This document shows positions 1-64,000 of a DNA stretch of 64,000 nucleotides, piece by piece. The DNA comes from Sulfitobacter sediminilitoris (lineage in GTDB: Bacteria; Pseudomonadota; Alphaproteobacteria; Rhodobacterales; Rhodobacteraceae): NCBI RefSeq assembly GCF_010667575.1, contig NZ_JAABNT010000001.1, positions 1 through 64,000 on the forward strand. The letters are read 5' to 3'. Below the pieces are notes generated by a model that worked only from the letters and a program-made list of their open reading frames with translations, was not told the DNA's origin and ran no database searches. The position numbers and the translations under genes were made by a program. Numbering within the stretch: position 1 is the stretch's first letter; every line of letters begins with the position of its first letter.

Positions 1-127
1 ACATCATGACAGCCAGCCGGATAATTTCAGGGCTACTGTGAAAGTACTTGAAAGGGTCGCGCTTTGTCATGAGCAAAGGCTACGAGACCGCCCTGCCCAG
101 CTCAATCAGAATCCTTCTGACAAGACC
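1..127 (-). mobile_element. Partial IS6-family element, cut by window edge
   Basis: This is the end of a second IS6-type copy. Positions 1-127 align base by base with about 1000-1125 of the complete element, with several substitutions. A transposase start codon lies at 70-68 on the minus strand and the frame begins MTKRDPFKYFHSSPEIIRLA, against MTKPNPFKGFQSSPEIIRLA in the complete copy. The outer terminus, GGTCTTGTCAGAAGGATTC read inward on the minus strand, ends at 127. The rest of the gene lies outside the window. The divergence shows it is not a fresh duplicate of the neighbouring copy. Confidence 0.8.
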
Positions 128-159
128 GACCCACGCAGTGGCTGCCGGTGTCGTATTGC

Positions 160-227
160 ATGTCCTTACCCTCTGGAAAATGAGCCTTCGACCCGGCTGC
201 GGCTCATTTTCCAGAGGGTAAGGACAT
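160..227. repeat. 27-bp perfect inverted repeat with 14-nt loop
   Basis: The arms are 160-186 and 201-227 and match without mismatch (ATGTCCTTACCCTCTGG... and its reverse complement). A 14-base centre (TTCGACCCGGCTGC) separates them. The repeat lies between the two IS6-type termini. It would form a very stable hairpin on either strand, but no T-run follows, so it is not a typical terminator. Paired ends of another, now deleted, insertion sequence are one explanation; I do not recognise the sequence. The stretch from 228 to 310 holds two small hairpins (CCGACT/AGTCGG and CCACG/CGTGG) and no gene. Confidence 0.85.
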
Positions 228-310
228 CCGCTTCTCGATTCACACTGCGAAACCGACTGGAAGTCGGTGGGTTTGCTCCACGGCGTGGATACTAAATAAT
301 CTTGCCGCAA

Positions 311-1125
311 GGTGCTGTCAGACCGTTTCGAACCGGTCTCAGTTTCCCGCAGACAGCCTGAACTTACCCGGAACAAAGCTTCCGCCACTCGGCAAGAGCG
401 GCGCTTCGGTTCAGCTTAAAGTTTTCTCGTGAGTATAGGTGGCGTTCCTGATTGAAATGGTTGTGCACTGAGGAATGAACTGAGGCGAATTTCTGCAAAC
501 TTCGCATGCGCCTGAAGCGGAGCATCGCACGCTCTCTTCGTCGGAACGGCAGGTGCGAATTCTCTGCCCTGTTGTTCAGCCAGCGACCGGTTTCCTGACG
601 ATCCGCCACCCCGATTTCCTTCAGCGCGACCCCATATGAACGCAACTTGTCCGTGACGAATACGTGTGGACGGCCATGCCGCTTCATTAATTTCCTGAGG
701 AATTTCAATGCCGCTTTCTTGTCGCGCTTCTTGGTAACGAAGCTTTCGAGCACCTCGCCTTCGTGATCTACGGCCCGCCACAGGTAGTGGCGTTCGCCAT
801 TGATCTTCACGAACATTTCGTCGAGATGCCATCTCCATCGACTGGATCGCAGTCCCTCAATCCGGCGCTTGCGGATCTCCGAGGCAAACATCGGGCCGAA
901 ACGGCGCCACCAAAACCGAACCGTTTCATGGCTGATTTCGACGCCGCGTTCGTGCAACAGATCCTCAACATTGCGGAGAGACAGCGGGAACCGAATGTAC
1001 AACATCACCGCCAGGCGAATGATTTCCGGGCTGCTTTGAAAGCCCTTGAAAGGGTTAGGTTTGGTCATCTTCAGACGCTACGAGGCCGCCCTGCCCGCCT
1101 CAACCGGAATCTTTCTGACAAGACC
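311..1125 (-). mobile_element. Complete IS6-family insertion sequence
   Basis: The element is about 815 bp with one transposase gene. Its ends are imperfect inverted repeats: GGTGCTGTCAGACCGTTTC at 311 and, read inward from 1125, GGTCTTGTCAGAAAGATTC. The length and single-gene layout fit IS6 (IS26/IS6100 group). The flanking octamers TGCCGCAA (303-310) and TATTGGAT (1126-1133) do not match, so there is no 8-bp target duplication. IS6 elements move by cointegrate formation, and recombination between copies often leaves such unmatched flanks; the neighbouring partial copy supports this. Confidence 0.85.
364..1068 (-). CDS. IS6-family DDE transposase
   Basis: This 234-residue enzyme would catalyse replicative transposition of the surrounding element. 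An N-terminal helix-turn-helix region (about 20-60) is followed by an RNase H-like DDE domain. The likely catalytic residues are D83 (in HLDEMF), D140 (in FVTDKLRSY) and E169 (in NNRAENSH). The NNRAEN context of the glutamate is characteristic of IS6. The length is normal for the family and the frame is intact, so the element could still be active. The MTKPNPF start has a matching start in the partial copy at the left edge. Confidence 0.92.
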   Translation of the reverse strand: MTKPNPFKGFQSSPEIIRLAVMLYIRFPLSLRNVEDLLHERGVEISHETVRFWWRRFGPMFASEIRKRRIEGLRSSRWRWHLDEMFVKINGERHYLWRAVDHEGEVLESFVTKKRDKKAALKFLRKLMKRHGRPHVFVTDKLRSYGVALKEIGVADRQETGRWLNNRAENSHLPFRRRERAMLRFRRMRSLQKFASVHSSVHNHFNQERHLYSRENFKLNRSAALAEWRKLCSG

Positions 1126-1139
1126 TATTGGATAGTTTA

Positions 1140-1313
1140 ATCCCTGTTATCAGCGAGCGGCTTCCCTGTTACCTGCGACTTAATTCCCTGTTAAATCAGA
1201 ACAGGGAAATCAAGCCTAACCTATTGCAAATAGGTATAAATACAGGGCCACATCGGCTCAAAACACTGCCAAAAATCACTATTTCCCTGTAAATTCCCTG
1301 TTTCCAGGGAAAA
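1140..1313. repeat. TTCCCTGTT iterons next to tRNA-Ser
   Basis: Direct copies of TTCCCTGTT or one-base variants occur at about 1140, 1162, 1184, 1283 and 1294. Inverted copies (AACAGGGAA or CCAGGGAAA) occur near 1200 and 1304. The array lies between the IS end and the 3' end of tRNA-Ser. No gene is visible from 1126 to 1479. Clustered short direct and inverted repeats beside the 3' end of a tRNA are typical of recombinase arm sites left by a tRNA-integrated element. That role is inferred: no integrase gene is in the window. Confidence 0.7.
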
Positions 1314-1479
1314 CACGCAAAAACCGAACCCCGCGCATCACCCCTCATAGACACCTGGCAGAAATGGCGTTGATGCTGGCCACGGCACCCGTCTCTGGCC
1401 AGCGAACGCACCGCTAACCCGCGGAATCACGGCAGAAATTACAACTAAATGGGGGAAGCCTCACAGAGGCAGGGGTCGG

Positions 1480-1569
1480 TGGCGGAGCGACAGGGATTCG
1501 AACCCTGGAGACGGTCTCCCGCCTACACACTTTCCAGGCGTGCGCCTTCGACCACTCGGCCACCGCTCC
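1480..1569 (-). tRNA. tRNA-Ser (anticodon GGA)
   Basis: A 90-nt serine tRNA with the long variable arm typical of class II tRNAs. The acceptor stem pairs GGAGCGG (1569-1563) with CGCTCC near the 3' end, and CCA is encoded at 1482-1480. The T-loop is GGTTCGAATCC and the anticodon loop is CTGGAAA, so it reads UCC. Its 3' end faces the iterons and IS elements, a common arrangement where mobile elements integrate at tRNA 3' ends. A short GCCTC/GAGGC hairpin at 1458-1470 lies just beyond the 3' end. Confidence 0.96.
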
Positions 1570-1683
1570 GTTGTGGCGGGGTGTAGCGTGGGGTGTGTGC
1601 AAGTTGCAAGAGGGAAATCGTCTGTTTTCCAAGCAATCTACGCATGTGACAAGCGGGCTGCCGCAGGACGCCGAAACCCATCC

Positions 1684-2403
1684 CTAGTTGTCGAGGTGAA
1701 CGTAGACGCGGCGGTTCAGCCGACCCTTTTTCTCGATCTTGCCAAGCCGCAACGCACCGATCTCACCAGTGCGCGCCACATGCGTGCCGCCGCAAGGCTG
1801 CAGGTCAATCCAGTCCCCTTCCTCACCGATCCGGACAAGACGAATATCACCCGCGCCCTTCGGGGGCTGTACCGCCATTGTCTTGACCAGATGAGGATTT
1901 GCCTCCAGTTCAGGCCCGGTGATCCAATCTTCGCTGACCCGCGCATCGCTGGTTACCAGCTCGTTGAGCGCTGCTTCGATCTCATCACGGTTCTGCGGTG
2001 CGTCTGGCATGTCGAAATCGAGCCGCCCGTGCGTGGCTGAAATCTGGCCGCCGGTCACACCAAAGGGGATCACCACGGACAACAGATGTAATGCCGTGTG
2101 CACGCGCATGTGCTTGTGCCTGCGATCCCAGTCCAGCTTTTGGGTCACTCTGGCCCCCACCGGCGGAAGACTGGCAGCTTCTGCCGGGACCAGCGCAATC
2201 GCGTCGCCCTGGGCTTTGACCGATGTCGCGATGGGCAAGTGATTGCCGTCCCAGATTATCCAGCCTGAGTCGCCCGGCTGACCGCCGCCAGTTGGATAGA
2301 ACAGACTGTGATCCAGAATGATGCCGCCCTCTGGCGTCAGGCCATCCACGACCGCGGGGGCCTCGCGCCGATAAGCGTCATCCCGAAAAAGCAAACCGGT
2401 CAT
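1684..2403 (-). CDS. Alanyl-tRNA editing protein (AlaX type)
   Basis: This free-standing homologue of the AlaRS editing domain hydrolyses Ser-tRNA(Ala), and possibly Gly-tRNA(Ala), in trans. At 239 residues it matches the medium AlaX form. Zinc and active-site residues are H102 and H106 (HTALH) and C204/H208 (CGGTH). The N-terminal part carries the GGGQPGD element of the family. The start overlaps the stop of the upstream channel gene as ATGA (2403-2400), so it is translationally coupled to the trgAB-cysK-mscS run. Confidence 0.9.
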   Translation of the reverse strand: MTGLLFRDDAYRREAPAVVDGLTPEGGIILDHSLFYPTGGGQPGDSGWIIWDGNHLPIATSVKAQGDAIALVPAEAASLPPVGARVTQKLDWDRRHKHMRVHTALHLLSVVIPFGVTGGQISATHGRLDFDMPDAPQNRDEIEAALNELVTSDARVSEDWITGPELEANPHLVKTMAVQPPKGAGDIRLVRIGEEGDWIDLQPCGGTHVARTGEIGALRLGKIEKKGRLNRRVYVHLDN

Positions 2404-4766
2404 GTCTTTGGCTCCTCAGCCGTCTCTGTCTCGGACTCACCCGATGGTGACGTCGCTTGCAGTGTTTCTGGATTGCGCAGCCAGATGTCACGCTGCGCGA
2501 AGGGAATTTCGATCCCCTCTTCCGCAAAGCGCGCCGCGATCGCATGGTTGATGTCACTCTTGACGGCCATCATCCAGTTCACATCGCGCAGGAAACACCG
2601 GATTTCAAACTCAAGCGCATCGGCACCGAAATTGACGAACAACACGTTGGGTGGGGGTGAGGCCAACACCATTGGTTGCGCTTCGGCGATTTCCCGCAAG
2701 ATAGAGTCGATCCGTTTGGTATCGGTCCCGTAGGCCACCCCGACAGGAACAATCACACGGCCGATGGTATTGCCGCGGGTATAGTTCGTGACTGTACCGC
2801 TCACCAGATCGGCGTTCGGGACGATGACATCTGTCCGGTCGAACGTCTCAATCCGGGTCGAACGGACAGAGATGTCGCGCACATATCCCATCTGGCCACC
2901 GACCTCGATCCAGTCGCCTTCCGAAATCGGACGTTCAATCAAAAGGATGATGCCAGAAACAAAGTTGCTGACGATGTTTTGCAAGCCAAAGCCAATACCG
3001 ACGGACAGCGCACCCGCAACGATCGCAAGTGAGCTGAGGTCGATGCCGGCGCCCGTGATGGCGGCAAGTCCTGCCAAAAAGATACCGATGTATCCAAGGC
3101 CAGACACAATCGCGTTCTGCCCGCCCACATCTATCCGGGTCTTGGGCAGGACGTTGGTCCGCAACGCCGATTGAAGCAACCGTGTCAGAGCGTAGCCAAT
3201 AGAGAAAATGACTGCGAAAGCGATGAAATCTGAAGGCGAAATCCGGGTATCTCCGATGGAAAACCCGCGTCCGACCGCAGCCCACAATTCTGTCAGATCC
3301 GTCAGCCGGGCGCCCCAGATCAGTGCCAGCGCAGGCGCAACCATGAGCAACAGGCTCATACCAATCAAGACCGGCATCAGGGCTTCACGCGCCTCAACTC
3401 CCTTGCCCGTGATGGCGCCATAGATATCCGCGCTGAACCTTTGGAGGGCCATTACCAAGCCAAGGATAACAAGGGTCATAAAAAAGGGCGGCAACAGGGC
3501 CTCGGCCGCGTTGAAATATCCCGCCGCGAGCAGCAATGGCGATATCGTGGAGACCAAGATACCGGCTGTTCCAAAACTGCGAATGACCCGTCTGAATGTC
3601 GTTGCGCGCACTTCACCCAATGACGCATCCTCAAGTGATGTATCGTCAAAACTACGCAGGATCATGCTGATCCGGACAAGAGCGATGCTAGAGACAAGGA
3701 AGAACGGGAAGACAAGCACTGGCTTGGACGCATCCTCAGGATATCCGCCCTCAAGGACCAGGCTCATCAACTCCGCCATAACGATCATGATGGTGATCAG
3801 GCTGACGTAGAACCGCACCTCGGACCTTTTGGACGGCGGCAAAAGGACCAGAGCCTCATCATCATCACGGGAGAAGACACGCTCTGACACCCAGCGCACA
3901 CCCAGCATGATCCCACCCAAAATGGCGAGGGTCAGGATCGCTTCACTGCCTTTCGGACCGAAAAGATTGGTGTTGATTGCCGCAAGCGCCAGCAGGACAA
4001 GACCTGCAAAGGGCAGAATGATCCGCAAGAGAGAGACCAGAAAACGCCAAATGCCGAAGCCACGTGCGCCCATTGTCTGCAATCGCTGCACGATCCGTCG
4101 GGACCACCGTCGCCCCCGCAGGATCAGAACCAGACCAAGGGCTGCCAGCACAGAAACAAGCGGGATCGTTTGACGCAGCTCAGGCCAGCTATGGGCGTCT
4201 GCGTTCTCTGGCCTCTCCGACCACACCAGCTCGGCACCGGTCACCAGATCGTCAATGGCAGCTGGCCAGTTTGCCGGGTTCAGAGGCGTTGGCGACACGC
4301 TCACAAGTTCGTTCGCCTGCCTTTCGCGCAGGATCTGGTCGATCTGCCGGATAAGCGCATCAGCGCGGACGAATTCTGCCTCTGCCCTTTGGACCGGGAC
4401 CAGCAAAGCATTTAGCTGCTGCGTAAGTTCTTCGCGCTTGCTGGTAACTTCCGGATCCTCTGGCGCGACACCATCGCCTTCGGGTGCGGTTCCAAGTGCG
4501 GCAATCTGTTCGCGCAGCGTGTTGATGCGTGCGCTGTTGAGGTCACGCGCGGCGTCAAAGTCGGCACGGTAGTCAGCGATAGAAGCACGCAGCGATTCAA
4601 AAACCTGATCACTGCCCTGCTCAAGATCGACTGCAGTCTCAGCACGGTTCGCGAGCGTACCCCAGCGCTCAAGCTCTTCGGCAAGTTCGCCCTGCGCGGA
4701 CGCGGCCGATACGGCCAGCCACATAAACGCGATAAATGCCGTCGCTATCTGCGCCAAGCGGATCAT
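2400..4766 (-). CDS. MscS-family mechanosensitive channel with DUF3772-like N-terminus
   Basis: A 788-residue inner-membrane channel predicted to open under membrane tension and release solutes. A signal peptide (about 1-24) precedes a coiled periplasmic region to about residue 180, which resembles DUF3772. Several transmembrane helices follow. The MscS core near residues 560-740 contains the glycine/alanine-rich pore helix (VGIGFGLQNIVSNFVSG) and the beta domain beginning with ERPISEGDWIEVGG. The C-terminus is hydrophilic. The gene overlaps cysK by one base (TGATG) and alaX by four. Long MscS forms of this kind are common in Rhodobacterales, but the gating stimulus cannot be read from the sequence. 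Confidence 0.88.
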   Translation of the reverse strand: MIRLAQIATAFIAFMWLAVSAASAQGELAEELERWGTLANRAETAVDLEQGSDQVFESLRASIADYRADFDAARDLNSARINTLREQIAALGTAPEGDGVAPEDPEVTSKREELTQQLNALLVPVQRAEAEFVRADALIRQIDQILRERQANELVSVSPTPLNPANWPAAIDDLVTGAELVWSERPENADAHSWPELRQTIPLVSVLAALGLVLILRGRRWSRRIVQRLQTMGARGFGIWRFLVSLLRIILPFAGLVLLALAAINTNLFGPKGSEAILTLAILGGIMLGVRWVSERVFSRDDDEALVLLPPSKRSEVRFYVSLITIMIVMAELMSLVLEGGYPEDASKPVLVFPFFLVSSIALVRISMILRSFDDTSLEDASLGEVRATTFRRVIRSFGTAGILVSTISPLLLAAGYFNAAEALLPPFFMTLVILGLVMALQRFSADIYGAITGKGVEAREALMPVLIGMSLLLMVAPALALIWGARLTDLTELWAAVGRGFSIGDTRISPSDFIAFAVIFSIGYALTRLLQSALRTNVLPKTRIDVGGQNAIVSGLGYIGIFLAGLAAITGAGIDLSSLAIVAGALSVGIGFGLQNIVSNFVSGIILLIERPISEGDWIEVGGQMGYVRDISVRSTRIETFDRTDVIVPNADLVSGTVTNYTRGNTIGRVIVPVGVAYGTDTKRIDSILREIAEAQPMVLASPPPNVLFVNFGADALEFEIRCFLRDVNWMMAVKSDINHAIAARFAEEGIEIPFAQRDIWLRNPETLQATSPSGESETETAEEPKT

Positions 4767-5800
4767 CAGACGTCTTCAAAGACGCTCGGCAGCTGAGCAG
4801 GCGCCTTGTCGAGCCATCCAGGCACAGGCAGGCCCTTTTCACGCAGAAACTCGGGATTGAACAATTTGGACTGATACCGGGTGCCGAAATCGCACAGGAT
4901 CGTCACGATGGTGTGCCCCGGCCCAAGTTCACGTGCGAGACGCATCGCACCTGCCACGTTCACGCCAGAGGATGCACCAAGGCAAAGGCCCTCGTGTCCA
5001 AGCAGATCGAACACAATGGGCAGCGCTTCGGAATCGTGAATGTTGTAGCTGAAATCGGGCTTCAGCCCTTCAAGGTTCTTGGTGATGCGCACCTGCCCAA
5101 TGCCTTCGGCAATCGACCCGCCTTCAGAGGCCAGCTCTCCAGTGGTGTAGTAGCTGTGCAATGCAGCCCCGTCTGGATCCGCGAGCGCGATTTTGACACC
5201 CCTGGGCTGCAAGACCTGCGCGATGCCGGCCAAAGTACCGCCAGAGCCTACGGCGCAGCAAAACCCGTCCACTTTGCCGCCTGTCTGTTCCCAGATCTCG
5301 GGGCCAGTGGTTTCAACATGCGCTTGCCGGTTTGCAACGTTGTCAAACTGGTTGGCCCAGATCACACCTTCATTCGTGCTGCGCGCAAGTTCATTTGCCA
5401 GACGCTCGGAGTACCGGACGAAGTTATTGGGATTGCGATAGGGCGCGGCAGGCACCTGAACCAGCTCTGCCCCGGCCAGCCGCAACATGTCCTTCTTTTC
5501 CTGGCTTTGTGTCTCAGGGATGACGATCACGGTTTTGAAGCCCATGGACGCCCCTACCAGCGCCAGACCGATACCGGTGTTGCCTGCCGTCCCTTCAACA
5601 ATCGTACCGCCGGGTTTCAACGTGCCTTTGGCAATCGCATCCTTGATGATGAAAAGCGCCGCACGGTCCTTGACCGATTGGCCGGGGTTCATGAACTCGG
5701 CCTTGCCAAAGATGTCACAGCCGGTTGCCTCGGAAGGGCCGCGCAGCTTGATAAGTGGAGTATTGCCAATGGCTTCGGCCAGATCAGTTGCGACGTGCAT
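4766..5800 (-). CDS. cysK: Cysteine synthase (O-acetylserine sulfhydrylase)
   Basis: A PLP enzyme making cysteine from O-acetylserine and sulfide. The PLP lysine is K44 in NPGQSVKDRA. The phosphate- and substrate-binding loops EGTAGNTG and GSGGTLAG are clear. At 344 residues it is slightly longer than E. coli CysK, mainly at the C-terminus. It follows trgB after 25 bases. In Rhodobacter sphaeroides trgAB and cysK are adjacent and both affect tellurite resistance, so a link to thiol supply under oxyanion stress is likely. Confidence 0.92.
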   Translation of the reverse strand: MHVATDLAEAIGNTPLIKLRGPSEATGCDIFGKAEFMNPGQSVKDRAALFIIKDAIAKGTLKPGGTIVEGTAGNTGIGLALVGASMGFKTVIVIPETQSQEKKDMLRLAGAELVQVPAAPYRNPNNFVRYSERLANELARSTNEGVIWANQFDNVANRQAHVETTGPEIWEQTGGKVDGFCCAVGSGGTLAGIAQVLQPRGVKIALADPDGAALHSYYTTGELASEGGSIAEGIGQVRITKNLEGLKPDFSYNIHDSEALPIVFDLLGHEGLCLGASSGVNVAGAMRLARELGPGHTIVTILCDFGTRYQSKLFNPEFLREKGLPVPGWLDKAPAQLPSVFEDV

Positions 5801-5825
5801 ATGCGCCCCCCGGGACTGTGAAATG

Positions 5826-6959
5826 TTATTCTGTCCTTGGTGTATCTTTCACCCATTCGGACCTCAAGCGGTCCCTGTGCCGTGCGAGATAATATGCCGC
5901 CAGCGCCAAGGGGGCATTGGCGACGTCAAAACGATCGACCCGGTCCATCAATTCATCAAAAGACAACAAGTTTGACCGGATATTCTCATGCTCAGTCTCA
6001 AGGCCGCTGGTTCCCGTAATATCGTCAGGAAGGTCCGCAAGCCCAAGATATGTATAGTAAAACTCTGTTGATGTGCCGGGTGACGGATAAATCTCAGCGA
6101 TCTTTTCCAGCGCGCCAATTTCAAGATCTGCTTCCTCAAGCGCTTCGCGCCTGGCGGTCTCTTCCGGTGTCTCTCCGGGGTCGACCCGCCCGGCGATCGG
6201 CTCTAACTGCCAGAACGTCCTGTCGCCCCGGCCTATCGGACCAAGTCTGATCTGTTCAACCAAGAGCACCCGGTCCCGTCCCGGATCATACGGCAGCACC
6301 AATGCAGCGTCTGCGGCGACAAAGACCGCGCGGTCCAACACTTCCGACATGCTGCCGTCATACTTCTCGTGCTGCAACTTATAGTCATCGACCGCAAAGA
6401 AGTAGGAATAGGGTCGATGACGCGCGCGCACGTCGATCTTGCCATCAAACGTATCAGCGCCATGCAAAGACGACCTCGCGCGAATGCGCGAAGACGCACG
6501 CGCCCGGATCACCGGGAACATTTCTGCGACCTCATCGCGGCTGCGCTGGCCAAAGTATCCCATGACCTCTTCAGCCGCGATGACGCTCATTTCACCCCAG
6601 TCACTTTCCCATTTGGCCAGAGACCAGGGGCCATCCGCGGTCCAAAGACCGGCCTGCGGGACATATACCTCTGCAAGCTGTCCGTCATCCAGCGTCACGG
6701 GGCGCAAATCATAGGCAAAGCTGCCCTCGTAGAAATCAAGACGCGCCATGTCCACGTCCGACAGCCCGCCTACCAGAACACCCTCGGCCAAAGCGCCCGC
6801 CTGCTCTGAGATCATTGGAAAGGGTCCTTCCGCGACGGCAGAGACGGCATAGCCCGAAAGCTGCGCAGTTTTGATCTGCAGCTCGTCAGCCGGGCGCCCC
6901 ATAACTACCTCAAGCAAGGGGATATGGCGCAAGGTCCCGTAGAAAAACAGGTTTTTCAT
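5826..6959 (-). CDS. trgB: TrgB: gamma-glutamylcyclotransferase-like plus NUDIX fusion
   Basis: A two-domain protein of about 377 residues. The N-terminus has the AIG2/GGCT fold signature (FFYGTLRH). The C-terminal half is a NUDIX hydrolase with a near-canonical box, G-x5-E-x7-REALEE, in GRVDPGETPEETARREALEE. Rhodobacter TrgB, a tellurite resistance determinant, belongs to this family; the NUDIX part resembles ADP-ribose pyrophosphatases. The start was set at the ATG at 6959, four bases after the trgA stop, because the nine residues upstream overlap trgA and precede the conserved MKNLFFYG. The substrates of both domains are unknown. Confidence 0.85.
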   Translation of the reverse strand: MKNLFFYGTLRHIPLLEVVMGRPADELQIKTAQLSGYAVSAVAEGPFPMISEQAGALAEGVLVGGLSDVDMARLDFYEGSFAYDLRPVTLDDGQLAEVYVPQAGLWTADGPWSLAKWESDWGEMSVIAAEEVMGYFGQRSRDEVAEMFPVIRARASSRIRARSSLHGADTFDGKIDVRARHRPYSYFFAVDDYKLQHEKYDGSMSEVLDRAVFVAADAALVLPYDPGRDRVLLVEQIRLGPIGRGDRTFWQLEPIAGRVDPGETPEETARREALEEADLEIGALEKIAEIYPSPGTSTEFYYTYLGLADLPDDITGTSGLETEHENIRSNLLSFDELMDRVDRFDVANAPLALAAYYLARHRDRLRSEWVKDTPRTE

Positions 6960-6963
6960 GAGG

Positions 6964-7404
6964 CTAACGCCACCGCTTGCTTGCAAACTCCGTCAGCAAT
7001 CCGCTGATCACCGCCGAGATCAGCAAGGCAATGCCGATTTCAACCGTTGCGATGATCACCGCGAACTCTGCCCCGATCTTGAAAATCGCGACAATCGCCT
7101 CGAACGGGCCATCGTAGCGATTGCGCATCGCCAGTCGCATCATTTCGTTGATGGCCTGAACCCCGATGCCCCACAGCATGAGGACAAAAACCCCCGTCAG
7201 CCCGTTGTTGATGGCAGCAGTGGTGCCACGCCCTGCCCGCCGACCCATGACGATCCACCCGACAAGCAATCCCAGAACGATGTTAAGCGGCACGAAATAG
7301 CCGAAATCCGTGCTTTCCGGCATCAGCGGCATGACCATGAACGAAATAATACAAGCGACGATTGCCAGACAAATCGCAGCCATCAATCGTGCAGCGGTGG
7401 GCAT
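6964..7404 (-). CDS. trgA: TrgA-family membrane protein
   Basis: A 146-residue integral membrane protein with four predicted hydrophobic segments (roughly 8-27, 38-55, 68-85 and 108-135). It matches Rhodobacter TrgA in size, topology and position immediately upstream of trgB and cysK. Its biochemical function is not known; genetic work in R. sphaeroides tied trgAB to high-level tellurite resistance. It starts 25 bases after the cfa stop, so it probably belongs to the same transcript. Confidence 0.82.
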   Translation of the reverse strand: MPTAARLMAAICLAIVACIISFMVMPLMPESTDFGYFVPLNIVLGLLVGWIVMGRRAGRGTTAAINNGLTGVFVLMLWGIGVQAINEMMRLAMRNRYDGPFEAIVAIFKIGAEFAVIIATVEIGIALLISAVISGLLTEFASKRWR

Positions 7405-7429
7405 AGCTCTGCTCCCTCAGATCACCCGG

Positions 7430-8641
7430 TCAGCCGGGTCGCCTGATGGTAATCTGCGTCACGTCGCAATTTCCACTGTCAAATGTCGCAGCGCAGGAAG
7501 TGAGGTAAAAATTCCACATCCGCCGAAAGCGTTCGTCAAAACCAAGTGCGGTGATCTGATCCCACTTGTCATTGAACGTCTCGTGCCAACGCCGCAGCGT
7601 TATGTCATAACTTTTGCCAAACTCGATAGACTTGTCTACGACCAGTCCAGCGCGCTCCACCTGTTCACGCAAAACTTTAGGAGACGGGAGCATCCCCCCG
7701 GGGAATATATACTTTTGAATGAAATCAACACCGCGTTTATAGACATCCCAGCGTGCGTGATCCACCGTGATGATCTGCAAGGTTGCCGCACGACCGGGCT
7801 TCAGCCGATCACGGACAGTGTCGAAATATACGGGCCAGTATTTCTCGCCCACAGCCTCGAACATCTCGATACTGGCGATCCCGTCATAGTGACCCCGCTC
7901 ATCGCGGTAGTCTTGAAGTTTAAAATCAACTTGGCCTGAAAGTCCTGCTTTTTCAATGCGCTCTTTGGCATACTTAAACTGCTCTTCAGAAATGGTCAGA
8001 CCGGTAACCTTCAGCCCTCGTTCCTTGGCGGCGTATTCGGCAAAGCCGCCCCAACCGCATCCTATCTCAAGCACATGATCCCCGGGTTCCACGCCCATTT
8101 GATCCACCATGCTCTTGTACTTGGCGGTCTGCGCAGCCTCCAACGACTGCTGCGCGCCCTTTTCGAACAAGGCCGAGGAATAGGTCATCGTATCGTCCAG
8201 CCACAGGCCGTAGAAATCATTCCCCAAATCATAGTGATAGCTGATATTCTTTCGCGCCTGGCTTTTGGAATTCCGCTGCAGCCAGAAACGTAACTGTTCA
8301 AATCGGCGCACCAGTCCCATACCGGGAAAGCCGTCATAGACGGTCTCGTTCTTGTCGTGCACAAGATCCATGAACGCCTGCAAATCCGGCGTGGACCAAT
8401 CGCCGTCCAGATAGGCGTCACAGAACCCCAGATCGCCCTCTCGGATCAAACGGGCGAACAGGTCGTTGCTGTGAATATCGAGTTCAGCCACGTGCCCCGG
8501 CTTTGCGGCCTCCGCCCGAAAAACGCGGCCGTCGGGCAGCTTGAAATCGATGCGCCCGTGCTGCATCTGCTTTGCCGTATCGAACACGCGGGCAAAATAC
8601 CGAGGCAGGTTTTTCTGCCCCTCGGTGCTGGTCAAGATCAT
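7430..8641 (-). CDS. cfa: Cyclopropane-fatty-acyl-phospholipid synthase
   Basis: This enzyme transfers a methylene group from SAM to unsaturated acyl chains of membrane phospholipids. The SAM motif VLEIGCGWGG lies at about 190-199, and the conserved ISYHYDLGNDFY lies upstream at about 133-144. The C-terminal IFPGGMLPS and FVDK-type elements are present. I chose the ATG at 8641 (403 residues), preceded by GGGGAG, over an upstream TTG at 8695. It sits 57 bases after phr. In R. sphaeroides phrA and cfaA are both members of the sigma-E/ChrR singlet-oxygen regulon, and their adjacency here is suggestive. Confidence 0.92.
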   Translation of the reverse strand: MILTSTEGQKNLPRYFARVFDTAKQMQHGRIDFKLPDGRVFRAEAAKPGHVAELDIHSNDLFARLIREGDLGFCDAYLDGDWSTPDLQAFMDLVHDKNETVYDGFPGMGLVRRFEQLRFWLQRNSKSQARKNISYHYDLGNDFYGLWLDDTMTYSSALFEKGAQQSLEAAQTAKYKSMVDQMGVEPGDHVLEIGCGWGGFAEYAAKERGLKVTGLTISEEQFKYAKERIEKAGLSGQVDFKLQDYRDERGHYDGIASIEMFEAVGEKYWPVYFDTVRDRLKPGRAATLQIITVDHARWDVYKRGVDFIQKYIFPGGMLPSPKVLREQVERAGLVVDKSIEFGKSYDITLRRWHETFNDKWDQITALGFDERFRRMWNFYLTSCAATFDSGNCDVTQITIRRPG

Positions 8642-8698
8642 GTCCCACTCCCCGTGGATTTTTGGACAGTTTAGACTGTCTGCCCCGATGTACAATTC

Positions 8699-10120
8699 TT
8701 AAAAGTCTCGGTTTTCATAGGCTTCCAAGGCGCGGCTGCGTCCTTCGGAGGGTGATACAATCGGTGACGGATAAGGATCATCCGGTTTCATCCCCCAGTG
8801 GCGCGGGATCGCTTCAAAGAATTTCAGCGCGTCCTCATGCGGGCTGGATTTTCGTTCAGCAATCCAGCGGCCTACATAGTCGCGATTCTTATCGAATTTA
8901 TCCAGTTGGGTTTCCGGATTAAAAACCCGGAAATACGGTGTGGCATCGGGACCAGAGCCAGCAGACCATTGCCAGCCCATCGCGTTGCTGGCCGGATCCC
9001 AGTCAATCAGGCAATCCTCGAACCATTCCATCCCGATCCGCCAATGGGTCAGCAGGTGCTTGGTCAGATAACTGGCTACAATCATGCGACCGCGGTTGTG
9101 CATGCGGCCCGTGACGTACATTTCGCGCATTGCGGCATCGACGAACGGTATACCAGTGCGCCCCTTCTTCCACGCCCAGACTTCGGACTTCCGGGCGTCC
9201 TCGTTCCACGGAAAAGCTTCCCATTCCTCGCGCCAGTTCCGATCCAGAATGCGTGGCGTGTGGTGCATCAGGTGATAGGCAAACTCGCGCCAGACCAGTT
9301 CTTTCAAGAACGTCTCAGCCCCTGCCTTGCCCTCATCCAAGGCCCGCTGGCTTGCGTGCCAGCATTGGTGTGGACTGATCTCACCCAAGCTAAGGTTTTC
9401 GGACAGGTTCGACGTCCCGTCCATACCGGGGATGTCCCGGTTGTCCTTATAGCCCGCGACACCATGCGCCATGAAGCTGCCCAGACGGGCCTGTGCCGAT
9501 TGCTCACCCAGTTGCACGAACGGCCGCACAACATCGGCACCACGGTCCATCGCCGCCCCCATCTGCCAGCTGTCCAGGTCGTCGCTGTGAGGCCAGCTTT
9601 CTGGCGCAGGAATGCTTGATGGTGTCGCGCGCGGCGCATCCACGCCGACGTTCTTCACCGCATTCCAGAACGGCGTATAGACCTTGTAGTAGCCACCGGT
9701 CTTTGTCTCGACCGTCCAGGGCTCGAACATTAGATGCCCGCCAAAGGACCGTGCGTCGATATCTGCATCTTTGAGGGTCTCTTTGATCTTGCCGTCACGA
9801 TCAACACTATCCGGGTCGTAAAGCCGGGACCAAAAGACCGCCGCCGCCCCTGTTTCCGCGATAAGATCCTGCAAGACCTCCAATGCATCGCCCCGCCGCA
9901 GAACCAAACGACTGCCTTTGTCCTCAAGGCTCTCAGCCAGCGCGCCAATTCCCAGACCCAGACGCCATTTTGGCGCGGCTCCCAACCTCTCAACCAGTGG
10001 ATCGTTAATAAAGACCGGGATCACCGGCTGCCCGGCCTCGCAAGCCGCTGTCAGTGCCGCATGGTCCGACAGCCTCAGATCGCGGCGGAACCACATCAGA
10101 ACGGGTGCAGTATCACTCAT
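8699..10120 (-). CDS. phr: Deoxyribodipyrimidine photolyase
   Basis: A 473-residue flavoprotein that splits cyclobutane pyrimidine dimers using blue light. The N-terminal antenna domain starts with the family signature MWFRRDLRLSDH. The C-terminal FAD-binding region shows TGRMHNRGRM and the WQWSAGSG(P)DA...FRVFNP stretch typical of class I photolyases. The length is normal and the gene is intact. It is first in a minus-strand run leading into cfa and trgAB-cysK. A promoter should lie in 10121-10190; I could not identify a convincing sigma-factor motif there. Confidence 0.94.
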   Translation of the reverse strand: MSDTAPVLMWFRRDLRLSDHAALTAACEAGQPVIPVFINDPLVERLGAAPKWRLGLGIGALAESLEDKGSRLVLRRGDALEVLQDLIAETGAAAVFWSRLYDPDSVDRDGKIKETLKDADIDARSFGGHLMFEPWTVETKTGGYYKVYTPFWNAVKNVGVDAPRATPSSIPAPESWPHSDDLDSWQMGAAMDRGADVVRPFVQLGEQSAQARLGSFMAHGVAGYKDNRDIPGMDGTSNLSENLSLGEISPHQCWHASQRALDEGKAGAETFLKELVWREFAYHLMHHTPRILDRNWREEWEAFPWNEDARKSEVWAWKKGRTGIPFVDAAMREMYVTGRMHNRGRMIVASYLTKHLLTHWRIGMEWFEDCLIDWDPASNAMGWQWSAGSGPDATPYFRVFNPETQLDKFDKNRDYVGRWIAERKSSPHEDALKFFEAIPRHWGMKPDDPYPSPIVSPSEGRSRALEAYENRDF

Positions 10121-10186
10121 CTTATTGCCTTTTGTCTTTGTTCCCCTTGGACTTAGGGCAACGGCGCGGCAATCAAGTGATCCCGG

Positions 10187-11410
10187 CTACAAAACTGCAT
10201 CCAAGGCATTTAGTAACTGGTCAATCTCGGCCTTCGAAGTGTAATGCGTGAAACTGAGCCGCAGAACACCCTTGTCCATGTCGACATCCATCGCTTTGAG
10301 CGCCCGGCCAGCATAGAAATCGCCGCCGCCTGCCATGATCCCATGCTTTGCAAGGTCTGCGGCAACCGCTTCGCCCTCACGGTTCAACGCCAGCGCCACA
10401 GTGGGTGCCCTGCCCGCAGCCTCGGCAGGACCAATGAGACGGACAGAGTTTCGGGATTTCACGGCATCCAGCAGCGGTTGCAGCAACGCTGTTTCATGTG
10501 CACGCATCAGATCATGCACTGACGCTCCTCGCTCTGCCGGGTCTGCGTCACCGCCAACATGGTGCGCATAGAACGCGTCAACGTAGTCAGCCATCCCGGC
10601 ACAGGCCGCCACCTGCGCATGATCGGGTCCGGCAGGTGTGAACCGTTTGTAAAGAGTGCCTGCGTTGAACACATGCCCCTGATTTGGCAGCAGTTCACCC
10701 AAGGCGCGCCGAATGACCATGAGCCCCTGATGCGGCCCAAAGGTCTTGTAGGACGAAAACAGGTAGATGTCCGGGCCAAGCGCGCCCACATCCGCAAAGC
10801 CATGAGGCGCGTAGGACACGCCATCGACACAGACGAAAGCACCCGCCGCATGGGCCAGCGCCGTGATTTCGACCACCGGGTTGATCTGCCCCACCACGTT
10901 TGAACAATGCGGAAAGCAGACCAGCCGTACCTTTTCATCCAGCAGGTTTTCCAGGTCGTCCGGGTTCAGGTGCCCTGTAACAGGATCAATGCACCATTCG
11001 CGTACCTCAATCTCAAGGTCCGCCAGCCGACGCCAAGGTCCAGTATTGGCCTCATGGTCCTGATTGGTGACCACGATCGCTTCACCCGGTTCCAGCATCT
11101 GACCAAAGGCTTGGGCCAGCACATATGTGTTCTGGGTCGTAGACGGACCAAAACTCAATTCATCGGGTGCGACGCCGAGGATTGCTGCCATGCGGTTGCG
11201 GGCCTCGTCCATTTCCTGCCCGCCAAGCATACTGGCCTCGTAGGGCGCATAGGGCTGTACCTTGCGCTGGGTATAGAAGCGGAAGAGCCGGTCAATCACC
11301 GGCTTGCACGTGTAGGAGCCACCGGCGTTCTCAAAGAACGCCTGTCCTTGCAACGATGGTTCGGAGAACGCGGGGAATTGGGCACGGACCCAGTCAATAT
11401 CTAGTGTCAT
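10187..11410 (-). CDS. Class V aminotransferase, cysteine desulfurase-like
   Basis: A PLP-dependent fold type I enzyme of 407 residues. The probable PLP lysine is K222 in LFSSYKTFGPH, and the aspartate in CVDGVSYAPHG is the usual ring-nitrogen contact. It lacks the extended cysteine loop that would mark it clearly as IscS or SufS, so cysteine desulfurase activity is not assured; other class V enzymes (lyases, isopenicillin N epimerase-like) are possible. The start was placed at the ATG at 11410 (MTLDIDWVRAQFP), where family similarity begins. It lies downstream of the BCCT gene but a terminator separates them. Confidence 0.8.
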   Translation of the reverse strand: MTLDIDWVRAQFPAFSEPSLQGQAFFENAGGSYTCKPVIDRLFRFYTQRKVQPYAPYEASMLGGQEMDEARNRMAAILGVAPDELSFGPSTTQNTYVLAQAFGQMLEPGEAIVVTNQDHEANTGPWRRLADLEIEVREWCIDPVTGHLNPDDLENLLDEKVRLVCFPHCSNVVGQINPVVEITALAHAAGAFVCVDGVSYAPHGFADVGALGPDIYLFSSYKTFGPHQGLMVIRRALGELLPNQGHVFNAGTLYKRFTPAGPDHAQVAACAGMADYVDAFYAHHVGGDADPAERGASVHDLMRAHETALLQPLLDAVKSRNSVRLIGPAEAAGRAPTVALALNREGEAVAADLAKHGIMAGGGDFYAGRALKAMDVDMDKGVLRLSFTHYTSKAEIDQLLNALDAVL

Positions 11411-11450
11411 GGCGGCAAGGTCACTTGATCCACCCGCCCCGTCAAGATGC

Positions 11451-11482
11451 AAAAGGCCCCTGCTGATCTCTCGGCAGGGGCC
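11451..11482 (-). terminator. Rho-independent terminator after BCCT gene
   Basis: A 9-bp stem GGCCCCTGC/GCAGGGGCC (11455-11463 and 11474-11482) with a 10-nt loop. On the minus strand it is followed by TTTT at 11454-11451. It lies 24 bases beyond the stop of the BCCT gene and isolates it from the class V aminotransferase. Confidence 0.88.
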
Positions 11483-11505
11483 AGTCTCACGCGTGAACGT
11501 ACTTC

Positions 11506-13182
11506 CTATTCAGCAGGCTCCGCTGCCATATCTGCCTTGGTGGCCGGCACCCCGGCTTTGTGGCGCTTGCTGTCGCGCCAGATGGCCTTGAGGACGGACA
11601 CCCCCATGAGCGCCATTACAAGGCTGAAGGGCAACGCCCCGATCACCATGGCCGTCTGGATGGCCCCCAGGCCACCCGCCACGATCAGGCCGCCAACGAC
11701 GCACGCCAGTGCTGCCCCCCAGAACAGGATGTGCGGACGCGCCTTTGGCCCCTCGTCGCCTGCAGCATTGATCGTGTTGATGATCAGCACAGCTGAGTCT
11801 GCAGAGGTCACAAGATAGGTCAGCAGCAGAACCACAACAATCACGGACATGATCCACGCCATTGTCGGCTCAAGGATAACAGCCAGCATCGCGAAAAGCT
11901 GGTCAGATTGTCCTGCCCCGGCGATTGCACCATCGGCATTGCCGTTCAGCTCCAGATCAATGGCCGTGCCACCCACGATCGCGAACCAGACAAAGCACAT
12001 GAATGCCGGGATCACGATTGCGCCCAGCACATATTCACGCACCGTGCGCCCTTTGGAGATACGTGCGAGGAAGACACCAACGAAAGGTGCAAAAGCAATC
12101 CACCAGGCCCAGTAAAAGATGGTCCAGCCGCCCTGCCATCCAGCAAGTGCCGCTGCCTGTTCGGTTCCGTCATCGACCCAGACCGTCATGATGTTGCCGG
12201 GGATCGAGATCAGATAGTCCCAGATGCCAAGGAAAAGCGCCTGCAGACCAAAGAAGGTTGACCCGAAGATCAGGAAGAACGCCAGCAGGAAAAAGCTCAG
12301 GCCCATGTTGATGTTCGAGAGCCACTTGATGCCCTTGCCCACCCCGGACAAAGCGGAAAGCGTCGATGCCCCCATGATGACGAGCAGCGCAAATACGATT
12401 GCGGCGGTCGAAACCTTTTGCCCGCCATCCGCCGTCACGGTATAAAGCCAGTCACCAAAGCCAATCCGGCTGAGACCCGAGACAAACTGCTCAACCCCAA
12501 AACCAAGTGTCTGGCTGACACCCAAGACGGTTGCCACAACGGCCACCACATCGACTAAGTGGCCCAGAAAACCGGACAGCGAATGGCCGAAAAGCGGCAC
12601 CAGGGCAGACCTGATGGTCAGCGGCAAGTCACGCCGGTAGGAGAAATACGCAAGGCTCAATCCAACGATGGCATAGGCCGCCCAGGCCGCCAGCCCCCAA
12701 TGCGTGAACGACCAGACATAGGCTGCCCGGACGTTATCGGCGGTGCTGCCTGTTGTCAGTTCCTGAATCGTACTGGGGTTCTTTGCCCAATGGTACATAG
12801 GCTCGGCAGTGGCAAAGGTCAGCATCCCGATCCCGATCCCGGCCCCGAACATCATCGAGAACCAGGAAAAGTTCGAAAATTCAGGCATATCGTCATGATG
12901 CCCCAGTTTCAACCGGCCTGACGCAGGCAGGATCGCGAGAAACAGACAGACAGCCACAAAGAAGGCCATCACGTAGACATACCAGTAATTGAACGTCGCG
13001 AGGATAATACCGTTGATGCTGGACAGAACCGCGCCCGCCTGATCCGGAAACGCGACAGCCCAGACGATCAGGGCGCCCACCAGAAGCTTACCCGTAATCG
13101 TCACATTCTTTGCAAATCCCTTGTAGAACCCAGAATCCGCCGTCTCGATCGGCAGATGCATAATAGGTGGTTTGATTGACAT
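11506..13182 (-). CDS. BCCT-family betaine/DMSP-type transporter
   Basis: A 558-residue secondary carrier of the betaine/choline/carnitine family with about 12 transmembrane helices. The glycine-rich helix FGAGIGIGMLTFATAEPMYHW and the tryptophan-rich helix FYWAWWIAFAPFVGVFLARIS, which form the substrate site in BetP, are present. The start was set at the ATG at 13182 because AACAGGGA precedes it and the upstream 41 residues are basic and non-conserved. BCCT carriers import glycine betaine, choline or DMSP. Being just downstream of dmdA-acuI makes DMSP a reasonable substrate, but that is inferred from context only. Confidence 0.88.
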   Translation of the reverse strand: MSIKPPIMHLPIETADSGFYKGFAKNVTITGKLLVGALIVWAVAFPDQAGAVLSSINGIILATFNYWYVYVMAFFVAVCLFLAILPASGRLKLGHHDDMPEFSNFSWFSMMFGAGIGIGMLTFATAEPMYHWAKNPSTIQELTTGSTADNVRAAYVWSFTHWGLAAWAAYAIVGLSLAYFSYRRDLPLTIRSALVPLFGHSLSGFLGHLVDVVAVVATVLGVSQTLGFGVEQFVSGLSRIGFGDWLYTVTADGGQKVSTAAIVFALLVIMGASTLSALSGVGKGIKWLSNINMGLSFFLLAFFLIFGSTFFGLQALFLGIWDYLISIPGNIMTVWVDDGTEQAAALAGWQGGWTIFYWAWWIAFAPFVGVFLARISKGRTVREYVLGAIVIPAFMCFVWFAIVGGTAIDLELNGNADGAIAGAGQSDQLFAMLAVILEPTMAWIMSVIVVVLLLTYLVTSADSAVLIINTINAAGDEGPKARPHILFWGAALACVVGGLIVAGGLGAIQTAMVIGALPFSLVMALMGVSVLKAIWRDSKRHKAGVPATKADMAAEPAE

Positions 13183-13376
13183 TGAACTGTTCCCTGTTTT
13201 TCGCCGGCTTCTTTTGGCCGACGATGTCTCAATAGCACGTTTCGCTTGCAGAGCATACGGCAGCATCGGCATCCGATGTCCATCAGCGACCATCAGGTGC
13301 CGCAAATTGGCGATCTGAAACCTCGCGACCGGATGTCACCAAGCCAGCAAAAGCGCAGGGATTTGCCCTGAAAGTC

Positions 13377-13793
13377 CTACAAATGAGCGCGTATGGCTTC
13401 CGCGTTTCTCTTTATTTGATCCATGTCGCCCTGCTGACCGGGCGGGCGGATGCCCTCACCCTCGTGACGCGGGTGTATGTGGAAATGGAGGTGAAACACC
13501 TCCTGCCCGCCTGCCGCCTCATTGAACTGAAACAGCGTGATGCCATCCGCGTCAAAAGCCTTTTTCGCAGCATTTGCGACCTTGTTCACAGTTGTCATAC
13601 ACGCAGCCAATTGCTCTGGAGTGGCATCAAGCATGTTACGGCAGGGTGTCTTGGGAATAACCAGACAATGGCCATCTGTGCGTGGAAAGATGTCCATGAA
13701 ACACAATGTGTCATCGTCTTCGTAGACTGTGACATTGGGGATCTCGCCGCGCAGGATCTTCGCAAAGATATTATCGGTATCGTAGGCAGACAT
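13377..13793 (-). CDS. HIT-family (Hint-like) nucleotide-binding protein
   Basis: A 138-residue histidine-triad protein of the Hint branch, which hydrolyses nucleoside phosphoramidates or adenylates. The triad is HLHFHIH at 101-107. The start was set at the ATG at 13793, which has GAGGA seven bases upstream; an ATG two codons earlier is too close to that site. It lies 60 bases after the DUF2867-like gene and may be the last gene of the dmdA transcript. The physiological substrate is unknown, as for most bacterial Hint proteins. Confidence 0.9.
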   Translation of the reverse strand: MSAYDTDNIFAKILRGEIPNVTVYEDDDTLCFMDIFPRTDGHCLVIPKTPCRNMLDATPEQLAACMTTVNKVANAAKKAFDADGITLFQFNEAAGGQEVFHLHFHIHPRHEGEGIRPPGQQGDMDQIKRNAEAIRAHL

Positions 13794-13853
13794 ATTCATT
13801 TCCTCTTCGTCTCTTGCCGCCTTTCTACGCAGGCCCGAACCCAAGGTCGAGGG

Positions 13854-14345
13854 TCATCCCCAGCGCATCTTGCGTTCAGCCAGCCGCAGCAGTGCCTTGG
13901 AATAAAACCGGTGCAGCGGCAGGATGGCCCGCACCACGGCACCTAATTCAGCCCCCTCGCGCGGCACGACCGCAGACCCGAAAAGCAGTCGCGTGACTCC
14001 GCCCTCTTTGGGTGCCACGGCCAGATAGGACCGGGTCCGCCCTGACAGATCACACAGCAACAGTTGCGCCTCTGCGCGGCTCTCTACCTCCCATGCGGCG
14101 AAACGCTCGGCAGTACCGTTTGCAAGCGCCATAACATCGCTGTCGCTGATCCGGCGGCGCAGCCCAAGGGTCAGGACGGCACGTTCAAGCCGGAACAGCC
14201 ACGTCGTGTAGAAAGCTGCAATAAATTCATCAAGATTTGCCTGACCGGGCAGCATGACCTCAAAAAAATCGGTATAGACGCCCGCGCGGTCCACGTATGC
14301 GCTTAACAAAGCATCACGCGGGACCGCGCAGGCCCTTGCGATCAT
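13854..14345 (-). CDS. DUF2867-like protein of unknown function
   Basis: A 163-residue protein that starts inside the acuI stop (ATGA at 14345-14342), so it is translationally coupled to acuI. The C-terminal half (GRTRSYLAV, then VTRLLFGSAVV, then LHRFYSKALLRLAERKM) resembles DUF2867 members, which adopt a lipocalin/START-like shape. No catalytic motif or signal peptide is visible. The position suggests a role connected with DMSP or acryloyl-CoA metabolism, but nothing in the sequence shows one. The DUF assignment is from pattern memory and should be confirmed by profile search. Confidence 0.65.
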   Translation of the reverse strand: MIARACAVPRDALLSAYVDRAGVYTDFFEVMLPGQANLDEFIAAFYTTWLFRLERAVLTLGLRRRISDSDVMALANGTAERFAAWEVESRAEAQLLLCDLSGRTRSYLAVAPKEGGVTRLLFGSAVVPREGAELGAVVRAILPLHRFYSKALLRLAERKMRWG

Positions 14346-15325
14346 GCGTTCACATCGACGACAACCCGGCCCTTGACCTGACCTTTCAGGATGTCCGCCC
14401 CCAGCTTGGGCAGATCAGCCAGCATTGCGGGCTGAACCATCGCCTCAAGCTTGTCCATGGGAAGGTCCTTGGCGATCCGCTTCCATGCGCGCAGGCGGTT
14501 GTCATAGGGCTGCATCACGCTGTCGATGCCCAGCAGGTTCACACCGCGCAGCAGGAATGGAATGACCGTCGCAGGCAACGCCGCGCCACCGGCCAGACCA
14601 ACGGCAGCAACACTTGCCCCGTATTCCATCTGGCCAAGCACACGCGCCAGCATCGCACCACCTACCGCATCAACGCAGCCGCCCCATGTCTCACCTTCCA
14701 GTGGACGCTTGGTGGTTTCATTGATTTCCTCGCGTGCCACAATTTGCGACGCACCCAGGTCCTTCAGGTAGTCCGCCGTCTCGGGTCGGCCGGTCACGCC
14801 TGCAACCTTGTAGCCAAGGTTGGCCAGAATGGCGGTCGCAACGGAACCGACACCGCCCGCAGCACCGGTCACGAGGACCGGCCCTTGTTTGATCCCATGA
14901 TCTTCAAGCGCCATCACGGCCAGCATGGCCGTGAAGCCGGCAGTTCCCACCGCCATAGCCTGCCGCGTGTCCAGCCCGTCTGGCAAAGGCACCAGCCAAT
15001 CTGCCATGACCCGCGCTTTCTGAGAATACCCGCCCCAATGCGCCTCGCCCACGCGCCAGCCGGTCAGCACAACCTTGTCACCAGGCTTGTATCGATCATC
15101 ATCCGAAGTTTCGACGGTGCCTGCAAAATCAATGCCCGGGATATGCGGATAGTTGCGCACCAGGCCACCGCCCGGTCCGATGCACAGACCGTCCTTGTAG
15201 TTCACGGTGGAGTATTCAACAGCGACCGTCACCTCCGCCTGTGGCAGTTGATCTTCCGATATCTGTGTGACCGCTGCATGGGTCTTGCCCTCATCATCCT
15301 TGTTCACAACCAGTGCATTAAACAT
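14342..15325 (-). CDS. acuI: Acryloyl-CoA reductase (AcuI family)
   Basis: A 327-residue zinc-free MDR oxidoreductase reducing acryloyl-CoA to propionyl-CoA with NADPH. The nucleotide loop VLVTGAAGGVGSVA is at about 149-162, and the N-terminal NYKDGLCIGPGGG and NYPHIPGIDFAG blocks are those of the AcuI/YhdH group. The start was placed at 15325, since GGAG precedes it by six bases; another ATG lies four codons upstream. AcuI detoxifies acrylate-derived intermediates in DMSP catabolism, and its place right after dmdA matches other roseobacters. Confidence 0.9.
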   Translation of the reverse strand: MFNALVVNKDDEGKTHAAVTQISEDQLPQAEVTVAVEYSTVNYKDGLCIGPGGGLVRNYPHIPGIDFAGTVETSDDDRYKPGDKVVLTGWRVGEAHWGGYSQKARVMADWLVPLPDGLDTRQAMAVGTAGFTAMLAVMALEDHGIKQGPVLVTGAAGGVGSVATAILANLGYKVAGVTGRPETADYLKDLGASQIVAREEINETTKRPLEGETWGGCVDAVGGAMLARVLGQMEYGASVAAVGLAGGAALPATVIPFLLRGVNLLGIDSVMQPYDNRLRAWKRIAKDLPMDKLEAMVQPAMLADLPKLGADILKGQVKGRVVVDVNA

Positions 15326-15420
15326 CTTGCTCTCCATTCCCGAGACGACACGTCCCTTTTTTTCTACATACTACTGATGTCCAAAGGCAGCGCCTACGGA
15401 CGTCTCGCGGTTAAACGGGC

Positions 15421-16524
15421 TCACGCCCAGAAAGTCTCCCAGACAGAAGCGGCACGGACTTCGTCGGGCAAAACAACGTCAAGGTCGGTGCCTTCGTCCC
15501 AATGTGTCATGCGCACCATCCCGATCGCAACATTGGTTCCGAAATCCGGCGACCAGGCCGCGCTTGTCACACGCCCCACCTGCACGTCCCCCGCCATCAA
15601 AGGCCACGGTCTGTCGCAGGTGGGAACTTTGTCCCCGAAGATCTCTATTCCGCGGATCTGCCGCACCGGTCCTTCCTGGGCCACGCGCAACAACGCGTCA
15701 CGTCCCACGCAACCAATCGCGGTCTGTGTGTTACAGAACTTGCCCAAGCCGCATTCATGCGGGGTGTTGTTGTCGGTCATGTCGTTGCCATAGCTCAACA
15801 GGCCACCCTCGACCCTCTCGATCCCGTTAGGACAGCCGGCGCGCACGTCCAGATCACGACCCGCTTCCATCAAAGCGTTCCACAGCGGCATGCCCAGATC
15901 GCCACCTTCGACATAAATCTCGAACCCGCCCTGCCGGGAATAGCCCGAACGCGCCACAGCCAGAGACCGGCCCTGGAAATCCAGCATCTTGAACCTGAAG
16001 AACCGGATGTCGCGCACCGCGTCCCCAAAAACCCGTGCCATCAGATCATCTGCTTTTGGTCCCTGCACCGCCAACGGGGACACGTCGGGTTCGTCGACCA
16101 AAACATCAAGGCGGAACCCATAGGCCAACCCCTTGACCCAATACAGCAGATCGCTGTCGGCAATCGAAATCCACCAGCGGTCCTCGGCCAACTTCACGGC
16201 TACGGGATCGTTCAGCATGCCGCCGGTCTCATCGACGATCGGCACGTAGTAGCATTGTCCCGGCAGCATGGAGCGCAAATCGCGAGGCGTCAGCATTTGC
16301 ATCAGCCTGCTGGCATCGGGGCCGCGCAGCTCCACCTGCCGCTCGCAAGCGACATCCCAGACCTGAACGGCATTCTTCAGATGGTGGTAATCTTCCTCAA
16401 CGGATCGAAATACCGTTGGCAGCAGCATATGGTTGTACACGGTATAGGCCGTAACGCCTGCCGCCTCGACCCCATCTGAGAAAGGCGTGCGCCGCAATCG
16501 GCGGGAAGGAGAGATCAGCGCCAT
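15421..16524 (-). CDS. dmdA: Dimethylsulfoniopropionate demethylase
   Basis: A 367-residue tetrahydrofolate-dependent enzyme that moves a methyl group from DMSP to THF, giving methylmercaptopropionate. It has the GcvT/aminomethyltransferase fold, with the conserved blocks VWDVACERQVELRGPDA, PRDLRSMLPGQCYYVP and SGYSRQGGFEIYV. It differs from glycine-cleavage T protein in those blocks and matches DmdA. The start at 16524 overlaps the DinB gene stop (TGATG), excluding a 40-residue upstream extension. acuI follows after 95 bases. The gene is fourth in a run starting with DUF2182. Confidence 0.9.
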   Translation of the reverse strand: MALISPSRRLRRTPFSDGVEAAGVTAYTVYNHMLLPTVFRSVEEDYHHLKNAVQVWDVACERQVELRGPDASRLMQMLTPRDLRSMLPGQCYYVPIVDETGGMLNDPVAVKLAEDRWWISIADSDLLYWVKGLAYGFRLDVLVDEPDVSPLAVQGPKADDLMARVFGDAVRDIRFFRFKMLDFQGRSLAVARSGYSRQGGFEIYVEGGDLGMPLWNALMEAGRDLDVRAGCPNGIERVEGGLLSYGNDMTDNNTPHECGLGKFCNTQTAIGCVGRDALLRVAQEGPVRQIRGIEIFGDKVPTCDRPWPLMAGDVQVGRVTSAAWSPDFGTNVAIGMVRMTHWDEGTDLDVVLPDEVRAASVWETFWA

Positions 16525-17033
16525 CAGTTTTCCTCCGGCATGAAGACGATATCTGTTGTGGGGGCAGTGCGGCCCTGAGCTGTCAACATCGCATGCACCT
16601 GACCCCGGTGGTGGGTTTGGTGGTTGAACATATGGGCGATGCACATGCCCATCGGCTGGCGCATTTCCTGTCCGGTCGCAGTGTATGTCCAGACAAGTTC
16701 ACCGGTCAGATCAAGGTTGGACAGGGTTTCAGCCCAGATACGGATGCGTCCATCCATGGCAAAGCGCTGTGCCTCCCAGTTGCCAAGCGTCCCGGTGTAG
16801 TCCGCCCAATCCTCAAAATTCCTCTGCGGTGCCACGATATCGGAGCACCACCGGCTCATCCAAAGAGTGTCGCCCCACAGGATGTGATTCAGGGTCGCAA
16901 GGATCGAGCCGAAAAATGCCCCCTGATCCCCGCGTAAATCCGCTTCATCCATAACCTTAACAATGTCTATGATCTGTCTGTTTTGCCACGCATTATAGCG
17001 CGCCATAGTCAGAACATAGCCCTTGTCGATCAT
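16524..17033 (-). CDS. DinB-family protein (putative metal-dependent thiol transferase)
   Basis: A 169-residue four-helix DinB/YfiT-like protein. Metal-ligand histidines are seen in LATLNHILWGD (about 50-60) and MFNHQTHHRGQ (about 134-144). Characterised DinB-superfamily members are thiol S-transferases (bacillithiol, mycothiol) or maleylpyruvate isomerases; others have no known role. The start at 17033 forms ATGA with the stop of the DUF1326 gene and TGATG with dmdA downstream. Tight coupling to dmdA suggests a role in thiol or methyl-group handling, which is inference. Confidence 0.85.
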   Translation of the reverse strand: MIDKGYVLTMARYNAWQNRQIIDIVKVMDEADLRGDQGAFFGSILATLNHILWGDTLWMSRWCSDIVAPQRNFEDWADYTGTLGNWEAQRFAMDGRIRIWAETLSNLDLTGELVWTYTATGQEMRQPMGMCIAHMFNHQTHHRGQVHAMLTAQGRTAPTTDIVFMPEEN

Positions 17034-17737
17034 GCATTCGGCCCTTTCCAGTCGATCGGACAAATCTCAGCCGACATCCCGCCGAAATCCCAGACACGGC
17101 CATAATCACGCACTCGGCTTTTAAGGCCTTTGGCCGCGATGATGTCCGGACCCATCCAGTATTTGGAGTTGGAGACCATCACCGGATGCTCAGGCGATTT
17201 GCCTGCCAGCATCTCGATCTCACCTTGAATCTTGCGCCCGATCTGGATTGACCGCTTGTTGCCGTCGCGAATGATCTCAACAGGCGCGCGTTCGGCGCCA
17301 ATAATCTCGGAAACCAGCATGGTGAACAGGCCTGTTGTCCCGCCTGCAGCACCAGAGAATATCTGCAGAATACCATTATAGGCCTTGCCACTTGCGCGTT
17401 CATCCACGTAAGCCGCGACCTTCCAGTTGCCCTCGCCCATGCGGCCCGGGATATCGACCAGCAGGCCAACGTTCAGCCCACCAAGATCTTCGCCCTCGTA
17501 ATGGCCCTCGTCGATCGCGATGGCCATCCACGCATGGCAATGCCCTTCGGTCGGCGGGTGCGCGCCAAGGCTGACCACGCACGGACAGAAAACCGTGCAG
17601 GAGCAGTTGAGGAACAGCTCACCCTTGATCGCCCATTCGGTTGGTGTGCTCTGCCTGCGACCGGGGTTCGGCATGCGCTGATCAATGCGCTGCGAAATCG
17701 GCAGTCGGTCTGCGTCGGGTCTCTTCTTGGGTGGCAT
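17030..17737 (-). CDS. DUF1326 domain protein with cysteine cluster
   Basis: A 235-residue protein of unknown function. A cysteine-rich stretch near the N-terminus, C45, C47, C51, C53 and C67 (in LNCSCTVFCPCV and EGHCHAW), looks like a metal or redox site. The remainder is a DUF1326 beta-rich region (GLLVDIPGRMGEGNWK, then AYNGILQIFSGAAGG). It begins one base after the DUF2182 gene with GGAGGA as ribosome site. DUF1326 and DUF2182 genes often occur together, suggesting one functional unit, perhaps for metal delivery. The first 20-30 residues are basic and poorly conserved, so M22 could be the true start. Confidence 0.85.
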   Translation of the reverse strand: MPPKKRPDADRLPISQRIDQRMPNPGRRQSTPTEWAIKGELFLNCSCTVFCPCVVSLGAHPPTEGHCHAWMAIAIDEGHYEGEDLGGLNVGLLVDIPGRMGEGNWKVAAYVDERASGKAYNGILQIFSGAAGGTTGLFTMLVSEIIGAERAPVEIIRDGNKRSIQIGRKIQGEIEMLAGKSPEHPVMVSNSKYWMGPDIIAAKGLKSRVRDYGRVWDFGGMSAEICPIDWKGPNA

Positions 17738-17738
17738 C

Positions 17739-18527
17739 TTATCCTCCTGTCAGCAGGGGCCAGCCCGCCACGACGCAAGCGCCGAGGATCAAGGCAAAAC
17801 CCATTGGTTTTGTTATACGATGTCCGATTTGGGGAAGTTTTTCCAGCACCATGAAAAGCGTGGCCAGCCCCATCCAGGCCAAGTTCATCACACCGCCCGC
17901 GAACCCCAGCGCCATAAAGCCCCAACAACAGCCGACGCAAAAGGCCCCCAGACCAAGCCCCATCCGCAGGCCACCGGCAAAGCCTGCACGCCAATGGCCA
18001 AGGAAATACATCATCGGCGAATGGCACACACCGTGGCACAGCTCTTTGGTACGGGTGAACTGGAACAGGCCCACGGCCAGCAGTAGTCCGGCGGCAAACC
18101 AGCGCGACTTGGCAATGCCCAGCATGTCAATCACACCGCCAAAAAGCAGCGCCAGTTGCACGGAGGCAATCACAGCTGCAAAGATCAGCCAAACGATGAA
18201 ATAGCCCAGGATCACGCCCAGCCACCCTGCCCGCGTACCATTTGCGCTGACCATAAGGTCTTCGTAGCTGCGCAGCGTCGGCACCATCGTGGGCAGCATC
18301 ATCGCCGCCATCATGGCGCCCCACATGACGAAAAGTGGGCCGAAGGTCGCCATCGGCATGTACATATCCATGCGCGGGTCCATCCAGCGCATGCGCTCGC
18401 CGATCTGCCCGGGACGGCCCAGCAGATCGACGTCCATATTCATCGCCATGAAATACATCATCGCCCATGCCGCCAACACCAGACCAAAAAAGCCAAGCCA
18501 TAGCGATGTGCGCACGACAGCATGCAT
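17739..18527 (-). CDS. DUF2182 integral membrane protein
   Basis: A 262-residue polytopic membrane protein with about seven helices, rich in methionine (MMYFMAMNMDVD, MDPRMDMYMPMATFG, MMAAMMLPTM) and with a cysteine pair region (ELCHGVCHSPMMYF, CVGCCWGF). DUF2182 proteins are described as predicted metal-binding membrane proteins. The start was set at 18527, which has GGAGGA eight bases upstream. An ATG at 18575 lies inside the operator-like palindrome and is less likely. This is the promoter-proximal gene of the dmdA operon, facing the GntR regulator. Confidence 0.86.
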   Translation of the reverse strand: MHAVVRTSLWLGFFGLVLAAWAMMYFMAMNMDVDLLGRPGQIGERMRWMDPRMDMYMPMATFGPLFVMWGAMMAAMMLPTMVPTLRSYEDLMVSANGTRAGWLGVILGYFIVWLIFAAVIASVQLALLFGGVIDMLGIAKSRWFAAGLLLAVGLFQFTRTKELCHGVCHSPMMYFLGHWRAGFAGGLRMGLGLGAFCVGCCWGFMALGFAGGVMNLAWMGLATLFMVLEKLPQIGHRITKPMGFALILGACVVAGWPLLTGG

Positions 18528-18563
18528 GATCAGAGTCCTCCCCGACTCATTTCTTGCGTTTTT

Positions 18564-18609
18564 AATGTCAGACATTTAAAAACGTCGCAAACATTAAATG
18601 TCAGACATA
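18564..18609. promoter_or_regulatory. Twin GntR/FCD operator palindromes
   Basis: Two near-identical 13-bp palindromes, AATGTCAGACATT at 18564-18576 and AATGTCAGACATA at 18597-18609, lie exactly 33 bp apart, about three helical turns. They occupy the gap between the divergent DUF2182 (dmdA operon) and GntR genes. The second ends on the first base of the regulator's start codon. TGTCnGACA is the kind of site bound by FadR/FCD-type GntR dimers. The placement suggests that the regulator controls itself and the dmdA operon; this is inferred from sequence only. Confidence 0.82.
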
Positions 18610-19355
18610 TGAAAATTGATCCACAAAGCCCCGCCGATCTCTCGGCCCAGATTGCCAGCGCCATCCGCGATGCCATTATCGCCGGAGAGTTGATTGTCGA
18701 CCAAAGGCTTCCGTCCGAAGCGGAAATGGCAGAGCACTTCGATGTGTCCCGGCCAACGGTTCGAGAGGCGCTGAAACGTCTGGCGGCGCAGTCCCTGATC
18801 CGCACCCAGCGCGGCGCGACGGGCGGTGCCTTTGTCAACCGGATCAGATTTGAAGAAGCCTATTCGCAGCAAATCACCACCTCGACCCTGCTGCTCAGCA
18901 TGAACACGGTCAGCTTTGAGACCGCCTGCGAAGCCCGGTATGCGCTTGAGCGTGCGTGCGCCGCCCTCAGCGCCAAGCGCCGTACGGCTGATCACCTTGC
19001 AACCATGCGCGCCGAAATCCATCGCCAGTCCCAGCCGGGTCTAACCGACGAAGCCTTCTGCGCCTCTGACGTGGCCTTTCACCGCGCATTGGTCGATGGC
19101 GCAGGCAACCCTGTGATGTCCTACCAGCTTGCTGGTGCGGTCGAGGCGATGCAGCCGCTGATGAACATGATTACCTTTACAGCACGTGACCGTGCCCGGA
19201 TCGTGCAGATGCACGGTGATATCGCGGATGCCGTTGAACGGCGGGATGCCGCAGGCGTCGAAGCTGGTCTGACCGCCCTGGAACATGAGACCCAACAGCT
19301 TGCCCTGAACGCAATTGCCGCACGGGATGCGGCCAAGGAACAGGCCGCGCGGTAG
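18609..19355 (+). CDS. GntR/FadR-type regulator (FCD domain), probable DMSP-operon regulator
   Basis: A 248-residue regulator. An N-terminal winged helix (about 8-75) includes LPSEAEMAEHFDVSRPTVREALKRL, the classic GntR recognition region. It is followed by an all-helical FCD ligand domain with likely metal-binding residues (FHRAL in the central helix and HGDI near the end). It is divergent from the dmdA operon with two matching palindromes between. GntR genes also neighbour dmdA in other roseobacters. The likely ligand is a DMSP-pathway intermediate such as acrylate, but that is not visible in the sequence. The start at 18609 follows the operator directly, leaving little 5' leader. Confidence 0.9.
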   Translation: MKIDPQSPADLSAQIASAIRDAIIAGELIVDQRLPSEAEMAEHFDVSRPTVREALKRLAAQSLIRTQRGATGGAFVNRIRFEEAYSQQITTSTLLLSMNTVSFETACEARYALERACAALSAKRRTADHLATMRAEIHRQSQPGLTDEAFCASDVAFHRALVDGAGNPVMSYQLAGAVEAMQPLMNMITFTARDRARIVQMHGDIADAVERRDAAGVEAGLTALEHETQQLALNAIAARDAAKEQAAR

Positions 19356-19417
19356 TCATTCGCAACCTTTCGCCCGCCCACGCGTTGTCCTTCAACTGAA
19401 ATAAACGGGACGACCAC

Positions 19418-19771
19418 ATGACATTCGCAGATATCATCAACATTGCACTTGCCTTGCTCAGCATCGGGTTTGGCGCGCTTGGCTAGCTCGCACCCGGATA
19501 CACCATGAAGAAAGTTGATCTGAGCGATGGCGGGTCAACCATGGGAACTTCTGAGATCCGCGCCGCCTCTGGCGCGCTGTTCGTGATGGTGGGGATCGGT
19601 GCACTGATCCTGTCTACTCCGGCCGCCTTTGCGATGATCGGCTTTGTCTGGGGCGGCGGTGCACTTGGCCGGATAACGTCATTGATACTGGACGGTCGGA
19701 CCCGGCTGAAGTGGATCTTTTTCGCCAGTGAAGTCGCAGTTGCCGCTGTCGCGCTTGGCATCAATCTGTAA
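19418..19771 (+). pseudogene. DUF4345-like membrane protein with in-frame TAG
   Basis: An ATG at 19418 opens a frame that reads MTFADIINIALALLSIGFGALG, meets TAG at 19484-19486, and continues in the same frame with LAPGYTMKKVDLSD to 19771 (117 codons including both stops). The whole reading, with tryptophan in place of the stop (GALGWLAPGYTM), is a typical short four-helix DUF4345-type protein. TGG to TAG is one substitution. The downstream ATG at 19505 would give only an N-terminally truncated protein. Either a recent nonsense mutation or a sequencing error. Confidence 0.75.
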
Positions 19772-19809
19772 CGCGTCGCCCCTTGAAAAGGCGCAACACT
19801 ATCGCTACG

Positions 19810-20096
19810 TATGAAGTGTCCTTCGGGACTATGGACATAAACGCGCTCGTAATAAGCGGATCGGACCCGGGGGCGGTACCCGGCGGCTCCACCAAAAATC
19901 CTTCATTTGGGGATCATGGGGCCGAAATAGGATCGACGAACGTCTAAAGGGGTTATGCTTTGTCTCGGCTGTCTGCCACCGTTATCGGCGAAAACTGTAC
20001 AATTGCAAATGACAATCGTGCTCCAGTAGCAATGGCCGCGTAAGCGACCGGAGATACTGAAATCTTAAGTCCTAGAGCTTTGCAGCCCTAGGCGGG
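19810..20096 (+). ncRNA. ssrA: Permuted two-piece tmRNA gene
   Basis: The acceptor piece comes first: its T-arm-like region and CGGCTCCACCA end at 19894. A short spacer (19895-19917) is followed by the coding piece starting GGGGCCGAAATAGG at 19918. The two ends pair (GGGGCCG with CGGCTCC) as a tRNA-like acceptor stem. The tag frame is GCA at 20005 to TAA at 20043, giving ANDNRAPVAMAA, the roseobacter-type tag. Gene order and processing into two RNAs are known for alphaproteobacterial ssrA. The outer boundaries are approximate. SmpB with this RNA rescues stalled ribosomes; the partner sspB lies 4.7 kb downstream. Confidence 0.93.
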
Positions 20097-20401
20097 GTTC
20101 GCAGGTACCTGGCAACAGAAACCTGCACTTTCCCCCCTCAAACAAAGACGCGCGCCTTGCACGGCAAGGACCGATCTTTTCTTATTCTCCGCCCATTTTT
20201 GCCCAATTTTTCGGTAATATTGAAAAATACGGGTCCAGATTCCACTGCGTCGCTGGACATTGAGCGGATCCTGCCAATTGCCATCAACGGCCTCGGAATA
20301 TCGCGCAGGATAGAGCAAAAGCCCCGCTGATGCCCTAATTTGCCCCGATTTCTTTGTCAGAAAGGGTTCAACAAACTCTGATAAAGAAAAGGGTGACAGG
20401 T
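20097..20401. other. Intergenic region, no gene seen
   Basis: About 300 bases between ssrA and the histidine kinase gene. It holds a GCAGGT/ACCTGC hairpin just past ssrA (about 20101-20126), which may mark the 3' end of the tmRNA precursor, and an A+T-rich stretch (20205-20235) that could carry the kinase promoter. No open frame with a plausible start and ribosome site is present. Confidence 0.6.
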
Positions 20402-22522
20402 ATGAGCAAACCACAGGCGAAACGCCGTTACAAAACGCAGTTATCTTTTGTCGCACAGCCCAAGCTGCGCCGTTTGCTGGCACGTGGCCTGCTCGTAGGA
20501 TTTGTAGCCGCAATCATGATCGGCATTGCTTACAAGATTGAAGATCTTTCGTTCCAAAGCTACTTGCGCGATCAAAAGCTTGAGACAACGGTCAAGGTGA
20601 TTGAAATTCGGGAAAAGATCGAAGCAGACGTCTTTCACCGCATTCTCGACCTCAATGAACTTGCGACAGTGCTTGGTCAAAACCCCGACATGTCCCCAAC
20701 GGAATTCAACCTGAAGGCGGTCGACTTTCTGATGGCGTATCCTGAGGTCAAGAATATCGCCGCGGCGCCAGATCTGTTTGTGGAGATGGTTTTCCCACTG
20801 CGCGGCAATGAGGCGATCATTGGCCTGGACTACCGACAGAACGAAGAACAATTCGCCGGGGTCGAAGAAGCAATACGTACTGGCGAAGGGATCATCACCG
20901 GGCCGGTGGACCTTGTTCAGGGTGGCCGGGGTTTGATCATGCGCAAACCGGTATTTACGCGCACTCCGACAGGCATCAAGAAACCTTGGGGCATCCTTTC
21001 AGTCGTATTGGACTACGACAAGTTCATGGAGCGCATTGGCATCCCTGAATTTGAGAAAGAATTTGATATCCTGATCCGCAACGTCGGCACCCACAATAGT
21101 ATGCCTGCTGAGGTTCTTCTTGGAAGTCCGGCTATCCTGAACCAAAATCCGATTGAGCTTGCCTTCAATTTCCCATTTGGCAACTGGCAGTTTGCAGCGA
21201 CCCCCAATGGTGGCTGGCCTGTTCACCGGCCTGGTCATGTCGCCGGGTGGTTTCAACGCGGCCTGCTTATCACGTTTTGCCTGATCACGCTTTGGTATGT
21301 GATGAGCTTGCTGGACCGCCGCCGCCTGGCAGAAAAACTGCTTTCGACCGGTATCGAGGCGATTGATCATGGTTTTGTCATGTTCGATTCAAACCGTCGT
21401 CTTGTGGCTTTCAACAAGAAGTACAAGCAACTCGCGGGTGGCTCTGGCATGGTAAGGATCGGTGCGCTTTACGAGGACATCGTCAAAGCCAACCTTGATG
21501 CCGGGCTGATCCCTGATGCCGTGGGCCGGGAGGAGGAATGGTACGCAGAGTGGTCTCAGCGCCTTGATATCAAGGAAGCGGACAAAGAGCAGATCCTTGC
21601 CGACGGGCGTACCATTCGCGCTTATGACCGCCCTATGGAAGACGGCAGCGTTGTAGGGCTGCGCATCGACATAAGCGACCTCAAGAAGGCGCAGATTGCA
21701 GCCGAGGCTGCCAACAAGGCCAAGACTGATTTCATGGGGGTACTCAGCCATGAGCTACGCACGCCTTTGACGGTGATCTTAGGCCATGCACAGCTGGCCA
21801 AGAACTTCCGCAGCATGCCTGCCTATAAAAAGTTGCTTGCGGAGATTGAGACGCACCCGGAGCTGACGCAAGAGGTGGAGCCAAAGCTGGATGCAATGAG
21901 CGACCAGATTGGCAAGATGATGGAGGCGATTGAACGTTCGGGCAATCACCTGTTCACCCTGATCAGTGAAATTCTGGACTTTGCCAAGATCGATTCAGGC
22001 ACACTGTCGATGGACATGGAACCTGCAACCGCGTGCGACATCGTCGAACCTGTCGTCGAACAGATGCGACCCATGGTCGTACACAAGGGTCTGCGTCTGG
22101 ACGCCCAGTGTGCGCCACTTGACCTCGTTGGTGACAGCAAACGCCTGCAACAAGTCCTGATCAACCTGATTGGTAACGCGTCCAAGTTTACCGATAACGG
22201 GACAATTTCGGTCGAAGTGGCACAGGAAGGGGACGACATTCTGTTCAAGGTGCAAGACACCGGCATCGGCATCCCAAAAGAGCATCTGTCACGCGTCTTT
22301 GAAGCCTTCCATCAGGTCGATTCCACGTCGGGTCGCAAATATGGCGGGACCGGTCTGGGCCTTGCAATCTCACGCGACATTGCGCGTGCGCATGGCGGCG
22401 ATATGTCAGCCAGCAGCATTGAGGGCCAAGGCAGCACCTTTACATTGCGCATCCCCCGCGCCGAAGCGGTTGCAAAACCGCAAGAGGCTGAGGAGCACGA
22501 GATCGAAGCCCTGGTCGCCTGA
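20402..22522 (+). CDS. Membrane-bound sensor histidine kinase
   Basis: A 706-residue two-component kinase. Transmembrane helices near 20-45 and 285-305 flank a periplasmic sensor of about 240 residues with CHASE-like content (FHRILDLNELATVLGQNP, RGNEAIIGLDYRQ). A PAS-like domain (about 330-430) precedes HisKA with the phospho-acceptor H450 in GVLSHELRTPLTVILGH, then HATPase_c with NLIGNASKF, DTGIGIP and GGTGLGLAIS. No receiver domain and no adjacent response regulator gene, so it is an orphan. The start was set at 20402; an upstream ATG adds 16 weak residues. Confidence 0.9.
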   Translation: MSKPQAKRRYKTQLSFVAQPKLRRLLARGLLVGFVAAIMIGIAYKIEDLSFQSYLRDQKLETTVKVIEIREKIEADVFHRILDLNELATVLGQNPDMSPTEFNLKAVDFLMAYPEVKNIAAAPDLFVEMVFPLRGNEAIIGLDYRQNEEQFAGVEEAIRTGEGIITGPVDLVQGGRGLIMRKPVFTRTPTGIKKPWGILSVVLDYDKFMERIGIPEFEKEFDILIRNVGTHNSMPAEVLLGSPAILNQNPIELAFNFPFGNWQFAATPNGGWPVHRPGHVAGWFQRGLLITFCLITLWYVMSLLDRRRLAEKLLSTGIEAIDHGFVMFDSNRRLVAFNKKYKQLAGGSGMVRIGALYEDIVKANLDAGLIPDAVGREEEWYAEWSQRLDIKEADKEQILADGRTIRAYDRPMEDGSVVGLRIDISDLKKAQIAAEAANKAKTDFMGVLSHELRTPLTVILGHAQLAKNFRSMPAYKKLLAEIETHPELTQEVEPKLDAMSDQIGKMMEAIERSGNHLFTLISEILDFAKIDSGTLSMDMEPATACDIVEPVVEQMRPMVVHKGLRLDAQCAPLDLVGDSKRLQQVLINLIGNASKFTDNGTISVEVAQEGDDILFKVQDTGIGIPKEHLSRVFEAFHQVDSTSGRKYGGTGLGLAISRDIARAHGGDMSASSIEGQGSTFTLRIPRAEAVAKPQEAEEHEIEALVA

Positions 22523-22650
22523 TCCCTCCCCATCTCCGGCGCTTGACACCAAGTGCCGGGGATGGTGTCCTTGCGTCATGGGGAGTACCGCGAACGCCCC
22601 GTGAGGCCCCGGCCGGAGGTTCGCATGTTTCCAAGCAAAGGATGCATGCC

Positions 22651-23463
22651 ATGGCTGCCCCGAATGAAATTACGGTCTCCCAATTGTTGCGCCTGATCGG
22701 AACACCCGTTTGCCCCGCGATTGTCGACATTTCCATTGATCCGGATTTCGCCGAGGATCCTTTCTTCATTCCCGGAGCCTTTAGGCATCCCCATACAGAT
22801 TTTCCCGGTCTGGTAGAGCGTTTGGATGGTGAGGCTTGCGTGGTGGTCTGCCAGAAAGGCATCAAGCTCAGTCAGGGAATGGCGGCCTTGTTGCGGTCCA
22901 AAGGCATTCAGGCCGAATTTCTGCAGGGTGGAAACTACGGCTGGCGCGCCCATGAAGGGAGCCCGCGCGTCCCGGCCAAGATTATTCCGAACGACGTTGA
23001 CGGCCGCACCCTGTGGGTCACGCGTCATCGCCCCAAGATCGACCGCATCGCCTGCCCATGGTTGATCCGACGCTTTGTAGACCGCCAGGCCAATTTTCTT
23101 TTCGTCTCTCCCGCCGAGGTGACGGGCGTTGCGGAGCGATATGGTGCGGTACCATTCGATGTTGAAAACACCTTTTGGTCGCACCGCGGTGACACCTGCA
23201 CCTTTGACACAATGCTTGAAGAATTCGGTTTGCGCACGCCCGCACTTGACCGTCTGGCGCAGGTGGTCAGGGCGGCGGATACCAATCGGCATGGCGATGC
23301 ACCGGAAGCCGCAGGTTTGCTCGCCCTCTCCGTTGGTCTGTCACGGCAGTACAAAAACGATTTGGACCAACTTGAGGCTGGAATGGCGATGTACGATGCG
23401 CTGTACCGTTGGGCGCGGGACGGTCAAGGCGAAGGCCATGACTGGCCCGGAGGCAAGGGATGA
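22651..23463 (+). CDS. chrB: ChrB-type chromate resistance protein with rhodanese-like N-terminus
   Basis: A 270-residue protein. The first about 105 residues resemble a rhodanese domain (PAIVDISID, then VVVCQKGIKLSQGMAALLRSKG) with C at the catalytic loop position. The rest is the ChrB C-terminal domain (TRHRPKIDRIACPWLIRRFVD, then FWSHRGDTCTFDTMLEEF). ChrB proteins regulate or support chromate efflux. It overlaps chrA by ATGA at 23460. The start was set at 22651 with AAAGG nine bases upstream. Confidence 0.87.
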   Translation: MAAPNEITVSQLLRLIGTPVCPAIVDISIDPDFAEDPFFIPGAFRHPHTDFPGLVERLDGEACVVVCQKGIKLSQGMAALLRSKGIQAEFLQGGNYGWRAHEGSPRVPAKIIPNDVDGRTLWVTRHRPKIDRIACPWLIRRFVDRQANFLFVSPAEVTGVAERYGAVPFDVENTFWSHRGDTCTFDTMLEEFGLRTPALDRLAQVVRAADTNRHGDAPEAAGLLALSVGLSRQYKNDLDQLEAGMAMYDALYRWARDGQGEGHDWPGGKG

Positions 23464-24707
23464 GCGCCCCGGCATGGGGGATGCTGACCCGTATCTTTGG
23501 CCGTATCGGTCTTTTGTCTTTCGGTGGCCCTGCTGCCCAAATCGCACTGATGCACCGCGAACTGGTTGAAGAGCGGCCGTGGCTGAGCGAAGCTGCCTAT
23601 CTTCGCGCGCTGTCGCTGTGCATGCTTTTGCCGGGGCCGGAGGCCATGCAATTGGCCACCTACGCCGGCTGGCGTCTGCGGGGTATCGCCGGGGGGCTGC
23701 TTGCTGGTCTGCTTTTCGTGGTTCCCGGAGCCATCGTGATTGCCGCTCTCGCCCTTGGCTACGCGTTCTATGGCCAGCTTCCGCTGGTACAGGCGGCATT
23801 TCTTGGCATCAAAGCCGCCGTGATCATCGTTGTTTTTCAGGCACTGCGCAAAGTTGCGGGCAAGGCGCTTCATGAGCTTCAGGGCTGGCTACTTGCCCTG
23901 CTTTCATTTCTGGCGCTTTTCCTGTTTGGCCTGCCTTTTCCGCTGATCATTCTGACCGCAGGGCTTTGGGGCATGCTCATCAATGCCGGGTCAACCGTGC
24001 CCGAAAACATCGTGACACCGCCAAAGGCGCATAGCCTTGCAACGCTGTTGATCTGGTCAGCCTTTTGGGCCGCCCCGCTTGCGTTCCTCTGGGTGACGGA
24101 CCAGTCTTTCTTGCTACAACTTGGTCTGTTTTTCTCAAAGCTTGCCGTCGTCACCTTCGGCGGCGCCTATGCGGTGCTGGCCTATATGACCCAAACCGTC
24201 GTGCAGGACTATGGCTGGATCACCACCGATCAGATGATCGACGCATTGGGTCTGGCCGAAACCACGCCGGGGCCGCTTATTCTGGTGACGGAGTTTGTCG
24301 CTTTGCTGGCTGGATTCGCGCAATCGGGCATCAGCGGGGCGATTGCGGCAGGGCTGCTGGCGCTATGGGTCACCTTCACACCGTGTTTTTTGTGGATATT
24401 CCTTGCCGGTCCGTATCTTGAGCGCATTTCTGCGCAGCCCCGGCTTGCCGGTGCGCTTCAAGCGATTACAGCGGCAGTGGTGGGTGTGATCGCCAACCTC
24501 TCACTTTGGTTCGCCCTCCATGTGCTTTTCGCTGACGTCACGCCAAATGCGATCGGGGCAATGCCGCTTCCAATTTGGTCGAGCTTCATTCCTGCGGCCG
24601 CGGGATTGACCCTGTTGGGCGCTGTTCTGATGCTGGGCCTGAAACGCGGCTTTGTCAGCACGATGGCGCTTCTTGCGCTCACAGCTCTTGGCCTGTCGAT
24701 GGTTTGA
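23460..24707 (+). CDS. chrA: Chromate efflux transporter
   Basis: A 415-residue CHR-superfamily transporter exporting chromate. It is the bidomain form: two homologous halves, each with the CHR signature, FGRIGLLSFGGPAAQIALMH at about 11-30 and FSKLAVVTFGGAYAVLAYM at about 222-240. About 11 hydrophobic segments are present. The second copy of LPGPEAMQLATYAGWR-type sequence is ETTPGPLILVTEFVALLAG. It is translationally coupled to chrB. The length is normal. Confidence 0.93.
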   Translation: MSAPAWGMLTRIFGRIGLLSFGGPAAQIALMHRELVEERPWLSEAAYLRALSLCMLLPGPEAMQLATYAGWRLRGIAGGLLAGLLFVVPGAIVIAALALGYAFYGQLPLVQAAFLGIKAAVIIVVFQALRKVAGKALHELQGWLLALLSFLALFLFGLPFPLIILTAGLWGMLINAGSTVPENIVTPPKAHSLATLLIWSAFWAAPLAFLWVTDQSFLLQLGLFFSKLAVVTFGGAYAVLAYMTQTVVQDYGWITTDQMIDALGLAETTPGPLILVTEFVALLAGFAQSGISGAIAAGLLALWVTFTPCFLWIFLAGPYLERISAQPRLAGALQAITAAVVGVIANLSLWFALHVLFADVTPNAIGAMPLPIWSSFIPAAAGLTLLGAVLMLGLKRGFVSTMALLALTALGLSMV

Positions 24708-24779
24708 GCCCGCACCCCCTTTCGCTCCTCTACAAAAGAGGTATGGTGGACATGTGCAAGCGACGATCCGGGGGAGCCC

Positions 24780-25262
24780 ATGAGCCGCGAGATTGACTAT
24801 GGCAACCTGATGCATGACGCAATGCGGGGTCTGATCCGCAAGGTGCTTCTTGACGTGGCCGACCGTGGATTGCCGGGCAACCACCATTTCTTCATCACCT
24901 TTGATACGTCTCATCCTGATGCGGAGCTGGCCGACTGGCTGTCAGACCGATATCCCGGCGAGATGACAGTCGTGATGCAGCATTGGTACGACAATCTTAA
25001 GGTGACCGACGAAGGCTTCTCGGTGACGCTGAATTTCGGTGATGCACCTGAACCGTTGTACATCCCCTATGACGCGATCCGTACGTTCGTGGACCCATCC
25101 GTTGAATTCGGGCTGCGCTTTGAGCAGCAAGAAGGCGAGGACGCCGACGAAGATGATACCGCGACAGTGGATGCGGCCGAGGACAACCCTCCGAAAACAC
25201 CGGTGACCGAGGACAAGGCAAAAGACGCCGAAATCGTATCGCTCGATTCCTTCCGCAAATAA
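24780..25262 (+). CDS. sspB: ClpXP adaptor SspB (alpha type)
   Basis: A 160-residue adaptor delivering ssrA-tagged proteins to ClpXP. The conserved fold region (about 1-115) includes LPGNHHFFITFDTSHPD and FSVTLNFGDAPEPLYIPYDAI, both SspB hallmarks. An acidic flexible linker (EGEDADEDD...) leads to the C-terminal ClpX-binding tail, here EIVSLDSFRK. ssrA lies 4.7 kb upstream, so tag and adaptor are chromosomal neighbours. The ribosome site GGGGGAG is just before the ATG. Confidence 0.9.
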   Translation: MSREIDYGNLMHDAMRGLIRKVLLDVADRGLPGNHHFFITFDTSHPDAELADWLSDRYPGEMTVVMQHWYDNLKVTDEGFSVTLNFGDAPEPLYIPYDAIRTFVDPSVEFGLRFEQQEGEDADEDDTATVDAAEDNPPKTPVTEDKAKDAEIVSLDSFRK

Positions 25263-25350
25263 GCACACCGTTAGCGCCACCGCCTGATTGCGTCACGGTC
25301 ACGGCGGGGCTACACCCGTGCCAACGCAAGAAGAAATCAGGAGCCGGATC

Positions 25351-26742
25351 ATGGCCGACACACGCACCGAAACCGACAGCTTTGGCCCATTGGAAGTCCC
25401 TGCGGACAAGTATTGGGGTGCGCAGACGCAGCGGTCGATCATGAACTTTCCCATCGGCTGGGAAAAGCAACCTGTAGCGATCGTCCGCGCCTTGGGCGTG
25501 ATCAAGAAGGCCTGCGCGACCGTGAACCTTGGGTTTGACGATCTGGATGCAGCCCTTGCCCCCGCGATCCAGCAAGCCGCGCAGGAAGTGATCGACGGCA
25601 AGTTTGACGACAACTTTCCTCTGGTGGTTTGGCAGACCGGGTCGGGCACACAGTCGAACATGAACTCCAACGAGGTGATCTCGAACCGAGCGATCGAGAT
25701 CTTGGGCGGCGAGATGGGGTCCAAAACCCCGGTACACCCCAATGACCATTGCAACATGGGTCAGTCATCAAACGATACCTTCCCCACGGCGATGCATGTG
25801 GCCATTGGCATGGTGGCACGCGACACGCTGCTGCCGGGCCTGCGCAAGCTGCAAGAGGCGCTGGCGGCCAAATCCGAAGAGTTCAAGGACATCATCAAGA
25901 TCGGCCGCACCCATACGCAGGACGCAACCCCGCTGACTTTGGGCCAGGAATTCGGCGGCTATGCGCACCAGATGAAAAAAGCGATTGAGCGGGTCGAAGC
26001 CTGCCTGCCTGATATCTACGAATTGGCGCAGGGCGGCACGGCAGTTGGCACCGGCCTGAACACCCGCAAGGGATTTGCCGAAAAGGTCGCGGCGGAAATC
26101 GCCAACATTACCGGCCTGCCCTTTGTCACCGCCCCCAACAAGTTCGAGGCGCTTGCCGCCCATGATGCGATGGTCATGTTCTCAGGTGCGCTCAAGACTG
26201 TTGCCGCGTCCATGTTCAAAATTGCCAATGACATGCGTCTGCTGGGCTCCGGCCCCCGCTCCGGTCTGGGCGAACTGATCCTGCCTGAGAATGAGCCGGG
26301 ATCGTCGATCATGCCGGGCAAGGTGAACCCCACGCAGGCCGAAGCGCTGACCATGGTCTGTGCCCATGTCATGGGCAACGATGCGGCGGTCGGCTTTGCC
26401 GGATCGCAGGGTCACTTCGAGTTGAACGTCTATAACCCGATGATGAGCTATAACGTGATCCAATCCATGCAGCTTTTGGGCGACGCCGCCAGCAGCTTTA
26501 CCGACAACATGGTTGTGGGGACCAAGGCCAATGAAGAGCGTATCGAGAAGCTGATGAAAGAAAGCCTGATGCTGGTCACAGCGCTGGCGCCTACCATCGG
26601 CTATGACAACGCCACCAAGGTGGCCAAGACAGCCCACAAGAACGGTACGACGCTGAAAGAAGAGGCGATTGCACTTGGCTTTGTCGATGCAGAAACATTT
26701 GACCGCGTGGTGCGGCCAGAACAAATGATTGGACCCAAATGA
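25351..26742 (+). CDS. fumC: Fumarate hydratase, class II
   Basis: A 463-residue tetrameric, iron-free TCA-cycle enzyme. The fumarase/aspartase signature [11 protein letters not shown] is at about 317-327. Active-site blocks [24 protein letters not shown] and [17 protein letters not shown] are intact. The start was set at 25351 with CAGGAG upstream; an in-frame ATG at 25288 has no ribosome site. It shares ATGA overlaps with two small downstream genes, forming an unusual three-gene unit. Confidence 0.96.
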
Positions 26743-26915
26743 GCGCCCCCATCAACCTCAACAAAGTTAAAAAAGAGCGCAACCGCGCCTCGCGCAAAGC
26801 CCGCGCCGATGAGAATGCCGTGGCTTTCGGGCAAACCAAATCCCAGAAAGAGGCGCTGAAAGCACGCGCCCAGCAGATCGCACGCAATCTGGAAGCCCAC
26901 AAACGCGAGACATGA
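26739..26915 (+). CDS. Small basic protein, DUF4169-like
   Basis: A 58-residue highly charged protein, [21 protein letters not shown] followed by a lysine/arginine-rich helix. The start overlaps the fumC stop (ATGA, 26739-26742), and the stop overlaps the start of the next gene in the same way. The size, charge and position after fumC match DUF4169 proteins of Rhodobacterales, whose function is unknown. Coupling to an RHH DNA-binding protein suggests a joint role, but no binding site is evident. Confidence 0.78.
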
Positions 26916-27136
26916 GCGGGCGTCCGGTCAAGCATTCAGTGACCTTGAAGGGGCACCGGACGTCGGTGTCCCTTGAGGATGAGTTTTGGCAGGAGTTCCG
27001 CGCCTTGGCGGCGGAAAAAAGAATGCCGATCAATGCCTTGGTGGCCGAAATTGACGCAGAGCGCGGCTTGGAAATGGGGCTGGCGTCAGCCATCCGGCTC
27101 TATGTGCTGCGGGCGCTGAAGGACCGTTTGCGGTGA
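26912..27136 (+). CDS. Ribbon-helix-helix domain protein
   Basis: A 74-residue small DNA-binding candidate. VKHSVTLKGHRTSVSLEDEFWQEFRALAAEKRMPINALVAEID has the beta strand followed by two helices of the RHH fold (RHH_4-like). It is not in a toxin-antitoxin arrangement: its neighbours are fumC and a small basic protein. The regulatory target is unknown. Downstream (27137-27353) a short CCCTT/AAGGG hairpin is visible at about 27238-27252 but no T-run. Confidence 0.78.
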   Translation: MSGRPVKHSVTLKGHRTSVSLEDEFWQEFRALAAEKRMPINALVAEIDAERGLEMGLASAIRLYVLRALKDRLR

Positions 27137-27353
27137 TCTCTTTGTGGCAGGCGCATGAAAATGCGTCCTTCCCGACTTCTTTTCAAATTTGAGAACGCGA
27201 TGTCGAAAGGTGTACTGCCGGACCAGCATGGACAATGCCCTTCAACGAAGGGGATTTCAGGCAACCCAAGACGCCGAATGGATCATTGTCTTTTCCAGCA
27301 ATGAACCGATCCGACGTTTCAATTATCTTTTCATGTCTGGGAAAACGATCCCC

Positions 27354-28241
27354 TCAAGCGACTGACGCTTCATAGATCTTGTCGATGTTCTTGCCCAACG
27401 CTGTCTCAAACTCCGCATCCGACATCTTCACATTCAGCCCTTCGGTCAACGCCCGCGAGAAACTTGCGATCATTTTGGCGTTCTGCGCCAACCGGGCGCT
27501 CGCCTCGTCCGTCGAATACCCCCCGGACAGCGCAACCACGCGCAGGACATTCGGATGATCGGCCAAGGCGTCATACAGCCCCGGCTGCTCAGGGATCGTC
27601 AGCTTGAGCATCACCAGCTCGTCCGCATCCAGCCCGTTGATGTGCTGCATCAGCGCCGCCGCCAGCATCTCTTCGGCTTGCGCCTTCGTCTTGGAATGAA
27701 TGTTCACTTCAGGCTCAACAATCGGTACCAGCCCGGCGGCACAAACGGCCTTGGCCACTTCGATCTGCTGCGTCACGACCGCGTCGATCCCGGCCTCGTT
27801 CGCCTCGTGAATGACCGAGCGTTCCTTGGTCCCGAAGATACCCTTGTCCACCGCGCGCGCCAGCAGCGCGTTCAGATCAGGCATCGGCTTGAGCAATTGG
27901 ACGCCCTGCGCCTCGTCCTCGAGACCCTTGTCGATCTTCAGGAAAGGCACCACGCCATTGTCCTCCCACAGAACGGCGGGCACCGGCTTGCCATCAATCT
28001 CTCCGTCCATCGTGCGCTCAAACAGGATCGCGCCGATCACCTTGTCCGAGGAAAAGCAGTCCGCCTTGATGATCCGCGCGCGCATCTCGTGCATGGCGGC
28101 AAACATTTCTTCATCACCGCTGTAATCCGATGGCTCAACACCATAAAGGCTCAGCGCCTTGGGGGTCGATCCGCCCGACTGGTCCAGCGCCGCGATAAAC
28201 CCTTTGCCGGTTTCCATCTGCGCCTTTTGTGCTGCGTTCAT
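27354..28241 (-). CDS. Class I fructose-bisphosphate aldolase
   Basis: A 295-residue Schiff-base aldolase of the bacterial class I family, cleaving fructose 1,6-bisphosphate. Recognisable blocks are GFIAALDQSGGSTPKAL near the N-terminus, VIGAILFERTMDGEIDG, and VMLKLTIPEQPGLY with a candidate catalytic lysine. The start was set at 28241 (MNAAQKAQME). The frame stays open a further 92 codons upstream but that stretch overlaps the P450 gene and is unrelated to aldolases. It lies 68 bases downstream of the P450 stop. Confidence 0.9.
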   Translation of the reverse strand: MNAAQKAQMETGKGFIAALDQSGGSTPKALSLYGVEPSDYSGDEEMFAAMHEMRARIIKADCFSSDKVIGAILFERTMDGEIDGKPVPAVLWEDNGVVPFLKIDKGLEDEAQGVQLLKPMPDLNALLARAVDKGIFGTKERSVIHEANEAGIDAVVTQQIEVAKAVCAAGLVPIVEPEVNIHSKTKAQAEEMLAAALMQHINGLDADELVMLKLTIPEQPGLYDALADHPNVLRVVALSGGYSTDEASARLAQNAKMIASFSRALTEGLNVKMSDAEFETALGKNIDKIYEASVA

Positions 28242-28309
28242 TGATCCATCCCCGTTTTGCGATTCCGTTGGACCGCTTGATAAGTCATCCGGCGGCAGGA
28301 TGGTAGAAC

Positions 28310-29662
28310 CTACCTGCGCTCCAGTCGCAGCCAAATGCCTTTCTCCGATCGCACGGTCAGATGTGCCACGGGCACCGGTACCCGTGCAGGGTCGGCCACG
28401 ACGCGGAAATCGCGCAGGATCCGGGACAGGATCAATGGCCCTTCGACCATCGCGAACCCCGCACCCGTACAGACACGCGCGCCCGCTGAGAACGGAATAA
28501 ACGCCTCGCGCTGGCACTTCGCGCCGTTGTCGGTGTGCCAGCGTGTGGGATCAAACCCATCCGGGTTGTCCCAAAGTCGCTCGTGCCGATGCAGGTGCCA
28601 AGGGCTGATCACCACCTGCGCACCGGGTTGGATCTCCCGGTCCCGGAACCGTTCGGGGCAGGTTGTCTGGCGCACCATCATCGGCACCGGCGGATAAAGC
28701 CGCAGCGCCTCGCGGAACACATCGCGGCTCAGCTTCAGTTTCGACATCACTGCGAAGTCTGGACCGTCCAAAGCCTGCGCCTCTTGGGCAAGCCTTTCCT
28801 GCCAATCGGGATGCGTCGCCATCAGGTACAGCGTCCACGCCAGTGCCGACGCGCTGGTCTCATGCCCTGCCAGAAAGAAGATCGCGACCTGATCGACCAT
28901 CTCGGCCTCGTCAAAGCGATCTCCGGTCACCGGGTCCGCCGTGGTCATGATCTTGGTCGCCAGGTCGTCCGGCGCGGTTCCCGTCCCAATCGCTTTCATC
29001 CGCTCATGGGTCAGCTCTGCAATCAAGCGCCTGATCTTCTGTGCGCTTGCCTTGGTGCCACGCCGAAAGAACCGTGGCATCCAGCGCGGCAATGGCACAA
29101 AGGCTGCAAGGTTCAACAGGGGCTGCGAGCGTTGATAGTGCCTGAATTCATCGAAAACCGCCCGCGCAAGGTGGTGTTCGATTGGTATCGAGAAAAGCGT
29201 GCGAAAGATCACATCCGCGGCCGCATGGCTGGTCTCGGCCTCGATCTCGATTGTTTCACCCGTGTGGGCATCCAGCCTTGCCGCCGCCGCCTCTGCCGCG
29301 TCCCACATGGCCGGAAAGGTCTCGCGCAGCCGCCCGCCCTCGAACGCCGGATCAATGATCCGCCGCTGCCGTTTCCAAGTCTCGCCGTTGGTCAGGAACA
29401 CCGAGTTTCCAAGCAAGGGGCGCAGCCCTTCGCCGATCCGGTCGGATTTGGGGAAATCATCTGGCCGCTCCTTCAGCACCGTGCGGATCAGCTCGGGCTG
29501 GTTCATCAGGTAGCTGCGGAAAAACGGCGTGCGAAACTCTGCCATCCACGCCCGGTACAGCCGCGCCGGCTGAGCTGACAGAATATCCTGCCGAAACAGT
29601 CGGGCATACCGCCAGAGCGATACCTTGTCTGGCCTGCTGGGCGGCTTGGGCGGCGTGCTCAT
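28310..29662 (-). CDS. Cytochrome P450
   Basis: A 450-residue soluble P450 with all core motifs: I-helix AGHETSASALAW (about 266-277), K-helix ExxR in FREALRLYPP, and the heme loop FIPFSAGARVCTGAG with C398 as thiolate ligand. Residues before that loop (GFDPTRWHTDNG) fit the meander. The substrate cannot be deduced. The start overlaps the stop of the upstream serine hydrolase by four bases (ATGA), so the two are co-translated. No ferredoxin or reductase gene is nearby. Confidence 0.93.
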   Translation of the reverse strand: MSTPPKPPSRPDKVSLWRYARLFRQDILSAQPARLYRAWMAEFRTPFFRSYLMNQPELIRTVLKERPDDFPKSDRIGEGLRPLLGNSVFLTNGETWKRQRRIIDPAFEGGRLRETFPAMWDAAEAAAARLDAHTGETIEIEAETSHAAADVIFRTLFSIPIEHHLARAVFDEFRHYQRSQPLLNLAAFVPLPRWMPRFFRRGTKASAQKIRRLIAELTHERMKAIGTGTAPDDLATKIMTTADPVTGDRFDEAEMVDQVAIFFLAGHETSASALAWTLYLMATHPDWQERLAQEAQALDGPDFAVMSKLKLSRDVFREALRLYPPVPMMVRQTTCPERFRDREIQPGAQVVISPWHLHRHERLWDNPDGFDPTRWHTDNGAKCQREAFIPFSAGARVCTGAGFAMVEGPLILSRILRDFRVVADPARVPVPVAHLTVRSEKGIWLRLERR

Positions 29663-30924
29663 GCGGCGATAGAGGTGTATTTGCTGACTACCCGGTCGAT
29701 GCGAGAGCGCGAGGGCGCGCGGCCTGAGTACCGGGCACCGAGGGTCAGAGGGCCAGCGGTGATCTGGAAGTAGTCATAGTCCTTAGGCCGGTCGAAGGCG
29801 CAGAGATATTGGAAATGCAGTCGGAAGAACCGCCAGCGCAGTTCCTTCCAGCGTGCGGGGCTTAGCGTCTGGGTAAAGGCAGCCGAAAAGACCAGCGGCC
29901 ATTTCTTGTTCTCAGGAGCCACGCCGGAAACCGAAACCGGATCGCACAGCGCAAAGGCACAGCCATCCCCCGGCGCCGTCACATCCACCCATGTGATCTC
30001 ATCCCGGGCCGAGAGATATTTCAGGTCGGCGCGCAATCGATGTGCGTCTGACAGAAAAGACACCATTGGCATCACCTGCCCCAATGACAGGAAAGACAGC
30101 GCAGGAGCGTCTTTCGGCACCCTGCCCTGACGGATCAGATCGGCCAGGATCGACACACTCAGATGCGCACCAGAGGAATGGCCGACGACCAGCACCTCGT
30201 CCACGTCAGTGTTCAGCGCTTGGCCAACAGCATCGGTGAAAATGGCAATTCGCGCCTCAAGCTCTGGCGGGTTCGCGCCCCGCGATGATGCTGAATAGGA
30301 ATAATCATGCATCAGGTAATAGGCAAAGAACTTCCCGTCCTTCTTCTTGAACCACCGCAACAGGGAAACCCCGCTCAGCAATCCGGCTGAGGCTGCGACC
30401 GCAGCCGCGCCCAATGCGGCGTCCTCAGGTCCGGTCACCAGCCCGATGGCCCATGCGGTGGCCAAGCCAGCAAGGCGCGCGATCAGCCAGCCGAACAAAA
30501 CAGCCAAACAAAGCTGCGCCAGCAGCATTCCAATGGGATAAAGCGCCGCAATCACTGGTCCCTTGCGCAGTTTCATCAGCCGCCACAGCGCACCCGAAGC
30601 GATGTAGACCCAGGCTGTGCGCACCAGTTGCAGGTATGTCGCCGGGATCGACGTGCTCATGCTGTCACGCACGATGTCGGACCAGACCAGAACCTCCACT
30701 TCCGCCTCGACCGTATCTCCGTCAATCTTGGAATGTACGGTCCAGCCGTAGTTCCCGCCGTCTGCCGCCTTGGGTTTCAACCCGATCTCATAGCCCGAAA
30801 TCTCTGCCTGCGCGGTCCCTTCCTTGCGGTAAAGTTCGCGATAGCGGCGCGGATGAATTGGGTCATAGCCGGGAATATAGAAAACCCGGCGTCGTTTGAC
30901 CTGATGTGTTGAAGCTCTGCCCAT
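29659..30924 (-). CDS. Membrane-associated alpha/beta-hydrolase-like protein
   Basis: A 421-residue protein I do not recognise beyond its fold class. FYIPGYDPIHPRRYRELY near the N-terminus and the nucleophile elbow VVGHSSGAHLS (S250) fit an alpha/beta serine hydrolase. A hydrophobic block at about 124-190, with two or three membrane segments, is inserted before the catalytic region. A conserved-looking VTAPGDGCAFALCDP may hold the acid residue. The gene overlaps the P450 gene by four bases. An oxidation plus hydrolysis of a lipidic compound is a reasonable guess only. Confidence 0.7.
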   Translation of the reverse strand: MGRASTHQVKRRRVFYIPGYDPIHPRRYRELYRKEGTAQAEISGYEIGLKPKAADGGNYGWTVHSKIDGDTVEAEVEVLVWSDIVRDSMSTSIPATYLQLVRTAWVYIASGALWRLMKLRKGPVIAALYPIGMLLAQLCLAVLFGWLIARLAGLATAWAIGLVTGPEDAALGAAAVAASAGLLSGVSLLRWFKKKDGKFFAYYLMHDYSYSASSRGANPPELEARIAIFTDAVGQALNTDVDEVLVVGHSSGAHLSVSILADLIRQGRVPKDAPALSFLSLGQVMPMVSFLSDAHRLRADLKYLSARDEITWVDVTAPGDGCAFALCDPVSVSGVAPENKKWPLVFSAAFTQTLSPARWKELRWRFFRLHFQYLCAFDRPKDYDYFQITAGPLTLGARYSGRAPSRSRIDRVVSKYTSIAA

Positions 30925-30986
30925 CGCGCCCTCTTTGGCGCATCATAGCCGCGTTTTCGGGCAAGGGTAAGACTTCAGGCCCTGTG

Positions 30987-31739
30987 CTAACCAAGCGCGC
31001 CAAGCGCCGGAAAAGTCTCAAGCAGCCAGAAGGCGAAAGTGGAAAATGCACCCGTCACCATTGCCAGTCCCACAATGATCAGCAGACCGCCCATCACCCG
31101 TTCAATCAGCTTCATGTGGCGCTTGATGCGATTCATCATGCCCATGGCACGCGTAATGAATATCGCGGCAAGCAGGAACGGAATGCCCAAACCGGCAGCA
31201 TAGATACCCAAGAGCAAAGTCCCTTTGGATACGGATGCCTCAGAAGCAGCGAGCGATAGGATCGCGCCAAGTTGCGGCCCGATGCAGGGCGTCCACCCAA
31301 AAGCGAAGGCAAGACCCAGGACATAAGCCCCAAAGCTCGATCCCCCCTTGTCGCCCGCATCCAGCCGCGCTTCCTGATCCAGAAACGGAATACGGAACAG
31401 GCCAATGAAATGGAGGCCGAAGACAATGATCACGACACCGGAAATCTTCGCGAACAGAACCTGATTTTGCAGGAAGAATGCACCGAATGCTGAGGCCGTG
31501 AAGCCAAGGATCAGAAAAACCGTGCTTAAGCCCAGCACAAAGAACAGCGCCGCGATGACCGCCTTACGCCGTGCTTCTTTCTCACTCGACATATCCTGAA
31601 GCGACACGCCGCTCATATACGCCAGATAGGGTGGCACGATGGGCAGGACGCAGGGACTGAGAAAGCTGATCACACCCGCGATCAGCGCCACCAGCATGGC
31701 AGGCAGTAACCCTGCGTCTATGATTTCAATCCCGAACAT
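30987..31739 (-). CDS. ccdA: Cytochrome c biogenesis protein CcdA
   Basis: A 250-residue six-helix inner-membrane protein that carries electrons from cytoplasmic thioredoxin to periplasmic apocytochrome c and other thiol targets. The redox cysteines are C30 in FLSPCVLPIVPPYLAY and one in FGWTPCIGPQLGAIL (about 155). The length and topology are normal. It is divergent from tusA across a 65-bp gap; both act in sulfur relay, but a common promoter region does not prove co-regulation. Confidence 0.92.
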   Translation of the reverse strand: MFGIEIIDAGLLPAMLVALIAGVISFLSPCVLPIVPPYLAYMSGVSLQDMSSEKEARRKAVIAALFFVLGLSTVFLILGFTASAFGAFFLQNQVLFAKISGVVIIVFGLHFIGLFRIPFLDQEARLDAGDKGGSSFGAYVLGLAFAFGWTPCIGPQLGAILSLAASEASVSKGTLLLGIYAAGLGIPFLLAAIFITRAMGMMNRIKRHMKLIERVMGGLLIIVGLAMVTGAFSTFAFWLLETFPALGALG

Positions 31740-31804
31740 GGCTCACACTTAATCGCGATTGCCCGCCCCGTCACCTGCACAATTGTCACAAGGCCGTTGA
31801 TGCG

Positions 31805-32059
31805 ATGAAACAACTGCCCTATCTGGCGGATATGGAGATACATGATCTTGATGCCACCGGGCTTCTATGCCCCCTGCCCGTGCTGAAACTGCGCAAGCGT
31901 CTGACAGCTTTGCGACCGGGCGACGTCATGCGCCTGCGCGCGGATGATCCGGCTGCGATTGTTGATGTTCCCCACTTCTGTGCCGAAGCTGGCCATACCC
32001 TGATCGAGACGACGGACGAGGGGTCAGCGCAAATCTATCACGTCAAAAAAGGCGGCTAG
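31805..32059 (+). CDS. TusA-family sulfurtransferase
   Basis: A small persulfide carrier of up to 84 residues. The signature DATGLLCPLPVLKLRKRL places the reactive cysteine at C22 (C13 from the internal start at 31832). The rest is the usual beta-alpha-beta sandwich, with VDVPHFCAEAGHTL. Either ATG could be used; MEIHDLDATG is where family similarity begins. TusA proteins feed sulfur to tRNA modification, molybdopterin or other acceptors; which one here is unclear. It is followed closely by a bidirectional terminator. Confidence 0.87.
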   Translation: MKQLPYLADMEIHDLDATGLLCPLPVLKLRKRLTALRPGDVMRLRADDPAAIVDVPHFCAEAGHTLIETTDEGSAQIYHVKKGG

Positions 32060-32065
32060 AAACGC

Positions 32066-32095
32066 AAAAGGCAGGTCGCGATGGACCTGCCTTTC
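32066..32095. terminator. Bidirectional terminator between tusA and rne
   Basis: A perfect 11-bp stem, AAAGGCAGGTC (32067-32077) with GACCTGCCTTT (32084-32094), and a 6-nt loop. T residues follow on the plus strand and A residues precede, so it can terminate the plus-strand tusA and the minus-strand rne transcripts alike. Confidence 0.9.
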
Positions 32096-32113
32096 TGATT
32101 AATTTCCCTGCGC

Positions 32114-34924
32114 TTAGCGGCCCAAAGACCACCAACCTTTGCGCTTGGACTTTTTCGACTCTTCCTTTTCAGGCTTTGCCTCGGCTGCCGGTGCCTCTGC
32201 CGCAACTGGCTCAGGCGCGGGGGCCGGTGCCTCTTCCTTGGCAGGTGCAGGGGCCTCCGTTGCTTCCTCCGACTTGGGTGCCGCCTTTGGCTTGGCCTTG
32301 GCCCGGCTCCGCGTGGCCTTCTTCGGCTTCTCCTCGGCCTTGGCGTCTTCTGCCGCTGGTTCGGCGGATGCATCGCCCTCTCCGGCCTTCTTTGCCCTGC
32401 TGGTACGAGAGCGTGTCGATTTTGCCTTGGCCTTTGGTTTTTCTTCTTCCTGCGGTGCCGCCTCTGCCGCTTCTACAGCATCAGAGGTCTTGGCATCGAC
32501 GTCCGTCGCCGCCTCGGCTGCTTCCGCCTTGGCTTTGGGCTTGGCACTACTGGACCGCGTGCGGCTGCGCGTGGTCTTTTTCTTGGGCTTCTCCTCGGCG
32601 CTGTCAGCGGCAGCTGCATCAGCCTGATCAGACGGTTCATCCTTGGGCTGAACGGCTTCTGACGCTTCTTCGTCCGCAGGCTTTTCTGTTGCTTCGGCCT
32701 GCTTGCCATTCGCGTCCTCGTCTGAGGACTGATCGCCTTGGTTTTCATCGGACTGCTGATCACCGTTGCCGTTCCGACCCCGGCCACCCCGGCTGCGCCG
32801 ACGACGGCGGCGGCGCTTGGGCTTGCCCTCACCATCCCCGTTATCGGCATTGTCACGGGTATCGCGATTGTCACGGGCTTCCGGGGCTTCCGGGGCATCA
32901 TCTTCTTCTGCTGCTGCTACCGCCTCGGCCTCATCCTCGTCAATCTGGTCCATCAACGACGTATCAACCGACACCACATGATCACCGGCTTGCGAGATGT
33001 TTCGCGTTGCCGTCTTGAACTTCTCCATCGAGAAATCGGGGCTGACCAGAGATGGGTCGCCTTCAATGCGCACGGCCATGCCATAACGGGCCTCGATCTG
33101 GGCCACGTGTTCGCGTTTTTGGTTCATCAGGAAGTTGGCGATGCCAACCGGCGCCTTGATCAGCACCTCACGGGTGCGGCGGCGGGTGCCTTCTTCTTCC
33201 ATCTGGCGGATGATCGACAACGCGAGGCTATCGTCAGATCTGATCAGGCCAGTGCCGTGACAGGCCTGACAAGGCTGGGTCGTCGCCTCGATCATACCGG
33301 GGCGCAGACGCTGGCGCGACATTTCCATCAAGCCAAACCCGGAGATCCGGCCAACCTGAATGCGTGCACGGTCCGTCTTGAGCTTGTCCTTCATCCGCTT
33401 TTCAACGGCTGAATTATTCTTGCGCTCATCCATATCGATGAAGTCGATGACGATCAGGCCTGCAAGATCGCGCAGACGCAACTGTCGGGCCACTTCATCA
33501 GCGGCCTCAAGGTTGGTCTTGAGCGCGGTTTGCTCGATCGAGCCCTCCTTTGTCGCCCTACCAGAGTTCACGTCGATGGCAACCAACGCCTCTGTGACGC
33601 CGATCACGATGTAGCCACCCGACGGCAGTTGAACCGTGGGGTTGAACATACCTGCCAGATAGCCTTCGACCTGATAGCGGGCGAACAGCGGCAGGTTTTC
33701 CTCGTAGCGTTTCACGTTCTTGGCGTGGGACGGCATGATCATCTTCATGAAGTCCTTGGCGATGCGGTAACCCCGCTCTCCTTCGACCAGGATTTCGTCG
33801 ATCTCACGGTTATAAAGGTCCCTGATCGACCGTTTGATCAGATCGCCTTCTTCATAGATTTTTGCGGGCGCAATGGACTTCAGCGTCAGCTCGCGGATCT
33901 GCTCCCACAACCGTTGAAGGTACTCGTAATCGCGCTTGATCTCTGCCCGCGTCCGCTTGGCCCCGGCTGTGCGCACGATGAGGCCCGCGCCCTGAGGCAC
34001 CTTGATCTCATTCGCGATATCCTTGAGCTTTTTGCGGTCGGCGGCGTTTGTAATCTTGCGGCTGATGCCACCGCCACGCGCGGTGTTTGGCATCAGGACG
34101 CAATACCGGCCGGCCAGCGACAGATACGTGGTCAGTGCAGCGCCCTTGTTGCCACGCTCTTCCTTGACGACCTGCACCAGCAGGATCTGGCGCACCTTGA
34201 TGACTTCCTGAATCTTGTAGCGGCGGGGACGCGGCTTGCGGACAGGGCGGATGTCCTCGCTATCGTCCTCTTCAGCAACAGATTCGATGGATTCGTCTTT
34301 CGATGTGGCATCGGCGCCTTGGGCGTCGTCCTCATCGTCATCGCCCTCATCCGAAGTTTGATCATCACTGTCGTCAGTGCTGTTGTCCTCTTCGCTGGCC
34401 TCTGGCGTATCGACAGGTGATTCCGCCACCCGCTCCATGGGTGAGGACGCCTCGTTCTCATCGACTTCGACTTCGTCGTCATCGGTCAGATCAACGGTCT
34501 CCATGCCCTCGATCTCGGTCGAGGTCGTGGCGTCATCCGTCTTGGCATCCTCGGCCTTGGATTTGGACCTGCCGCGCGAGCGTGAGCGGCGCTTGGGCTT
34601 GGGTTCTTCATCGTCCTTGGCGGCCTGCGCTTCGGCATAGGCCCGCTCTTCCTCGATCAGCGCCTGACGGTCGGCTACGGGAATCTGGTAATAATCCGGG
34701 TGGATCTCGGAAAACGCGAGGAAACCGTGGCGGTTTCCACCGTAGTCAACGAATGCCGCCTGAAGCGACGGTTCGACCCGTGTTACCTTGGCGAGGTAGA
34801 TGTTGCCAGCAAGCTGGCGTTTGTTTTCGGATTCAAAGTCAAATTCCTCAACCTTGTTTCCGTCAACCACCACAACGCGGGTTTCTTCCGCGTGGGTGGC
34901 ATCGATAAGCATTTTCTTAGGCAT
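32114..34924 (-). CDS. rne: Ribonuclease E
   Basis: A 936-residue endoribonuclease and degradosome scaffold. The N-terminal S1/RNase H region (MLIDATHAEETRVVVVDGNKVEEFDFE) is split by an acidic and basic low-complexity insertion of about 140 residues (about 100-245: KRRSRSRGRSK, then long D/E runs). The catalytic core follows, with VAIDVNSGRATKEGS, DLAGLIVIDFIDMD and the zinc-link CQACHGTG near 554. The C-terminal 270 residues are Lys/Ala/Glu-rich scaffold ending KSKRKGWWSLGR. Acidic S1 insertions are known in alphaproteobacterial RNase E. The start was set at 34924. Confidence 0.93.
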   Translation of the reverse strand: MPKKMLIDATHAEETRVVVVDGNKVEEFDFESENKRQLAGNIYLAKVTRVEPSLQAAFVDYGGNRHGFLAFSEIHPDYYQIPVADRQALIEEERAYAEAQAAKDDEEPKPKRRSRSRGRSKSKAEDAKTDDATTSTEIEGMETVDLTDDDEVEVDENEASSPMERVAESPVDTPEASEEDNSTDDSDDQTSDEGDDDEDDAQGADATSKDESIESVAEEDDSEDIRPVRKPRPRRYKIQEVIKVRQILLVQVVKEERGNKGAALTTYLSLAGRYCVLMPNTARGGGISRKITNAADRKKLKDIANEIKVPQGAGLIVRTAGAKRTRAEIKRDYEYLQRLWEQIRELTLKSIAPAKIYEEGDLIKRSIRDLYNREIDEILVEGERGYRIAKDFMKMIMPSHAKNVKRYEENLPLFARYQVEGYLAGMFNPTVQLPSGGYIVIGVTEALVAIDVNSGRATKEGSIEQTALKTNLEAADEVARQLRLRDLAGLIVIDFIDMDERKNNSAVEKRMKDKLKTDRARIQVGRISGFGLMEMSRQRLRPGMIEATTQPCQACHGTGLIRSDDSLALSIIRQMEEEGTRRRTREVLIKAPVGIANFLMNQKREHVAQIEARYGMAVRIEGDPSLVSPDFSMEKFKTATRNISQAGDHVVSVDTSLMDQIDEDEAEAVAAAEEDDAPEAPEARDNRDTRDNADNGDGEGKPKRRRRRRRSRGGRGRNGNGDQQSDENQGDQSSDEDANGKQAEATEKPADEEASEAVQPKDEPSDQADAAAADSAEEKPKKKTTRSRTRSSSAKPKAKAEAAEAATDVDAKTSDAVEAAEAAPQEEEKPKAKAKSTRSRTSRAKKAGEGDASAEPAAEDAKAEEKPKKATRSRAKAKPKAAPKSEEATEAPAPAKEEAPAPAPEPVAAEAPAAEAKPEKEESKKSKRKGWWSLGR

Positions 34925-35466
34925 GTTCTCACTATGCACACGGCATGAACCAGCCTGCCCCCGGGGGGCGCCAGTGGTTTTGCAGTGTGACTTGTCTGGG
35001 CGATAGCTGACGGCGCGAGGGCGGGGCCTGAAAAGACCTGTCCGTTCCTGCTCAAAGCTTCTGCGCGCGTCATCGCGGTTCTTCTCCGATACGGGTCAGG
35101 GCCTCGGCCCCGCCGTATCCATTTATAAACTGAGTTCTTTTCGGGGTTTGCCCCGTCAGACCATCAGCGGTTCTCTGGCCGTTTCCGGCCCAATCGGTCT
35201 GCGTGTACGGCCCTCGCTCGGACCTGCACCAGCAGCGAAACTGTTATCAGGACAACCCTGACGCGTAGGCGTCAACCAATCCCGTAACCCTAGATAAGGG
35301 CTTTGCCGCGCAAAACACAATGGGCAATTGGACGTTGCAACGGCAATTCGCCAGTTTGCCCCACTTTGCTTGACAAGAAAGGTCGGTTCTGGCTCACCTG
35401 AGCGCGCATTTATTCGTATTATCGCACACGCCATCTGTGGCTGCCTCAAGACCCGAAGGACCATCC
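34925..35466. other. Long leader region upstream of rne, no gene
   Basis: About 540 bases with no credible coding sequence. On the minus strand this is probably the promoter and 5' untranslated region of rne; RNase E genes elsewhere use a long structured leader for feedback control, and GC-rich hairpins are visible here (for example CGGGGTTTGCCCCG near 35140 and GACGC/GCGTC near 35260). I cannot assign a promoter with confidence. The plus-strand end carries the promoter and AAGGA site of the small lipoprotein gene. Confidence 0.5.
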
Positions 35467-35757
35467 ATGCACATTCTCTTGCGCTCCACCCTCGCCCTTT
35501 CTGTTCTTGGAATGGCGGCCTGTGACGAAATCGCGGTCGCCAATGATCCCGAAGCATTGGCCGAACTGCGAGGACAGAAAACCTGCGTTGCGGCCGTGGC
35601 CAAGGAAACCGGCGCATCGGGTGTCGCGCTCAACACCACCATCCCGATTGTCGAGCTCAACCGCTTCATCGTCGATGTTCCCAACGCCGCATCCTGGACC
35701 TGCGTGACAGATCAGAACGGCAAAGCGATTGAGATCGTCGAGCGCCGCACAGGGTGA
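35467..35757 (+). CDS. Small lipoprotein-like protein, unknown function
   Basis: A 96-residue protein with a signal peptide and lipobox (LSVLGMAAC, Cys19), so it is probably anchored to the outer or inner membrane facing the periplasm. The mature part (AELRGQKTCVAAVAKETGASG, then FIVDVPNAASWTCVTDQNGKAIEIVERRTG) has two further cysteines. The pattern resembles small periplasmic proteins found widely in Rhodobacterales without assigned function. The start at 35467 is backed by AAGGA; it converges on dctD. Confidence 0.75.
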   Translation: MHILLRSTLALSVLGMAACDEIAVANDPEALAELRGQKTCVAAVAKETGASGVALNTTIPIVELNRFIVDVPNAASWTCVTDQNGKAIEIVERRTG

Positions 35758-35808
35758 ACCGGCAGCGCGCCACGATCTAAGCGATCCGAAAAGACACCAG
35801 CCTAAGGT

Positions 35809-37143
35809 CTAAAGATAGTCCGAGCGTTGCAGACCATACTTCGCCATCTTCTCATTCAATGTCCTGCGTGGCAGGCATAGCTCGTCCATAACGCTGGCAA
35901 TTGATCCCTTGTGACGCCGCATCGTGTTGTCGATCAGCATCCGCTCGAAGGCTTCCACATATTCCTTCAAAGGCTTGCCCTCTGTCGTCATCACCGGCTG
36001 CATCTCTTCGTGATCCGACATCAGCAGCGACGCGATGGTGCCGGAACCGCGCCGGGATTGCAGGACAGCCCGTTCCGCCACATTGATCAGTTGCCGCACG
36101 TTGCCGGGCCAAGGGGCTTGCAACAGCTGTGCCGCCTCTTGCGCGCTGACCTGCGGCGCCTCGCACCCATATTCCTCTGCGAATTGATCGGATAGGCGCG
36201 TGAACAGCGTCAGGATGTCCTCGCCGCGCTGGCGCAAAGGCGGCACCGTGATCCTGAGGGCTGCCAAACGGTAGAATAGATCGCTCCGCAACGCATCCTC
36301 GGAGGTGCGCCCCGCTTCCTGCAAGTTTGAAATCGCCACGATCCGCGTCTCAGCCGGCGTGCCCTGTTCGTTGATGACACTCAGCAACCGCGCTTGCAGC
36401 GTCTCGGACAGGGCTTCGATATCTTCCAGAACCAATGTCCCACCGCGTGCCTCTTCAATCGCGGGCAATTGCGCATCTTCAGGCTGCATCGGACCGAACA
36501 GGCGTTTGGAAAGGGCCTCTTCTTCAAAGGCACCGCAGGACACCAGAACGAATTTCTTGCCGGCCCGGGAACCCACGGCGTGAAGCGCATGAGCCACGAG
36601 CGTTTTCCCGGTGCCTGTTTCGCCATCAATCAGGACATGGCCATCCGCCTGTCCCAGATCGAGGATGTCCTCGCGCAAACGCTCCATCACCGGGCTTTGC
36701 CCGATCAGCTTTTTCATCAGCTGCCCGCCGTCTGACAACTCGCGCCGCAGCGCCCGGTTGTCCATGACGAGACGACGTGCGTTGGTGGCCTTCTTGGCCA
36801 ACTCGCTCATCCGGTCCGGGTTGAAAGGCTTTTCAAGAAAATCAAATGCGCCCACGCGCATGGCTTCGACTGCCATTGGCACATCACCATGGCCGGTGAT
36901 CATGATCACCGGCAAGGCGCTGTCATTGCCCATCAGCTTTTTCAGGAACTGCATGCCGTCCATGCCGGGCATTTTGATATCGGAAATCACGATGCCCGGA
37001 TATTCAGGCCCCAGCGTTTTCAGCGCATCTTCTGCTGATCCGAACGTCTCGGTATCGTAGCCGGAAAGCGCCAGCCATTGGCTGATCGATTGGCGCATAT
37101 CCTGTTCGTCATCGACAATCGCAATCTTCATCGCCTGAGCCAT
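35809..37143 (-). CDS. dctD: DctD-like response regulator lacking the GAFTGA loop
   Basis: A 444-residue NtrC-family protein. The receiver domain has phospho-acceptor D55 (ISDIKMPG), followed by an AAA+ domain with Walker A GETGTGKT (174-181) and a FIS-type helix-turn-helix at the end (GSIASVMDELCLPRRTLNEKM). The sigma-54-contacting GAFTGA loop is absent: LFG (215-217) runs through PMQPEDAQLPAIEEAR straight to GGTLVLEDIE, a shorter loop. Walker B reads LVLED rather than the usual LFLDE. It may therefore work without sigma-54, as Rhodobacter NtrC does. It lies five bases after dctB. Confidence 0.85.
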   Translation of the reverse strand: MAQAMKIAIVDDEQDMRQSISQWLALSGYDTETFGSAEDALKTLGPEYPGIVISDIKMPGMDGMQFLKKLMGNDSALPVIMITGHGDVPMAVEAMRVGAFDFLEKPFNPDRMSELAKKATNARRLVMDNRALRRELSDGGQLMKKLIGQSPVMERLREDILDLGQADGHVLIDGETGTGKTLVAHALHAVGSRAGKKFVLVSCGAFEEEALSKRLFGPMQPEDAQLPAIEEARGGTLVLEDIEALSETLQARLLSVINEQGTPAETRIVAISNLQEAGRTSEDALRSDLFYRLAALRITVPPLRQRGEDILTLFTRLSDQFAEEYGCEAPQVSAQEAAQLLQAPWPGNVRQLINVAERAVLQSRRGSGTIASLLMSDHEEMQPVMTTEGKPLKEYVEAFERMLIDNTMRRHKGSIASVMDELCLPRRTLNEKMAKYGLQRSDYL

Positions 37144-37147
37144 CGTA

Positions 37148-38905
37148 TCACTCCGCAGCTTCTACTGTGTTCTTTTCGCCCATGATGGGCAGTTGCATTT
37201 CAAAGACCGCGCCACCGTTCTGTCCGTTGCGCGCCGTCAGTCGTCCCCCTAGGTCGTTCACGATCCCCGACGAGATAGCAAGCCCCAACCCCACGCCGTC
37301 GCCCGCCTGTTTCGTCGTATAAAACGGCTCAAACAGCGCATCGAGGTCTTCAATCCCCGGTCCGTTATCGCGCACGGTAAGCGTCGCCGTCTCTCCGGCG
37401 GACAGGATGATCTCAACCTGCGGGTCTCTTACTGATTTGGTGGCATCAAGAGCATTGCGCAAGAGGTTGACGATAACCTGTTCAATCCGCATCCGGTCCC
37501 CGATCACCATCACCGGCTCGTCCGGCAGAATGCGCGCGATCTGCACCTTTCTCTGGCGCAGTTGCGGCTCCATCATTGACAGGGATGAAGCCAGCGCAGC
37601 CCCTATATCTACAGGCGAAAACGCTTCCTGACCTTTGCGCGCATAGGATTTGAGCTGCCGAGTGATCGCGCCCATCCTTTCGATCAGATCGTCGATACGT
37701 CCGAAGGACGACAGCGCCTCATCCGGGCGGTTGCGCCGCAACAGCAACCGCGCACCCGCCAGATAGGTTTTCATCGCGGCCAATGGCTGGTTCAACTCGT
37801 GGCTCACAGCCGCGGACATTTCTCCTAAGGCCGCCAATTTGCTGGATTGTTCCAGCGTTTGTTCGGCCACGGCGAGCGTCTCTTGCACGCGTTTCCTTTC
37901 AGCGATTTCCCGCTGTAAGGCGGCGTTCAATGCGCGAAGTTTGGCCGACTCTCGCTGAAAAATCGCCAGCCTGCCCGCTGTGCGGCGGCTCAGGAAATAG
38001 AATGTCAGTGCCAGAAGAATCGCAAATCCCATGACTTCGAGCGCCAGCACGCCGTTTACGCGCTCGCGCACGCTTTCGTAGGTCGTGTAGCTGATCATGC
38101 GCCAGCCCCGGAACGGAATGCGGTTTTCCAACCGCATGACCGCTTCGCCCTGCAGATATGCATCTGGCGGTAAGGCCGTCCAATCGGCGGTGGCCTGAAT
38201 GGCCCGCTCAATCGCGGTTTGCGGGGTGTGATTTGCCAGCGCCTCTGGCTCCGTCAGGCCGCGCCAACGGGGGGATGTCGCTAAAATGATCTGACCGGTG
38301 CTGTCCATCACAATGACAGCATCCGAAATGCCCGCCCACGCCCGCTCGAATTTTTGCAGATCCACCTCTACGGCGATCACACCCAAGGTGCTGCCACCCT
38401 CCTGGATGCGACGGGAATACATGAACTGGTACCCGCCCCCCTCACGTTGGATGGTGGTGAAGATCGTTGCATTCGACCTGATCGCATCGACGAAATACGG
38501 CTCTGACCGATGTTGCGAGCCGAGACGGTTGCGGTCCGTCGCCGCCACCGTCCGCCCATCAATGTCATACAACATCAAAGAGGCAGCACCGATTTCCTCA
38601 ACGAAAGAGATCAGTCGCTGTGTCGACAGGGAATAATCAGCATCCTTAAGCGCGTTGATCAACGAAGGATCGCGGGCCAGAAGCTGTGGCACAATAGCGT
38701 TCTGGCGCAGTTCGGCCATCAGGTTGCCGCTGTAAAGCGCAATCCGCAGTTCAGCGCGATTGCGCGTCGTGTCGGTAAATCTGTCGGTCAGCAGCTTGTT
38801 CGTGACCGAAATAACGATCACCGCGATGATCATCAAAACACCAATCGCAAGGCGCACGCGCCACGATACGGCCAGGGCAGACTTGGTATCCGATGTATCG
38901 CTCAT
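37148..38905 (-). CDS. dctB: C4-dicarboxylate sensor kinase DctB-like
   Basis: A 585-residue membrane histidine kinase. Two transmembrane helices (about 17-37 and 289-306) enclose a double-PDC periplasmic sensor of about 250 residues. A coiled linker leads to HisKA with H369 in SAAVSHELNQPLAAMKTYL, and HATPase_c with NLLRNALDA, DNGPGI and GVGLGLAIS. The NQPLAAM variant is typical of DctB. It pairs with the adjacent dctD. No DctPQM transporter genes lie in the window, so the regulated target must be elsewhere or different. Confidence 0.88.
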   Translation of the reverse strand: MSDTSDTKSALAVSWRVRLAIGVLMIIAVIVISVTNKLLTDRFTDTTRNRAELRIALYSGNLMAELRQNAIVPQLLARDPSLINALKDADYSLSTQRLISFVEEIGAASLMLYDIDGRTVAATDRNRLGSQHRSEPYFVDAIRSNATIFTTIQREGGGYQFMYSRRIQEGGSTLGVIAVEVDLQKFERAWAGISDAVIVMDSTGQIILATSPRWRGLTEPEALANHTPQTAIERAIQATADWTALPPDAYLQGEAVMRLENRIPFRGWRMISYTTYESVRERVNGVLALEVMGFAILLALTFYFLSRRTAGRLAIFQRESAKLRALNAALQREIAERKRVQETLAVAEQTLEQSSKLAALGEMSAAVSHELNQPLAAMKTYLAGARLLLRRNRPDEALSSFGRIDDLIERMGAITRQLKSYARKGQEAFSPVDIGAALASSLSMMEPQLRQRKVQIARILPDEPVMVIGDRMRIEQVIVNLLRNALDATKSVRDPQVEIILSAGETATLTVRDNGPGIEDLDALFEPFYTTKQAGDGVGLGLAISSGIVNDLGGRLTARNGQNGGAVFEMQLPIMGEKNTVEAAE

Positions 38906-38941
38906 TGCCGCACAGTACGCGCGTGCAGCACAACGCTCAAG

Positions 38942-39610
38942 TCACGCTGCTGTCAGCGCACCGGCCAATGCGCGAAAGAGCGCCACCCCGTCGGTGCCGC
39001 CGTGACCAGCATCCGCCGCCCGCTCAGGATGCGGCATCATGCCCAAGACCCGACGGTTTTCCGACAAGATGCCCGCGATATCGGCCTGCGCCCCGTTAGG
39101 ATTATCCGTATAGGTAAAGGCCACCCGGTCCTCGCCCTGAAGACGCGCGATGGTGTCCGGGTCAGCAAAGTAATTGCCGTCGTGATGGGCAATCGGAATG
39201 TTGATAATATCGCCCGCGTTATAACCCATCGTGAAATCGCTGTTAGACGTCTCGACCTTCAGGCCGACGGTCTTGCAAATGTATTTGAGCCCCGCATTGC
39301 GCAACAATGCGCCGGGCAGCAACCCTGTTTCGGTCAGAACCTGAAAGCCGTTGCAGATGCCCATGACATAGCCGCCGCGCTCCGCGTGGGCCTTGACGGA
39401 TTTAACAATCGGAGATTGCGCCGCAATCGCGCCGCACCGCAGATAGTCACCGTATGAAAATCCCCCCGGTATTCCGACGATATCAATGCCGCCGGGAAGT
39501 TCCGTGTCCTTGTGCCAGACCATCTCGACCTGCGCACCCGCGTTTTCAAAGGCGACAGCAAGATCGCGGTCGCAGTTGGATCCGGGAAATACGACGACCG
39601 CCGCGCGCAT
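38942..39610 (-). CDS. purQ: FGAM synthase subunit I (glutaminase)
   Basis: A 222-residue glutamine amidotransferase subunit supplying ammonia for formylglycinamidine ribonucleotide synthesis in the purine pathway. The nucleophile cysteine is in [22 protein letters not shown] (C at about 86), and the triad partners are in MPHPERA near the end. It works with PurS and PurL; purL is not in the window. It starts at TAATG overlapping the purS stop. Confidence 0.95.
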
Positions 39611-39840
39611 TAGTAAAGCTCCACCGTGTAGGATTCGATCACCGTGTTGGCGAGCAGCTTTTCACACATCGCGTTGACGTCGGCCTCTGTCGTGCCGTCG
39701 GCCAGATCAAGCTCTATCACCTTGCCCTGCCGCACGCCGTTCACACCCTCAAAACCCATGGCATCCAGCGCGTGATGCACCGCCTCGCCCTGTGGATCAA
39801 GCACCCCGTTTTTCAACATCACATGCACCCGTGCCTTCAT
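39610..39840 (-). CDS. purS: FGAM synthase subunit PurS
   Basis: A 76-residue small subunit of the three-part FGAM synthase that bridges PurQ and PurL. The sequence [25 protein letters not shown] is the family N-terminus, and the dimer-forming strand [12 protein letters not shown] ends it. The gene sits between purC and purQ with a one-base overlap to purQ, the usual order in alphaproteobacteria. Confidence 0.94.
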
Positions 39841-39892
39841 CGCTCCGCCCCTCGCTTCATCTTTCCACTACAATTCCGCTCCGACGCCTGTC

Positions 39893-40654
39893 TCAGTTGA
39901 TCAAGGTCGGTTTGGTGATCGGCGTCGATGTCTTGGGCATCACGCCCAACCGCCGCGCAACCTCGGTATAGGCGTCTGTCAATGACCCCAGATCACGCCG
40001 GAACACATCCTTGTCCAGCTTCTGACCTGTCTCAATATCCCACAGACGGCAAGAATCAGGGCTGATTTCATCGGCGATGATCAGGCGCTGGAAATCACCG
40101 TCATAAACGCGGCCAATCTCGATCTTGAAGTCGACCAGCCTGATGCCGACGGCCATCATCACACCGGACAGGAAATCATTCACACGCAGCGCAAGGCTGA
40201 GGATGTCTTCCATATCCTGCTGGCTGGCCCAGCCAAATGCCGCAATGTGTTCTTCCGTCACCAGCGGATCGCCCAGGCTGTCGTCCTTGTAGCAATATTC
40301 GACAATCGGGCGTGGCAACTGCGTGCCTTCATCAATGCCGAGCCGCTTGGACATTGTTCCTGCTGCATAATTCCGAACGATCACCTCTAGCGGAATGATC
40401 TCGCACTGGCGAACAAGCTGCTCGCGCATGTTTAGTCGCTTGATGAAATGCGTCGGCACGCCGATCTGGTTCAGTCCGGTCATGAAAAATTCTGACAGAC
40501 GGTTGTTCAGAACACCCTTACCTTCGATCACGTCCTTTTTCTGGGCGTTAAAGGCGGTGGCATCATCTTTGAAATACTGAACAATCGTACCGGGCTCAGG
40601 GCCTTCGTACAGGATTTTCGCTTTGCCTTCGTAAATCTTCTTGCGCCGGGCCAT
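39893..40654 (-). CDS. purC: SAICAR synthase
   Basis: A 253-residue ATP-grasp-like enzyme joining CAIR and aspartate in purine synthesis. The N-terminal [14 protein letters not shown] and the block [16 protein letters not shown], with [10 protein letters not shown] and [12 protein letters not shown], are all diagnostic. The start was set at 40654, which has GAAAGGA upstream; the frame extends 13 codons further without support. It is followed by purS and purQ. Confidence 0.95.
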
Positions 40655-40812
40655 GGGCGTCCTTTCGGGATAGCAGGCAGGGGGGCTCCCCAACCCTGTT
40701 GTGGCCCTCTTAGTCTATGGTCCCATGTCCTGCAAGCGCAGGTGGCATCTTGTCTTCTCGACCGCATATGTCCATTTTGGTAGGATACAGGTGTCACCAA
40801 GGAGTAGCCCAC

Positions 40813-41130
40813 ATGACCACGATGAAAGATCGCGAAAACGCCTTCGAAAACAAATTTGCCCATGACGCTGAAATGCAGTTCAAGGCAGAGGCACGCCGCA
40901 ACAAGTTGTTGGGTCTTTGGGCAGCCGAGCTCTTGGGAAAATCCGGTGAGGCGGCAAACGAATACGCCAAAGAGGTGATCAAGTCCGATTTCGAAGAAGC
41001 CGGTGACGAGGACGTATATCGCAAAGTGTCCGGCGATCTGGGCGACAAGGCAGATGAAACGACGATCCGTGCCAAGATGGTCAGCCTGATGGCCGAAGCC
41101 AAGGCGCAGATCATGGAAGAACACGACTGA
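40813..41130 (+). CDS. F1Fo-ATPase zeta-subunit inhibitor (DUF1476)
   Basis: A 105-residue all-helical protein. In Paracoccus, DUF1476/zeta proteins block ATP hydrolysis by F1 through an inhibitory N-terminal helix. The matching N-terminus here is MTTMKDRENAFENKFAHDAE, then FKAEARRNKLLGLWAAELLG. The start has a strong AAGGAG site. It is monocistronic with its own terminator downstream and is divergent from purC. Confidence 0.9.
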   Translation: MTTMKDRENAFENKFAHDAEMQFKAEARRNKLLGLWAAELLGKSGEAANEYAKEVIKSDFEEAGDEDVYRKVSGDLGDKADETTIRAKMVSLMAEAKAQIMEEHD

Positions 41131-41159
41131 GCCGCTTCTTTTAGCGAACTGAACAATTC

Positions 41160-41194
41160 AACGCGTCTTTCCAGCAAATGAAAGGCGCGTTTTT
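41160..41194 (+). terminator. Terminator after zeta-inhibitor gene
   Basis: A 12-bp stem with one G-U pair (AACGCGTCTTTC, 41160-41171, with GAAAGGCGCGTT, 41180-41191), an 8-nt loop and TTTTT downstream. It lies 29 bases after the stop codon. Confidence 0.88.
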
Positions 41195-41275
41195 CGTGTC
41201 CACACCAAAACATTAACGATCGCTTAAGTGCGACGGCCTATCTACCCGTCGGGGGTTCGGAGAGGGGCTTTTTGC

Positions 41276-43136
41276 ATGAAATCACTTATCAGGTCCGTCC
41301 GCTGGACGGGCGTCAGAAGGTTTGCCGTTCCATTCGGGATTATGGGGGCCTGTATTTGGCTGCTGGCAACGCGTATTGATGCGTCCACCTTCACCCAGCT
41401 TCCATCAGCGATCCGGGCCGTGCCATTAGCGCTCTGGGGGATGGCAGCAGGCTTTGCCGCCCTTAGTTTATGAGCCGTGGCGCGATATGACGGGGTTGCT
41501 CACAGACATTTTCAAACCGGCGTGCGCGCGCGCCAGGCACGGATCAGCGGGTTTGCTGCCATCGCTATTGCACAGACAGTGGGTTTCGGCATTCTTACAG
41601 GTGCTGCTGTGCGTTGGCGTATGCTGCCGCAACTCGGCCTCAGCACGGCGCTGCATCTTTCCACCTTCGTGTCCATTACGTTTATGCTCGCTTTGGCGTT
41701 CCTCACCGCCCTGGCGTGCCTGGTCCTGCCAGCCCCGGCATGGTTGACCTTGCCTGCGATTGGCGTTGCACTGCTGATCCCCGCAGCCATCCTCACCATC
41801 AGTTTTGCCCCCCTCGGCGCCCCCTTGCGGCACAGGCTACGCTTGCCCAGCTTGCGCGCCAGCGGTGCCATCCTTGGCTGGGCGGCCTTGGATATCACAG
41901 CGGCTGCGGCGGCGCTCTACTTGCTGATTCCCGCGACTGACCTGAGTTTCACATTCTTCCTGCCCGCCTTTCTCCTTGCCCTCGGAGCCGCGATGCTATC
42001 TGGCGCACCCGGCGGCGTGGGGCCCTTTGAACTGATGCTCTTTTCCTTGCTCCCCACAGTCCCGACGCCTGACCTCATTGCGGGAATCGTTGGGTTCCGC
42101 GCGCTTTACTATGCGGTACCAGCCCTGATCGGCGTTGCGATGGTGTTTTCGCCTTCCAAGTCAAATCTGACTTCGGCGGTGCAAACCCGCTCCGCACCAA
42201 TCCCTGCATCAAAAGCCGAAATCGGTGTTCTCGCGCAGAACGGCGAACGGCTGCTTCACCATGACCAAGGCACCTGTGCGCTTTGGAAAACGACGCAAAC
42301 CGCAACCATGCTCTTTGATCCACTGGCTGGCTCAGCAGCCCCTGCTTTGGACCGGCTGAAAACTGTTGCCCGGACCAGCAATCTGGTGCCATGTATCTAC
42401 AAATGCAGTGAAAAGACAGCGCTTACCACCCGCAAATTGGGATGGCGCGTCGTCCGGGTCGCCGATGACTTCCATCTCGATCTGGATACATATGACCCTG
42501 ACACCCCTGCCCGCCGTGGTCTACGGCGAAAGCTGCGCAAGGCAGAACGCGCTGGCGTTCGCATACAACGCGCCACGACCCTGCCGCTTGACGCAATGGC
42601 TGAGGTTGACGCCAATTGGCAAAGCGCACATGGCCGCGCGCGCGGCGGCAGCATGGGTCGTTTCTGTCCAGCATACCTGATCCGGCAGGAGGTCTTTCTG
42701 GCCTATCTAGGCGGTGATCTGGTCGCTTTTGCCAGCTTTCATACATCGGGGAACGGGCTTTGCCTTGACCTCATGCGCCACCTTGAGGACCTGCCAGACG
42801 GCACAATGCACTTGCTGCTTCACCATGCCATGGCACGAAGGTTACGAGGATATCAACCTCGCCGCCGTACCCAGCCTGCCAGACTGGATGCACCGGATCG
42901 CTCCTTTGCAGCGGCGATTGGACAAACCCGGCTTACGTCAGTTTAAATCCAGCTTTGCGCCCACACGACACGCCCGGTATGCAGCGGCGCCGGACTTGGC
43001 GGCCCTTGCCATCGCGCTTTGCGATATCGCGACAGAGGTGCATCAGCCCCGCCCACTCCCACAGATCAACCCACCTCATGATCAAGATGAAGATTATGAA
43101 GTTGCTTTGAATGAGCAGTTGTGGAAGGGGACATAA
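41276..43136 (+). pseudogene. Broken mprF-like gene (aminoacyl-PG synthetase with flippase domain)
   Basis: The intact reading would be about 620 residues: a multi-helix N-terminal domain (MKSLIRSVRWTGVRRF onward) and a C-terminal DUF2156 transferase. Two lesions interrupt it. TGA at 41471-41473 stands where the frame reads AALSL-stop-AVARYDG, probably a tryptophan codon. Near 42836 one extra base shifts the frame, so the conserved end (GYEDINLAAVPSLPDW, then FKSSFAPTRHARY) is read in another frame to 43136. The total length, 1861 bases, is one more than a multiple of three. MprF-type proteins make and flip aminoacyl-phosphatidylglycerol; this copy is probably dead. Confidence 0.82.
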
Positions 43137-43158
43137 AACCCCAATACAGGCATCCCCC

Positions 43159-44172
43159 ATGACCACCACCTTCACCGATCTTCTGGCCGAAAAAGGCACC
43201 CTTCTGGCAGATGGTGCCACCGGCACCAATCTGTTTAACATGGGCCTTATGTCCGGCGACGCGCCTGAGCTTTGGAACACGGATGAGCCAAAGAAGATCA
43301 TCGCGCTTTATCAAAGTGCCGTGGATGCAGGCAGCGATCTGTTCCTGACCAACAGTTTTGGGGCCAATGCCTCGCGCCTGAAACTACACGATGCGGCAAA
43401 GCGTGCGCATGAACTGAGCCGTGTCGCAGCCGAACTGGCCCGCGACGTCGCAGACAAAGCCGGGCGCCCAGTGATCGTGGCAGGTTCTGTCGGACCTACA
43501 GGCGAGATCATGGAGCCGGTGGGCACCCTCAGCCACGCCCTTGCGGTCGAGATGTTTCATGAGACCGCTGATGGGTTAAAGGCGGGCGGTGCCGACGTCG
43601 GCTGGCTTGAGACGATCAGTGCCCCCGAAGAATATACCGCTGCCTCCGAAGGATTTGCATTGGCTGGCCTGCCATGGTGCGGCACCATGAGCTTTGACAC
43701 GGCAGGCCGTACGATGATGGGCCTCACATCCGAAGGCTTGGTTGATCTGGTTGAAAAGCTTGAGAACCCGCCGCTGGCCTATGGGGCGAATTGCGGCACC
43801 GGTGCATCCGACCTGCTGCGCACCATCCTTGGTTTCGCGGGCAAAGGCAGCACGCGACCCATCATCGCCAAGGGCAACGCGGGTATCCCGAAATACGTTG
43901 ATGGCCATATCCACTATGATGGGACACCCGAATTGATGGGGCAATACGCGGTCATGGCCCGCAATTGCGGCGCGTCGATCATTGGCGGATGTTGCGGCAC
44001 CATGCCGGAACATCTGCGCGTCATGCGCGAGGCGCTGGACACCACGCCAAAAGGCAGCGCGCCTGAACTGGCAGAGATTGTAGCCGCACTGGGAGACTTC
44101 TCATCCGCGAGCGACGGCACCGACGATGCTGGTCCCAAACGTGCGCCACGACGCGGACGCCGGCGCGGATAA
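43159..44172 (+). CDS. bmt: Homocysteine S-methyltransferase module (Bmt)
   Basis: A 337-residue TIM-barrel enzyme of the Pfam homocysteine S-methyltransferase family. The zinc-ligand cysteines are C212 (YGANCGTG) and C278/C279 (GGCCGT). The N-terminal GTLLADGATGTNLF and NSFGANASRL blocks are typical. It is usually annotated betaine-homocysteine methyltransferase. In Rhodobacterales with a split MetH it also serves as the homocysteine domain, which fits the corrinoid protein and DUF1638 genes 9-11 kb downstream. The C-terminal 25 residues are basic (KRAPRRGRRRG), an unusual tail. The start was set at 43159. Confidence 0.9.
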   Translation: MTTTFTDLLAEKGTLLADGATGTNLFNMGLMSGDAPELWNTDEPKKIIALYQSAVDAGSDLFLTNSFGANASRLKLHDAAKRAHELSRVAAELARDVADKAGRPVIVAGSVGPTGEIMEPVGTLSHALAVEMFHETADGLKAGGADVGWLETISAPEEYTAASEGFALAGLPWCGTMSFDTAGRTMMGLTSEGLVDLVEKLENPPLAYGANCGTGASDLLRTILGFAGKGSTRPIIAKGNAGIPKYVDGHIHYDGTPELMGQYAVMARNCGASIIGGCCGTMPEHLRVMREALDTTPKGSAPELAEIVAALGDFSSASDGTDDAGPKRAPRRGRRRG

Positions 44173-44191
44173 TCAGACGCGGCTGCCTTCT

Positions 44192-45541
44192 TCAGGCTGC
44201 CGCCGCCAGACCCGCATCCAATGCAGACAGGATCACATCAGCCTCATCCTCCGAGATGATCAGCGATGGGGAGAGGATCAAATTCGGCCCGGACACCCGG
44301 ACCATCGCCCCATGCTGATAGGCTGTTTCCTGAACCACACCAGCCCTGCCTCCGTCAATCGGGGTCTTCTTTGCCCGGTCGCTGACCATCTCAATTGCCG
44401 TCATCAAACCATGCCCGCCGCGTACGTCGCCGATGATGTCATATTTCTCCATCAAGGCTTTGCACCCATCAAAGAGCTGGTTTCCCCGCGCGGATGCGTT
44501 TTCGATCACATTGAGACGCTTGGTCTCTGCCAGACAGGCCAAAGCAGCCGCCGCACCGACCGGATGGCCCGAATAGGTATAGCCGTGCGAGATACGCGCA
44601 TCCGGATTGTTCTCGAACGCATCGACCATCCTGTCGCCCAGCATCACAGCGCCAAAGGGAAAGAACCCGTTGGTGATGGCTTTGGCTGTGCACATCATGT
44701 CAGGCTGGATGCCCCAGAGACGCGCCCCTGACCATGCACCCGTGCGGCCATAGGCGGTAATCACCTCGTCCGTGATCAGCAATATGCCGTGACGTGCGCA
44801 AATCTCGGCCACCATGGGCGCGAAGCTTTCATGCGGGGGGATTACACCGCCTGCCCCCAGAATCGGCTCCATGATCATGGCCGCGATGGTATTTGCCCCC
44901 TGAAACGCGATCTCGTCCTCAAGTGCTGCCGCACAGAGTTGCGCCAGCCTGGCAGGGTCACTCTCGTTGAAAGGATTGCGGTAGGTATAGGGCGCGGGGA
45001 TGTGAAAGCAGCCGGGCATCAACGGCTCGTAAGCGTTGCGGAAGTTGGCATTTCCGTTGACGCTGGCAGCCCCCATGTGGGTGCCATGATAGCCCTTCTT
45101 GAGGCTCAGAAACTTAGTCCGTCCCGATGCGCCGCGGAGCTTGTGGTACTGACGCGCAAGACGCAAAGCTGTTTCAACGGAGTCGGATCCACCAGACGTA
45201 AAGAACGCCCGTTTCATCCCATCAGGAGCAAAGAATTCGGCCAGTTCGTAGGACAATTCAATCACAGCATCGTTGGTCGTTCCGCGAAACGTCGAATAAT
45301 AGGGCAGCTTGGCCAGCTGATCCGCAATCGCGTCTTTGACCGGTTGGCAGGAATAGCCAAGGTTCACATTCCACAGACCGCCTACCGCGTCGACCACATC
45401 ATGTCCGTCAATATCCGTGATCCGCACACCATGCGAGCCTGTGATGATCTTGGGCGGTTGGTGATGACTGTCGTCGGGCGAGGTCATCGGATGCCAGAAA
45501 TGGCGCGCGTTGTTTTCTTTCAGGAAATTTGAATCTTTCAT
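44192..45541 (-). CDS. Class III omega-aminotransferase
   Basis: A 449-residue PLP enzyme of the class III group. The PLP lysine is K287 in MCTAKAITNGFFPFGAV, the aspartate is in LLITDEVITAYGRTG, and FTSGGSDSVETALRLARQY is the cofactor phosphate region. Such enzymes act on beta-alanine, GABA, taurine, putrescine or similar omega-amino groups; close relatives are called taurine- or beta-alanine-pyruvate aminotransferase. The start overlaps the IclR stop (ATGA, 45541-45538). The aldehyde dehydrogenase, importer and Tm-1-like genes diverge from it, suggesting one pathway. Confidence 0.88.
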   Translation of the reverse strand: MKDSNFLKENNARHFWHPMTSPDDSHHQPPKIITGSHGVRITDIDGHDVVDAVGGLWNVNLGYSCQPVKDAIADQLAKLPYYSTFRGTTNDAVIELSYELAEFFAPDGMKRAFFTSGGSDSVETALRLARQYHKLRGASGRTKFLSLKKGYHGTHMGAASVNGNANFRNAYEPLMPGCFHIPAPYTYRNPFNESDPARLAQLCAAALEDEIAFQGANTIAAMIMEPILGAGGVIPPHESFAPMVAEICARHGILLITDEVITAYGRTGAWSGARLWGIQPDMMCTAKAITNGFFPFGAVMLGDRMVDAFENNPDARISHGYTYSGHPVGAAAALACLAETKRLNVIENASARGNQLFDGCKALMEKYDIIGDVRGGHGLMTAIEMVSDRAKKTPIDGGRAGVVQETAYQHGAMVRVSGPNLILSPSLIISEDEADVILSALDAGLAAAA

Positions 45542-46347
45542 GGCGCAAGGTCTTTCTGTTTGAACGTGGCAAGAGTGTCGGCCCAGAGGGCCTCTATGGC
45601 TGCAGGCACGCTGCCGCCCCAACTATGGGTGATTTCGCGGCTGGCGATGATCAACTCTTGATAAATCAGGCGCGTTAGGTCTTCCGTCACCCGGCTGGCC
45701 ACGCTGGCAACGGCAACAGCACCGGCCAACTGACCGGTCTGATCAAAAAGCGGGGCTGCGAAACCGTAGATGTCATCCTCAAGCCCCCGTTCTGATCTGC
45801 CAAAGCCGCTGCCCTGAGCTGTGCCAACGACCTCCGCCAGTGCAGCGGGATCAGTAGCGGTATGCGCTGTGAACCGCGCCATATCCGCCTTTGCCGCCTC
45901 CAATAAATCGGCAGGACCAAACGCCAGCGTACAGATCCCCGAAGCAGTCGCGTGAAGTGGCAGTTTTTGCAGATCGATCACCGCGCGAATGCTGTGCGCC
46001 TGCGCCTCGCATGAGACCAGCGTGTGCAGCGTCGGCCCTGACAGAATCGAGGCATGCGCCGTCTCTCCGGTTGCGTCCGCCAAGCGCTGCAAGGGCGCAA
46101 GCGCACCATCACGGCGCGGTACGGTCTTTTCGCGCACTTCAGCCAGATGCAGCACGGCCGGGCCAATGCGGTAGGCCTTTGTTTCGGGGTTCTGCTCGAT
46201 AAACCCAAGCTCTTGCAGCGCGACGAGGTGGCGATAAGTCGTTGCTTTGTCGCGCTTTGCCAGCCGCGTCAGCCGTGACAGGCCTAGCTCCGGTGTTTGG
46301 ATGGAAAAATGCTCAAGCAGCGCAAGTGCCTTGGCGACGACTGACAT
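45538..46347 (-). CDS. IclR-family transcriptional regulator
   Basis: A 269-residue regulator: winged helix at about 1-60 (LSRLTRLAKRDKATTYRHLVALQELGFIEQN) and a C-terminal IclR effector domain with GLEDDIYGFAAPLFDQTGQLAGAVAVA. It is divergent from tctC and co-translated with the aminotransferase. A 17-bp palindrome lies in the intergenic region. The effector is presumably the transported substrate or an intermediate. The ribosome site AGGAGGGG is immediately upstream. Confidence 0.9.
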   Translation of the reverse strand: MSVVAKALALLEHFSIQTPELGLSRLTRLAKRDKATTYRHLVALQELGFIEQNPETKAYRIGPAVLHLAEVREKTVPRRDGALAPLQRLADATGETAHASILSGPTLHTLVSCEAQAHSIRAVIDLQKLPLHATASGICTLAFGPADLLEAAKADMARFTAHTATDPAALAEVVGTAQGSGFGRSERGLEDDIYGFAAPLFDQTGQLAGAVAVASVASRVTEDLTRLIYQELIIASREITHSWGGSVPAAIEALWADTLATFKQKDLAP

Positions 46348-46383
46348 TTCCCCTCCTGCTCAAGCTGTGTGACGCGAAAATAT

Positions 46384-46444
46384 TTGACAGGTTATATTTA
46401 ACAAGGCAATCTATTTTTTGCAACATCGGTTCATATAGTGAACC
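46384..46444 (+). promoter_or_regulatory. tctC promoter and IclR-type operator
   Basis: A TTGACA -35 box (46384-46389) and, after 17 bases, a weak -10 (CAATCT, 46407-46412). Downstream lies GGTTCATATAGTGAACC (46428-46444), a perfect inverted repeat of 6 bases around a 5-base centre. It covers the expected transcription start region, so binding there would block transcription. IclR proteins bind such GTTCA-type palindromes. The gap to the IclR start is about 80 bp, so it may also act on the iclR-aminotransferase transcript. Confidence 0.75.
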
Positions 46445-46460
46445 AATAAGGGAGAAACGC

Positions 46461-47405
46461 ATGCTGAACGTAATTAAAACACTGACTGCCACAGCGATTG
46501 CCGCCACCGCTTTTGCAGGTGCCACGATGGCCGACTATCCGGAGAAGCCTGTTGAATTCGTGGTTCCTTGGCCTCCGGGTGATCTCGAAGACGTTCTGAC
46601 CCGGATGATCGCGGAAGACTTTCAGGCGACCTATGACGTTCCCGCAGCCGTGGTGAACAAGCCCGGCGGCGGCGGTGGCCCCTTTCCCGGTGCCATCGAC
46701 GTCGCCAACGCGCCTGCCGATGGCTATACCATCGGATCATTCATCATCGCTATCCCCGTTGTGGGGCCCCAGATCGGCATCCCAGATCTGAACCCAAACC
46801 CCTTTGAACCGTTGGGAAATTTCCTGACGTATCCTTTCGTCATCGCAGCGGGCGGCACTGCGCCTTATGATGACATGGCGGGCCTTGCAGCACATGCGCA
46901 GGCCAATGATGTGGTGCTGGGCCATTTCGGCGCACCGCTGGTACCAACACGTGTGACGATGGCGCTGGCCAAGGAGATGGGTTTTTCCTACGCATCTGAT
47001 GCCGCCTTTGACGCGCTGGATTGCAATACGCTGGCCTCAGGCGATGTGGACGTAATCAACACCACGCTCCAGCTGATCCTGCCTTGTCTGGACGATGTAA
47101 AGGTGCTGGCCTCTATCGGTGCAGAGCGGATCGCGCTGACCCCTGACACGCCAACGGTGGCAGAGCTTGCGCCGGATCTGAACGTCGCGCTTTGGAACGG
47201 GCTGTTTGTCCACAAGGACACGCCACAGGATGTGCGCGACAAGATCATCGCCGTGGCAAAGGAAACAGTGATGTCAGAGCGCGCACAGACCCTTGCGGCC
47301 GAAACAGGCGCCTTGGTTTACTGGCAGGACGCCGCGGCGGTCGATGCCCAGATCGAGGCCGACATCGCAACGCTGGGCCGCATCGGTGAGATGCTGGCCG
47401 AATAA
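46461..47405 (+). CDS. tctC: Tripartite tricarboxylate transporter substrate-binding protein
   Basis: A 314-residue periplasmic solute receptor of the TctC/Bug family with a signal peptide (cleavage probably after ATMA, about residue 23). The family motif region PEKPVEFVVPWPPGD and NKPGGGGGPFPGAIDVANAPADGYT is clear. Bug proteins bind carboxylates, amino acids and similar anions. Residues NTTLQLILPCLDDVK and ASDAAFDALDCN add two cysteines, not typical of all members. AAGGGAG precedes the start. The gene opens the tctCBA-aldh-tm1 run. Confidence 0.9.
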   Translation: MLNVIKTLTATAIAATAFAGATMADYPEKPVEFVVPWPPGDLEDVLTRMIAEDFQATYDVPAAVVNKPGGGGGPFPGAIDVANAPADGYTIGSFIIAIPVVGPQIGIPDLNPNPFEPLGNFLTYPFVIAAGGTAPYDDMAGLAAHAQANDVVLGHFGAPLVPTRVTMALAKEMGFSYASDAAFDALDCNTLASGDVDVINTTLQLILPCLDDVKVLASIGAERIALTPDTPTVAELAPDLNVALWNGLFVHKDTPQDVRDKIIAVAKETVMSERAQTLAAETGALVYWQDAAAVDAQIEADIATLGRIGEMLAE

Positions 47406-47468
47406 GCCACGAAAGGCCGGAGCGCTTTGCGGTCCGGCCTCAACCAAGGGCCACGGGGGAGACATGGC

Positions 47469-48008
47469 ATGTCGCGTGTCAAAACGCTTCAGGCGCTTTT
47501 CAAACGCTATCGCAGGCCCGGTGATGTGGTCTTTGCATGGGTCTTCCTGCTCATCTCGCTGGCGCTGCTGTCGCAAATCATTGACCAGACAGCCTATCGC
47601 GCGGGCGGCAAGCTGTTTGCCCAGCCCCGGTTCTGGCCAGCAGTTTCACTGGGCGGGATGAGTTTCTTTGCAGCCCTGCATTTGCTCAGCTCCCTGATGT
47701 CCGAACGTATCCAAGGCCGCTGGCGCGAGGCTGCCCTTTGGGTCGCATCCATCGAATACGCGCTTTGGTTCATACTCTATGCCTTTGTGGTGCCCTACCT
47801 GGGCTATCTGCCAGCGACGATCTCTTTCGCGATCCTGCTGATCCTGCGCGCGGGCTACCGTAGCCGTGCGATCATCATCGGCACGCTTGTGTCGGCCATC
47901 TGCATCGTCCTGCTGTTCAAAACATTTCTGCAGGTCAAGCTGCCCGGCGGACAGCTTTATGAAGCTCTGCCCGGCGAGTTGCGCCAATTTATGCTCACCT
48001 ATTTCTGA
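47469..48008 (+). CDS. tctB: Tripartite tricarboxylate transporter small membrane subunit
   Basis: A 179-residue four-helix membrane protein with the size and position of TctB. Helices are at about 16-36, 53-75, 90-110 and 125-148, with RAGGKLFAQPRFWPAVSLGGMSFF between the first two. A purine-rich GGGGGAG ribosome site precedes the ATG at 47469. It works with TctA as a sodium- or proton-driven carrier fed by TctC. Confidence 0.86.
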   Translation: MSRVKTLQALFKRYRRPGDVVFAWVFLLISLALLSQIIDQTAYRAGGKLFAQPRFWPAVSLGGMSFFAALHLLSSLMSERIQGRWREAALWVASIEYALWFILYAFVVPYLGYLPATISFAILLILRAGYRSRAIIIGTLVSAICIVLLFKTFLQVKLPGGQLYEALPGELRQFMLTYF

Positions 48009-48020
48009 TCGAGGCGCGAC

Positions 48021-49538
48021 ATGGAAAACTTCATTGCCGGAGCCGAGATGCTGGCCCGCTGGGACGTGGTTCTGGCCCTGCTGGTGGGTGCCATCGGCGG
48101 CGTAATCATCGGGGCAATTCCGGGCGTGGGACCGGCCGTGGCCATCGCGATCCTGCTGCCCGCGACCTTCTCGCTTGATCCGATTGTCGGCCTGACAATG
48201 CTATTGGGCATCTATGGTTCGTCCATGTACGGCGGCGCGATACCCGCGATCCTGATCAACACACCGGGTACAGCAGTCAACGCGCTGACATCCTATGACG
48301 GCTACCCAATGACACAGGAAGGTCAAGCGCACAGGGCGCTGTCACTGGCCTACAGCGCTTCGTTCTGGGGCGGTATTTTCGGCATAATCTGCCTGATCCT
48401 GCTGTCCCCGGTACTGGCACTTATCGCGCCAATGTTCGGCAGTCGGGAGATTTTTCTCGCGGCACTCTTGGGCATCATTCTGGTGGTACTGGCGCACCGG
48501 GGACAGGTCTTTGCTGCCGGAATGCTGGCGATGTTCGGTATCTTTCTGAACACCGTGGGCCTTGATGCGGTGACCTATACGCAACGCTACACCTTTGGCA
48601 TGTCGTTCCTGAGTTCCGGTATCAATCTGATCGTGGTGGTCTTGGGACTCTTCGCCCTCAGCCAGGCTTTCTTTCTGCTCACCAACCCTGACGACAGCCC
48701 TAATGCGAAGCCGGTCACGGGCCGCCTGACCGCCGGATTCCGAGAGCTTTTGCGCCACAAACGTGTGGCCACCGTTGCCTCCGGATTTGGCGTGATCATG
48801 GGGATGATCCCGGGCGTGGGTGAATTCACTGCCCAGTTCATGAGCTACACCTACGCACAGAAAACCTCTCAAGCGCCTGATACCTTTGGAAAAGGTGCGC
48901 CTGAAGGTCTGATCGCTTCCGAAGCCGCCAACAACGCGGTGCCTGCCGCTGCCATGATCCCCCTCCTGGCACTCGGCATTCCCGGCGAGGCGCTGACCGC
49001 AATGATGTTATCGGTCTTCTACGTCCACAACGTCATCCCCGGTCCGCAATTGTTCCAGAACAACATCGATCTGGTCTACGGTCTTTACCTTGCCCTGATC
49101 CTGCTGAACGTAATCGTGATCGCCTTCCTGATGGTCTCCACCAACCTGCTGACGCGGATCATCCGGGTGCCCACGCGCTTTCTGGGCGTGATGATCCTGA
49201 TCCTGTCTTTTGTCGGCGTCTATTCGCTGCGCAACTCACTGACAGATTGCATGATCGCTGCCGGGTTCGGCGTGCTGGGCCTGATCCTCAAGCGGCTGAA
49301 CCTGCCCATTGTCCCGATCATCCTTGGCATGGTTCTGGGCAACATCATGGAGGTCAAGTTGCGCTCTGCCATGCCACGGCTGAAAACGCCGCTGGACATG
49401 ATCGACCGACCTATCTCCTTTATCCTCTTTGTCTTTATCCTGCTGGTCCTTGCCCTGCACTTGCGCACGCTGGCGCGGGAATTCCGCGCCCATCAGCGTG
49501 ATGAAGACCACGACCTTCACGATACACAACTGCGGTGA
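48021..49538 (+). CDS. tctA: Tripartite tricarboxylate transporter large permease
   Basis: A 505-residue permease with about 12 helices. The family signatures GAIPGVGPAVAIAILLPATF and, repeated in the second half, GMIPGVGEFTAQFMSYT are present, as is MYGGAIPAILINTPGTAVNALTSYDGYPM. It starts 12 bases after tctB. The stop TGA overlaps the GTG four codons upstream of the aldehyde dehydrogenase start. Confidence 0.93.
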   Translation: MENFIAGAEMLARWDVVLALLVGAIGGVIIGAIPGVGPAVAIAILLPATFSLDPIVGLTMLLGIYGSSMYGGAIPAILINTPGTAVNALTSYDGYPMTQEGQAHRALSLAYSASFWGGIFGIICLILLSPVLALIAPMFGSREIFLAALLGIILVVLAHRGQVFAAGMLAMFGIFLNTVGLDAVTYTQRYTFGMSFLSSGINLIVVVLGLFALSQAFFLLTNPDDSPNAKPVTGRLTAGFRELLRHKRVATVASGFGVIMGMIPGVGEFTAQFMSYTYAQKTSQAPDTFGKGAPEGLIASEAANNAVPAAAMIPLLALGIPGEALTAMMLSVFYVHNVIPGPQLFQNNIDLVYGLYLALILLNVIVIAFLMVSTNLLTRIIRVPTRFLGVMILILSFVGVYSLRNSLTDCMIAAGFGVLGLILKRLNLPIVPIILGMVLGNIMEVKLRSAMPRLKTPLDMIDRPISFILFVFILLVLALHLRTLAREFRAHQRDEDHDLHDTQLR

Positions 49539-49543
49539 GCCTG

Positions 49544-51028
49544 ATGGACCAACAGAAGATAGACCGCCTGCGTGCGGAAAAGATCGCCCCCCAAACGCAT
49601 CTGATCAACGGAAGGCATGTACCGGCTTCGGATGGTGGTACGATGGACGTAACCTCGCCGATTGACGGCGCGCGGTTGACGACCATGGCACGTGGCACCG
49701 CTGAAGACATGCAGGCCGCCACTGCAGCGGCCCGCGCAGCCTTTGAGGACGGTCGCTGGGCTGATCAGCCTCCCTCTGCACGTAAAAACGTCATGCTGAA
49801 ATGGGCCGACCTCATCGAAGCCAACGCGCTGGAGCTTGCCGTTCTGGGCGTGCGGGACAACGGCACTGAAATCGGCATGGCGTTGAAAGCAGAGCCGGGA
49901 TCAGCGGCGGGCTCAATCCGGTATTATGCCGAAGCACTCGACAAGGTTTACGGCGAAATCGCCCCTACCGGGCATGATGTCATGGGCCTGATCCACAAGG
50001 AACCGGTGGGCGTTGTGGGCGCTATCATCCCCTGGAACTTCCCGCTGATGATCGGCGCGTGGAAATTGGGGCCAGCATTGGCCATGGGCAATTCAGTCGT
50101 ACTGAAACCGGCCGAGACCGCGTCACTGACCCTGCTCCGGCTGGTCGAACTGGCGCATGAGGCCGGCCTGCCCGATGGCGTACTGAACGTGGTCACCGGC
50201 GAAGGTGCTGTCGTGGGTGAAGCGATGGGACTGTCCATGGATATAGACGTGCTGGCCTTTACCGGGTCGGGCGCAACGGGGCGGCGCCTTCTGGAATACG
50301 CTGCACGCTCAAACCTCAAGCGGGTCTATCTCGAACTTGGCGGCAAATCCCCCAACATCGTGTTTGCAGATGCGCCCAATCTTGATGAGGCTGCCAAAGT
50401 CACCGCAATGGGTATCTTTCGCAACTCAGGGCAGGTCTGCGTCGCAGGCTCGCGGCTGCTGGTGGACGCGTCGATCCAGGATGATTTTACCGCCGCCGTC
50501 GTCAAAGCCGCCGAAGCCTTGCGCGTCGGTGATCCACTTGTTCTCGACAATCACATCGGTGCGGTACACTCGGAAAGGCAACTGGCCCAGAACCTCCAGT
50601 TCATTGAGACAGGCGTCGCCGAAGGCGGCAGCTTGCTGACCGGCGGCACCCGGCTGTTGGAAGACACCGGCGGCACCTACATGGCCCCGACGGTCATCTC
50701 CGATGTGCAGCCACAAGCGACGCTGGCCCAAAGGGAAGTGTTCGGCCCGGTCCTTGCGGTCAGCTCCTTCTCTGATGAGGCAGAGGCCATCGCAATCGCC
50801 AATGCGACCGATTACGGGCTTGCCGGGGCTGTCTGGACCGCGAACCTGTCGCGCGCGCAGAGGATGGTGCGGGCGGTACGGACAGGTGTGATGCATGTCA
50901 ATACGTATGGCGGCGCGGATGGCACCGTCCCTCTTGGTGGTGTCGGCCAGTCCGGAAACGGGCATGACAAGTCGCTGCACGCTCTGGACAAATACATCAA
51001 CCTCAAGACAGCCTGGATCAAACTCTAG
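49544..51028 (+). CDS. NAD(P)-dependent aldehyde dehydrogenase
   Basis: A 494-residue ALDH-superfamily enzyme. The catalytic cysteine is at about 299 in GQVCVAGSRLL, and the general base glutamate is in LELGGKSPNIV. IIPWNFPL and FTGSGATGRRLLEYAA are the cofactor-binding blocks. It is closest in style to betaine-aldehyde/gamma-aminobutyraldehyde dehydrogenases. Together with the class III aminotransferase it would convert an omega-amino compound to a carboxylate via a semialdehyde. A GTG three codons upstream (49535) overlaps the tctA stop; I used the ATG at 49544. Confidence 0.9.
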   Translation: MDQQKIDRLRAEKIAPQTHLINGRHVPASDGGTMDVTSPIDGARLTTMARGTAEDMQAATAAARAAFEDGRWADQPPSARKNVMLKWADLIEANALELAVLGVRDNGTEIGMALKAEPGSAAGSIRYYAEALDKVYGEIAPTGHDVMGLIHKEPVGVVGAIIPWNFPLMIGAWKLGPALAMGNSVVLKPAETASLTLLRLVELAHEAGLPDGVLNVVTGEGAVVGEAMGLSMDIDVLAFTGSGATGRRLLEYAARSNLKRVYLELGGKSPNIVFADAPNLDEAAKVTAMGIFRNSGQVCVAGSRLLVDASIQDDFTAAVVKAAEALRVGDPLVLDNHIGAVHSERQLAQNLQFIETGVAEGGSLLTGGTRLLEDTGGTYMAPTVISDVQPQATLAQREVFGPVLAVSSFSDEAEAIAIANATDYGLAGAVWTANLSRAQRMVRAVRTGVMHVNTYGGADGTVPLGGVGQSGNGHDKSLHALDKYINLKTAWIKL

Positions 51029-51044
51029 CACCAAGGAACCTGAC

Positions 51045-52277
51045 ATGTCCGACAAGACAATCCTCGTGATCGGCACTTACGACACCAAGGACGATGAGCT
51101 GACCTATATGTCGGACGTGATCCGCCAACAGGGTGGCAAGGTGGTCACGATGGACGTTTCGGTGCTGGGCGATCCATCAAAACCGACGGATTACTCCAAA
51201 CACGAAGTGGCCGAGGAATGCGGCAGCACAATCCGCGCCGCTATTGACGCAGGCGACGAAAACCACGCGATGCAGATCATGGCCAAGGGTGCTGCCCTGC
51301 TGACAGCGCGGCTCTATTCCGAAAGCGTCTTTGACGGCATGGTCGTGCTGGGCGGCACCATGGGCACTGATCTGGCGCTTGATGTTTGTGCAGCGCTGCC
51401 GTTGGGGGTGCCAAAGTACATCGTCTCGACAGTCTCATTCTCGCCCCTGATCCCGGCGGAGCGGCTGGCTGCGGACACGCAAATGATCCTCTGGGCGGGT
51501 GGCCTCTATGGCCTGAACTCCGTCTGCAAAGCCTCACTAAGCCAAGCAGCAGGTGCCGTTCTTGGGGCAGCGCGCGCCGTGCAGGTACCTGACCGCGACA
51601 AGCCGCTCATCGGTATGACTTCGCTTGGCAAAACCGCGTTGAGATACATGGTCTCGCTCAAACCCGCCCTAGAAGAGCGCGGCTTTGAAGTCGCGGTCTT
51701 TCACGCCACTGGCATGGGAGGCCGCGCCTTTGAGAGCCTTGCCGCGCAAGGGGCATTTGCCTGTGTCTTTGATTTCTGCACTCAAGAGTTGGGCAATCAC
51801 ATCCACGGCTCAAACATTTCTGCCGGGGCGGACAGGCTGACAAATGCGGGCAAGGCGGGCATACCGCAGCTTGTCGCGCCGGGGTGCTATGATCTTGTCG
51901 ACATTGTGGGCTGGAAGGAAATTCCGGAGAAATGGTCCGGTCACCTCAGCCACGCTCACAACCGTTTGTTGACGTCCGTCGTGCTGAACAATGACGAACG
52001 TAGGCAGGTTGCTCGCGCCCATGCTGCGCAACTGGCGCAGGCCACCGGGCCGACGGCCCTCTTGTTGCCGCAGCACGGGTTGGGTGAATGGGACCGGGAA
52101 GGCGCGGACCTGCACGACAGCGCAGGCTTGAACGCCTTCTACGACGAAATGCAGACCGTCTGCCCCGACAACGTCGAACAGGTCCGCATCGACGGGCATA
52201 TCAATGATCCCGTCTTTGCCGAGACCGCATTGGATATCTTTGACCGCTGGTGCGCCGAAGGCATCGTGAAACGCTGA
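51045..52277 (+). CDS. Tm-1-like ATP-binding (UPF0261) protein
   Basis: A 410-residue cytosolic protein of the UPF0261/Tm-1 N-terminal family. ILVIGTYDTKDDELTYM opens it, and VVLGGTMGTDLA and MTSLGKTALRYMVSLKPALEE are conserved blocks. Plant Tm-1 inhibits tobamovirus replication; the bacterial role is unknown. In other genomes it is often next to a TIM-barrel phosphoenolpyruvate-hydrolase-like gene, which is missing here. It follows the ALDH by 16 bases with AAGGA, so it is part of the tct operon. That makes it a candidate pathway enzyme. Confidence 0.85.
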   Translation: MSDKTILVIGTYDTKDDELTYMSDVIRQQGGKVVTMDVSVLGDPSKPTDYSKHEVAEECGSTIRAAIDAGDENHAMQIMAKGAALLTARLYSESVFDGMVVLGGTMGTDLALDVCAALPLGVPKYIVSTVSFSPLIPAERLAADTQMILWAGGLYGLNSVCKASLSQAAGAVLGAARAVQVPDRDKPLIGMTSLGKTALRYMVSLKPALEERGFEVAVFHATGMGGRAFESLAAQGAFACVFDFCTQELGNHIHGSNISAGADRLTNAGKAGIPQLVAPGCYDLVDIVGWKEIPEKWSGHLSHAHNRLLTSVVLNNDERRQVARAHAAQLAQATGPTALLLPQHGLGEWDREGADLHDSAGLNAFYDEMQTVCPDNVEQVRIDGHINDPVFAETALDIFDRWCAEGIVKR

Positions 52278-52379
52278 CAGCCCATAGGCTTACAAAAGCG
52301 ACAGCTGTGCGCTCGGTAAGACCGGCGGGCAGAACAGATCGCAGCGCATCGGCGGTGCAACACGCGCCAGCCCAAGCCG

Positions 52380-53366
52380 CTAGATCGCCACATTAAATCG
52401 TTGGGCGACCATTTCCGCATAAGGCCCCTCCCCGGACATTCGCTTGTGCCAGGTCGAATCGTATTCCTTGCCACCGTGCATCTCCCGCAGACGGCTCATG
52501 ATCCGTTCTTTGCGGTTGGGAAAATGCGCAGCAAGCCATTCTTTCACCAACGGCGATACCTCTCTTGGCAAGCGCAGCATGATCCAGCTTGCATAACGCG
52601 CACCCGCATCGTGACCTGCTGCAAGGATCGCCTCCATCTCTGGATCGGTCAGCGCCGGGATCATAGGTGAGGCCATGATGCGGACGCGTATCCCAGCATC
52701 GGACAATCGCCTGATCATCGCTAACCGTCGCTGTGGCGCTGGTGCGCGCGGCTCCATCAGGCGGCTCAGGTGCGCATCAAGCGTCGTCACGGATATCCCG
52801 ACACGGATCAGATCGCGCTTGGCCATACCCTCCAGTATGTCGATGTCGCGTTCAATCAGGCTGCCCTTGGTCACGATCGCGGTCGGATGGCCGGTCTCAC
52901 TCAGAACTTCGAGACATTTCCGCATGATACGATGATCGCGCTCAATCGGTTGGTAGGGATCGGTATTCGTCCCGATGGCAATCGGTGCCACACGGTAGCG
53001 TTTGTTGGCCAATTCACGGCGCAGAACCTCAGGCGCATCGGGACGCGCAATCAGTTGCGTTTCGAAATCCAGACCGGGAGACAGCCCCAGATACGCATGA
53101 CTTGGACGCGCAAAACAATAGACACAGCCGTGCTCGCACCCGCGATACGGGTTGATTGACCGGTCAAAGGGCAGATCGGGCGACCGGTTGTAGGAAATCA
53201 TCTTGCGAGGGACCTCGACCCGCGTTCGGGTCCGCAATACAGGCAGATCTTCGTCCCGCGCCCAGCCATCATCAAAGGCCTCGCAGGTGTGCCGTTCAAA
53301 ACGGCCCGCATGATTGCTTTTGGCGGCGCGACCCTTGACCTTGTAGTTCTGTCTTTCGCTGTCCAT
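52380..53366 (-). CDS. PA0069-family radical SAM protein
   Basis: A 328-residue radical SAM enzyme. The [4Fe-4S] ligands are C77, C81 and C84 in YRGCEHGCVYCFARPSH. GTNTDPYQPIERDHRIMR and VGISVTTLDAHLSRLMEPRAP are shared with the PA0069/SplB-like group. The substrate is unknown; these proteins are sometimes annotated as spore photolyase-like but lack its C-terminal features. The start was set at 53366 (MDSERQNYK). It is convergent with the Tm-1-like gene. Confidence 0.87.
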   Translation of the reverse strand: MDSERQNYKVKGRAAKSNHAGRFERHTCEAFDDGWARDEDLPVLRTRTRVEVPRKMISYNRSPDLPFDRSINPYRGCEHGCVYCFARPSHAYLGLSPGLDFETQLIARPDAPEVLRRELANKRYRVAPIAIGTNTDPYQPIERDHRIMRKCLEVLSETGHPTAIVTKGSLIERDIDILEGMAKRDLIRVGISVTTLDAHLSRLMEPRAPAPQRRLAMIRRLSDAGIRVRIMASPMIPALTDPEMEAILAAGHDAGARYASWIMLRLPREVSPLVKEWLAAHFPNRKERIMSRLREMHGGKEYDSTWHKRMSGEGPYAEMVAQRFNVAI

Positions 53367-53584
53367 GCCGCTCAAATAGAACAAAATAGGAACAATGGCA
53401 ATCGAACTGCGCTATGCCCCTACCGCATATGTATAAATTTCATAATCATCTGAAGAAAAATGCGTCGCACAAAACGCGGGCTATGTCGTAAATTGCGTAT
53501 GAATTGGCCGCGTTTCATGACAGAAGGCTTGTGACAATTGACCGCAAGGTCCAGCCCCTGCAAGCAAGGCAGAAGGAACCACAG

Positions 53585-54286
53585 ATGTCCGACGAAGACG
53601 AAATCATCCTGTCAGAACTCGACGACGAAGACCTTGTCCAACAGATGTTCGACGACCTCTATGACGGTCTGAAAGAAGAGATCGAAGAGGGTGTGAACAT
53701 TCTGCTTGAGCGCAAGTGGGAACCCTACGATATCCTGACCAAGGCCCTTGTGGGTGGCATGACGATCGTCGGCGCGGATTTCCGTGACGGCATTCTCTTT
53801 GTGCCTGAAGTCCTTCTGGCCGCTAACGCGATGAAGGGTGGCATGGCCATCCTGAAACCCTTGCTCGTCGAAACCGGTGCTCCACGCGTCGGAAAAATGG
53901 TGATCGGCACCGTCAAGGGCGACATCCATGACATCGGCAAGAACCTTGTCGGCATGATGATGGAAGGTGCGGGCTTTGAAGTTGTCGATCTGGGCATCAA
54001 CAACCCGGTCGAAAGCTATCTTGAAGCAATGGAAAAAGAAGGCCCTGATATCCTTGGCATGTCCGCGCTTCTGACCACAACCATGCCCTATATGAAAGTC
54101 GTGATCGACACGATGATCGAACAGGGCATCCGCGATGATTATATCGTGCTGGTAGGCGGCGCCCCGTTGAACGAAGAATTCGGCAAAGCCATCGGTGCCG
54201 ATGCCTATTGCCGCGACGCCGCTGTTGCGGTGGAGACCGCCAAGGAATGGATGGCCCGCAAGCACAACAGCGCCAAATCCGCCTGA
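53585..54286 (+). CDS. Corrinoid (B12-binding) protein of split methionine synthase
   Basis: A 233-residue cobalamin protein. A helical cap domain (about 10-100) precedes a Rossmann B12-binding domain with DIHDIGKN (113-120; H115 as lower cobalt ligand), then SALLTTTMPYMKVVID and VLVGGAPLNEEF. It matches the MtbC/MetH B12-module family. In Rhodobacterales this part of MetH is a separate gene. The N-terminal acidic stretch (MSDEDEIILSELDDEDL) is typical. GCAGAAGGAA precedes the start at 53585. A terminator follows, then the DUF1638 gene. Confidence 0.9.
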   Translation: MSDEDEIILSELDDEDLVQQMFDDLYDGLKEEIEEGVNILLERKWEPYDILTKALVGGMTIVGADFRDGILFVPEVLLAANAMKGGMAILKPLLVETGAPRVGKMVIGTVKGDIHDIGKNLVGMMMEGAGFEVVDLGINNPVESYLEAMEKEGPDILGMSALLTTTMPYMKVVIDTMIEQGIRDDYIVLVGGAPLNEEFGKAIGADAYCRDAAVAVETAKEWMARKHNSAKSA

Positions 54287-54309
54287 AAATGACTTTCGGG
54301 ATACACATC

Positions 54310-54337
54310 GGCCCTGCCTGTCGGCGGGGCCTTTTTT
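54310..54337 (+). terminator. Terminator after corrinoid gene
   Basis: A 9-bp stem with one G-U pair (GGCCCTGCC, 54310-54318, and GGCGGGGCC, 54323-54331), a 4-nt loop TGTC, and TTTTTT at 54332-54337. It lies 23 bases past the corrinoid stop and separates it from the membrane peptide/DUF1638 pair, although read-through is possible. Confidence 0.9.
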
Positions 54338-54381
54338 ATGCGCGCAAGGATACCTATCTGCCAATCAGAAAGGTTTCTTCG

Positions 54382-54534
54382 ATGCCGAAAATCCATCTTG
54401 CAGTTCTCTTGCTCTGCGTGCTGATCGCTGCGGCGGGAACCGTCTGGCTGCACTCGCTGGGCGGCTCCGGTCTGCTGGCCGCTGCCCTGCCCGCTTTCCT
54501 TTTTGCGGCACTGGCGATCCGGTATCTGACGTGA
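54382..54534 (+). CDS. Small membrane protein upstream of DUF1638
   Basis: A 50-residue hydrophobic peptide (IHLAVLLLCVLIAAAGTVWL, then LLAAALPAFLFAALAIRYL) with two membrane segments. AAAGG lies eight bases before the ATG. Its stop overlaps the GTG start of the DUF1638 gene (GTGA, 54531-54534). It is not named in any family I recognise; the consistent position suggests co-translation with DUF1638 but its role is unknown. Confidence 0.7.
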   Translation: MPKIHLAVLLLCVLIAAAGTVWLHSLGGSGLLAAALPAFLFAALAIRYLT

Positions 54535-55169
54535 GCATTCCCGCTGACAGCACGCTGACCGAAGACGGTCTGCCGCTTGATGGCACCTCTGGTCGTGTGT
54601 TGTTGATCGCCTGTGGCGCACTGGCGCGGGAGATCTTGGACCTCAAGGCCCGGAATCGATGGGATCATCTGGACCTGACCTGTCTCCCGGCCAAATATCA
54701 CCTCTTTCCGGACCGCATCACCGCCGAGGTCCGAACAGCGGTCGAAAAACACCGCGCCACCTATGACAAGATCTTTGTCGTCTATGCAGACTGCGGTACC
54801 GGCGGTCTGCTGGAGGCGGCCTGTAATGAACTAGGCGTCGAGATGATCGCAGGTCCGCACTGTTACAGTTTTTTTGAAGGCAATGATGCCTTTGCGGAGA
54901 AGGCAGAGGACGAATTTACCGCATTCTACCTCACAGACTTTCTTGTCCGGCAGTTCGACGCCTTCGTCTGGAAGCCCATGGGACTCGACCGCCACCCTCA
55001 ACTGCGCAACATGTATTTCGGCAATTACGAAAAGCTGATCTATCAGGCCCAGACCGATGACGCGGCATTGACCGCCAAAGCCAGGGCATGCGCCGAACGG
55101 CTCGGTCTTAATTTCGAACGACGCTATACGGGGTATGGCGATTTGGAGAAATCATTGAAAGCACTGTGA
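54531..55169 (+). CDS. DUF1638 protein, probable B12 reactivation partner
   Basis: A 212-residue DUF1638 protein starting at GTG. Recognisable parts are VLLIACGALAREILDLKARN, DLTCLPAKYHLFPDRI, VVYADCGTGGLLEAACNELGVEMI and GPHCYSFFEGNDAF. In other Rhodobacterales, genetic data link DUF1638 to methionine synthesis by the split MetH, probably in reactivating cobalamin. The placement next to the corrinoid gene agrees. The start GTG (54531) overlaps the small membrane gene; no upstream ATG is in frame with a better site. Confidence 0.85.
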   Translation: MSIPADSTLTEDGLPLDGTSGRVLLIACGALAREILDLKARNRWDHLDLTCLPAKYHLFPDRITAEVRTAVEKHRATYDKIFVVYADCGTGGLLEAACNELGVEMIAGPHCYSFFEGNDAFAEKAEDEFTAFYLTDFLVRQFDAFVWKPMGLDRHPQLRNMYFGNYEKLIYQAQTDDAALTAKARACAERLGLNFERRYTGYGDLEKSLKAL

Positions 55170-55311
55170 TCCATTGCTTAGCTGGGTTGAAAGTCTGTTT
55201 TCCGGCTAGGATTCAATGGGTTGCCAATAGCCTGTGAATACCAGATTCCGAAATTCTGAAGACCGAAGCACTTTGAGACATCGTCGCTGCTAATGAACTT
55301 TTTTCTCGGCA

Positions 55312-56282
55312 TCACTGCGATTTGAATTGGGCCCGGTATTGAGAAGGTGTTGTTTTTATCTGCCGTAAGAATGCGCGTCTCATGCGTTCATCGTCTTGAA
55401 ATCCGCAGTTGACCGCAATCGCTTTGATGCTCTTGTTGGTTGCCTCCAAAAGATCGCGCGCCGCATTACCCGAATGGTCTTAACGGCCTTGGCGGGGGAC
55501 GTCCCCATCGTCGCCATATACTGACGTGAGAAGTTTCGTGAACTCATGCCACAGAGGTCAGCCATATCGTCGACAGAAATGTTCCTCTGAAGGTGACTGT
55601 TCACCCAATCATGAAGCAGCTTGAACCGCCCCTCCGTATCGCGCGCCTGCTTGTCCAATTCCGGACTGAATTGCGATTGCCCGCCTGAACGGACCATCGG
55701 CGTCACTAATGAGCGCGCCATTTCAATCGCTGCAGGTGTGCCCAGGTCTTCTTCAATGATCGCCAAAGCCATGTCGATACCGGCCGTGATGCCCGCAGAG
55801 GTCCAGACTGTTCCATCTTTGATGTAGATCGGGTCAACTTCGACATTCACGGCTGGATATTGTGCCGCAAGGGCATCGCAGTCCTCCCAGTGTGTGACGG
55901 CGCGGCGACCATCAAGCAGGCCAGCCGCCGCCAAAACGAATGCGCCGGAACATACCGAACACACCCGCTGGGATCGATCCGCCAGCCGCCTGACCTGATC
56001 GACAAGTGTGGGATTGAAGGTCGCGACAGGTGCGCCATCACCACCAACGACCACCAACGTATGGATTTTCGTATCTTGCCGTTCCTCAAGCCAATCGGCC
56101 AGCGGATCACTGTCGATATGCAGAATTGTATTCGTCTCAATGGGGTCGCCTTCAAAGGAGACAACATGCGTTTGATACGCTGGCCCTGCGTCCGCAGTCT
56201 TGCGTGCATGGGTGAACACCTGAAGCAGACCAACAAGGTCCAGAAGCACGATGTCCGGGTACACAATGAATACAACGTTCAT
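55312..56282 (-). pseudogene. GlxA-type AraC regulator with 1-base frameshift
   Basis: The N-terminal DJ-1/PfpI domain (about 1-185) is intact, with VCSVCSGAFVLAAAGLLDG. The AraC domain starts NISVDDMADLCGMSSRNFSRQYMATMGTSP, then the frame fails at about 55467. After IRV it should continue NAARDLLEATNKSIKAIAVNCGFQ and end QYRAQFKSQ with stop at 55314-55312, but that sequence is in another frame because one base is missing. As read, it ends early at 55380 after unrelated residues. The full region is 971 bases, one short of 324 codons, so a single-base loss explains it. The start was set at 56282 (MNVVFIVYPD). Confidence 0.82.
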
Positions 56283-56378
56283 CCGGTCAGAGGGTTTGGC
56301 ACAAAACGAGGTCATGTTGTCATTTATGCCAAGCCTGCAACTGGTAGTCTACCGACAGAACATAGAAAGGATCAGCCC

Positions 56379-56633
56379 ATGTTGTTATTGAAACCCAACT
56401 GCGAATGCTGCGACGTGGATTTGCCAGTAGACAGCCAGGACGCACGCAGCTGTTCGTTCGAATGCACGTTTTGCAAGAGCTGTGCCGAAACTGTCTTTGA
56501 TGGCACTTGCCCCAATTGCGGCGGAGAACTTTTGCGCCGCCCTATCCGCCCCGCAGAGCTATTAGCCAGGTTCCCCGCATCCACGGAAAGGTTTGTCAAA
56601 GACCATCCCGAATGCGCACATCTCAAAACGTAA
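56379..56633 (+). CDS. DUF1272 zinc-ribbon-like protein
   Basis: An 84-residue protein with cysteines at 8, 10, 11, 25, 29, 32, 35, 44 and 47, arranged as paired metal-binding knuckles (CECC, CTFCKSC, CPNC). This is the DUF1272 pattern. It is divergent from the GlxA-like gene and 18 bases upstream of the DJ-1/PfpI gene, so those two genes form an operon. AAAGGA precedes the start. Function is unknown; zinc binding is likely. Confidence 0.85.
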   Translation: MLLLKPNCECCDVDLPVDSQDARSCSFECTFCKSCAETVFDGTCPNCGGELLRRPIRPAELLARFPASTERFVKDHPECAHLKT

Positions 56634-56651
56634 AGACAGGACACCATCACC

Positions 56652-57260
56652 ATGAAAACACTCGCAGCACTCGTCTTCCCCGGCTTTGAAACACTCGACT
56701 ACTTTGGTCCCATGGAAATGCTGGGCGGTCTTGGGCAAGAAACCCAGATCATAACGGTCGCCAAGGGGCGAGACCCGGTGCCAAGCGTTCATGGTCAGCG
56801 GATCGTTGTAGACAAAACCATTGCGGAGAAGAACGACTACGATCTGCTGTTCATTCCAGGTGGCGATTCTGCGTTGGACGCGGCGAAAGACGACGAATTG
56901 ATGCAGTGGATCAGGGAAGCCTCCGCAAACGCAGACCGCGTCATGGCCGTCTGCACGTGAACTGTGTTGCTTGGAATGACGGGGGTTCTGGACGGTCGCA
57001 AGGCGACAACCAACAAGCTCGATTTCACCAAAACAGTCCCCCTCGCGCCGAACGTCGATTGGGTAAAAGAGGCGCGATGGGTCGAAGATGGCAAGTTCTT
57101 CACATCCTCTGGCGTGTCTGCCGGAATGGATATGGCCCTTGCCGTGATGGCCGATCTGTTTGGAATGGAAATGGCGGACAGAATTGCTTTGGGCTGTGAA
57201 TACGAATGGCACAAAGACGCCAACCGAGATCCTTTTGCAAAATCAGCAGGCCTGATCTGA
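56652..57260 (+). pseudogene. DJ-1/PfpI-family gene with in-frame TGA
   Basis: The frame opens MKTLAALVFPGFETLDYFGPMEMLG and reads through LLFIPGGDSALDA to ADRVMAVCT, then TGA at 56958-56960. It continues in the same frame with TVLLGMTGVLDGRKATTNK to the stop at 57258-57260 (203 codons in total including stops). The family has glycine after CT (CTG..LL), so GGA to TGA is the simplest explanation. The nucleophile cysteine lies just before the stop. The downstream ATGs cannot make a functional fold. Intact neighbours suggest a recent event or a sequencing error. Confidence 0.8.
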
Positions 57261-57330
57261 GGTCAAGCAGACATTCGCCGCACAGCAGAAAAGTGGCAAG
57301 TGGGCTCTAACCTGCCATTCGACAAACCTA

Positions 57331-57350
57331 AAAGGCCGCTTCACGCGGCC
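57331..57350 (-). terminator. Terminator overlapping the sufE stop
   Basis: A GGCCGC/GCGGCC stem (57334-57339 and 57345-57350) with a 5-nt loop. The sufE stop codon (57343-57341) lies inside the loop. TTTT follows on the minus strand at 57333-57330. Confidence 0.75.
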
Positions 57351-57748
57351 GCCGCCGTCTCCCTGATCCGCTCGATCATCGCGCGCAGACCATTTGAACG
57401 CTGTGCGGAAAGGTGATCGTTCAGCCCCAGCCGCCCCATCTCGGCGCGCGCATCAACGTCAAGCACTTCTGCCGGTGTGAGCCCGTTGTAAAGCGTCCGC
57501 AAAATCGCAATCAGCCCCGACACGATCATGGCATCGCTCGCCCCATCGAAATGCAACTTGCCACTGTCAAAATTGGCGTGCAGCCAGACCTGTGACGCAC
57601 AGCCATCCACCTTGGTCGCAGGCACGCGCAGCGCCTCCGCCAAGGGCTCCATTGCCTTGCCCTGATCAATCACATGGCGATAGCGGTCTTCCCAATCGTC
57701 CAGAAACTCAAAATCCTCGACAAGCTCTTCAAACGCGGCGTTTGCCAT
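57341..57748 (-). CDS. sufE: SufE family sulfur-transfer protein
   Basis: A 135-residue partner of cysteine desulfurase that accepts persulfide sulfur for Fe-S cluster assembly. The active cysteine is C50 in VPATKVDGCASQVWLHA. The domain spans the whole protein (FEFLDDWEDRYRHVIDQG, then IVSGLIAILRTLYNG). The suf operon itself is not here. Size is normal. Confidence 0.92.
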   Translation of the reverse strand: MANAAFEELVEDFEFLDDWEDRYRHVIDQGKAMEPLAEALRVPATKVDGCASQVWLHANFDSGKLHFDGASDAMIVSGLIAILRTLYNGLTPAEVLDVDARAEMGRLGLNDHLSAQRSNGLRAMIERIRETAAAA

Positions 57749-57879
57749 GCGGTTCTCAATCCTTTGCGATACCTATCCGCCCCTGAGGTAGGAGGCATCC
57801 CGCCAAAGGTCCAGCCCCTTCCCAAGCTTGATCCAATAGGGTACTCAAATTTCAAGCAGAACTTCCCGAGGCGACCGCT

Positions 57880-58398
57880 ATGCGCAAGACAATTCCCCTT
57901 CTTCTCGCCGCGAGCCTTGCGCTGGGGGCCTGCGCCACCGTTCGCGACAGCCGCATCAACCCGTTCAACTGGTTCGGCCAGTCCCGGTCAGAACAGCTTG
58001 AGCAGCCACAAAGCACGAACCCATTGATCCCTAAGCGCGGCGGTTTCTTCGCCTCGCGGCGTGCAGAACAAGAGATTTATGTTGGCCGACCGTTTGAGCA
58101 GGTGACTGACCTGACGATCGAGCGCGTTCCCGGCGGTGCCATCATCCGCGCAACCGGTCTGGCGGCAAGACAGGGCATCTACGCGGTTCAGCTTACGCCA
58201 GCGAATGAGCAAGAAGAGGCCGTTGACGGCGTATTGACCTATCGCCTGGAAGGCATCCGGCCAACACGCCCTACGCCAGTTGGCACGAAACCCACACGCG
58301 AGGTTATCGCCGGTCGCCGGGTGACGGATCAGCAGTTGCAGGGCGTGCGTCAAATCCGTGTTGAAGGCCAGCTGAACGCTCAGGTCGCGCGCCGCTAG
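57880..58398 (+). CDS. Lipoprotein of unknown function
   Basis: A 172-residue protein with signal peptide and lipobox (LLLAASLALGAC, Cys18). The mature region shows a conserved DSRINPFNWFGQSRSEQLE segment and ends in a lysine/arginine-rich tail with little secondary pattern. I do not recognise a family. It is divergent from sufE across about 130 bases. GAGGC precedes the start. Confidence 0.75.
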   Translation: MRKTIPLLLAASLALGACATVRDSRINPFNWFGQSRSEQLEQPQSTNPLIPKRGGFFASRRAEQEIYVGRPFEQVTDLTIERVPGGAIIRATGLAARQGIYAVQLTPANEQEEAVDGVLTYRLEGIRPTRPTPVGTKPTREVIAGRRVTDQQLQGVRQIRVEGQLNAQVARR

Positions 58399-58554
58399 GT
58401 ACGCGGGCTAGCCAGCGATTGCCGCACAGGCCCTTCCGCCGACATACTTTGTCAGCATGGTAAGTGCATCGTTGCCGCAGCGTGGCGCCAAACGAGCCGG
58501 CGTTCTGGCACCGGCCCGCAAACCATCCATTAACCAGTAAACCGCTGGAAAAGT

Positions 58555-58902
58555 CTAAGCGGCGGCTGTCACAATGATTTCTACCGTGAAATCGGGGCGT
58601 GCCAATTTGGCTTCGCCGCAAGCCCGCGCTGGCGCATGGCCCTCGGCAACCCACGCGTCCCAGACGCCGTTCATCTCGTCAAAGTCGGCCATATCCGCCA
58701 GCCAGATCACCGCCTGCAGGATACGCGTCTTGTCAGACCCGGCCTCAGCCAGCAGCGCGTCCACCTTGTCGAGGCAATCCTGCGTCTGCTGCGCCACGCT
58801 GGCCCCTGCGGTGCCAACCTGCCCGGCCAGATAGACCGTGCCGTTGTGCTTCACGATCTGGCTCATCCGCTGGTTCGTGTGGTGCCGTTCAATATCTGCC
58901 AT
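58555..58902 (-). CDS. RidA-family protein
   Basis: A 115-residue YjgF/YER057c/UK114-type protein that deaminates reactive enamine or imine intermediates of PLP enzymes. [29 protein letters not shown] and a C-terminal [24 protein letters not shown] are typical; the conserved arginine is R101-ish in ARACGEA. It lies 33 bases downstream of rnd on the same strand. Confidence 0.9.
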
Positions 58903-58935
58903 CGCTTATCGCTCCCCTTGTTTGGCGCACAGGTC

Positions 58936-60093
58936 TCAGACCTCGACCACTTCTACATCATTGCCACGCGCCGTAAGCGCGATCTCACCCTCGCACAGCC
59001 GAAGGGCGTCGTTACCGAACACCTCTCGCCGCCAGCCTTTCAATGCAGGCACATCGCGCAGGCCCGCCGCGATCCCGTCAAGGTCAGCCGCAGGGGCAAT
59101 CAGCTTTGCGGCGACGCCTGCCTGCTCTGTCTTGGCCTTCAGCAGCACGCGCAAGAGGTCCGCCAGTGCAGGGTTTACCTGCAACTTGTCGCGGCTCCGG
59201 TCTGGAGTGGGCAGATCGTCAAGCTTACACGCCTGTCCCGCCGCAATCGCCTTGAGAATACCGTCGGCAATCTCGCCCTTGCGCGCTTCGCGCAATAGCA
59301 GCCGCGCGCGGCTCAGTTCTTCATGATTTGACGGCTTCAGACTTGCCAGTTCGACCAGCGCGTCGTCCTTGTAGACCCGGTTACGGGGGATGTTCCGCTT
59401 TTGCGCATGCGCTTCGCGAAAGGCCGCAAGTTCCCGCACGATACCAAGAAACTTTGGCGAGTTCGTACGCGTTTTGACGCGTTTCCAAGCGTCTCTAGGC
59501 GCGGTGATATAGGTGTCGGGCGAGGTCAGCGTCGTCAGCTCTTCTGCGACCCAGCGTTCGCGTCGGTTTTCCTCAAGCTTGTCGGCGAGGAACTCGTAGA
59601 TCTGGCGCAGGTGGGTCACATCCGCCAGCGCGTATTTCTTTTGCGCGTCCGAAAGCGGACGGCGTGACCAATCGGTGAACCGAGATGTCTTATCTACACC
59701 GGTGTGACAAATCTTGCGCACCAGCGTCTCATAACCAACCTGCTCGCCAAAGCCGCAGACCATCGCGGCAACCTGTGTATCAAACAGAGGTTCGGGGAAA
59801 ACCTTCGCATCAATGAAAAAGATTTCAAGGTCTTGCCGGGCCGCGTGAAAGACCTTGACCACCTCAGTGTTGCGAAACAGGTCATAAAGCGGCTCCAGCT
59901 CGATACCATCGGCCAGTGGGTCCACCAAAACAGCATTGTCGTCGTCCGTTCCGGGCATCGCAAGCTGCACCAGACACAGCTTGGAATAATAGGTGCGTTC
60001 CCGCAAAAATTCAGTATCGACAGTAACAAACGGATGAGAAGCAGCTTGCGCGCAAAATTCAGCAAGGTCGGCAGTCGTGGTTATTGTTCTCAT
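58936..60093 (-). CDS. rnd: Ribonuclease D
   Basis: A 385-residue 3'-to-5' exoribonuclease of the DEDD family trimming tRNA precursors. The acidic residues sit in FVTVDTEFLRE (near 25-28), ARQDLEIFF, and the KYALADVTHLRQIYEFL motif (Y and D). HRDC-like sequence (about 200-290) follows. It is followed by the RidA gene. The length fits alphaproteobacterial RNase D. Confidence 0.94.
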   Translation of the reverse strand: MRTITTTADLAEFCAQAASHPFVTVDTEFLRERTYYSKLCLVQLAMPGTDDDNAVLVDPLADGIELEPLYDLFRNTEVVKVFHAARQDLEIFFIDAKVFPEPLFDTQVAAMVCGFGEQVGYETLVRKICHTGVDKTSRFTDWSRRPLSDAQKKYALADVTHLRQIYEFLADKLEENRRERWVAEELTTLTSPDTYITAPRDAWKRVKTRTNSPKFLGIVRELAAFREAHAQKRNIPRNRVYKDDALVELASLKPSNHEELSRARLLLREARKGEIADGILKAIAAGQACKLDDLPTPDRSRDKLQVNPALADLLRVLLKAKTEQAGVAAKLIAPAADLDGIAAGLRDVPALKGWRREVFGNDALRLCEGEIALTARGNDVEVVEV

Positions 60094-60166
60094 GGGCTCA
60101 CTTCACGCAGGAAACGGCAATACCGTAGTTACAGAACAGCTAGCGCACGCCACGCGGAATGACCAG

Positions 60167-60763
60167 TCAGGCCTTGATGCAAAGCGGCTCGCGGTTGCCT
60201 TCGGCAAACCGGCGCAAACATGCGGGATAAAGCTGATGCTCCAGCTTCAAGACACGTGCAGCAAGCGTTTCAGGTGTATCATCTTGATGCACCTCAAGGC
60301 TGGCCTGTCCCAATATTGGACCATCATCCAGTTCTGCCGTCACTTCGTGCACGGTACACCCATGCCGGGTATCCCCGGCTTCAAGCGTGCGCGCATGTGT
60401 GTGCAGCCCGCGATACTTGGGCAAGAGTGACGGATGAATATTGATCATCCGACCTGCCCATTGATCCGTGAACGCCCCGGTCAGCTTGCGCATGAAACCG
60501 GCCAGACAGATGATGTCGGGTTTATAGGGTGTGATTTTTTCGGTGATAGCGGCCTCGAAAGCAGCCCTGTCGCCCTTATACGGGCGGTGATCGACAACCT
60601 CTGTCGGGATACCGCGCTCTTTGGCCCAAGCAATGCCGCCGGCATCTGCCTGGTTCGAAAAGACCAGACAGGGCCGCGCCGGATGATCGCCGGTCATGTC
60701 CTCAACCAACGCCCGCATGTTCGAGCCACCGCCCGATAGGAAAATAGCGACGCGCTTGGTCAA
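60167..60763 (-). CDS. purN: Phosphoribosylglycinamide formyltransferase
   Basis: A 198-residue enzyme transferring a formyl group from 10-formyl-THF to GAR. The catalytic region [36 protein letters not shown] and the N-terminal [14 protein letters not shown]-like [11 protein letters not shown] are intact. It overlaps purM by ATGA (60763-60760), forming the purM-purN operon. Separated by about 20 kb from purC-purS-purQ. Confidence 0.95.
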
Positions 60764-61806
60764 AGAAGGCTGCCTTTGTAGCTGACACCAGCCCCAGCAA
60801 CGATGCGACCAATCTCTAAGGCGGCGTGACCATCTGTTGCAAAGGCTTCGCGGGCTTTCTCCACCTGATCCTGCGGCACGGCGGCGATCATGCCGATGCC
60901 TGTGTTAAAGGTTTTGAGCAATTCAGCCTCAGCCATACCGCCCTGTGCAGCCAACCATTTGAAAACCGCCGGCAAGTCCCATGCCCCCAGATCGATCTCG
61001 GCGCCCAGCCCTTCGGGCAGGACCCGCGGCAGGTTCTCGGTCAGGCCTCCGCCAGTGATATGGGCCAGCGCATTGACGCAATCGCTGCGCAGCGCGGCGA
61101 CAGCGCCTTTTACATAAAGCTTTGTCGGTGTCAGCAGTGCCGCACCCAGCGTACCCTCGCCCCATGGGCAGGCGTCGTCCCAGCCAAGGCCGCTGACCTC
61201 AACAATCTTGCGGACTAACGAATAGCCGTTCGAATGCACCCCGTCACTGGGCAGCCCCAGCAGCACGTCGCCTTCCGCAACACCGCGCGGAAGCTCTGTT
61301 CCGCGTTCCATGGCGCCTACGGCAAAGCCCGCCAGATCGAAATCGCCCGCGTCATACATGCCCGGCATCTCGGCTGTTTCGCCACCGATCAGCGCGCAAC
61401 CAGACAGCGCACAGCCTTCGGCAATGCCTTCGATGATGCGGGCCGCCTGATCCAACTCAAGCTTGCCAGTCGCGAAATAATCAAGGAAGAACAAGGGCTC
61501 AGCCCCCTGACAGACCAGATCGTTCACGCACATCGCCACCAGATCAATCCCGATGCCATCGACATTTCCGGTATCGATCGCAATGCGCAACTTGGTACCC
61601 ACACCATCGGTTGCCGCCACCAGCACCGGATCGACGAACCCGGCAGCCTTGAGATCAAAGAGCGCGCCGAAGCCACCCAGACCGGACATCGTGCCGGGCC
61701 GCGCGGTCCGCTTGGCTGCAGGTTTGATCCGTTCCACCAGCGCGTTGCCCGCGTCGATATCGACACCTGCATCCGCGTAGGTGATCCCGTTTTTCTGGCT
61801 TGTCAT
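60760..61806 (-). CDS. purM: Phosphoribosylformylglycinamidine cyclo-ligase (AIR synthase)
   Basis: A 348-residue ATP-dependent enzyme closing the imidazole ring in purine synthesis. Diagnostic blocks are [60 protein letters not shown] and [11 protein letters not shown]. The start was set at 61806 ([10 protein letters not shown]); a longer open frame upstream is not conserved. It is followed by purN. Confidence 0.96.
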
Positions 61807-61921
61807 AGAATGGTCCCCCAAGGCCCGGCCCGCGTTGCGCATCGGGTTAGTGCATCGCAGCATCCAGCGCAACGGTAAGCCTTGACGAAACCGCACCTGC
61901 CGCATACCCAAAGGGCATGGC

Positions 61922-61997
61922 GGGCCTGTAGCTCAATGGTTAGAGCAGAGCGCTCATAACGCTTTGGTTGCAGGTTCGAGTCCTGCCGGGCCTACCA
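61922..61997 (+). tRNA. tRNA with CAT anticodon, probably tRNA-Ile2
   Basis: A complete 76-nt tRNA with encoded CCA (61995-61997). Acceptor stem GGGCCTG pairs with CGGGCCT, the anticodon loop is CTCATAA, and the T-loop is GGTTCGAGTCC. A CAT anticodon can mean elongator Met, initiator Met or Ile2 (with lysidine at position 34). The D-loop AATGGTTA and the CGCTTTGGTTGC region match Ile2-type tRNAs better than elongator Met; this cannot be settled without comparison to the other CAT tRNAs in the genome. Confidence 0.88.
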
Positions 61998-62005
61998 TAC
62001 CTGCC

Positions 62006-62455
62006 TTACCTCTGTTTGCTGACGTACCAGTTCACCGTCATCTCAACCACGGTGTCCTCCTCGGCGTCGCGCACATCGACGTTGACGTCAAAGGCGACCT
62101 TGCCGTGATCCTCAATGGCCTGCATCAATGCCGCGCCACTTTCCGACGCCTGAGCATGGGCGGTCAGCTTGCCTGTTGCAACTTTCTTGAAGGCGATACC
62201 AGCAGTCGCCGCTACAGGCCGCATCTGCAGGATCGCCGGACCAAACGCACCGGCAAGCGCGGCACCTGAGGCAGCCTCGCCCAATGTGAACATCGCCCCC
62301 GCATGCATGGATTGGATGTGGTTAGATACCTCCTCGCGCTGGTCCAGCTCTGCGCTTGCCGTTCCATCACCGATTTCAAGCAGTTTGACACCAACGTGTC
62401 TGGCAAACGGAACCGCCGCATCAAGGTGGGCTTTGATCATGTCGTAAGGGTTCAT
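62006..62455 (-). CDS. Hotdog-fold thioesterase (PaaI/DUF4442-like)
   Basis: A 149-residue hotdog-fold protein. VSNHIQSMHAGAMFTLGEAASGAALAGA carries the helix with the histidine, and AGIAFKKVATGKLTAHAQ is the following strand pair. Homologues are acyl-CoA thioesterases, some tied to phenylacetate or unknown acyl pools. It is convergent with the tRNA gene and stands alone. Confidence 0.85.
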   Translation of the reverse strand: MNPYDMIKAHLDAAVPFARHVGVKLLEIGDGTASAELDQREEVSNHIQSMHAGAMFTLGEAASGAALAGAFGPAILQMRPVAATAGIAFKKVATGKLTAHAQASESGAALMQAIEDHGKVAFDVNVDVRDAEEDTVVEMTVNWYVSKQR

Positions 62456-62545
62456 GGGATACTCCGGGCTTCATTTGGAGCACGTTGGCAAAGCAGCACT
62501 GGAATAACAATCGTGCCGCTGGGTCACGACGGGAAAGGCGCGGTT

Positions 62546-63871
62546 CTACCGCGCGATCACAATATCTGCACGCAATCCGCCCAATCGCGATGATTCCCCC
62601 AACCGCAGCACGCCACCGTGGGCGCGGGCAATGTCCGTCGCAATCGCCAGTCCGAGGCCCACACCACCGCCCTGATCCTGATTGCGCGCAGGATCAAGCC
62701 GGGTAAAGGGCTTGGCCGCTTCCTGCCTGCGGTCGACGGGAATGCCGGGACCGTCATCCTCGACACGGATGCGCAGGGTCTTGTCGGTCAGCATCACCGA
62801 AACCTCTGCCTTGGCCCCGTAGCGCACTGCGTTCGAAATCAGATTGTCCACCGCCCGCCGCATCGCATTGCGCCTTAACATCACCGTGCCCTGTCCTTCA
62901 CCCTCGTGCGGCAACAAGGTCACATCCCGCCCCGCACGCTGCGCATCTTCCACGGCCTGGGCCATCAGTTCATGCGGATCAATCGCTTCTGGCGTCCCTT
63001 CGGTCGCACCTTTGGCAAAGCTCAAGAATTCATCGAGCATCCCTTGCATGTCATCGACATCCTGCAAAAGCGGAGCGGCGTCTTCGTCATCCAGCATCGA
63101 CAAACCCAACCGCATCCGGGTGAGCGGCGTCCGCAAGTCATGGCTCACCCCCGACAGCATCAGCGTACGTTGCTCGATCTGCCGTTCTATCCGGTTGCGC
63201 ATATCGACGAACGCATTGCCCGCTGCGCGCACTTCGACAGCACCGGCAGGGGAATAGGGCAAATGCCGCCCCCGGCCAAAAGCTTCGGCAACGCGTGCCA
63301 AACGTTTGATGGGCCGAAGCTGATTGCGCAGGTAGATGGACGCAATAAATGTCATCAGAACACCAAAAAATATCGTATAAACAAAAAGTTGGTGTGGATT
63401 GCTGGCCGAGATACGACGCCTGTCAAATTGGATCTCCAGCGGTCCCTTGCTGCTGTCCAGATACAGTCGAACCAGACGCCCTTCCGTCAGATCCACAGCC
63501 CTGAAGCCATCAAGCAGCGCACTGAACCGGCGCACGATCACGCGACCGGAATAATCGTACCACAACATCTGACTTTCTGTTGGGATCTTGGCTTCCGCAA
63601 CCGGCAGAACGGCAATATCAAGCGGACCTGCCTGCGCCGCCACCGCAGCGGATACAGAGGACGAACTGGGCGCGTCCTTGACCACATCCATCACCAGTGC
63701 CAGTTCACGCAGAACTGTGTCGCTCATCTGATGCGTTACCCCCTCAAAGTGCCGCTGCGCGAAGACAACGGTCACGACGAGCTGAATGAACACAACCGGC
63801 AGCAGCAAGATCAGCGCCGCCCGCCCGTAAATGCCACGCGGCATATAATGTTTGAGCCAGGTAAAGGACAT
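62546..63871 (-). CDS. HAMP-containing sensor histidine kinase (EnvZ-like)
   Basis: A 441-residue kinase. Transmembrane helices (about 17-37 and 163-182) enclose a periplasmic region of about 125 residues. A HAMP-like segment follows, then HisKA with H244 in SGVSHDLRTPLTRMRLGLS, and HATPase_c with NLISNAVRYG, DDGPGIPVD and GGVGLGLAIATDIA. The start was set at 63871. The cognate response regulator is not in the window (the gene upstream is a metallo-hydrolase on the other strand). RLGLSML and the arrangement resemble EnvZ/ActS-type kinases. Confidence 0.88.
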   Translation of the reverse strand: MSFTWLKHYMPRGIYGRAALILLLPVVFIQLVVTVVFAQRHFEGVTHQMSDTVLRELALVMDVVKDAPSSSSVSAAVAAQAGPLDIAVLPVAEAKIPTESQMLWYDYSGRVIVRRFSALLDGFRAVDLTEGRLVRLYLDSSKGPLEIQFDRRRISASNPHQLFVYTIFFGVLMTFIASIYLRNQLRPIKRLARVAEAFGRGRHLPYSPAGAVEVRAAGNAFVDMRNRIERQIEQRTLMLSGVSHDLRTPLTRMRLGLSMLDDEDAAPLLQDVDDMQGMLDEFLSFAKGATEGTPEAIDPHELMAQAVEDAQRAGRDVTLLPHEGEGQGTVMLRRNAMRRAVDNLISNAVRYGAKAEVSVMLTDKTLRIRVEDDGPGIPVDRRQEAAKPFTRLDPARNQDQGGGVGLGLAIATDIARAHGGVLRLGESSRLGGLRADIVIAR

Positions 63872-63916
63872 GGCGTAAACCTTAGCCAGCGTCCCGCCCC
63901 TGTGAAAGGTCAAACC

Positions 63917-64000
63917 ATGCTGCCACCCGATGACTTCGACCCGCCCGTGGGCCTTGCCGAGACGTTAAGCCCCGGTTTGCGCCGGATCGTAGCGCCCAAT
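63917..64000 (+). CDS. MBL-fold metallo-hydrolase, 5' fragment
   Basis: The first 28 codons of a gene cut by the window end. The start MLPPDDFDPPVGLAETLSPG, followed by LRRIVAPN, matches the N-terminus of an MBL-fold hydrolase common in Rhodobacterales; the zinc-binding HxHxDH motif would lie beyond the window. AAAGG precedes the ATG. It is divergent from the kinase gene. The assignment rests on a short N-terminal match only. Confidence 0.6.
   Translation, partial: MLPPDDFDPPVGLAETLSPGLRRIVAPN

Follow-up and report, generated by a model that had tools for sequence, protein, structure and literature searches.

The window, by which we mean the whole stretch of 64,000 nucleotides of Sulfitobacter sediminilitoris DNA that was analyzed, carries an operon in which a divergent gntR gene is followed by genes for DUF2182, DUF1326 and DinB proteins and by dmdA and acuI, with all genes except gntR on the minus strand. 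The features at this locus are as follows.

18609..19355, plus strand: gntR, divergent gene for a GntR/FCD-type regulator (PF00392, 62.9 bits; PF07729, 70.5 bits; both over the cut-off)
18596..18610, no strand: predicted operator copy 1, AAATGTCAGACATAT, overlapping the gntR start (matches the family-wide TGTCNGACA upstream of DUF2182)
18563..18577, no strand: predicted operator copy 2, TAATGTCAGACATTT, upstream of DUF2182 (family-wide TGTCNGACA)
17739..18527, minus strand: Cys- and Met-rich polytopic membrane protein of the DUF2182/PpoB2 family (PF09948, 196.2 bits)
17030..17737, minus strand: DUF1326 protein with a five-cysteine cluster and a predicted acetoacetate-decarboxylase-like barrel (PF07040, 175.3 bits)
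16524..17033, minus strand: DinB-family protein (PF05163, 81.2 bits)
15421..16524, minus strand: dmdA, DMSP demethylase (NF009133 equivalog, 685.1 bits)
14342..15337, minus strand: acuI, acrylyl-CoA reductase family (TIGR02823, 446.6 bits)
13854..14345, minus strand: 163-aa protein with no family match (ATGA overlap with acuI)
13377..13799, minus strand: HIT-domain protein, an occasional member (PF01230)
11506..13305, minus strand: BCCT-family transporter, possible DMSP/betaine importer (PF02028, 485 bits; longest ORF, start unrefined)

The operon is real. As the first-pass annotation had it, the named genes are present and tightly spaced, with profile matches over the cut-offs (28.7 bits for PF09948, 25 for PF07040, 23 for PF05163 and 410 for NF009133). 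Read from the DNA, the TAA stop of DUF2182 is separated by 1 bp from the DUF1326 start, the DUF1326 stop overlaps the ATG start of dinB in ATGA, the dinB stop overlaps the dmdA start in TGATG, and acuI overlaps the 163-aa ORF in ATGA. AcuI passes the TIGR02823 subfamily cut-off of 297 bits and, at 422.6 bits, falls just under the cut-off of 440 for the equivalog NF051456. Because the longer ORF starts cross the operator region, the starts of DUF2182 and gntR probably need correction: the longest DUF2182 ORF reaches 18575, and the start is probably the second ATG, at 18527, behind GGGGAGGA, while gntR probably starts at 18609.

The 163-aa ORF, which has no match in Pfam, NCBIfam or PHROG, was found in 2/161 loci searched, the window included, and is, therefore, lineage-specific. 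The HIT-domain gene is present in 11/161 loci, and, being rare, neither is counted as a regular operon member. A BCCT gene is present in 41/161 loci, and a BCCT gene of the same sequence cluster as that in the window lies near 31/121 dmdA loci, i.e. about a quarter. The genome also contains a second, distant DUF1326-DUF2182 pair elsewhere (C78).

The DUF2182-DUF1326 module is conserved at dmdA loci

dmdA, which initiates demethylation of the algal sulfur compound DMSP, is widely employed to track sulfur turnover in the sea. A neighborhood survey, set beforehand as the test of the proposed tie between the module and the DMSP operon, shows that the linkage is not limited to the lineage of the window. 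Family-wide, DUF1326 is located within 6 kb of dmdA in 97/121 dmdA loci, two of which have a second dmdA in front, and DUF2182 and DUF1326 are adjacent in 94/121. In all 90 DUF1326-dmdA pairs located by coordinates at distances of up to 10 kb, DUF1326 is upstream on the same strand; the first labelled gene behind dmdA is acuI in 93/121 loci, and a GntR gene is present on the opposite strand within 6 kb in 83/121. In other families, DUF2182-DUF1326-dmdA occurs in 2/29 sampled dmdA+ genomes and DUF1326 is missing in 24/29; plasmid copies of the module are present in Marinovum and Antarctobacter. The linkage is no local oddity: the window has the DMSP-demethylation operon typical of the Roseobacter group, which in most sampled genera starts with DUF2182 and DUF1326. 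DinB, by contrast, directly precedes dmdA in only 52/121 loci and is optional rather than the obligatory module part for which it had been taken.

Among 295 genomes, DUF1326 of any type is present in 106/125 dmdA+ genomes and in 45/170 others. It is missing from 19/125 dmdA+ genomes and is, therefore, not essential. On a tree of the dmdA loci, in which many branches are weak, the DUF1326 label (95 bearing loci, i.e. without the two having a second dmdA in front) changes 17 times, compared with 23.6 times in shuffles. It is extremely improbable that all this reflects chance synteny, i.e. a conserved chromosomal neighborhood without functional coupling. Photolyase-type (48/121) and cysteine-desulfurase-like (Csd-like; 54/121) genes also recur near dmdA, and here neighborhood conservation is probably all there is to it; neither is counted as a functional member. 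The overlapping starts, the constant position of DUF1326, the plasmid copies, the two other families and the shared operator described below all argue for coupling.

Nevertheless, of 40 DUF1326 loci unlinked to dmdA, 16 have DUF1326-(DinB)-acuI without a full dmdA, 14 of them with DUF2182 labelled in front (among the 40, L159 and L165 were scored without DUF1326 by ORF selection, and DUF1326 or DUF2182-DUF1326 is present there). Five more, including Roseobacter sp. GAI101 (L292), are found among the best 80 of 584 relatives, the set to which the named-locus counts refer. Placement of the module in the dmdA pathway is, thus, upheld by its linkage to dmdA and qualified by these loci: it is not tied to dmdA alone, and the methanethiol role suggested for it is hypothetical. 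Such loci would fit an alternative in which DUF2182, DUF1326 and DinB form a unit that defends against acrylate/acryloyl-CoA electrophiles and belongs with acuI, with dmdA carried along in the shared regulon. DinB would attach acrylate-type electrophiles to a thiol, and DUF2182-DUF1326 would repair or buffer thiol/metal damage. At three loci (L141, L180 and L187), a crotonyl-CoA carboxylase/reductase-type gene takes the place of acuI, which would suit this alternative, as would the response of both acuI and dmdA to acrylate in R. pomeroyi given in the available text of PMC3338564. It is less easily reconciled with the infrequent presence of DinB before dmdA and with ten DUF1326-dmdA loci, nine of them with DUF2182, that have no acuI labelled nearby.

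Farther afield, DUF2182-DUF1326 pairs in Sinorhizobium, Streptomyces, Nocardioides, Paraburkholderia and Natrinema lack any annotated DMSP gene in the surrounding 4-6 kb, and pairs outside the operon have no steady copper-gene neighbor. A tyrosinase gene is located ~2.3 kb from one such pair.

Conserved Cys and Met residues suggest a possible Cu(I)-handling pair

In DUF1326, C45, C47, C51, C53 and C67 are invariant (74 sequences), even between operon and remote types at 19-25% identity. In DUF2182, C180, C184, C213, C216 and C217 as well as M84, M88, M92, M93, M221 and M230 are invariant (63 sequences; long-ORF numbering), and Pfam calls this family (PF09948) PpoB2, "copper chaperone". From these residues and the Pfam name, we infer that DUF2182 and DUF1326 form a Cu(I)-handling pair; the metal-handling role that had been guessed for them fits the same evidence.

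The DUF2182 model (pLDDT 92.2) is almost all helical and has no convincing match among PDB and viral structures, which does not in itself make it a new fold. For DUF1326, no solved structure was found by sequence, and the predicted fold comes closest, among solved ones, to acetoacetate decarboxylases and MppR-type relatives (Z 10.2-10.8; Foldseek E 8e-05). Acetoacetate decarboxylase relies on a catalytic Schiff-base lysine. None of the invariant or nearly invariant columns of DUF1326 holds a lysine, and we do not place DUF1326 among the acetoacetate decarboxylase enzymes despite the similar fold. The same fold invites the idea that the pair acts, as enzyme and transporter, on a small thiol or acyl metabolite and not on a metal; the DUF1326 barrel would then bind a C3-C4 acid that DUF2182 exports or imports. 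With the lysine not kept and the invariant cysteines and methionines pointing to a soft metal, we consider this idea very unlikely.

DinB thiol transferases have a histidine metal triad. In the DinB protein, H60, H148 and H152 are kept in 98% of 65 sequences, and it is likely metal-dependent; against solved structures, it gives by sequence a weak match only (E 0.045). To our knowledge, there are no experiments on the DUF2182 or DUF1326 protein of the DMSP operon. In the open-access literature, a search by domain name found no paper under 'DUF1326' or 'DUF2182', and COG5486/COG5588 gave PMC2855505 only.

A palindromic operator tracks gntR and recurs at pathway genes

The palindrome TGTCNGACA is present upstream of DUF2182 in 61/70 DUF2182-DUF1326 loci with a divergent gntR and in 1/36 without, when a fixed stretch upstream of DUF1326 is scanned; it is missing in 9/70 loci with gntR. 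In a narrower stretch around DUF2182, it is present in 55/85 dmdA-linked and 3/21 unlinked DUF2182-DUF1326 loci. Its density is 3.74 sites/kb in 73 gntR-DUF2182 intergenic stretches and 0.016 elsewhere in the same loci, counting palindromic TGTCNGACA only and not the non-palindromic TGTCAGACA.

Across 80 module genomes, there are 94 strict sites, compared with 10 for a reversed control pattern; 16 of these genomes have no strict site anywhere. By coordinates, 67 sites are at the DUF2182-DUF1326-dmdA operon and 27 are off-operon. Nine of the 27 precede pathway genes, namely ligases 76-79% identical to the PRK08162-type (G249, G193, G036, G049 and G294), DmdB-like ligases (G043 and G073) and, at ~90-110 bp, SBP56 genes (G277 and G072). 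Ten further genomes have 24 sites (control, 4), 14 of them off-operon, and four of these 14 precede dmdD (G187), PRK08162-type ligases (G141 and G123) and SBP56 (G070). The tally of genera with the operator in front is seven for the PRK08162-type acyl-CoA ligase, two for DmdB-like ligases, three for SBP56 and one for DmdD. The two DmdB-like ligases, at 800.2 and 779.0 bits, fall just short of the NF005426 cut-off of 822, and the PRK08162-type ligases tested, at ~300 bits, are a different group.

Off-operon sites without an evident DMSP gene make up 18/27 in the 80 genomes and 10/14 in the ten further ones; ten of the 18 were looked up and lie at genes such as rluB, lysA, GAF, EamA or class-V aminotransferase genes or at genes of no family. 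The single off-operon site of the window genome (C89), near GNAT and SnoaL-like genes, is likewise not claimed for the pathway. A 395-aa acyl-CoA dehydrogenase (L227) had no match naming DmdC and was left out of the pathway genes. No operator was found at the operon in G251, G187 and G035.

Because TGTCNGACA recurs before ligase, SBP56 and DmdD genes and tracks the divergent gntR, GntR probably governs DMSP demethylation. The available text of PMC4334477 and PMC4770636 describes no link between dmdA and GntR. The recurrence of the operator at demethylation genes, and its rarity at DUF2182 in loci without linked dmdA, also argue against the acuI-centered electrophile defense, which on balance we regard as unlikely.

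SBP56 is a possible but probably not the sole client

Methanethiol oxidase needs copper (as stated in the available text of PMC5739008), and the DUF2182-DUF1326 pair could be a dedicated copper chaperone for periplasmic SBP56, in the way PpoB2 is for tyrosinase. SBP56 is part of the gntR unit in 9 loci among the best 80 of 584 relatives and also in a Marinovum cluster, and SBP56 lies behind the operator in the three genomes named above. The window operon contains no tyrosinase, and SBP56 is near the DUF2182-DUF1326 operon only in other genomes. In the window genome, the neighbors of SBP56 are a DNA-glycosylase-type gene and a gene for a 223-aa multi-span protein that matches no Pfam family. 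Unlike in the mtoX clusters of the available text of PMC5739008, neither SCO1 nor MauG flanks it, an arrangement that would suit the dedicated role. This SBP56 protein scores 581 to PF05694, belongs to a lower-scoring group and is 90% identical to the G070 copy, which passes PF05694 and, at 116 bits, does not reach the MtoX cut-off of 650 (NF052453).

Co-occurrence over the 295 genomes gives no support for a role in SBP56 maturation only. Given dmdA, SBP56 is present in 65/106 genomes with DUF1326 and 10/19 without (p=0.61), and the lower-scoring group in 46/106 and 5/19 (p=0.21), in Fisher tests that ignore the relatedness of genomes. Moreover, a strong SBP56 match is lacking in 41/106 genomes that carry both dmdA and DUF1326 (weak matches, seen in five genomes, were left out of the count), and in 10 genomes dmdA and SBP56 are present but DUF1326 is not. 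We, therefore, consider an SBP56-dedicated chaperone improbable. A link to DMSP lyase (PF16867, E 1e-10 or better) was likewise rejected, as such matches are present in 52/106 dmdA+ genomes with DUF1326 and in 10/19 without it, which is no difference.

Discussion

We suggest that a GntR-regulated operon with a Cu(I)-handling DUF2182-DUF1326 pair best explains these observations, an explanation that we hold with even confidence and doubt. In this model, the divergent GntR-FCD repressor would bind TGTCNGACA at its own promoter and that of the operon and, in several genera, also at CoA-ligase, dmdD and SBP56 (methanethiol-oxidase family) promoters, and would be released once DMSP breakdown products appear. 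DUF2182 would move or present Cu(I) across the inner membrane via its Met/Cys ligands, while DUF1326 would hold Cu(I) in its five-cysteine site in the cytoplasm. The pair would, in this way, keep copper enzymes loaded, i.e. SBP56 where present and perhaps oxidases, and would guard against copper-thiolate damage during the production of methanethiol and acryloyl electrophiles. DinB, where present, may add a metal-dependent thiol-transfer step.

In the available text of PMC3338564, the operon is described as dmdA-acuI. The Ruegeria pomeroyi DSS-3 pair has the same order as in the window, is co-regulated and is induced by DMSP and acrylate; that description, on which our comparison is based, is confined to SPO1913-SPO1914, places the promoter on a 350-bp fragment ending within dmdA, and does not mention DUF2182, DUF1326, DinB or GntR genes. 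In the same text, acrylate elicits a dmdA-acuI response and MMPA does not, an observation that counts against our explanation and fits acuI as well as dmdA. Marinomonas mediterranea PpoB2, as far as described in the available part of PMC2855505, shares the DUF2182 name and is a membrane protein encoded in an operon with the enzyme served. However, it serves a tyrosinase from a two-gene operon without DUF1326, and copper transfer by the window protein is putative. Similarly, the mtoX-SCO1/SenC-mauG cluster (available text of PMC5739008) places a copper chaperone gene beside a copper enzyme of the DMSP pathway and is induced by the pathway, but with an SCO1 chaperone, an IclR regulator and an SBP56 of another group and neighborhood than in the window genome. 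The closest arrangement is gntR-DUF2182-DUF1326-ligase-dmdA-acuI-SBP56 on Marinovum algicola pMaD9 (CP010864), a plasmid on which a CoA-ligase gene occupies the position held by dinB in the window. This record names DUF2182 and DUF1326 'involved in DMSP breakdown', without a mechanism, and GntR a transcriptional regulator only; the linkage to DMSP has, therefore, been noticed before.

More tentatively, and with clearly more doubt than belief, we propose that DMSP demethylation in the Roseobacter group includes an unrecognized accessory step, carried out by a membrane/cytosol DUF2182-DUF1326 pair that handles Cu(I) and is made with DmdA under a pathway-wide GntR with the operator TGTCNGACA, allowing copper-dependent methanethiol oxidation and resistance to copper-thiolate stress. 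If most dmdA genera co-express two copper-like proteins and a pathway regulator, then the regulator, operator and inducer of demethylation become directly testable. DUF1326 and DUF2182, which are present in bacteria and archaea, would gain a tractable physiological context. Copper availability would be a candidate switch between keeping and releasing sulfur, and copper supply would help decide whether DMSP sulfur is kept or lost as volatile methanethiol or DMS. An overlooked step behind DUF2182 and DUF1326 may, thus, influence what becomes of sulfur in the ocean.

Results

The first-pass annotation placed a DUF2182 membrane protein gene (M), a DUF1326 gene (F) and a DinB gene ahead of dmdA-acuI, under a GntR regulator. 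The genes of the window and the junctions read from its DNA confirm this observation:

minus strand: M (DUF2182), start probably at 18527
minus strand: F (DUF1326), gap to M of 1 bp
minus strand: DinB, junction with F ATGA
minus strand: dmdA, junction with DinB TGATG
minus strand: acuI
minus strand: 163-aa ORF, junction with acuI ATGA
minus strand: HIT protein
minus strand: BCCT transporter, further down
divergent from M: GntR-FCD gene, start probably at 18609

In a sample of 295 Rhodobacteraceae genomes, nearly all of different genera, dmdA scored above the curated cut-off in 125 and DUF1326 was present in at least 151. By coordinates alone, F lies within 10 kb of dmdA in 90 genomes, in every case upstream and on the same strand. 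In a set of 121 dmdA loci, comprising the window and 120 of the 134 dmdA hits outside its own genome, F is present within 6 kb in 97, M is present in 96 and the two are adjacent in 94; DinB is the last labelled gene ahead of dmdA in 52, acuI the next labelled gene after it in 93, and GntR is encoded on the opposite strand in 83. Fourteen of the 121 loci encode an acyl-CoA ligase of one cluster, the tested members of which are of the PRK08162 type, and on a Marinovum plasmid an acyl-CoA ligase gene sits between F and dmdA. Among the best 80 of 584 F relatives in named genomes (Sulfitobacter, Roseobacter, Ruegeria, Tateyamaria, Roseovarius and others), dmdA adjoins F in 71. In the class sample, five of the 29 dmdA-positive genomes of other families have DUF1326; in two of the 29 it is directly before dmdA, and M immediately precedes F in each. 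Two further genes of the window are repeatedly found close to dmdA, the cysteine-desulfurase-like one (10187-11452) in 54 and the photolyase-type one (8699-10120) in 48 of the 121 loci; they probably form a conserved neighbourhood.

A palindrome upstream of M is the proposed operator of the divergent GntR-FCD regulator. The motif TGTCNGACA occurs at 3.74 per kb in 73 gntR-M intergenic stretches versus 0.016 per kb elsewhere in those loci, with at least one copy in 61 of the 73. Where an M-F locus has a divergent gntR, the operator stands upstream of M in 61 of 70 cases and is absent in the other nine; without such a gntR, it does so in 1 of 36. The window holds two copies. The pattern WWWTGTCAGACAWWW gave 94 sites in 64 of 80 module genomes, compared to 10 for the reversed-pattern control, and by coordinates 67 of the 94 are at the M-F-dmdA operon and 27 elsewhere. 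Nine of these 27 stand just upstream of pathway genes. In five genera the gene is for a ligase with 76-79% identity to the PRK08162-type ones, in two for a DmdB-like ligase (779 and 800 bits, under the 822 cut-off) and in two, by coordinates, for SBP56, the methanethiol-oxidase family (PF05694). Ten further genomes gave 24 sites versus four for the control, ten at the operon and 14 elsewhere; four of the 14 precede pathway genes, i.e. a ligase gene in G141 and G123, SBP56 in G070, and dmdD in G187, the product of which scores 407 bits against R. pomeroyi DmdD (4izb). The other off-operon sites, without an evident DMSP gene where looked up, are probably due to chance. We hold it to be very probable that the M-F module belongs to a DMSP regulon. 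In one genome (G278, C1:1424696-1424725, locus L227), a double operator lies 17 bp ahead of a gene for a short-chain acyl-CoA dehydrogenase, the best family matches of which, all sub-cut-off, are the acryloyl-CoA reductase AcrC and 3-sulfinopropanoyl-CoA desulfinase; this gene is a possible extra regulon member.

Discussion

In F, C45, C47, C51, C53 and C67 are invariant in 74 sequences with identity down to 19%. The predicted model (pLDDT 91.7) is similar in fold to acetoacetate decarboxylases and their relatives (Z 10.2-10.8, with an rmsd of 3.2-7.7 across 152-169 residues); despite this likeness, no conserved lysine was found in the 74-sequence comparison. M has cysteines and methionines that are invariant across 63 sequences, and its predicted model is helical (pLDDT 92.2), with no confident match among solved folds in the structure comparison. 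DinB retains H60, H148 and H152. The Pfam label of the M family is PpoB2, copper chaperone, a name presumably taken from the tyrosinase-serving PpoB2 protein, which takes part in copper transfer to a tyrosinase according to PMC2855505. As a best guess, with about an even chance of being correct, M and F would handle copper(I).

Alternatively, M-F could be a copper chaperone pair dedicated to SBP56, which follows gntR in nine of the 80 named loci (best 80 of 584 F relatives). Among the 125 dmdA-positive genomes, SBP56 shows no association with F, occurring in 65 of the 106 with DUF1326 and 10 of the 19 without. This holds also when SBP56 is split by score group, and the client of M-F is therefore not SBP56 alone. 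Within these genomes, PF16867-type lyases show no association with F either (52 of 106 and 10 of 19). Because DUF1326 was not found in 19 of the 125 genomes, M-F is at most helpful and not essential.

By score, the family's full-length SBP56 proteins form two groups, at about 650-710 and 540-600 bits, and some genomes hold both. It is the 540-600-bit type that usually accompanies the gntR-dmdA cluster; its tested member fails the MtoX equivalog model. In the window's own genome, the minus strand of locus L231 (C14:18120-30120) encodes SBP56 (5989-7641), followed by a 223-aa multi-span protein (5317-5985) without a Pfam match. This protein is conserved: counterparts with ~59-66% identity adjoin SBP56 of this type at Marinovum, Tateyamaria and Ruegeria loci. 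Neither SCO1 nor MauG genes flank this SBP56.

No paper was found by the domain names DUF1326 or DUF2182 in the open-access literature searched, and the excerpts retrieved on both dmdA and GntR describe no link between them. According to PMC3338564, DMSP and acrylate induce dmdA-acuI in R. pomeroyi, and MMPA does not. The M-F/DMSP linkage is not wholly new because the two genes are already described in a Marinovum record as taking part in DMSP breakdown; what is new, as far as our searches reach, is the regulon with its operator, the extent of the linkage and the invariant cysteine chemistry.

Away from dmdA, F-(DinB)-acuI without a full dmdA makes up 16 of 40 fetched DUF1326 loci; M is labelled ahead of F in 14 of the 16, and dmdA is elsewhere in the genome for two. 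At another of the 16 (L162, G242 C18), M-F-acuI is closely preceded by a DmdA-like fragment of 135 aa, possibly a relic of dmdA loss, since the genome has no dmdA above cut-off. At three loci (L180, L187 and L141), a crotonyl-CoA carboxylase/reductase-type gene occupies the acuI position (TIGR01751, 550 bits in L180; the others ~80% identical to it). The remaining dmdA-unlinked loci include reversed-order F-M pairs with unrelated neighbours; the window's own genome has such a second, distant pair (L155, C78:190545-198696). In plasmid records from outside the group, the gene tables of which are incomplete, DMSP-related genes were not found within 4-6 kb of annotated F-M pairs, and some annotated F genes lack an annotated M. 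In Caballeronia, a tyrosinase gene lies ~2.3 kb from one F-M pair.

The suggestion that the module acts in the same pathway as dmdA, for example on methanethiol, is supported in part: the module is tied to the DMSP operon, but M-F is not exclusive to dmdA and DinB is not an obligatory member. Given the F-M pairs away from annotated DMSP genes, F-M appears to be of general use and to have been built into the DMSP operon.
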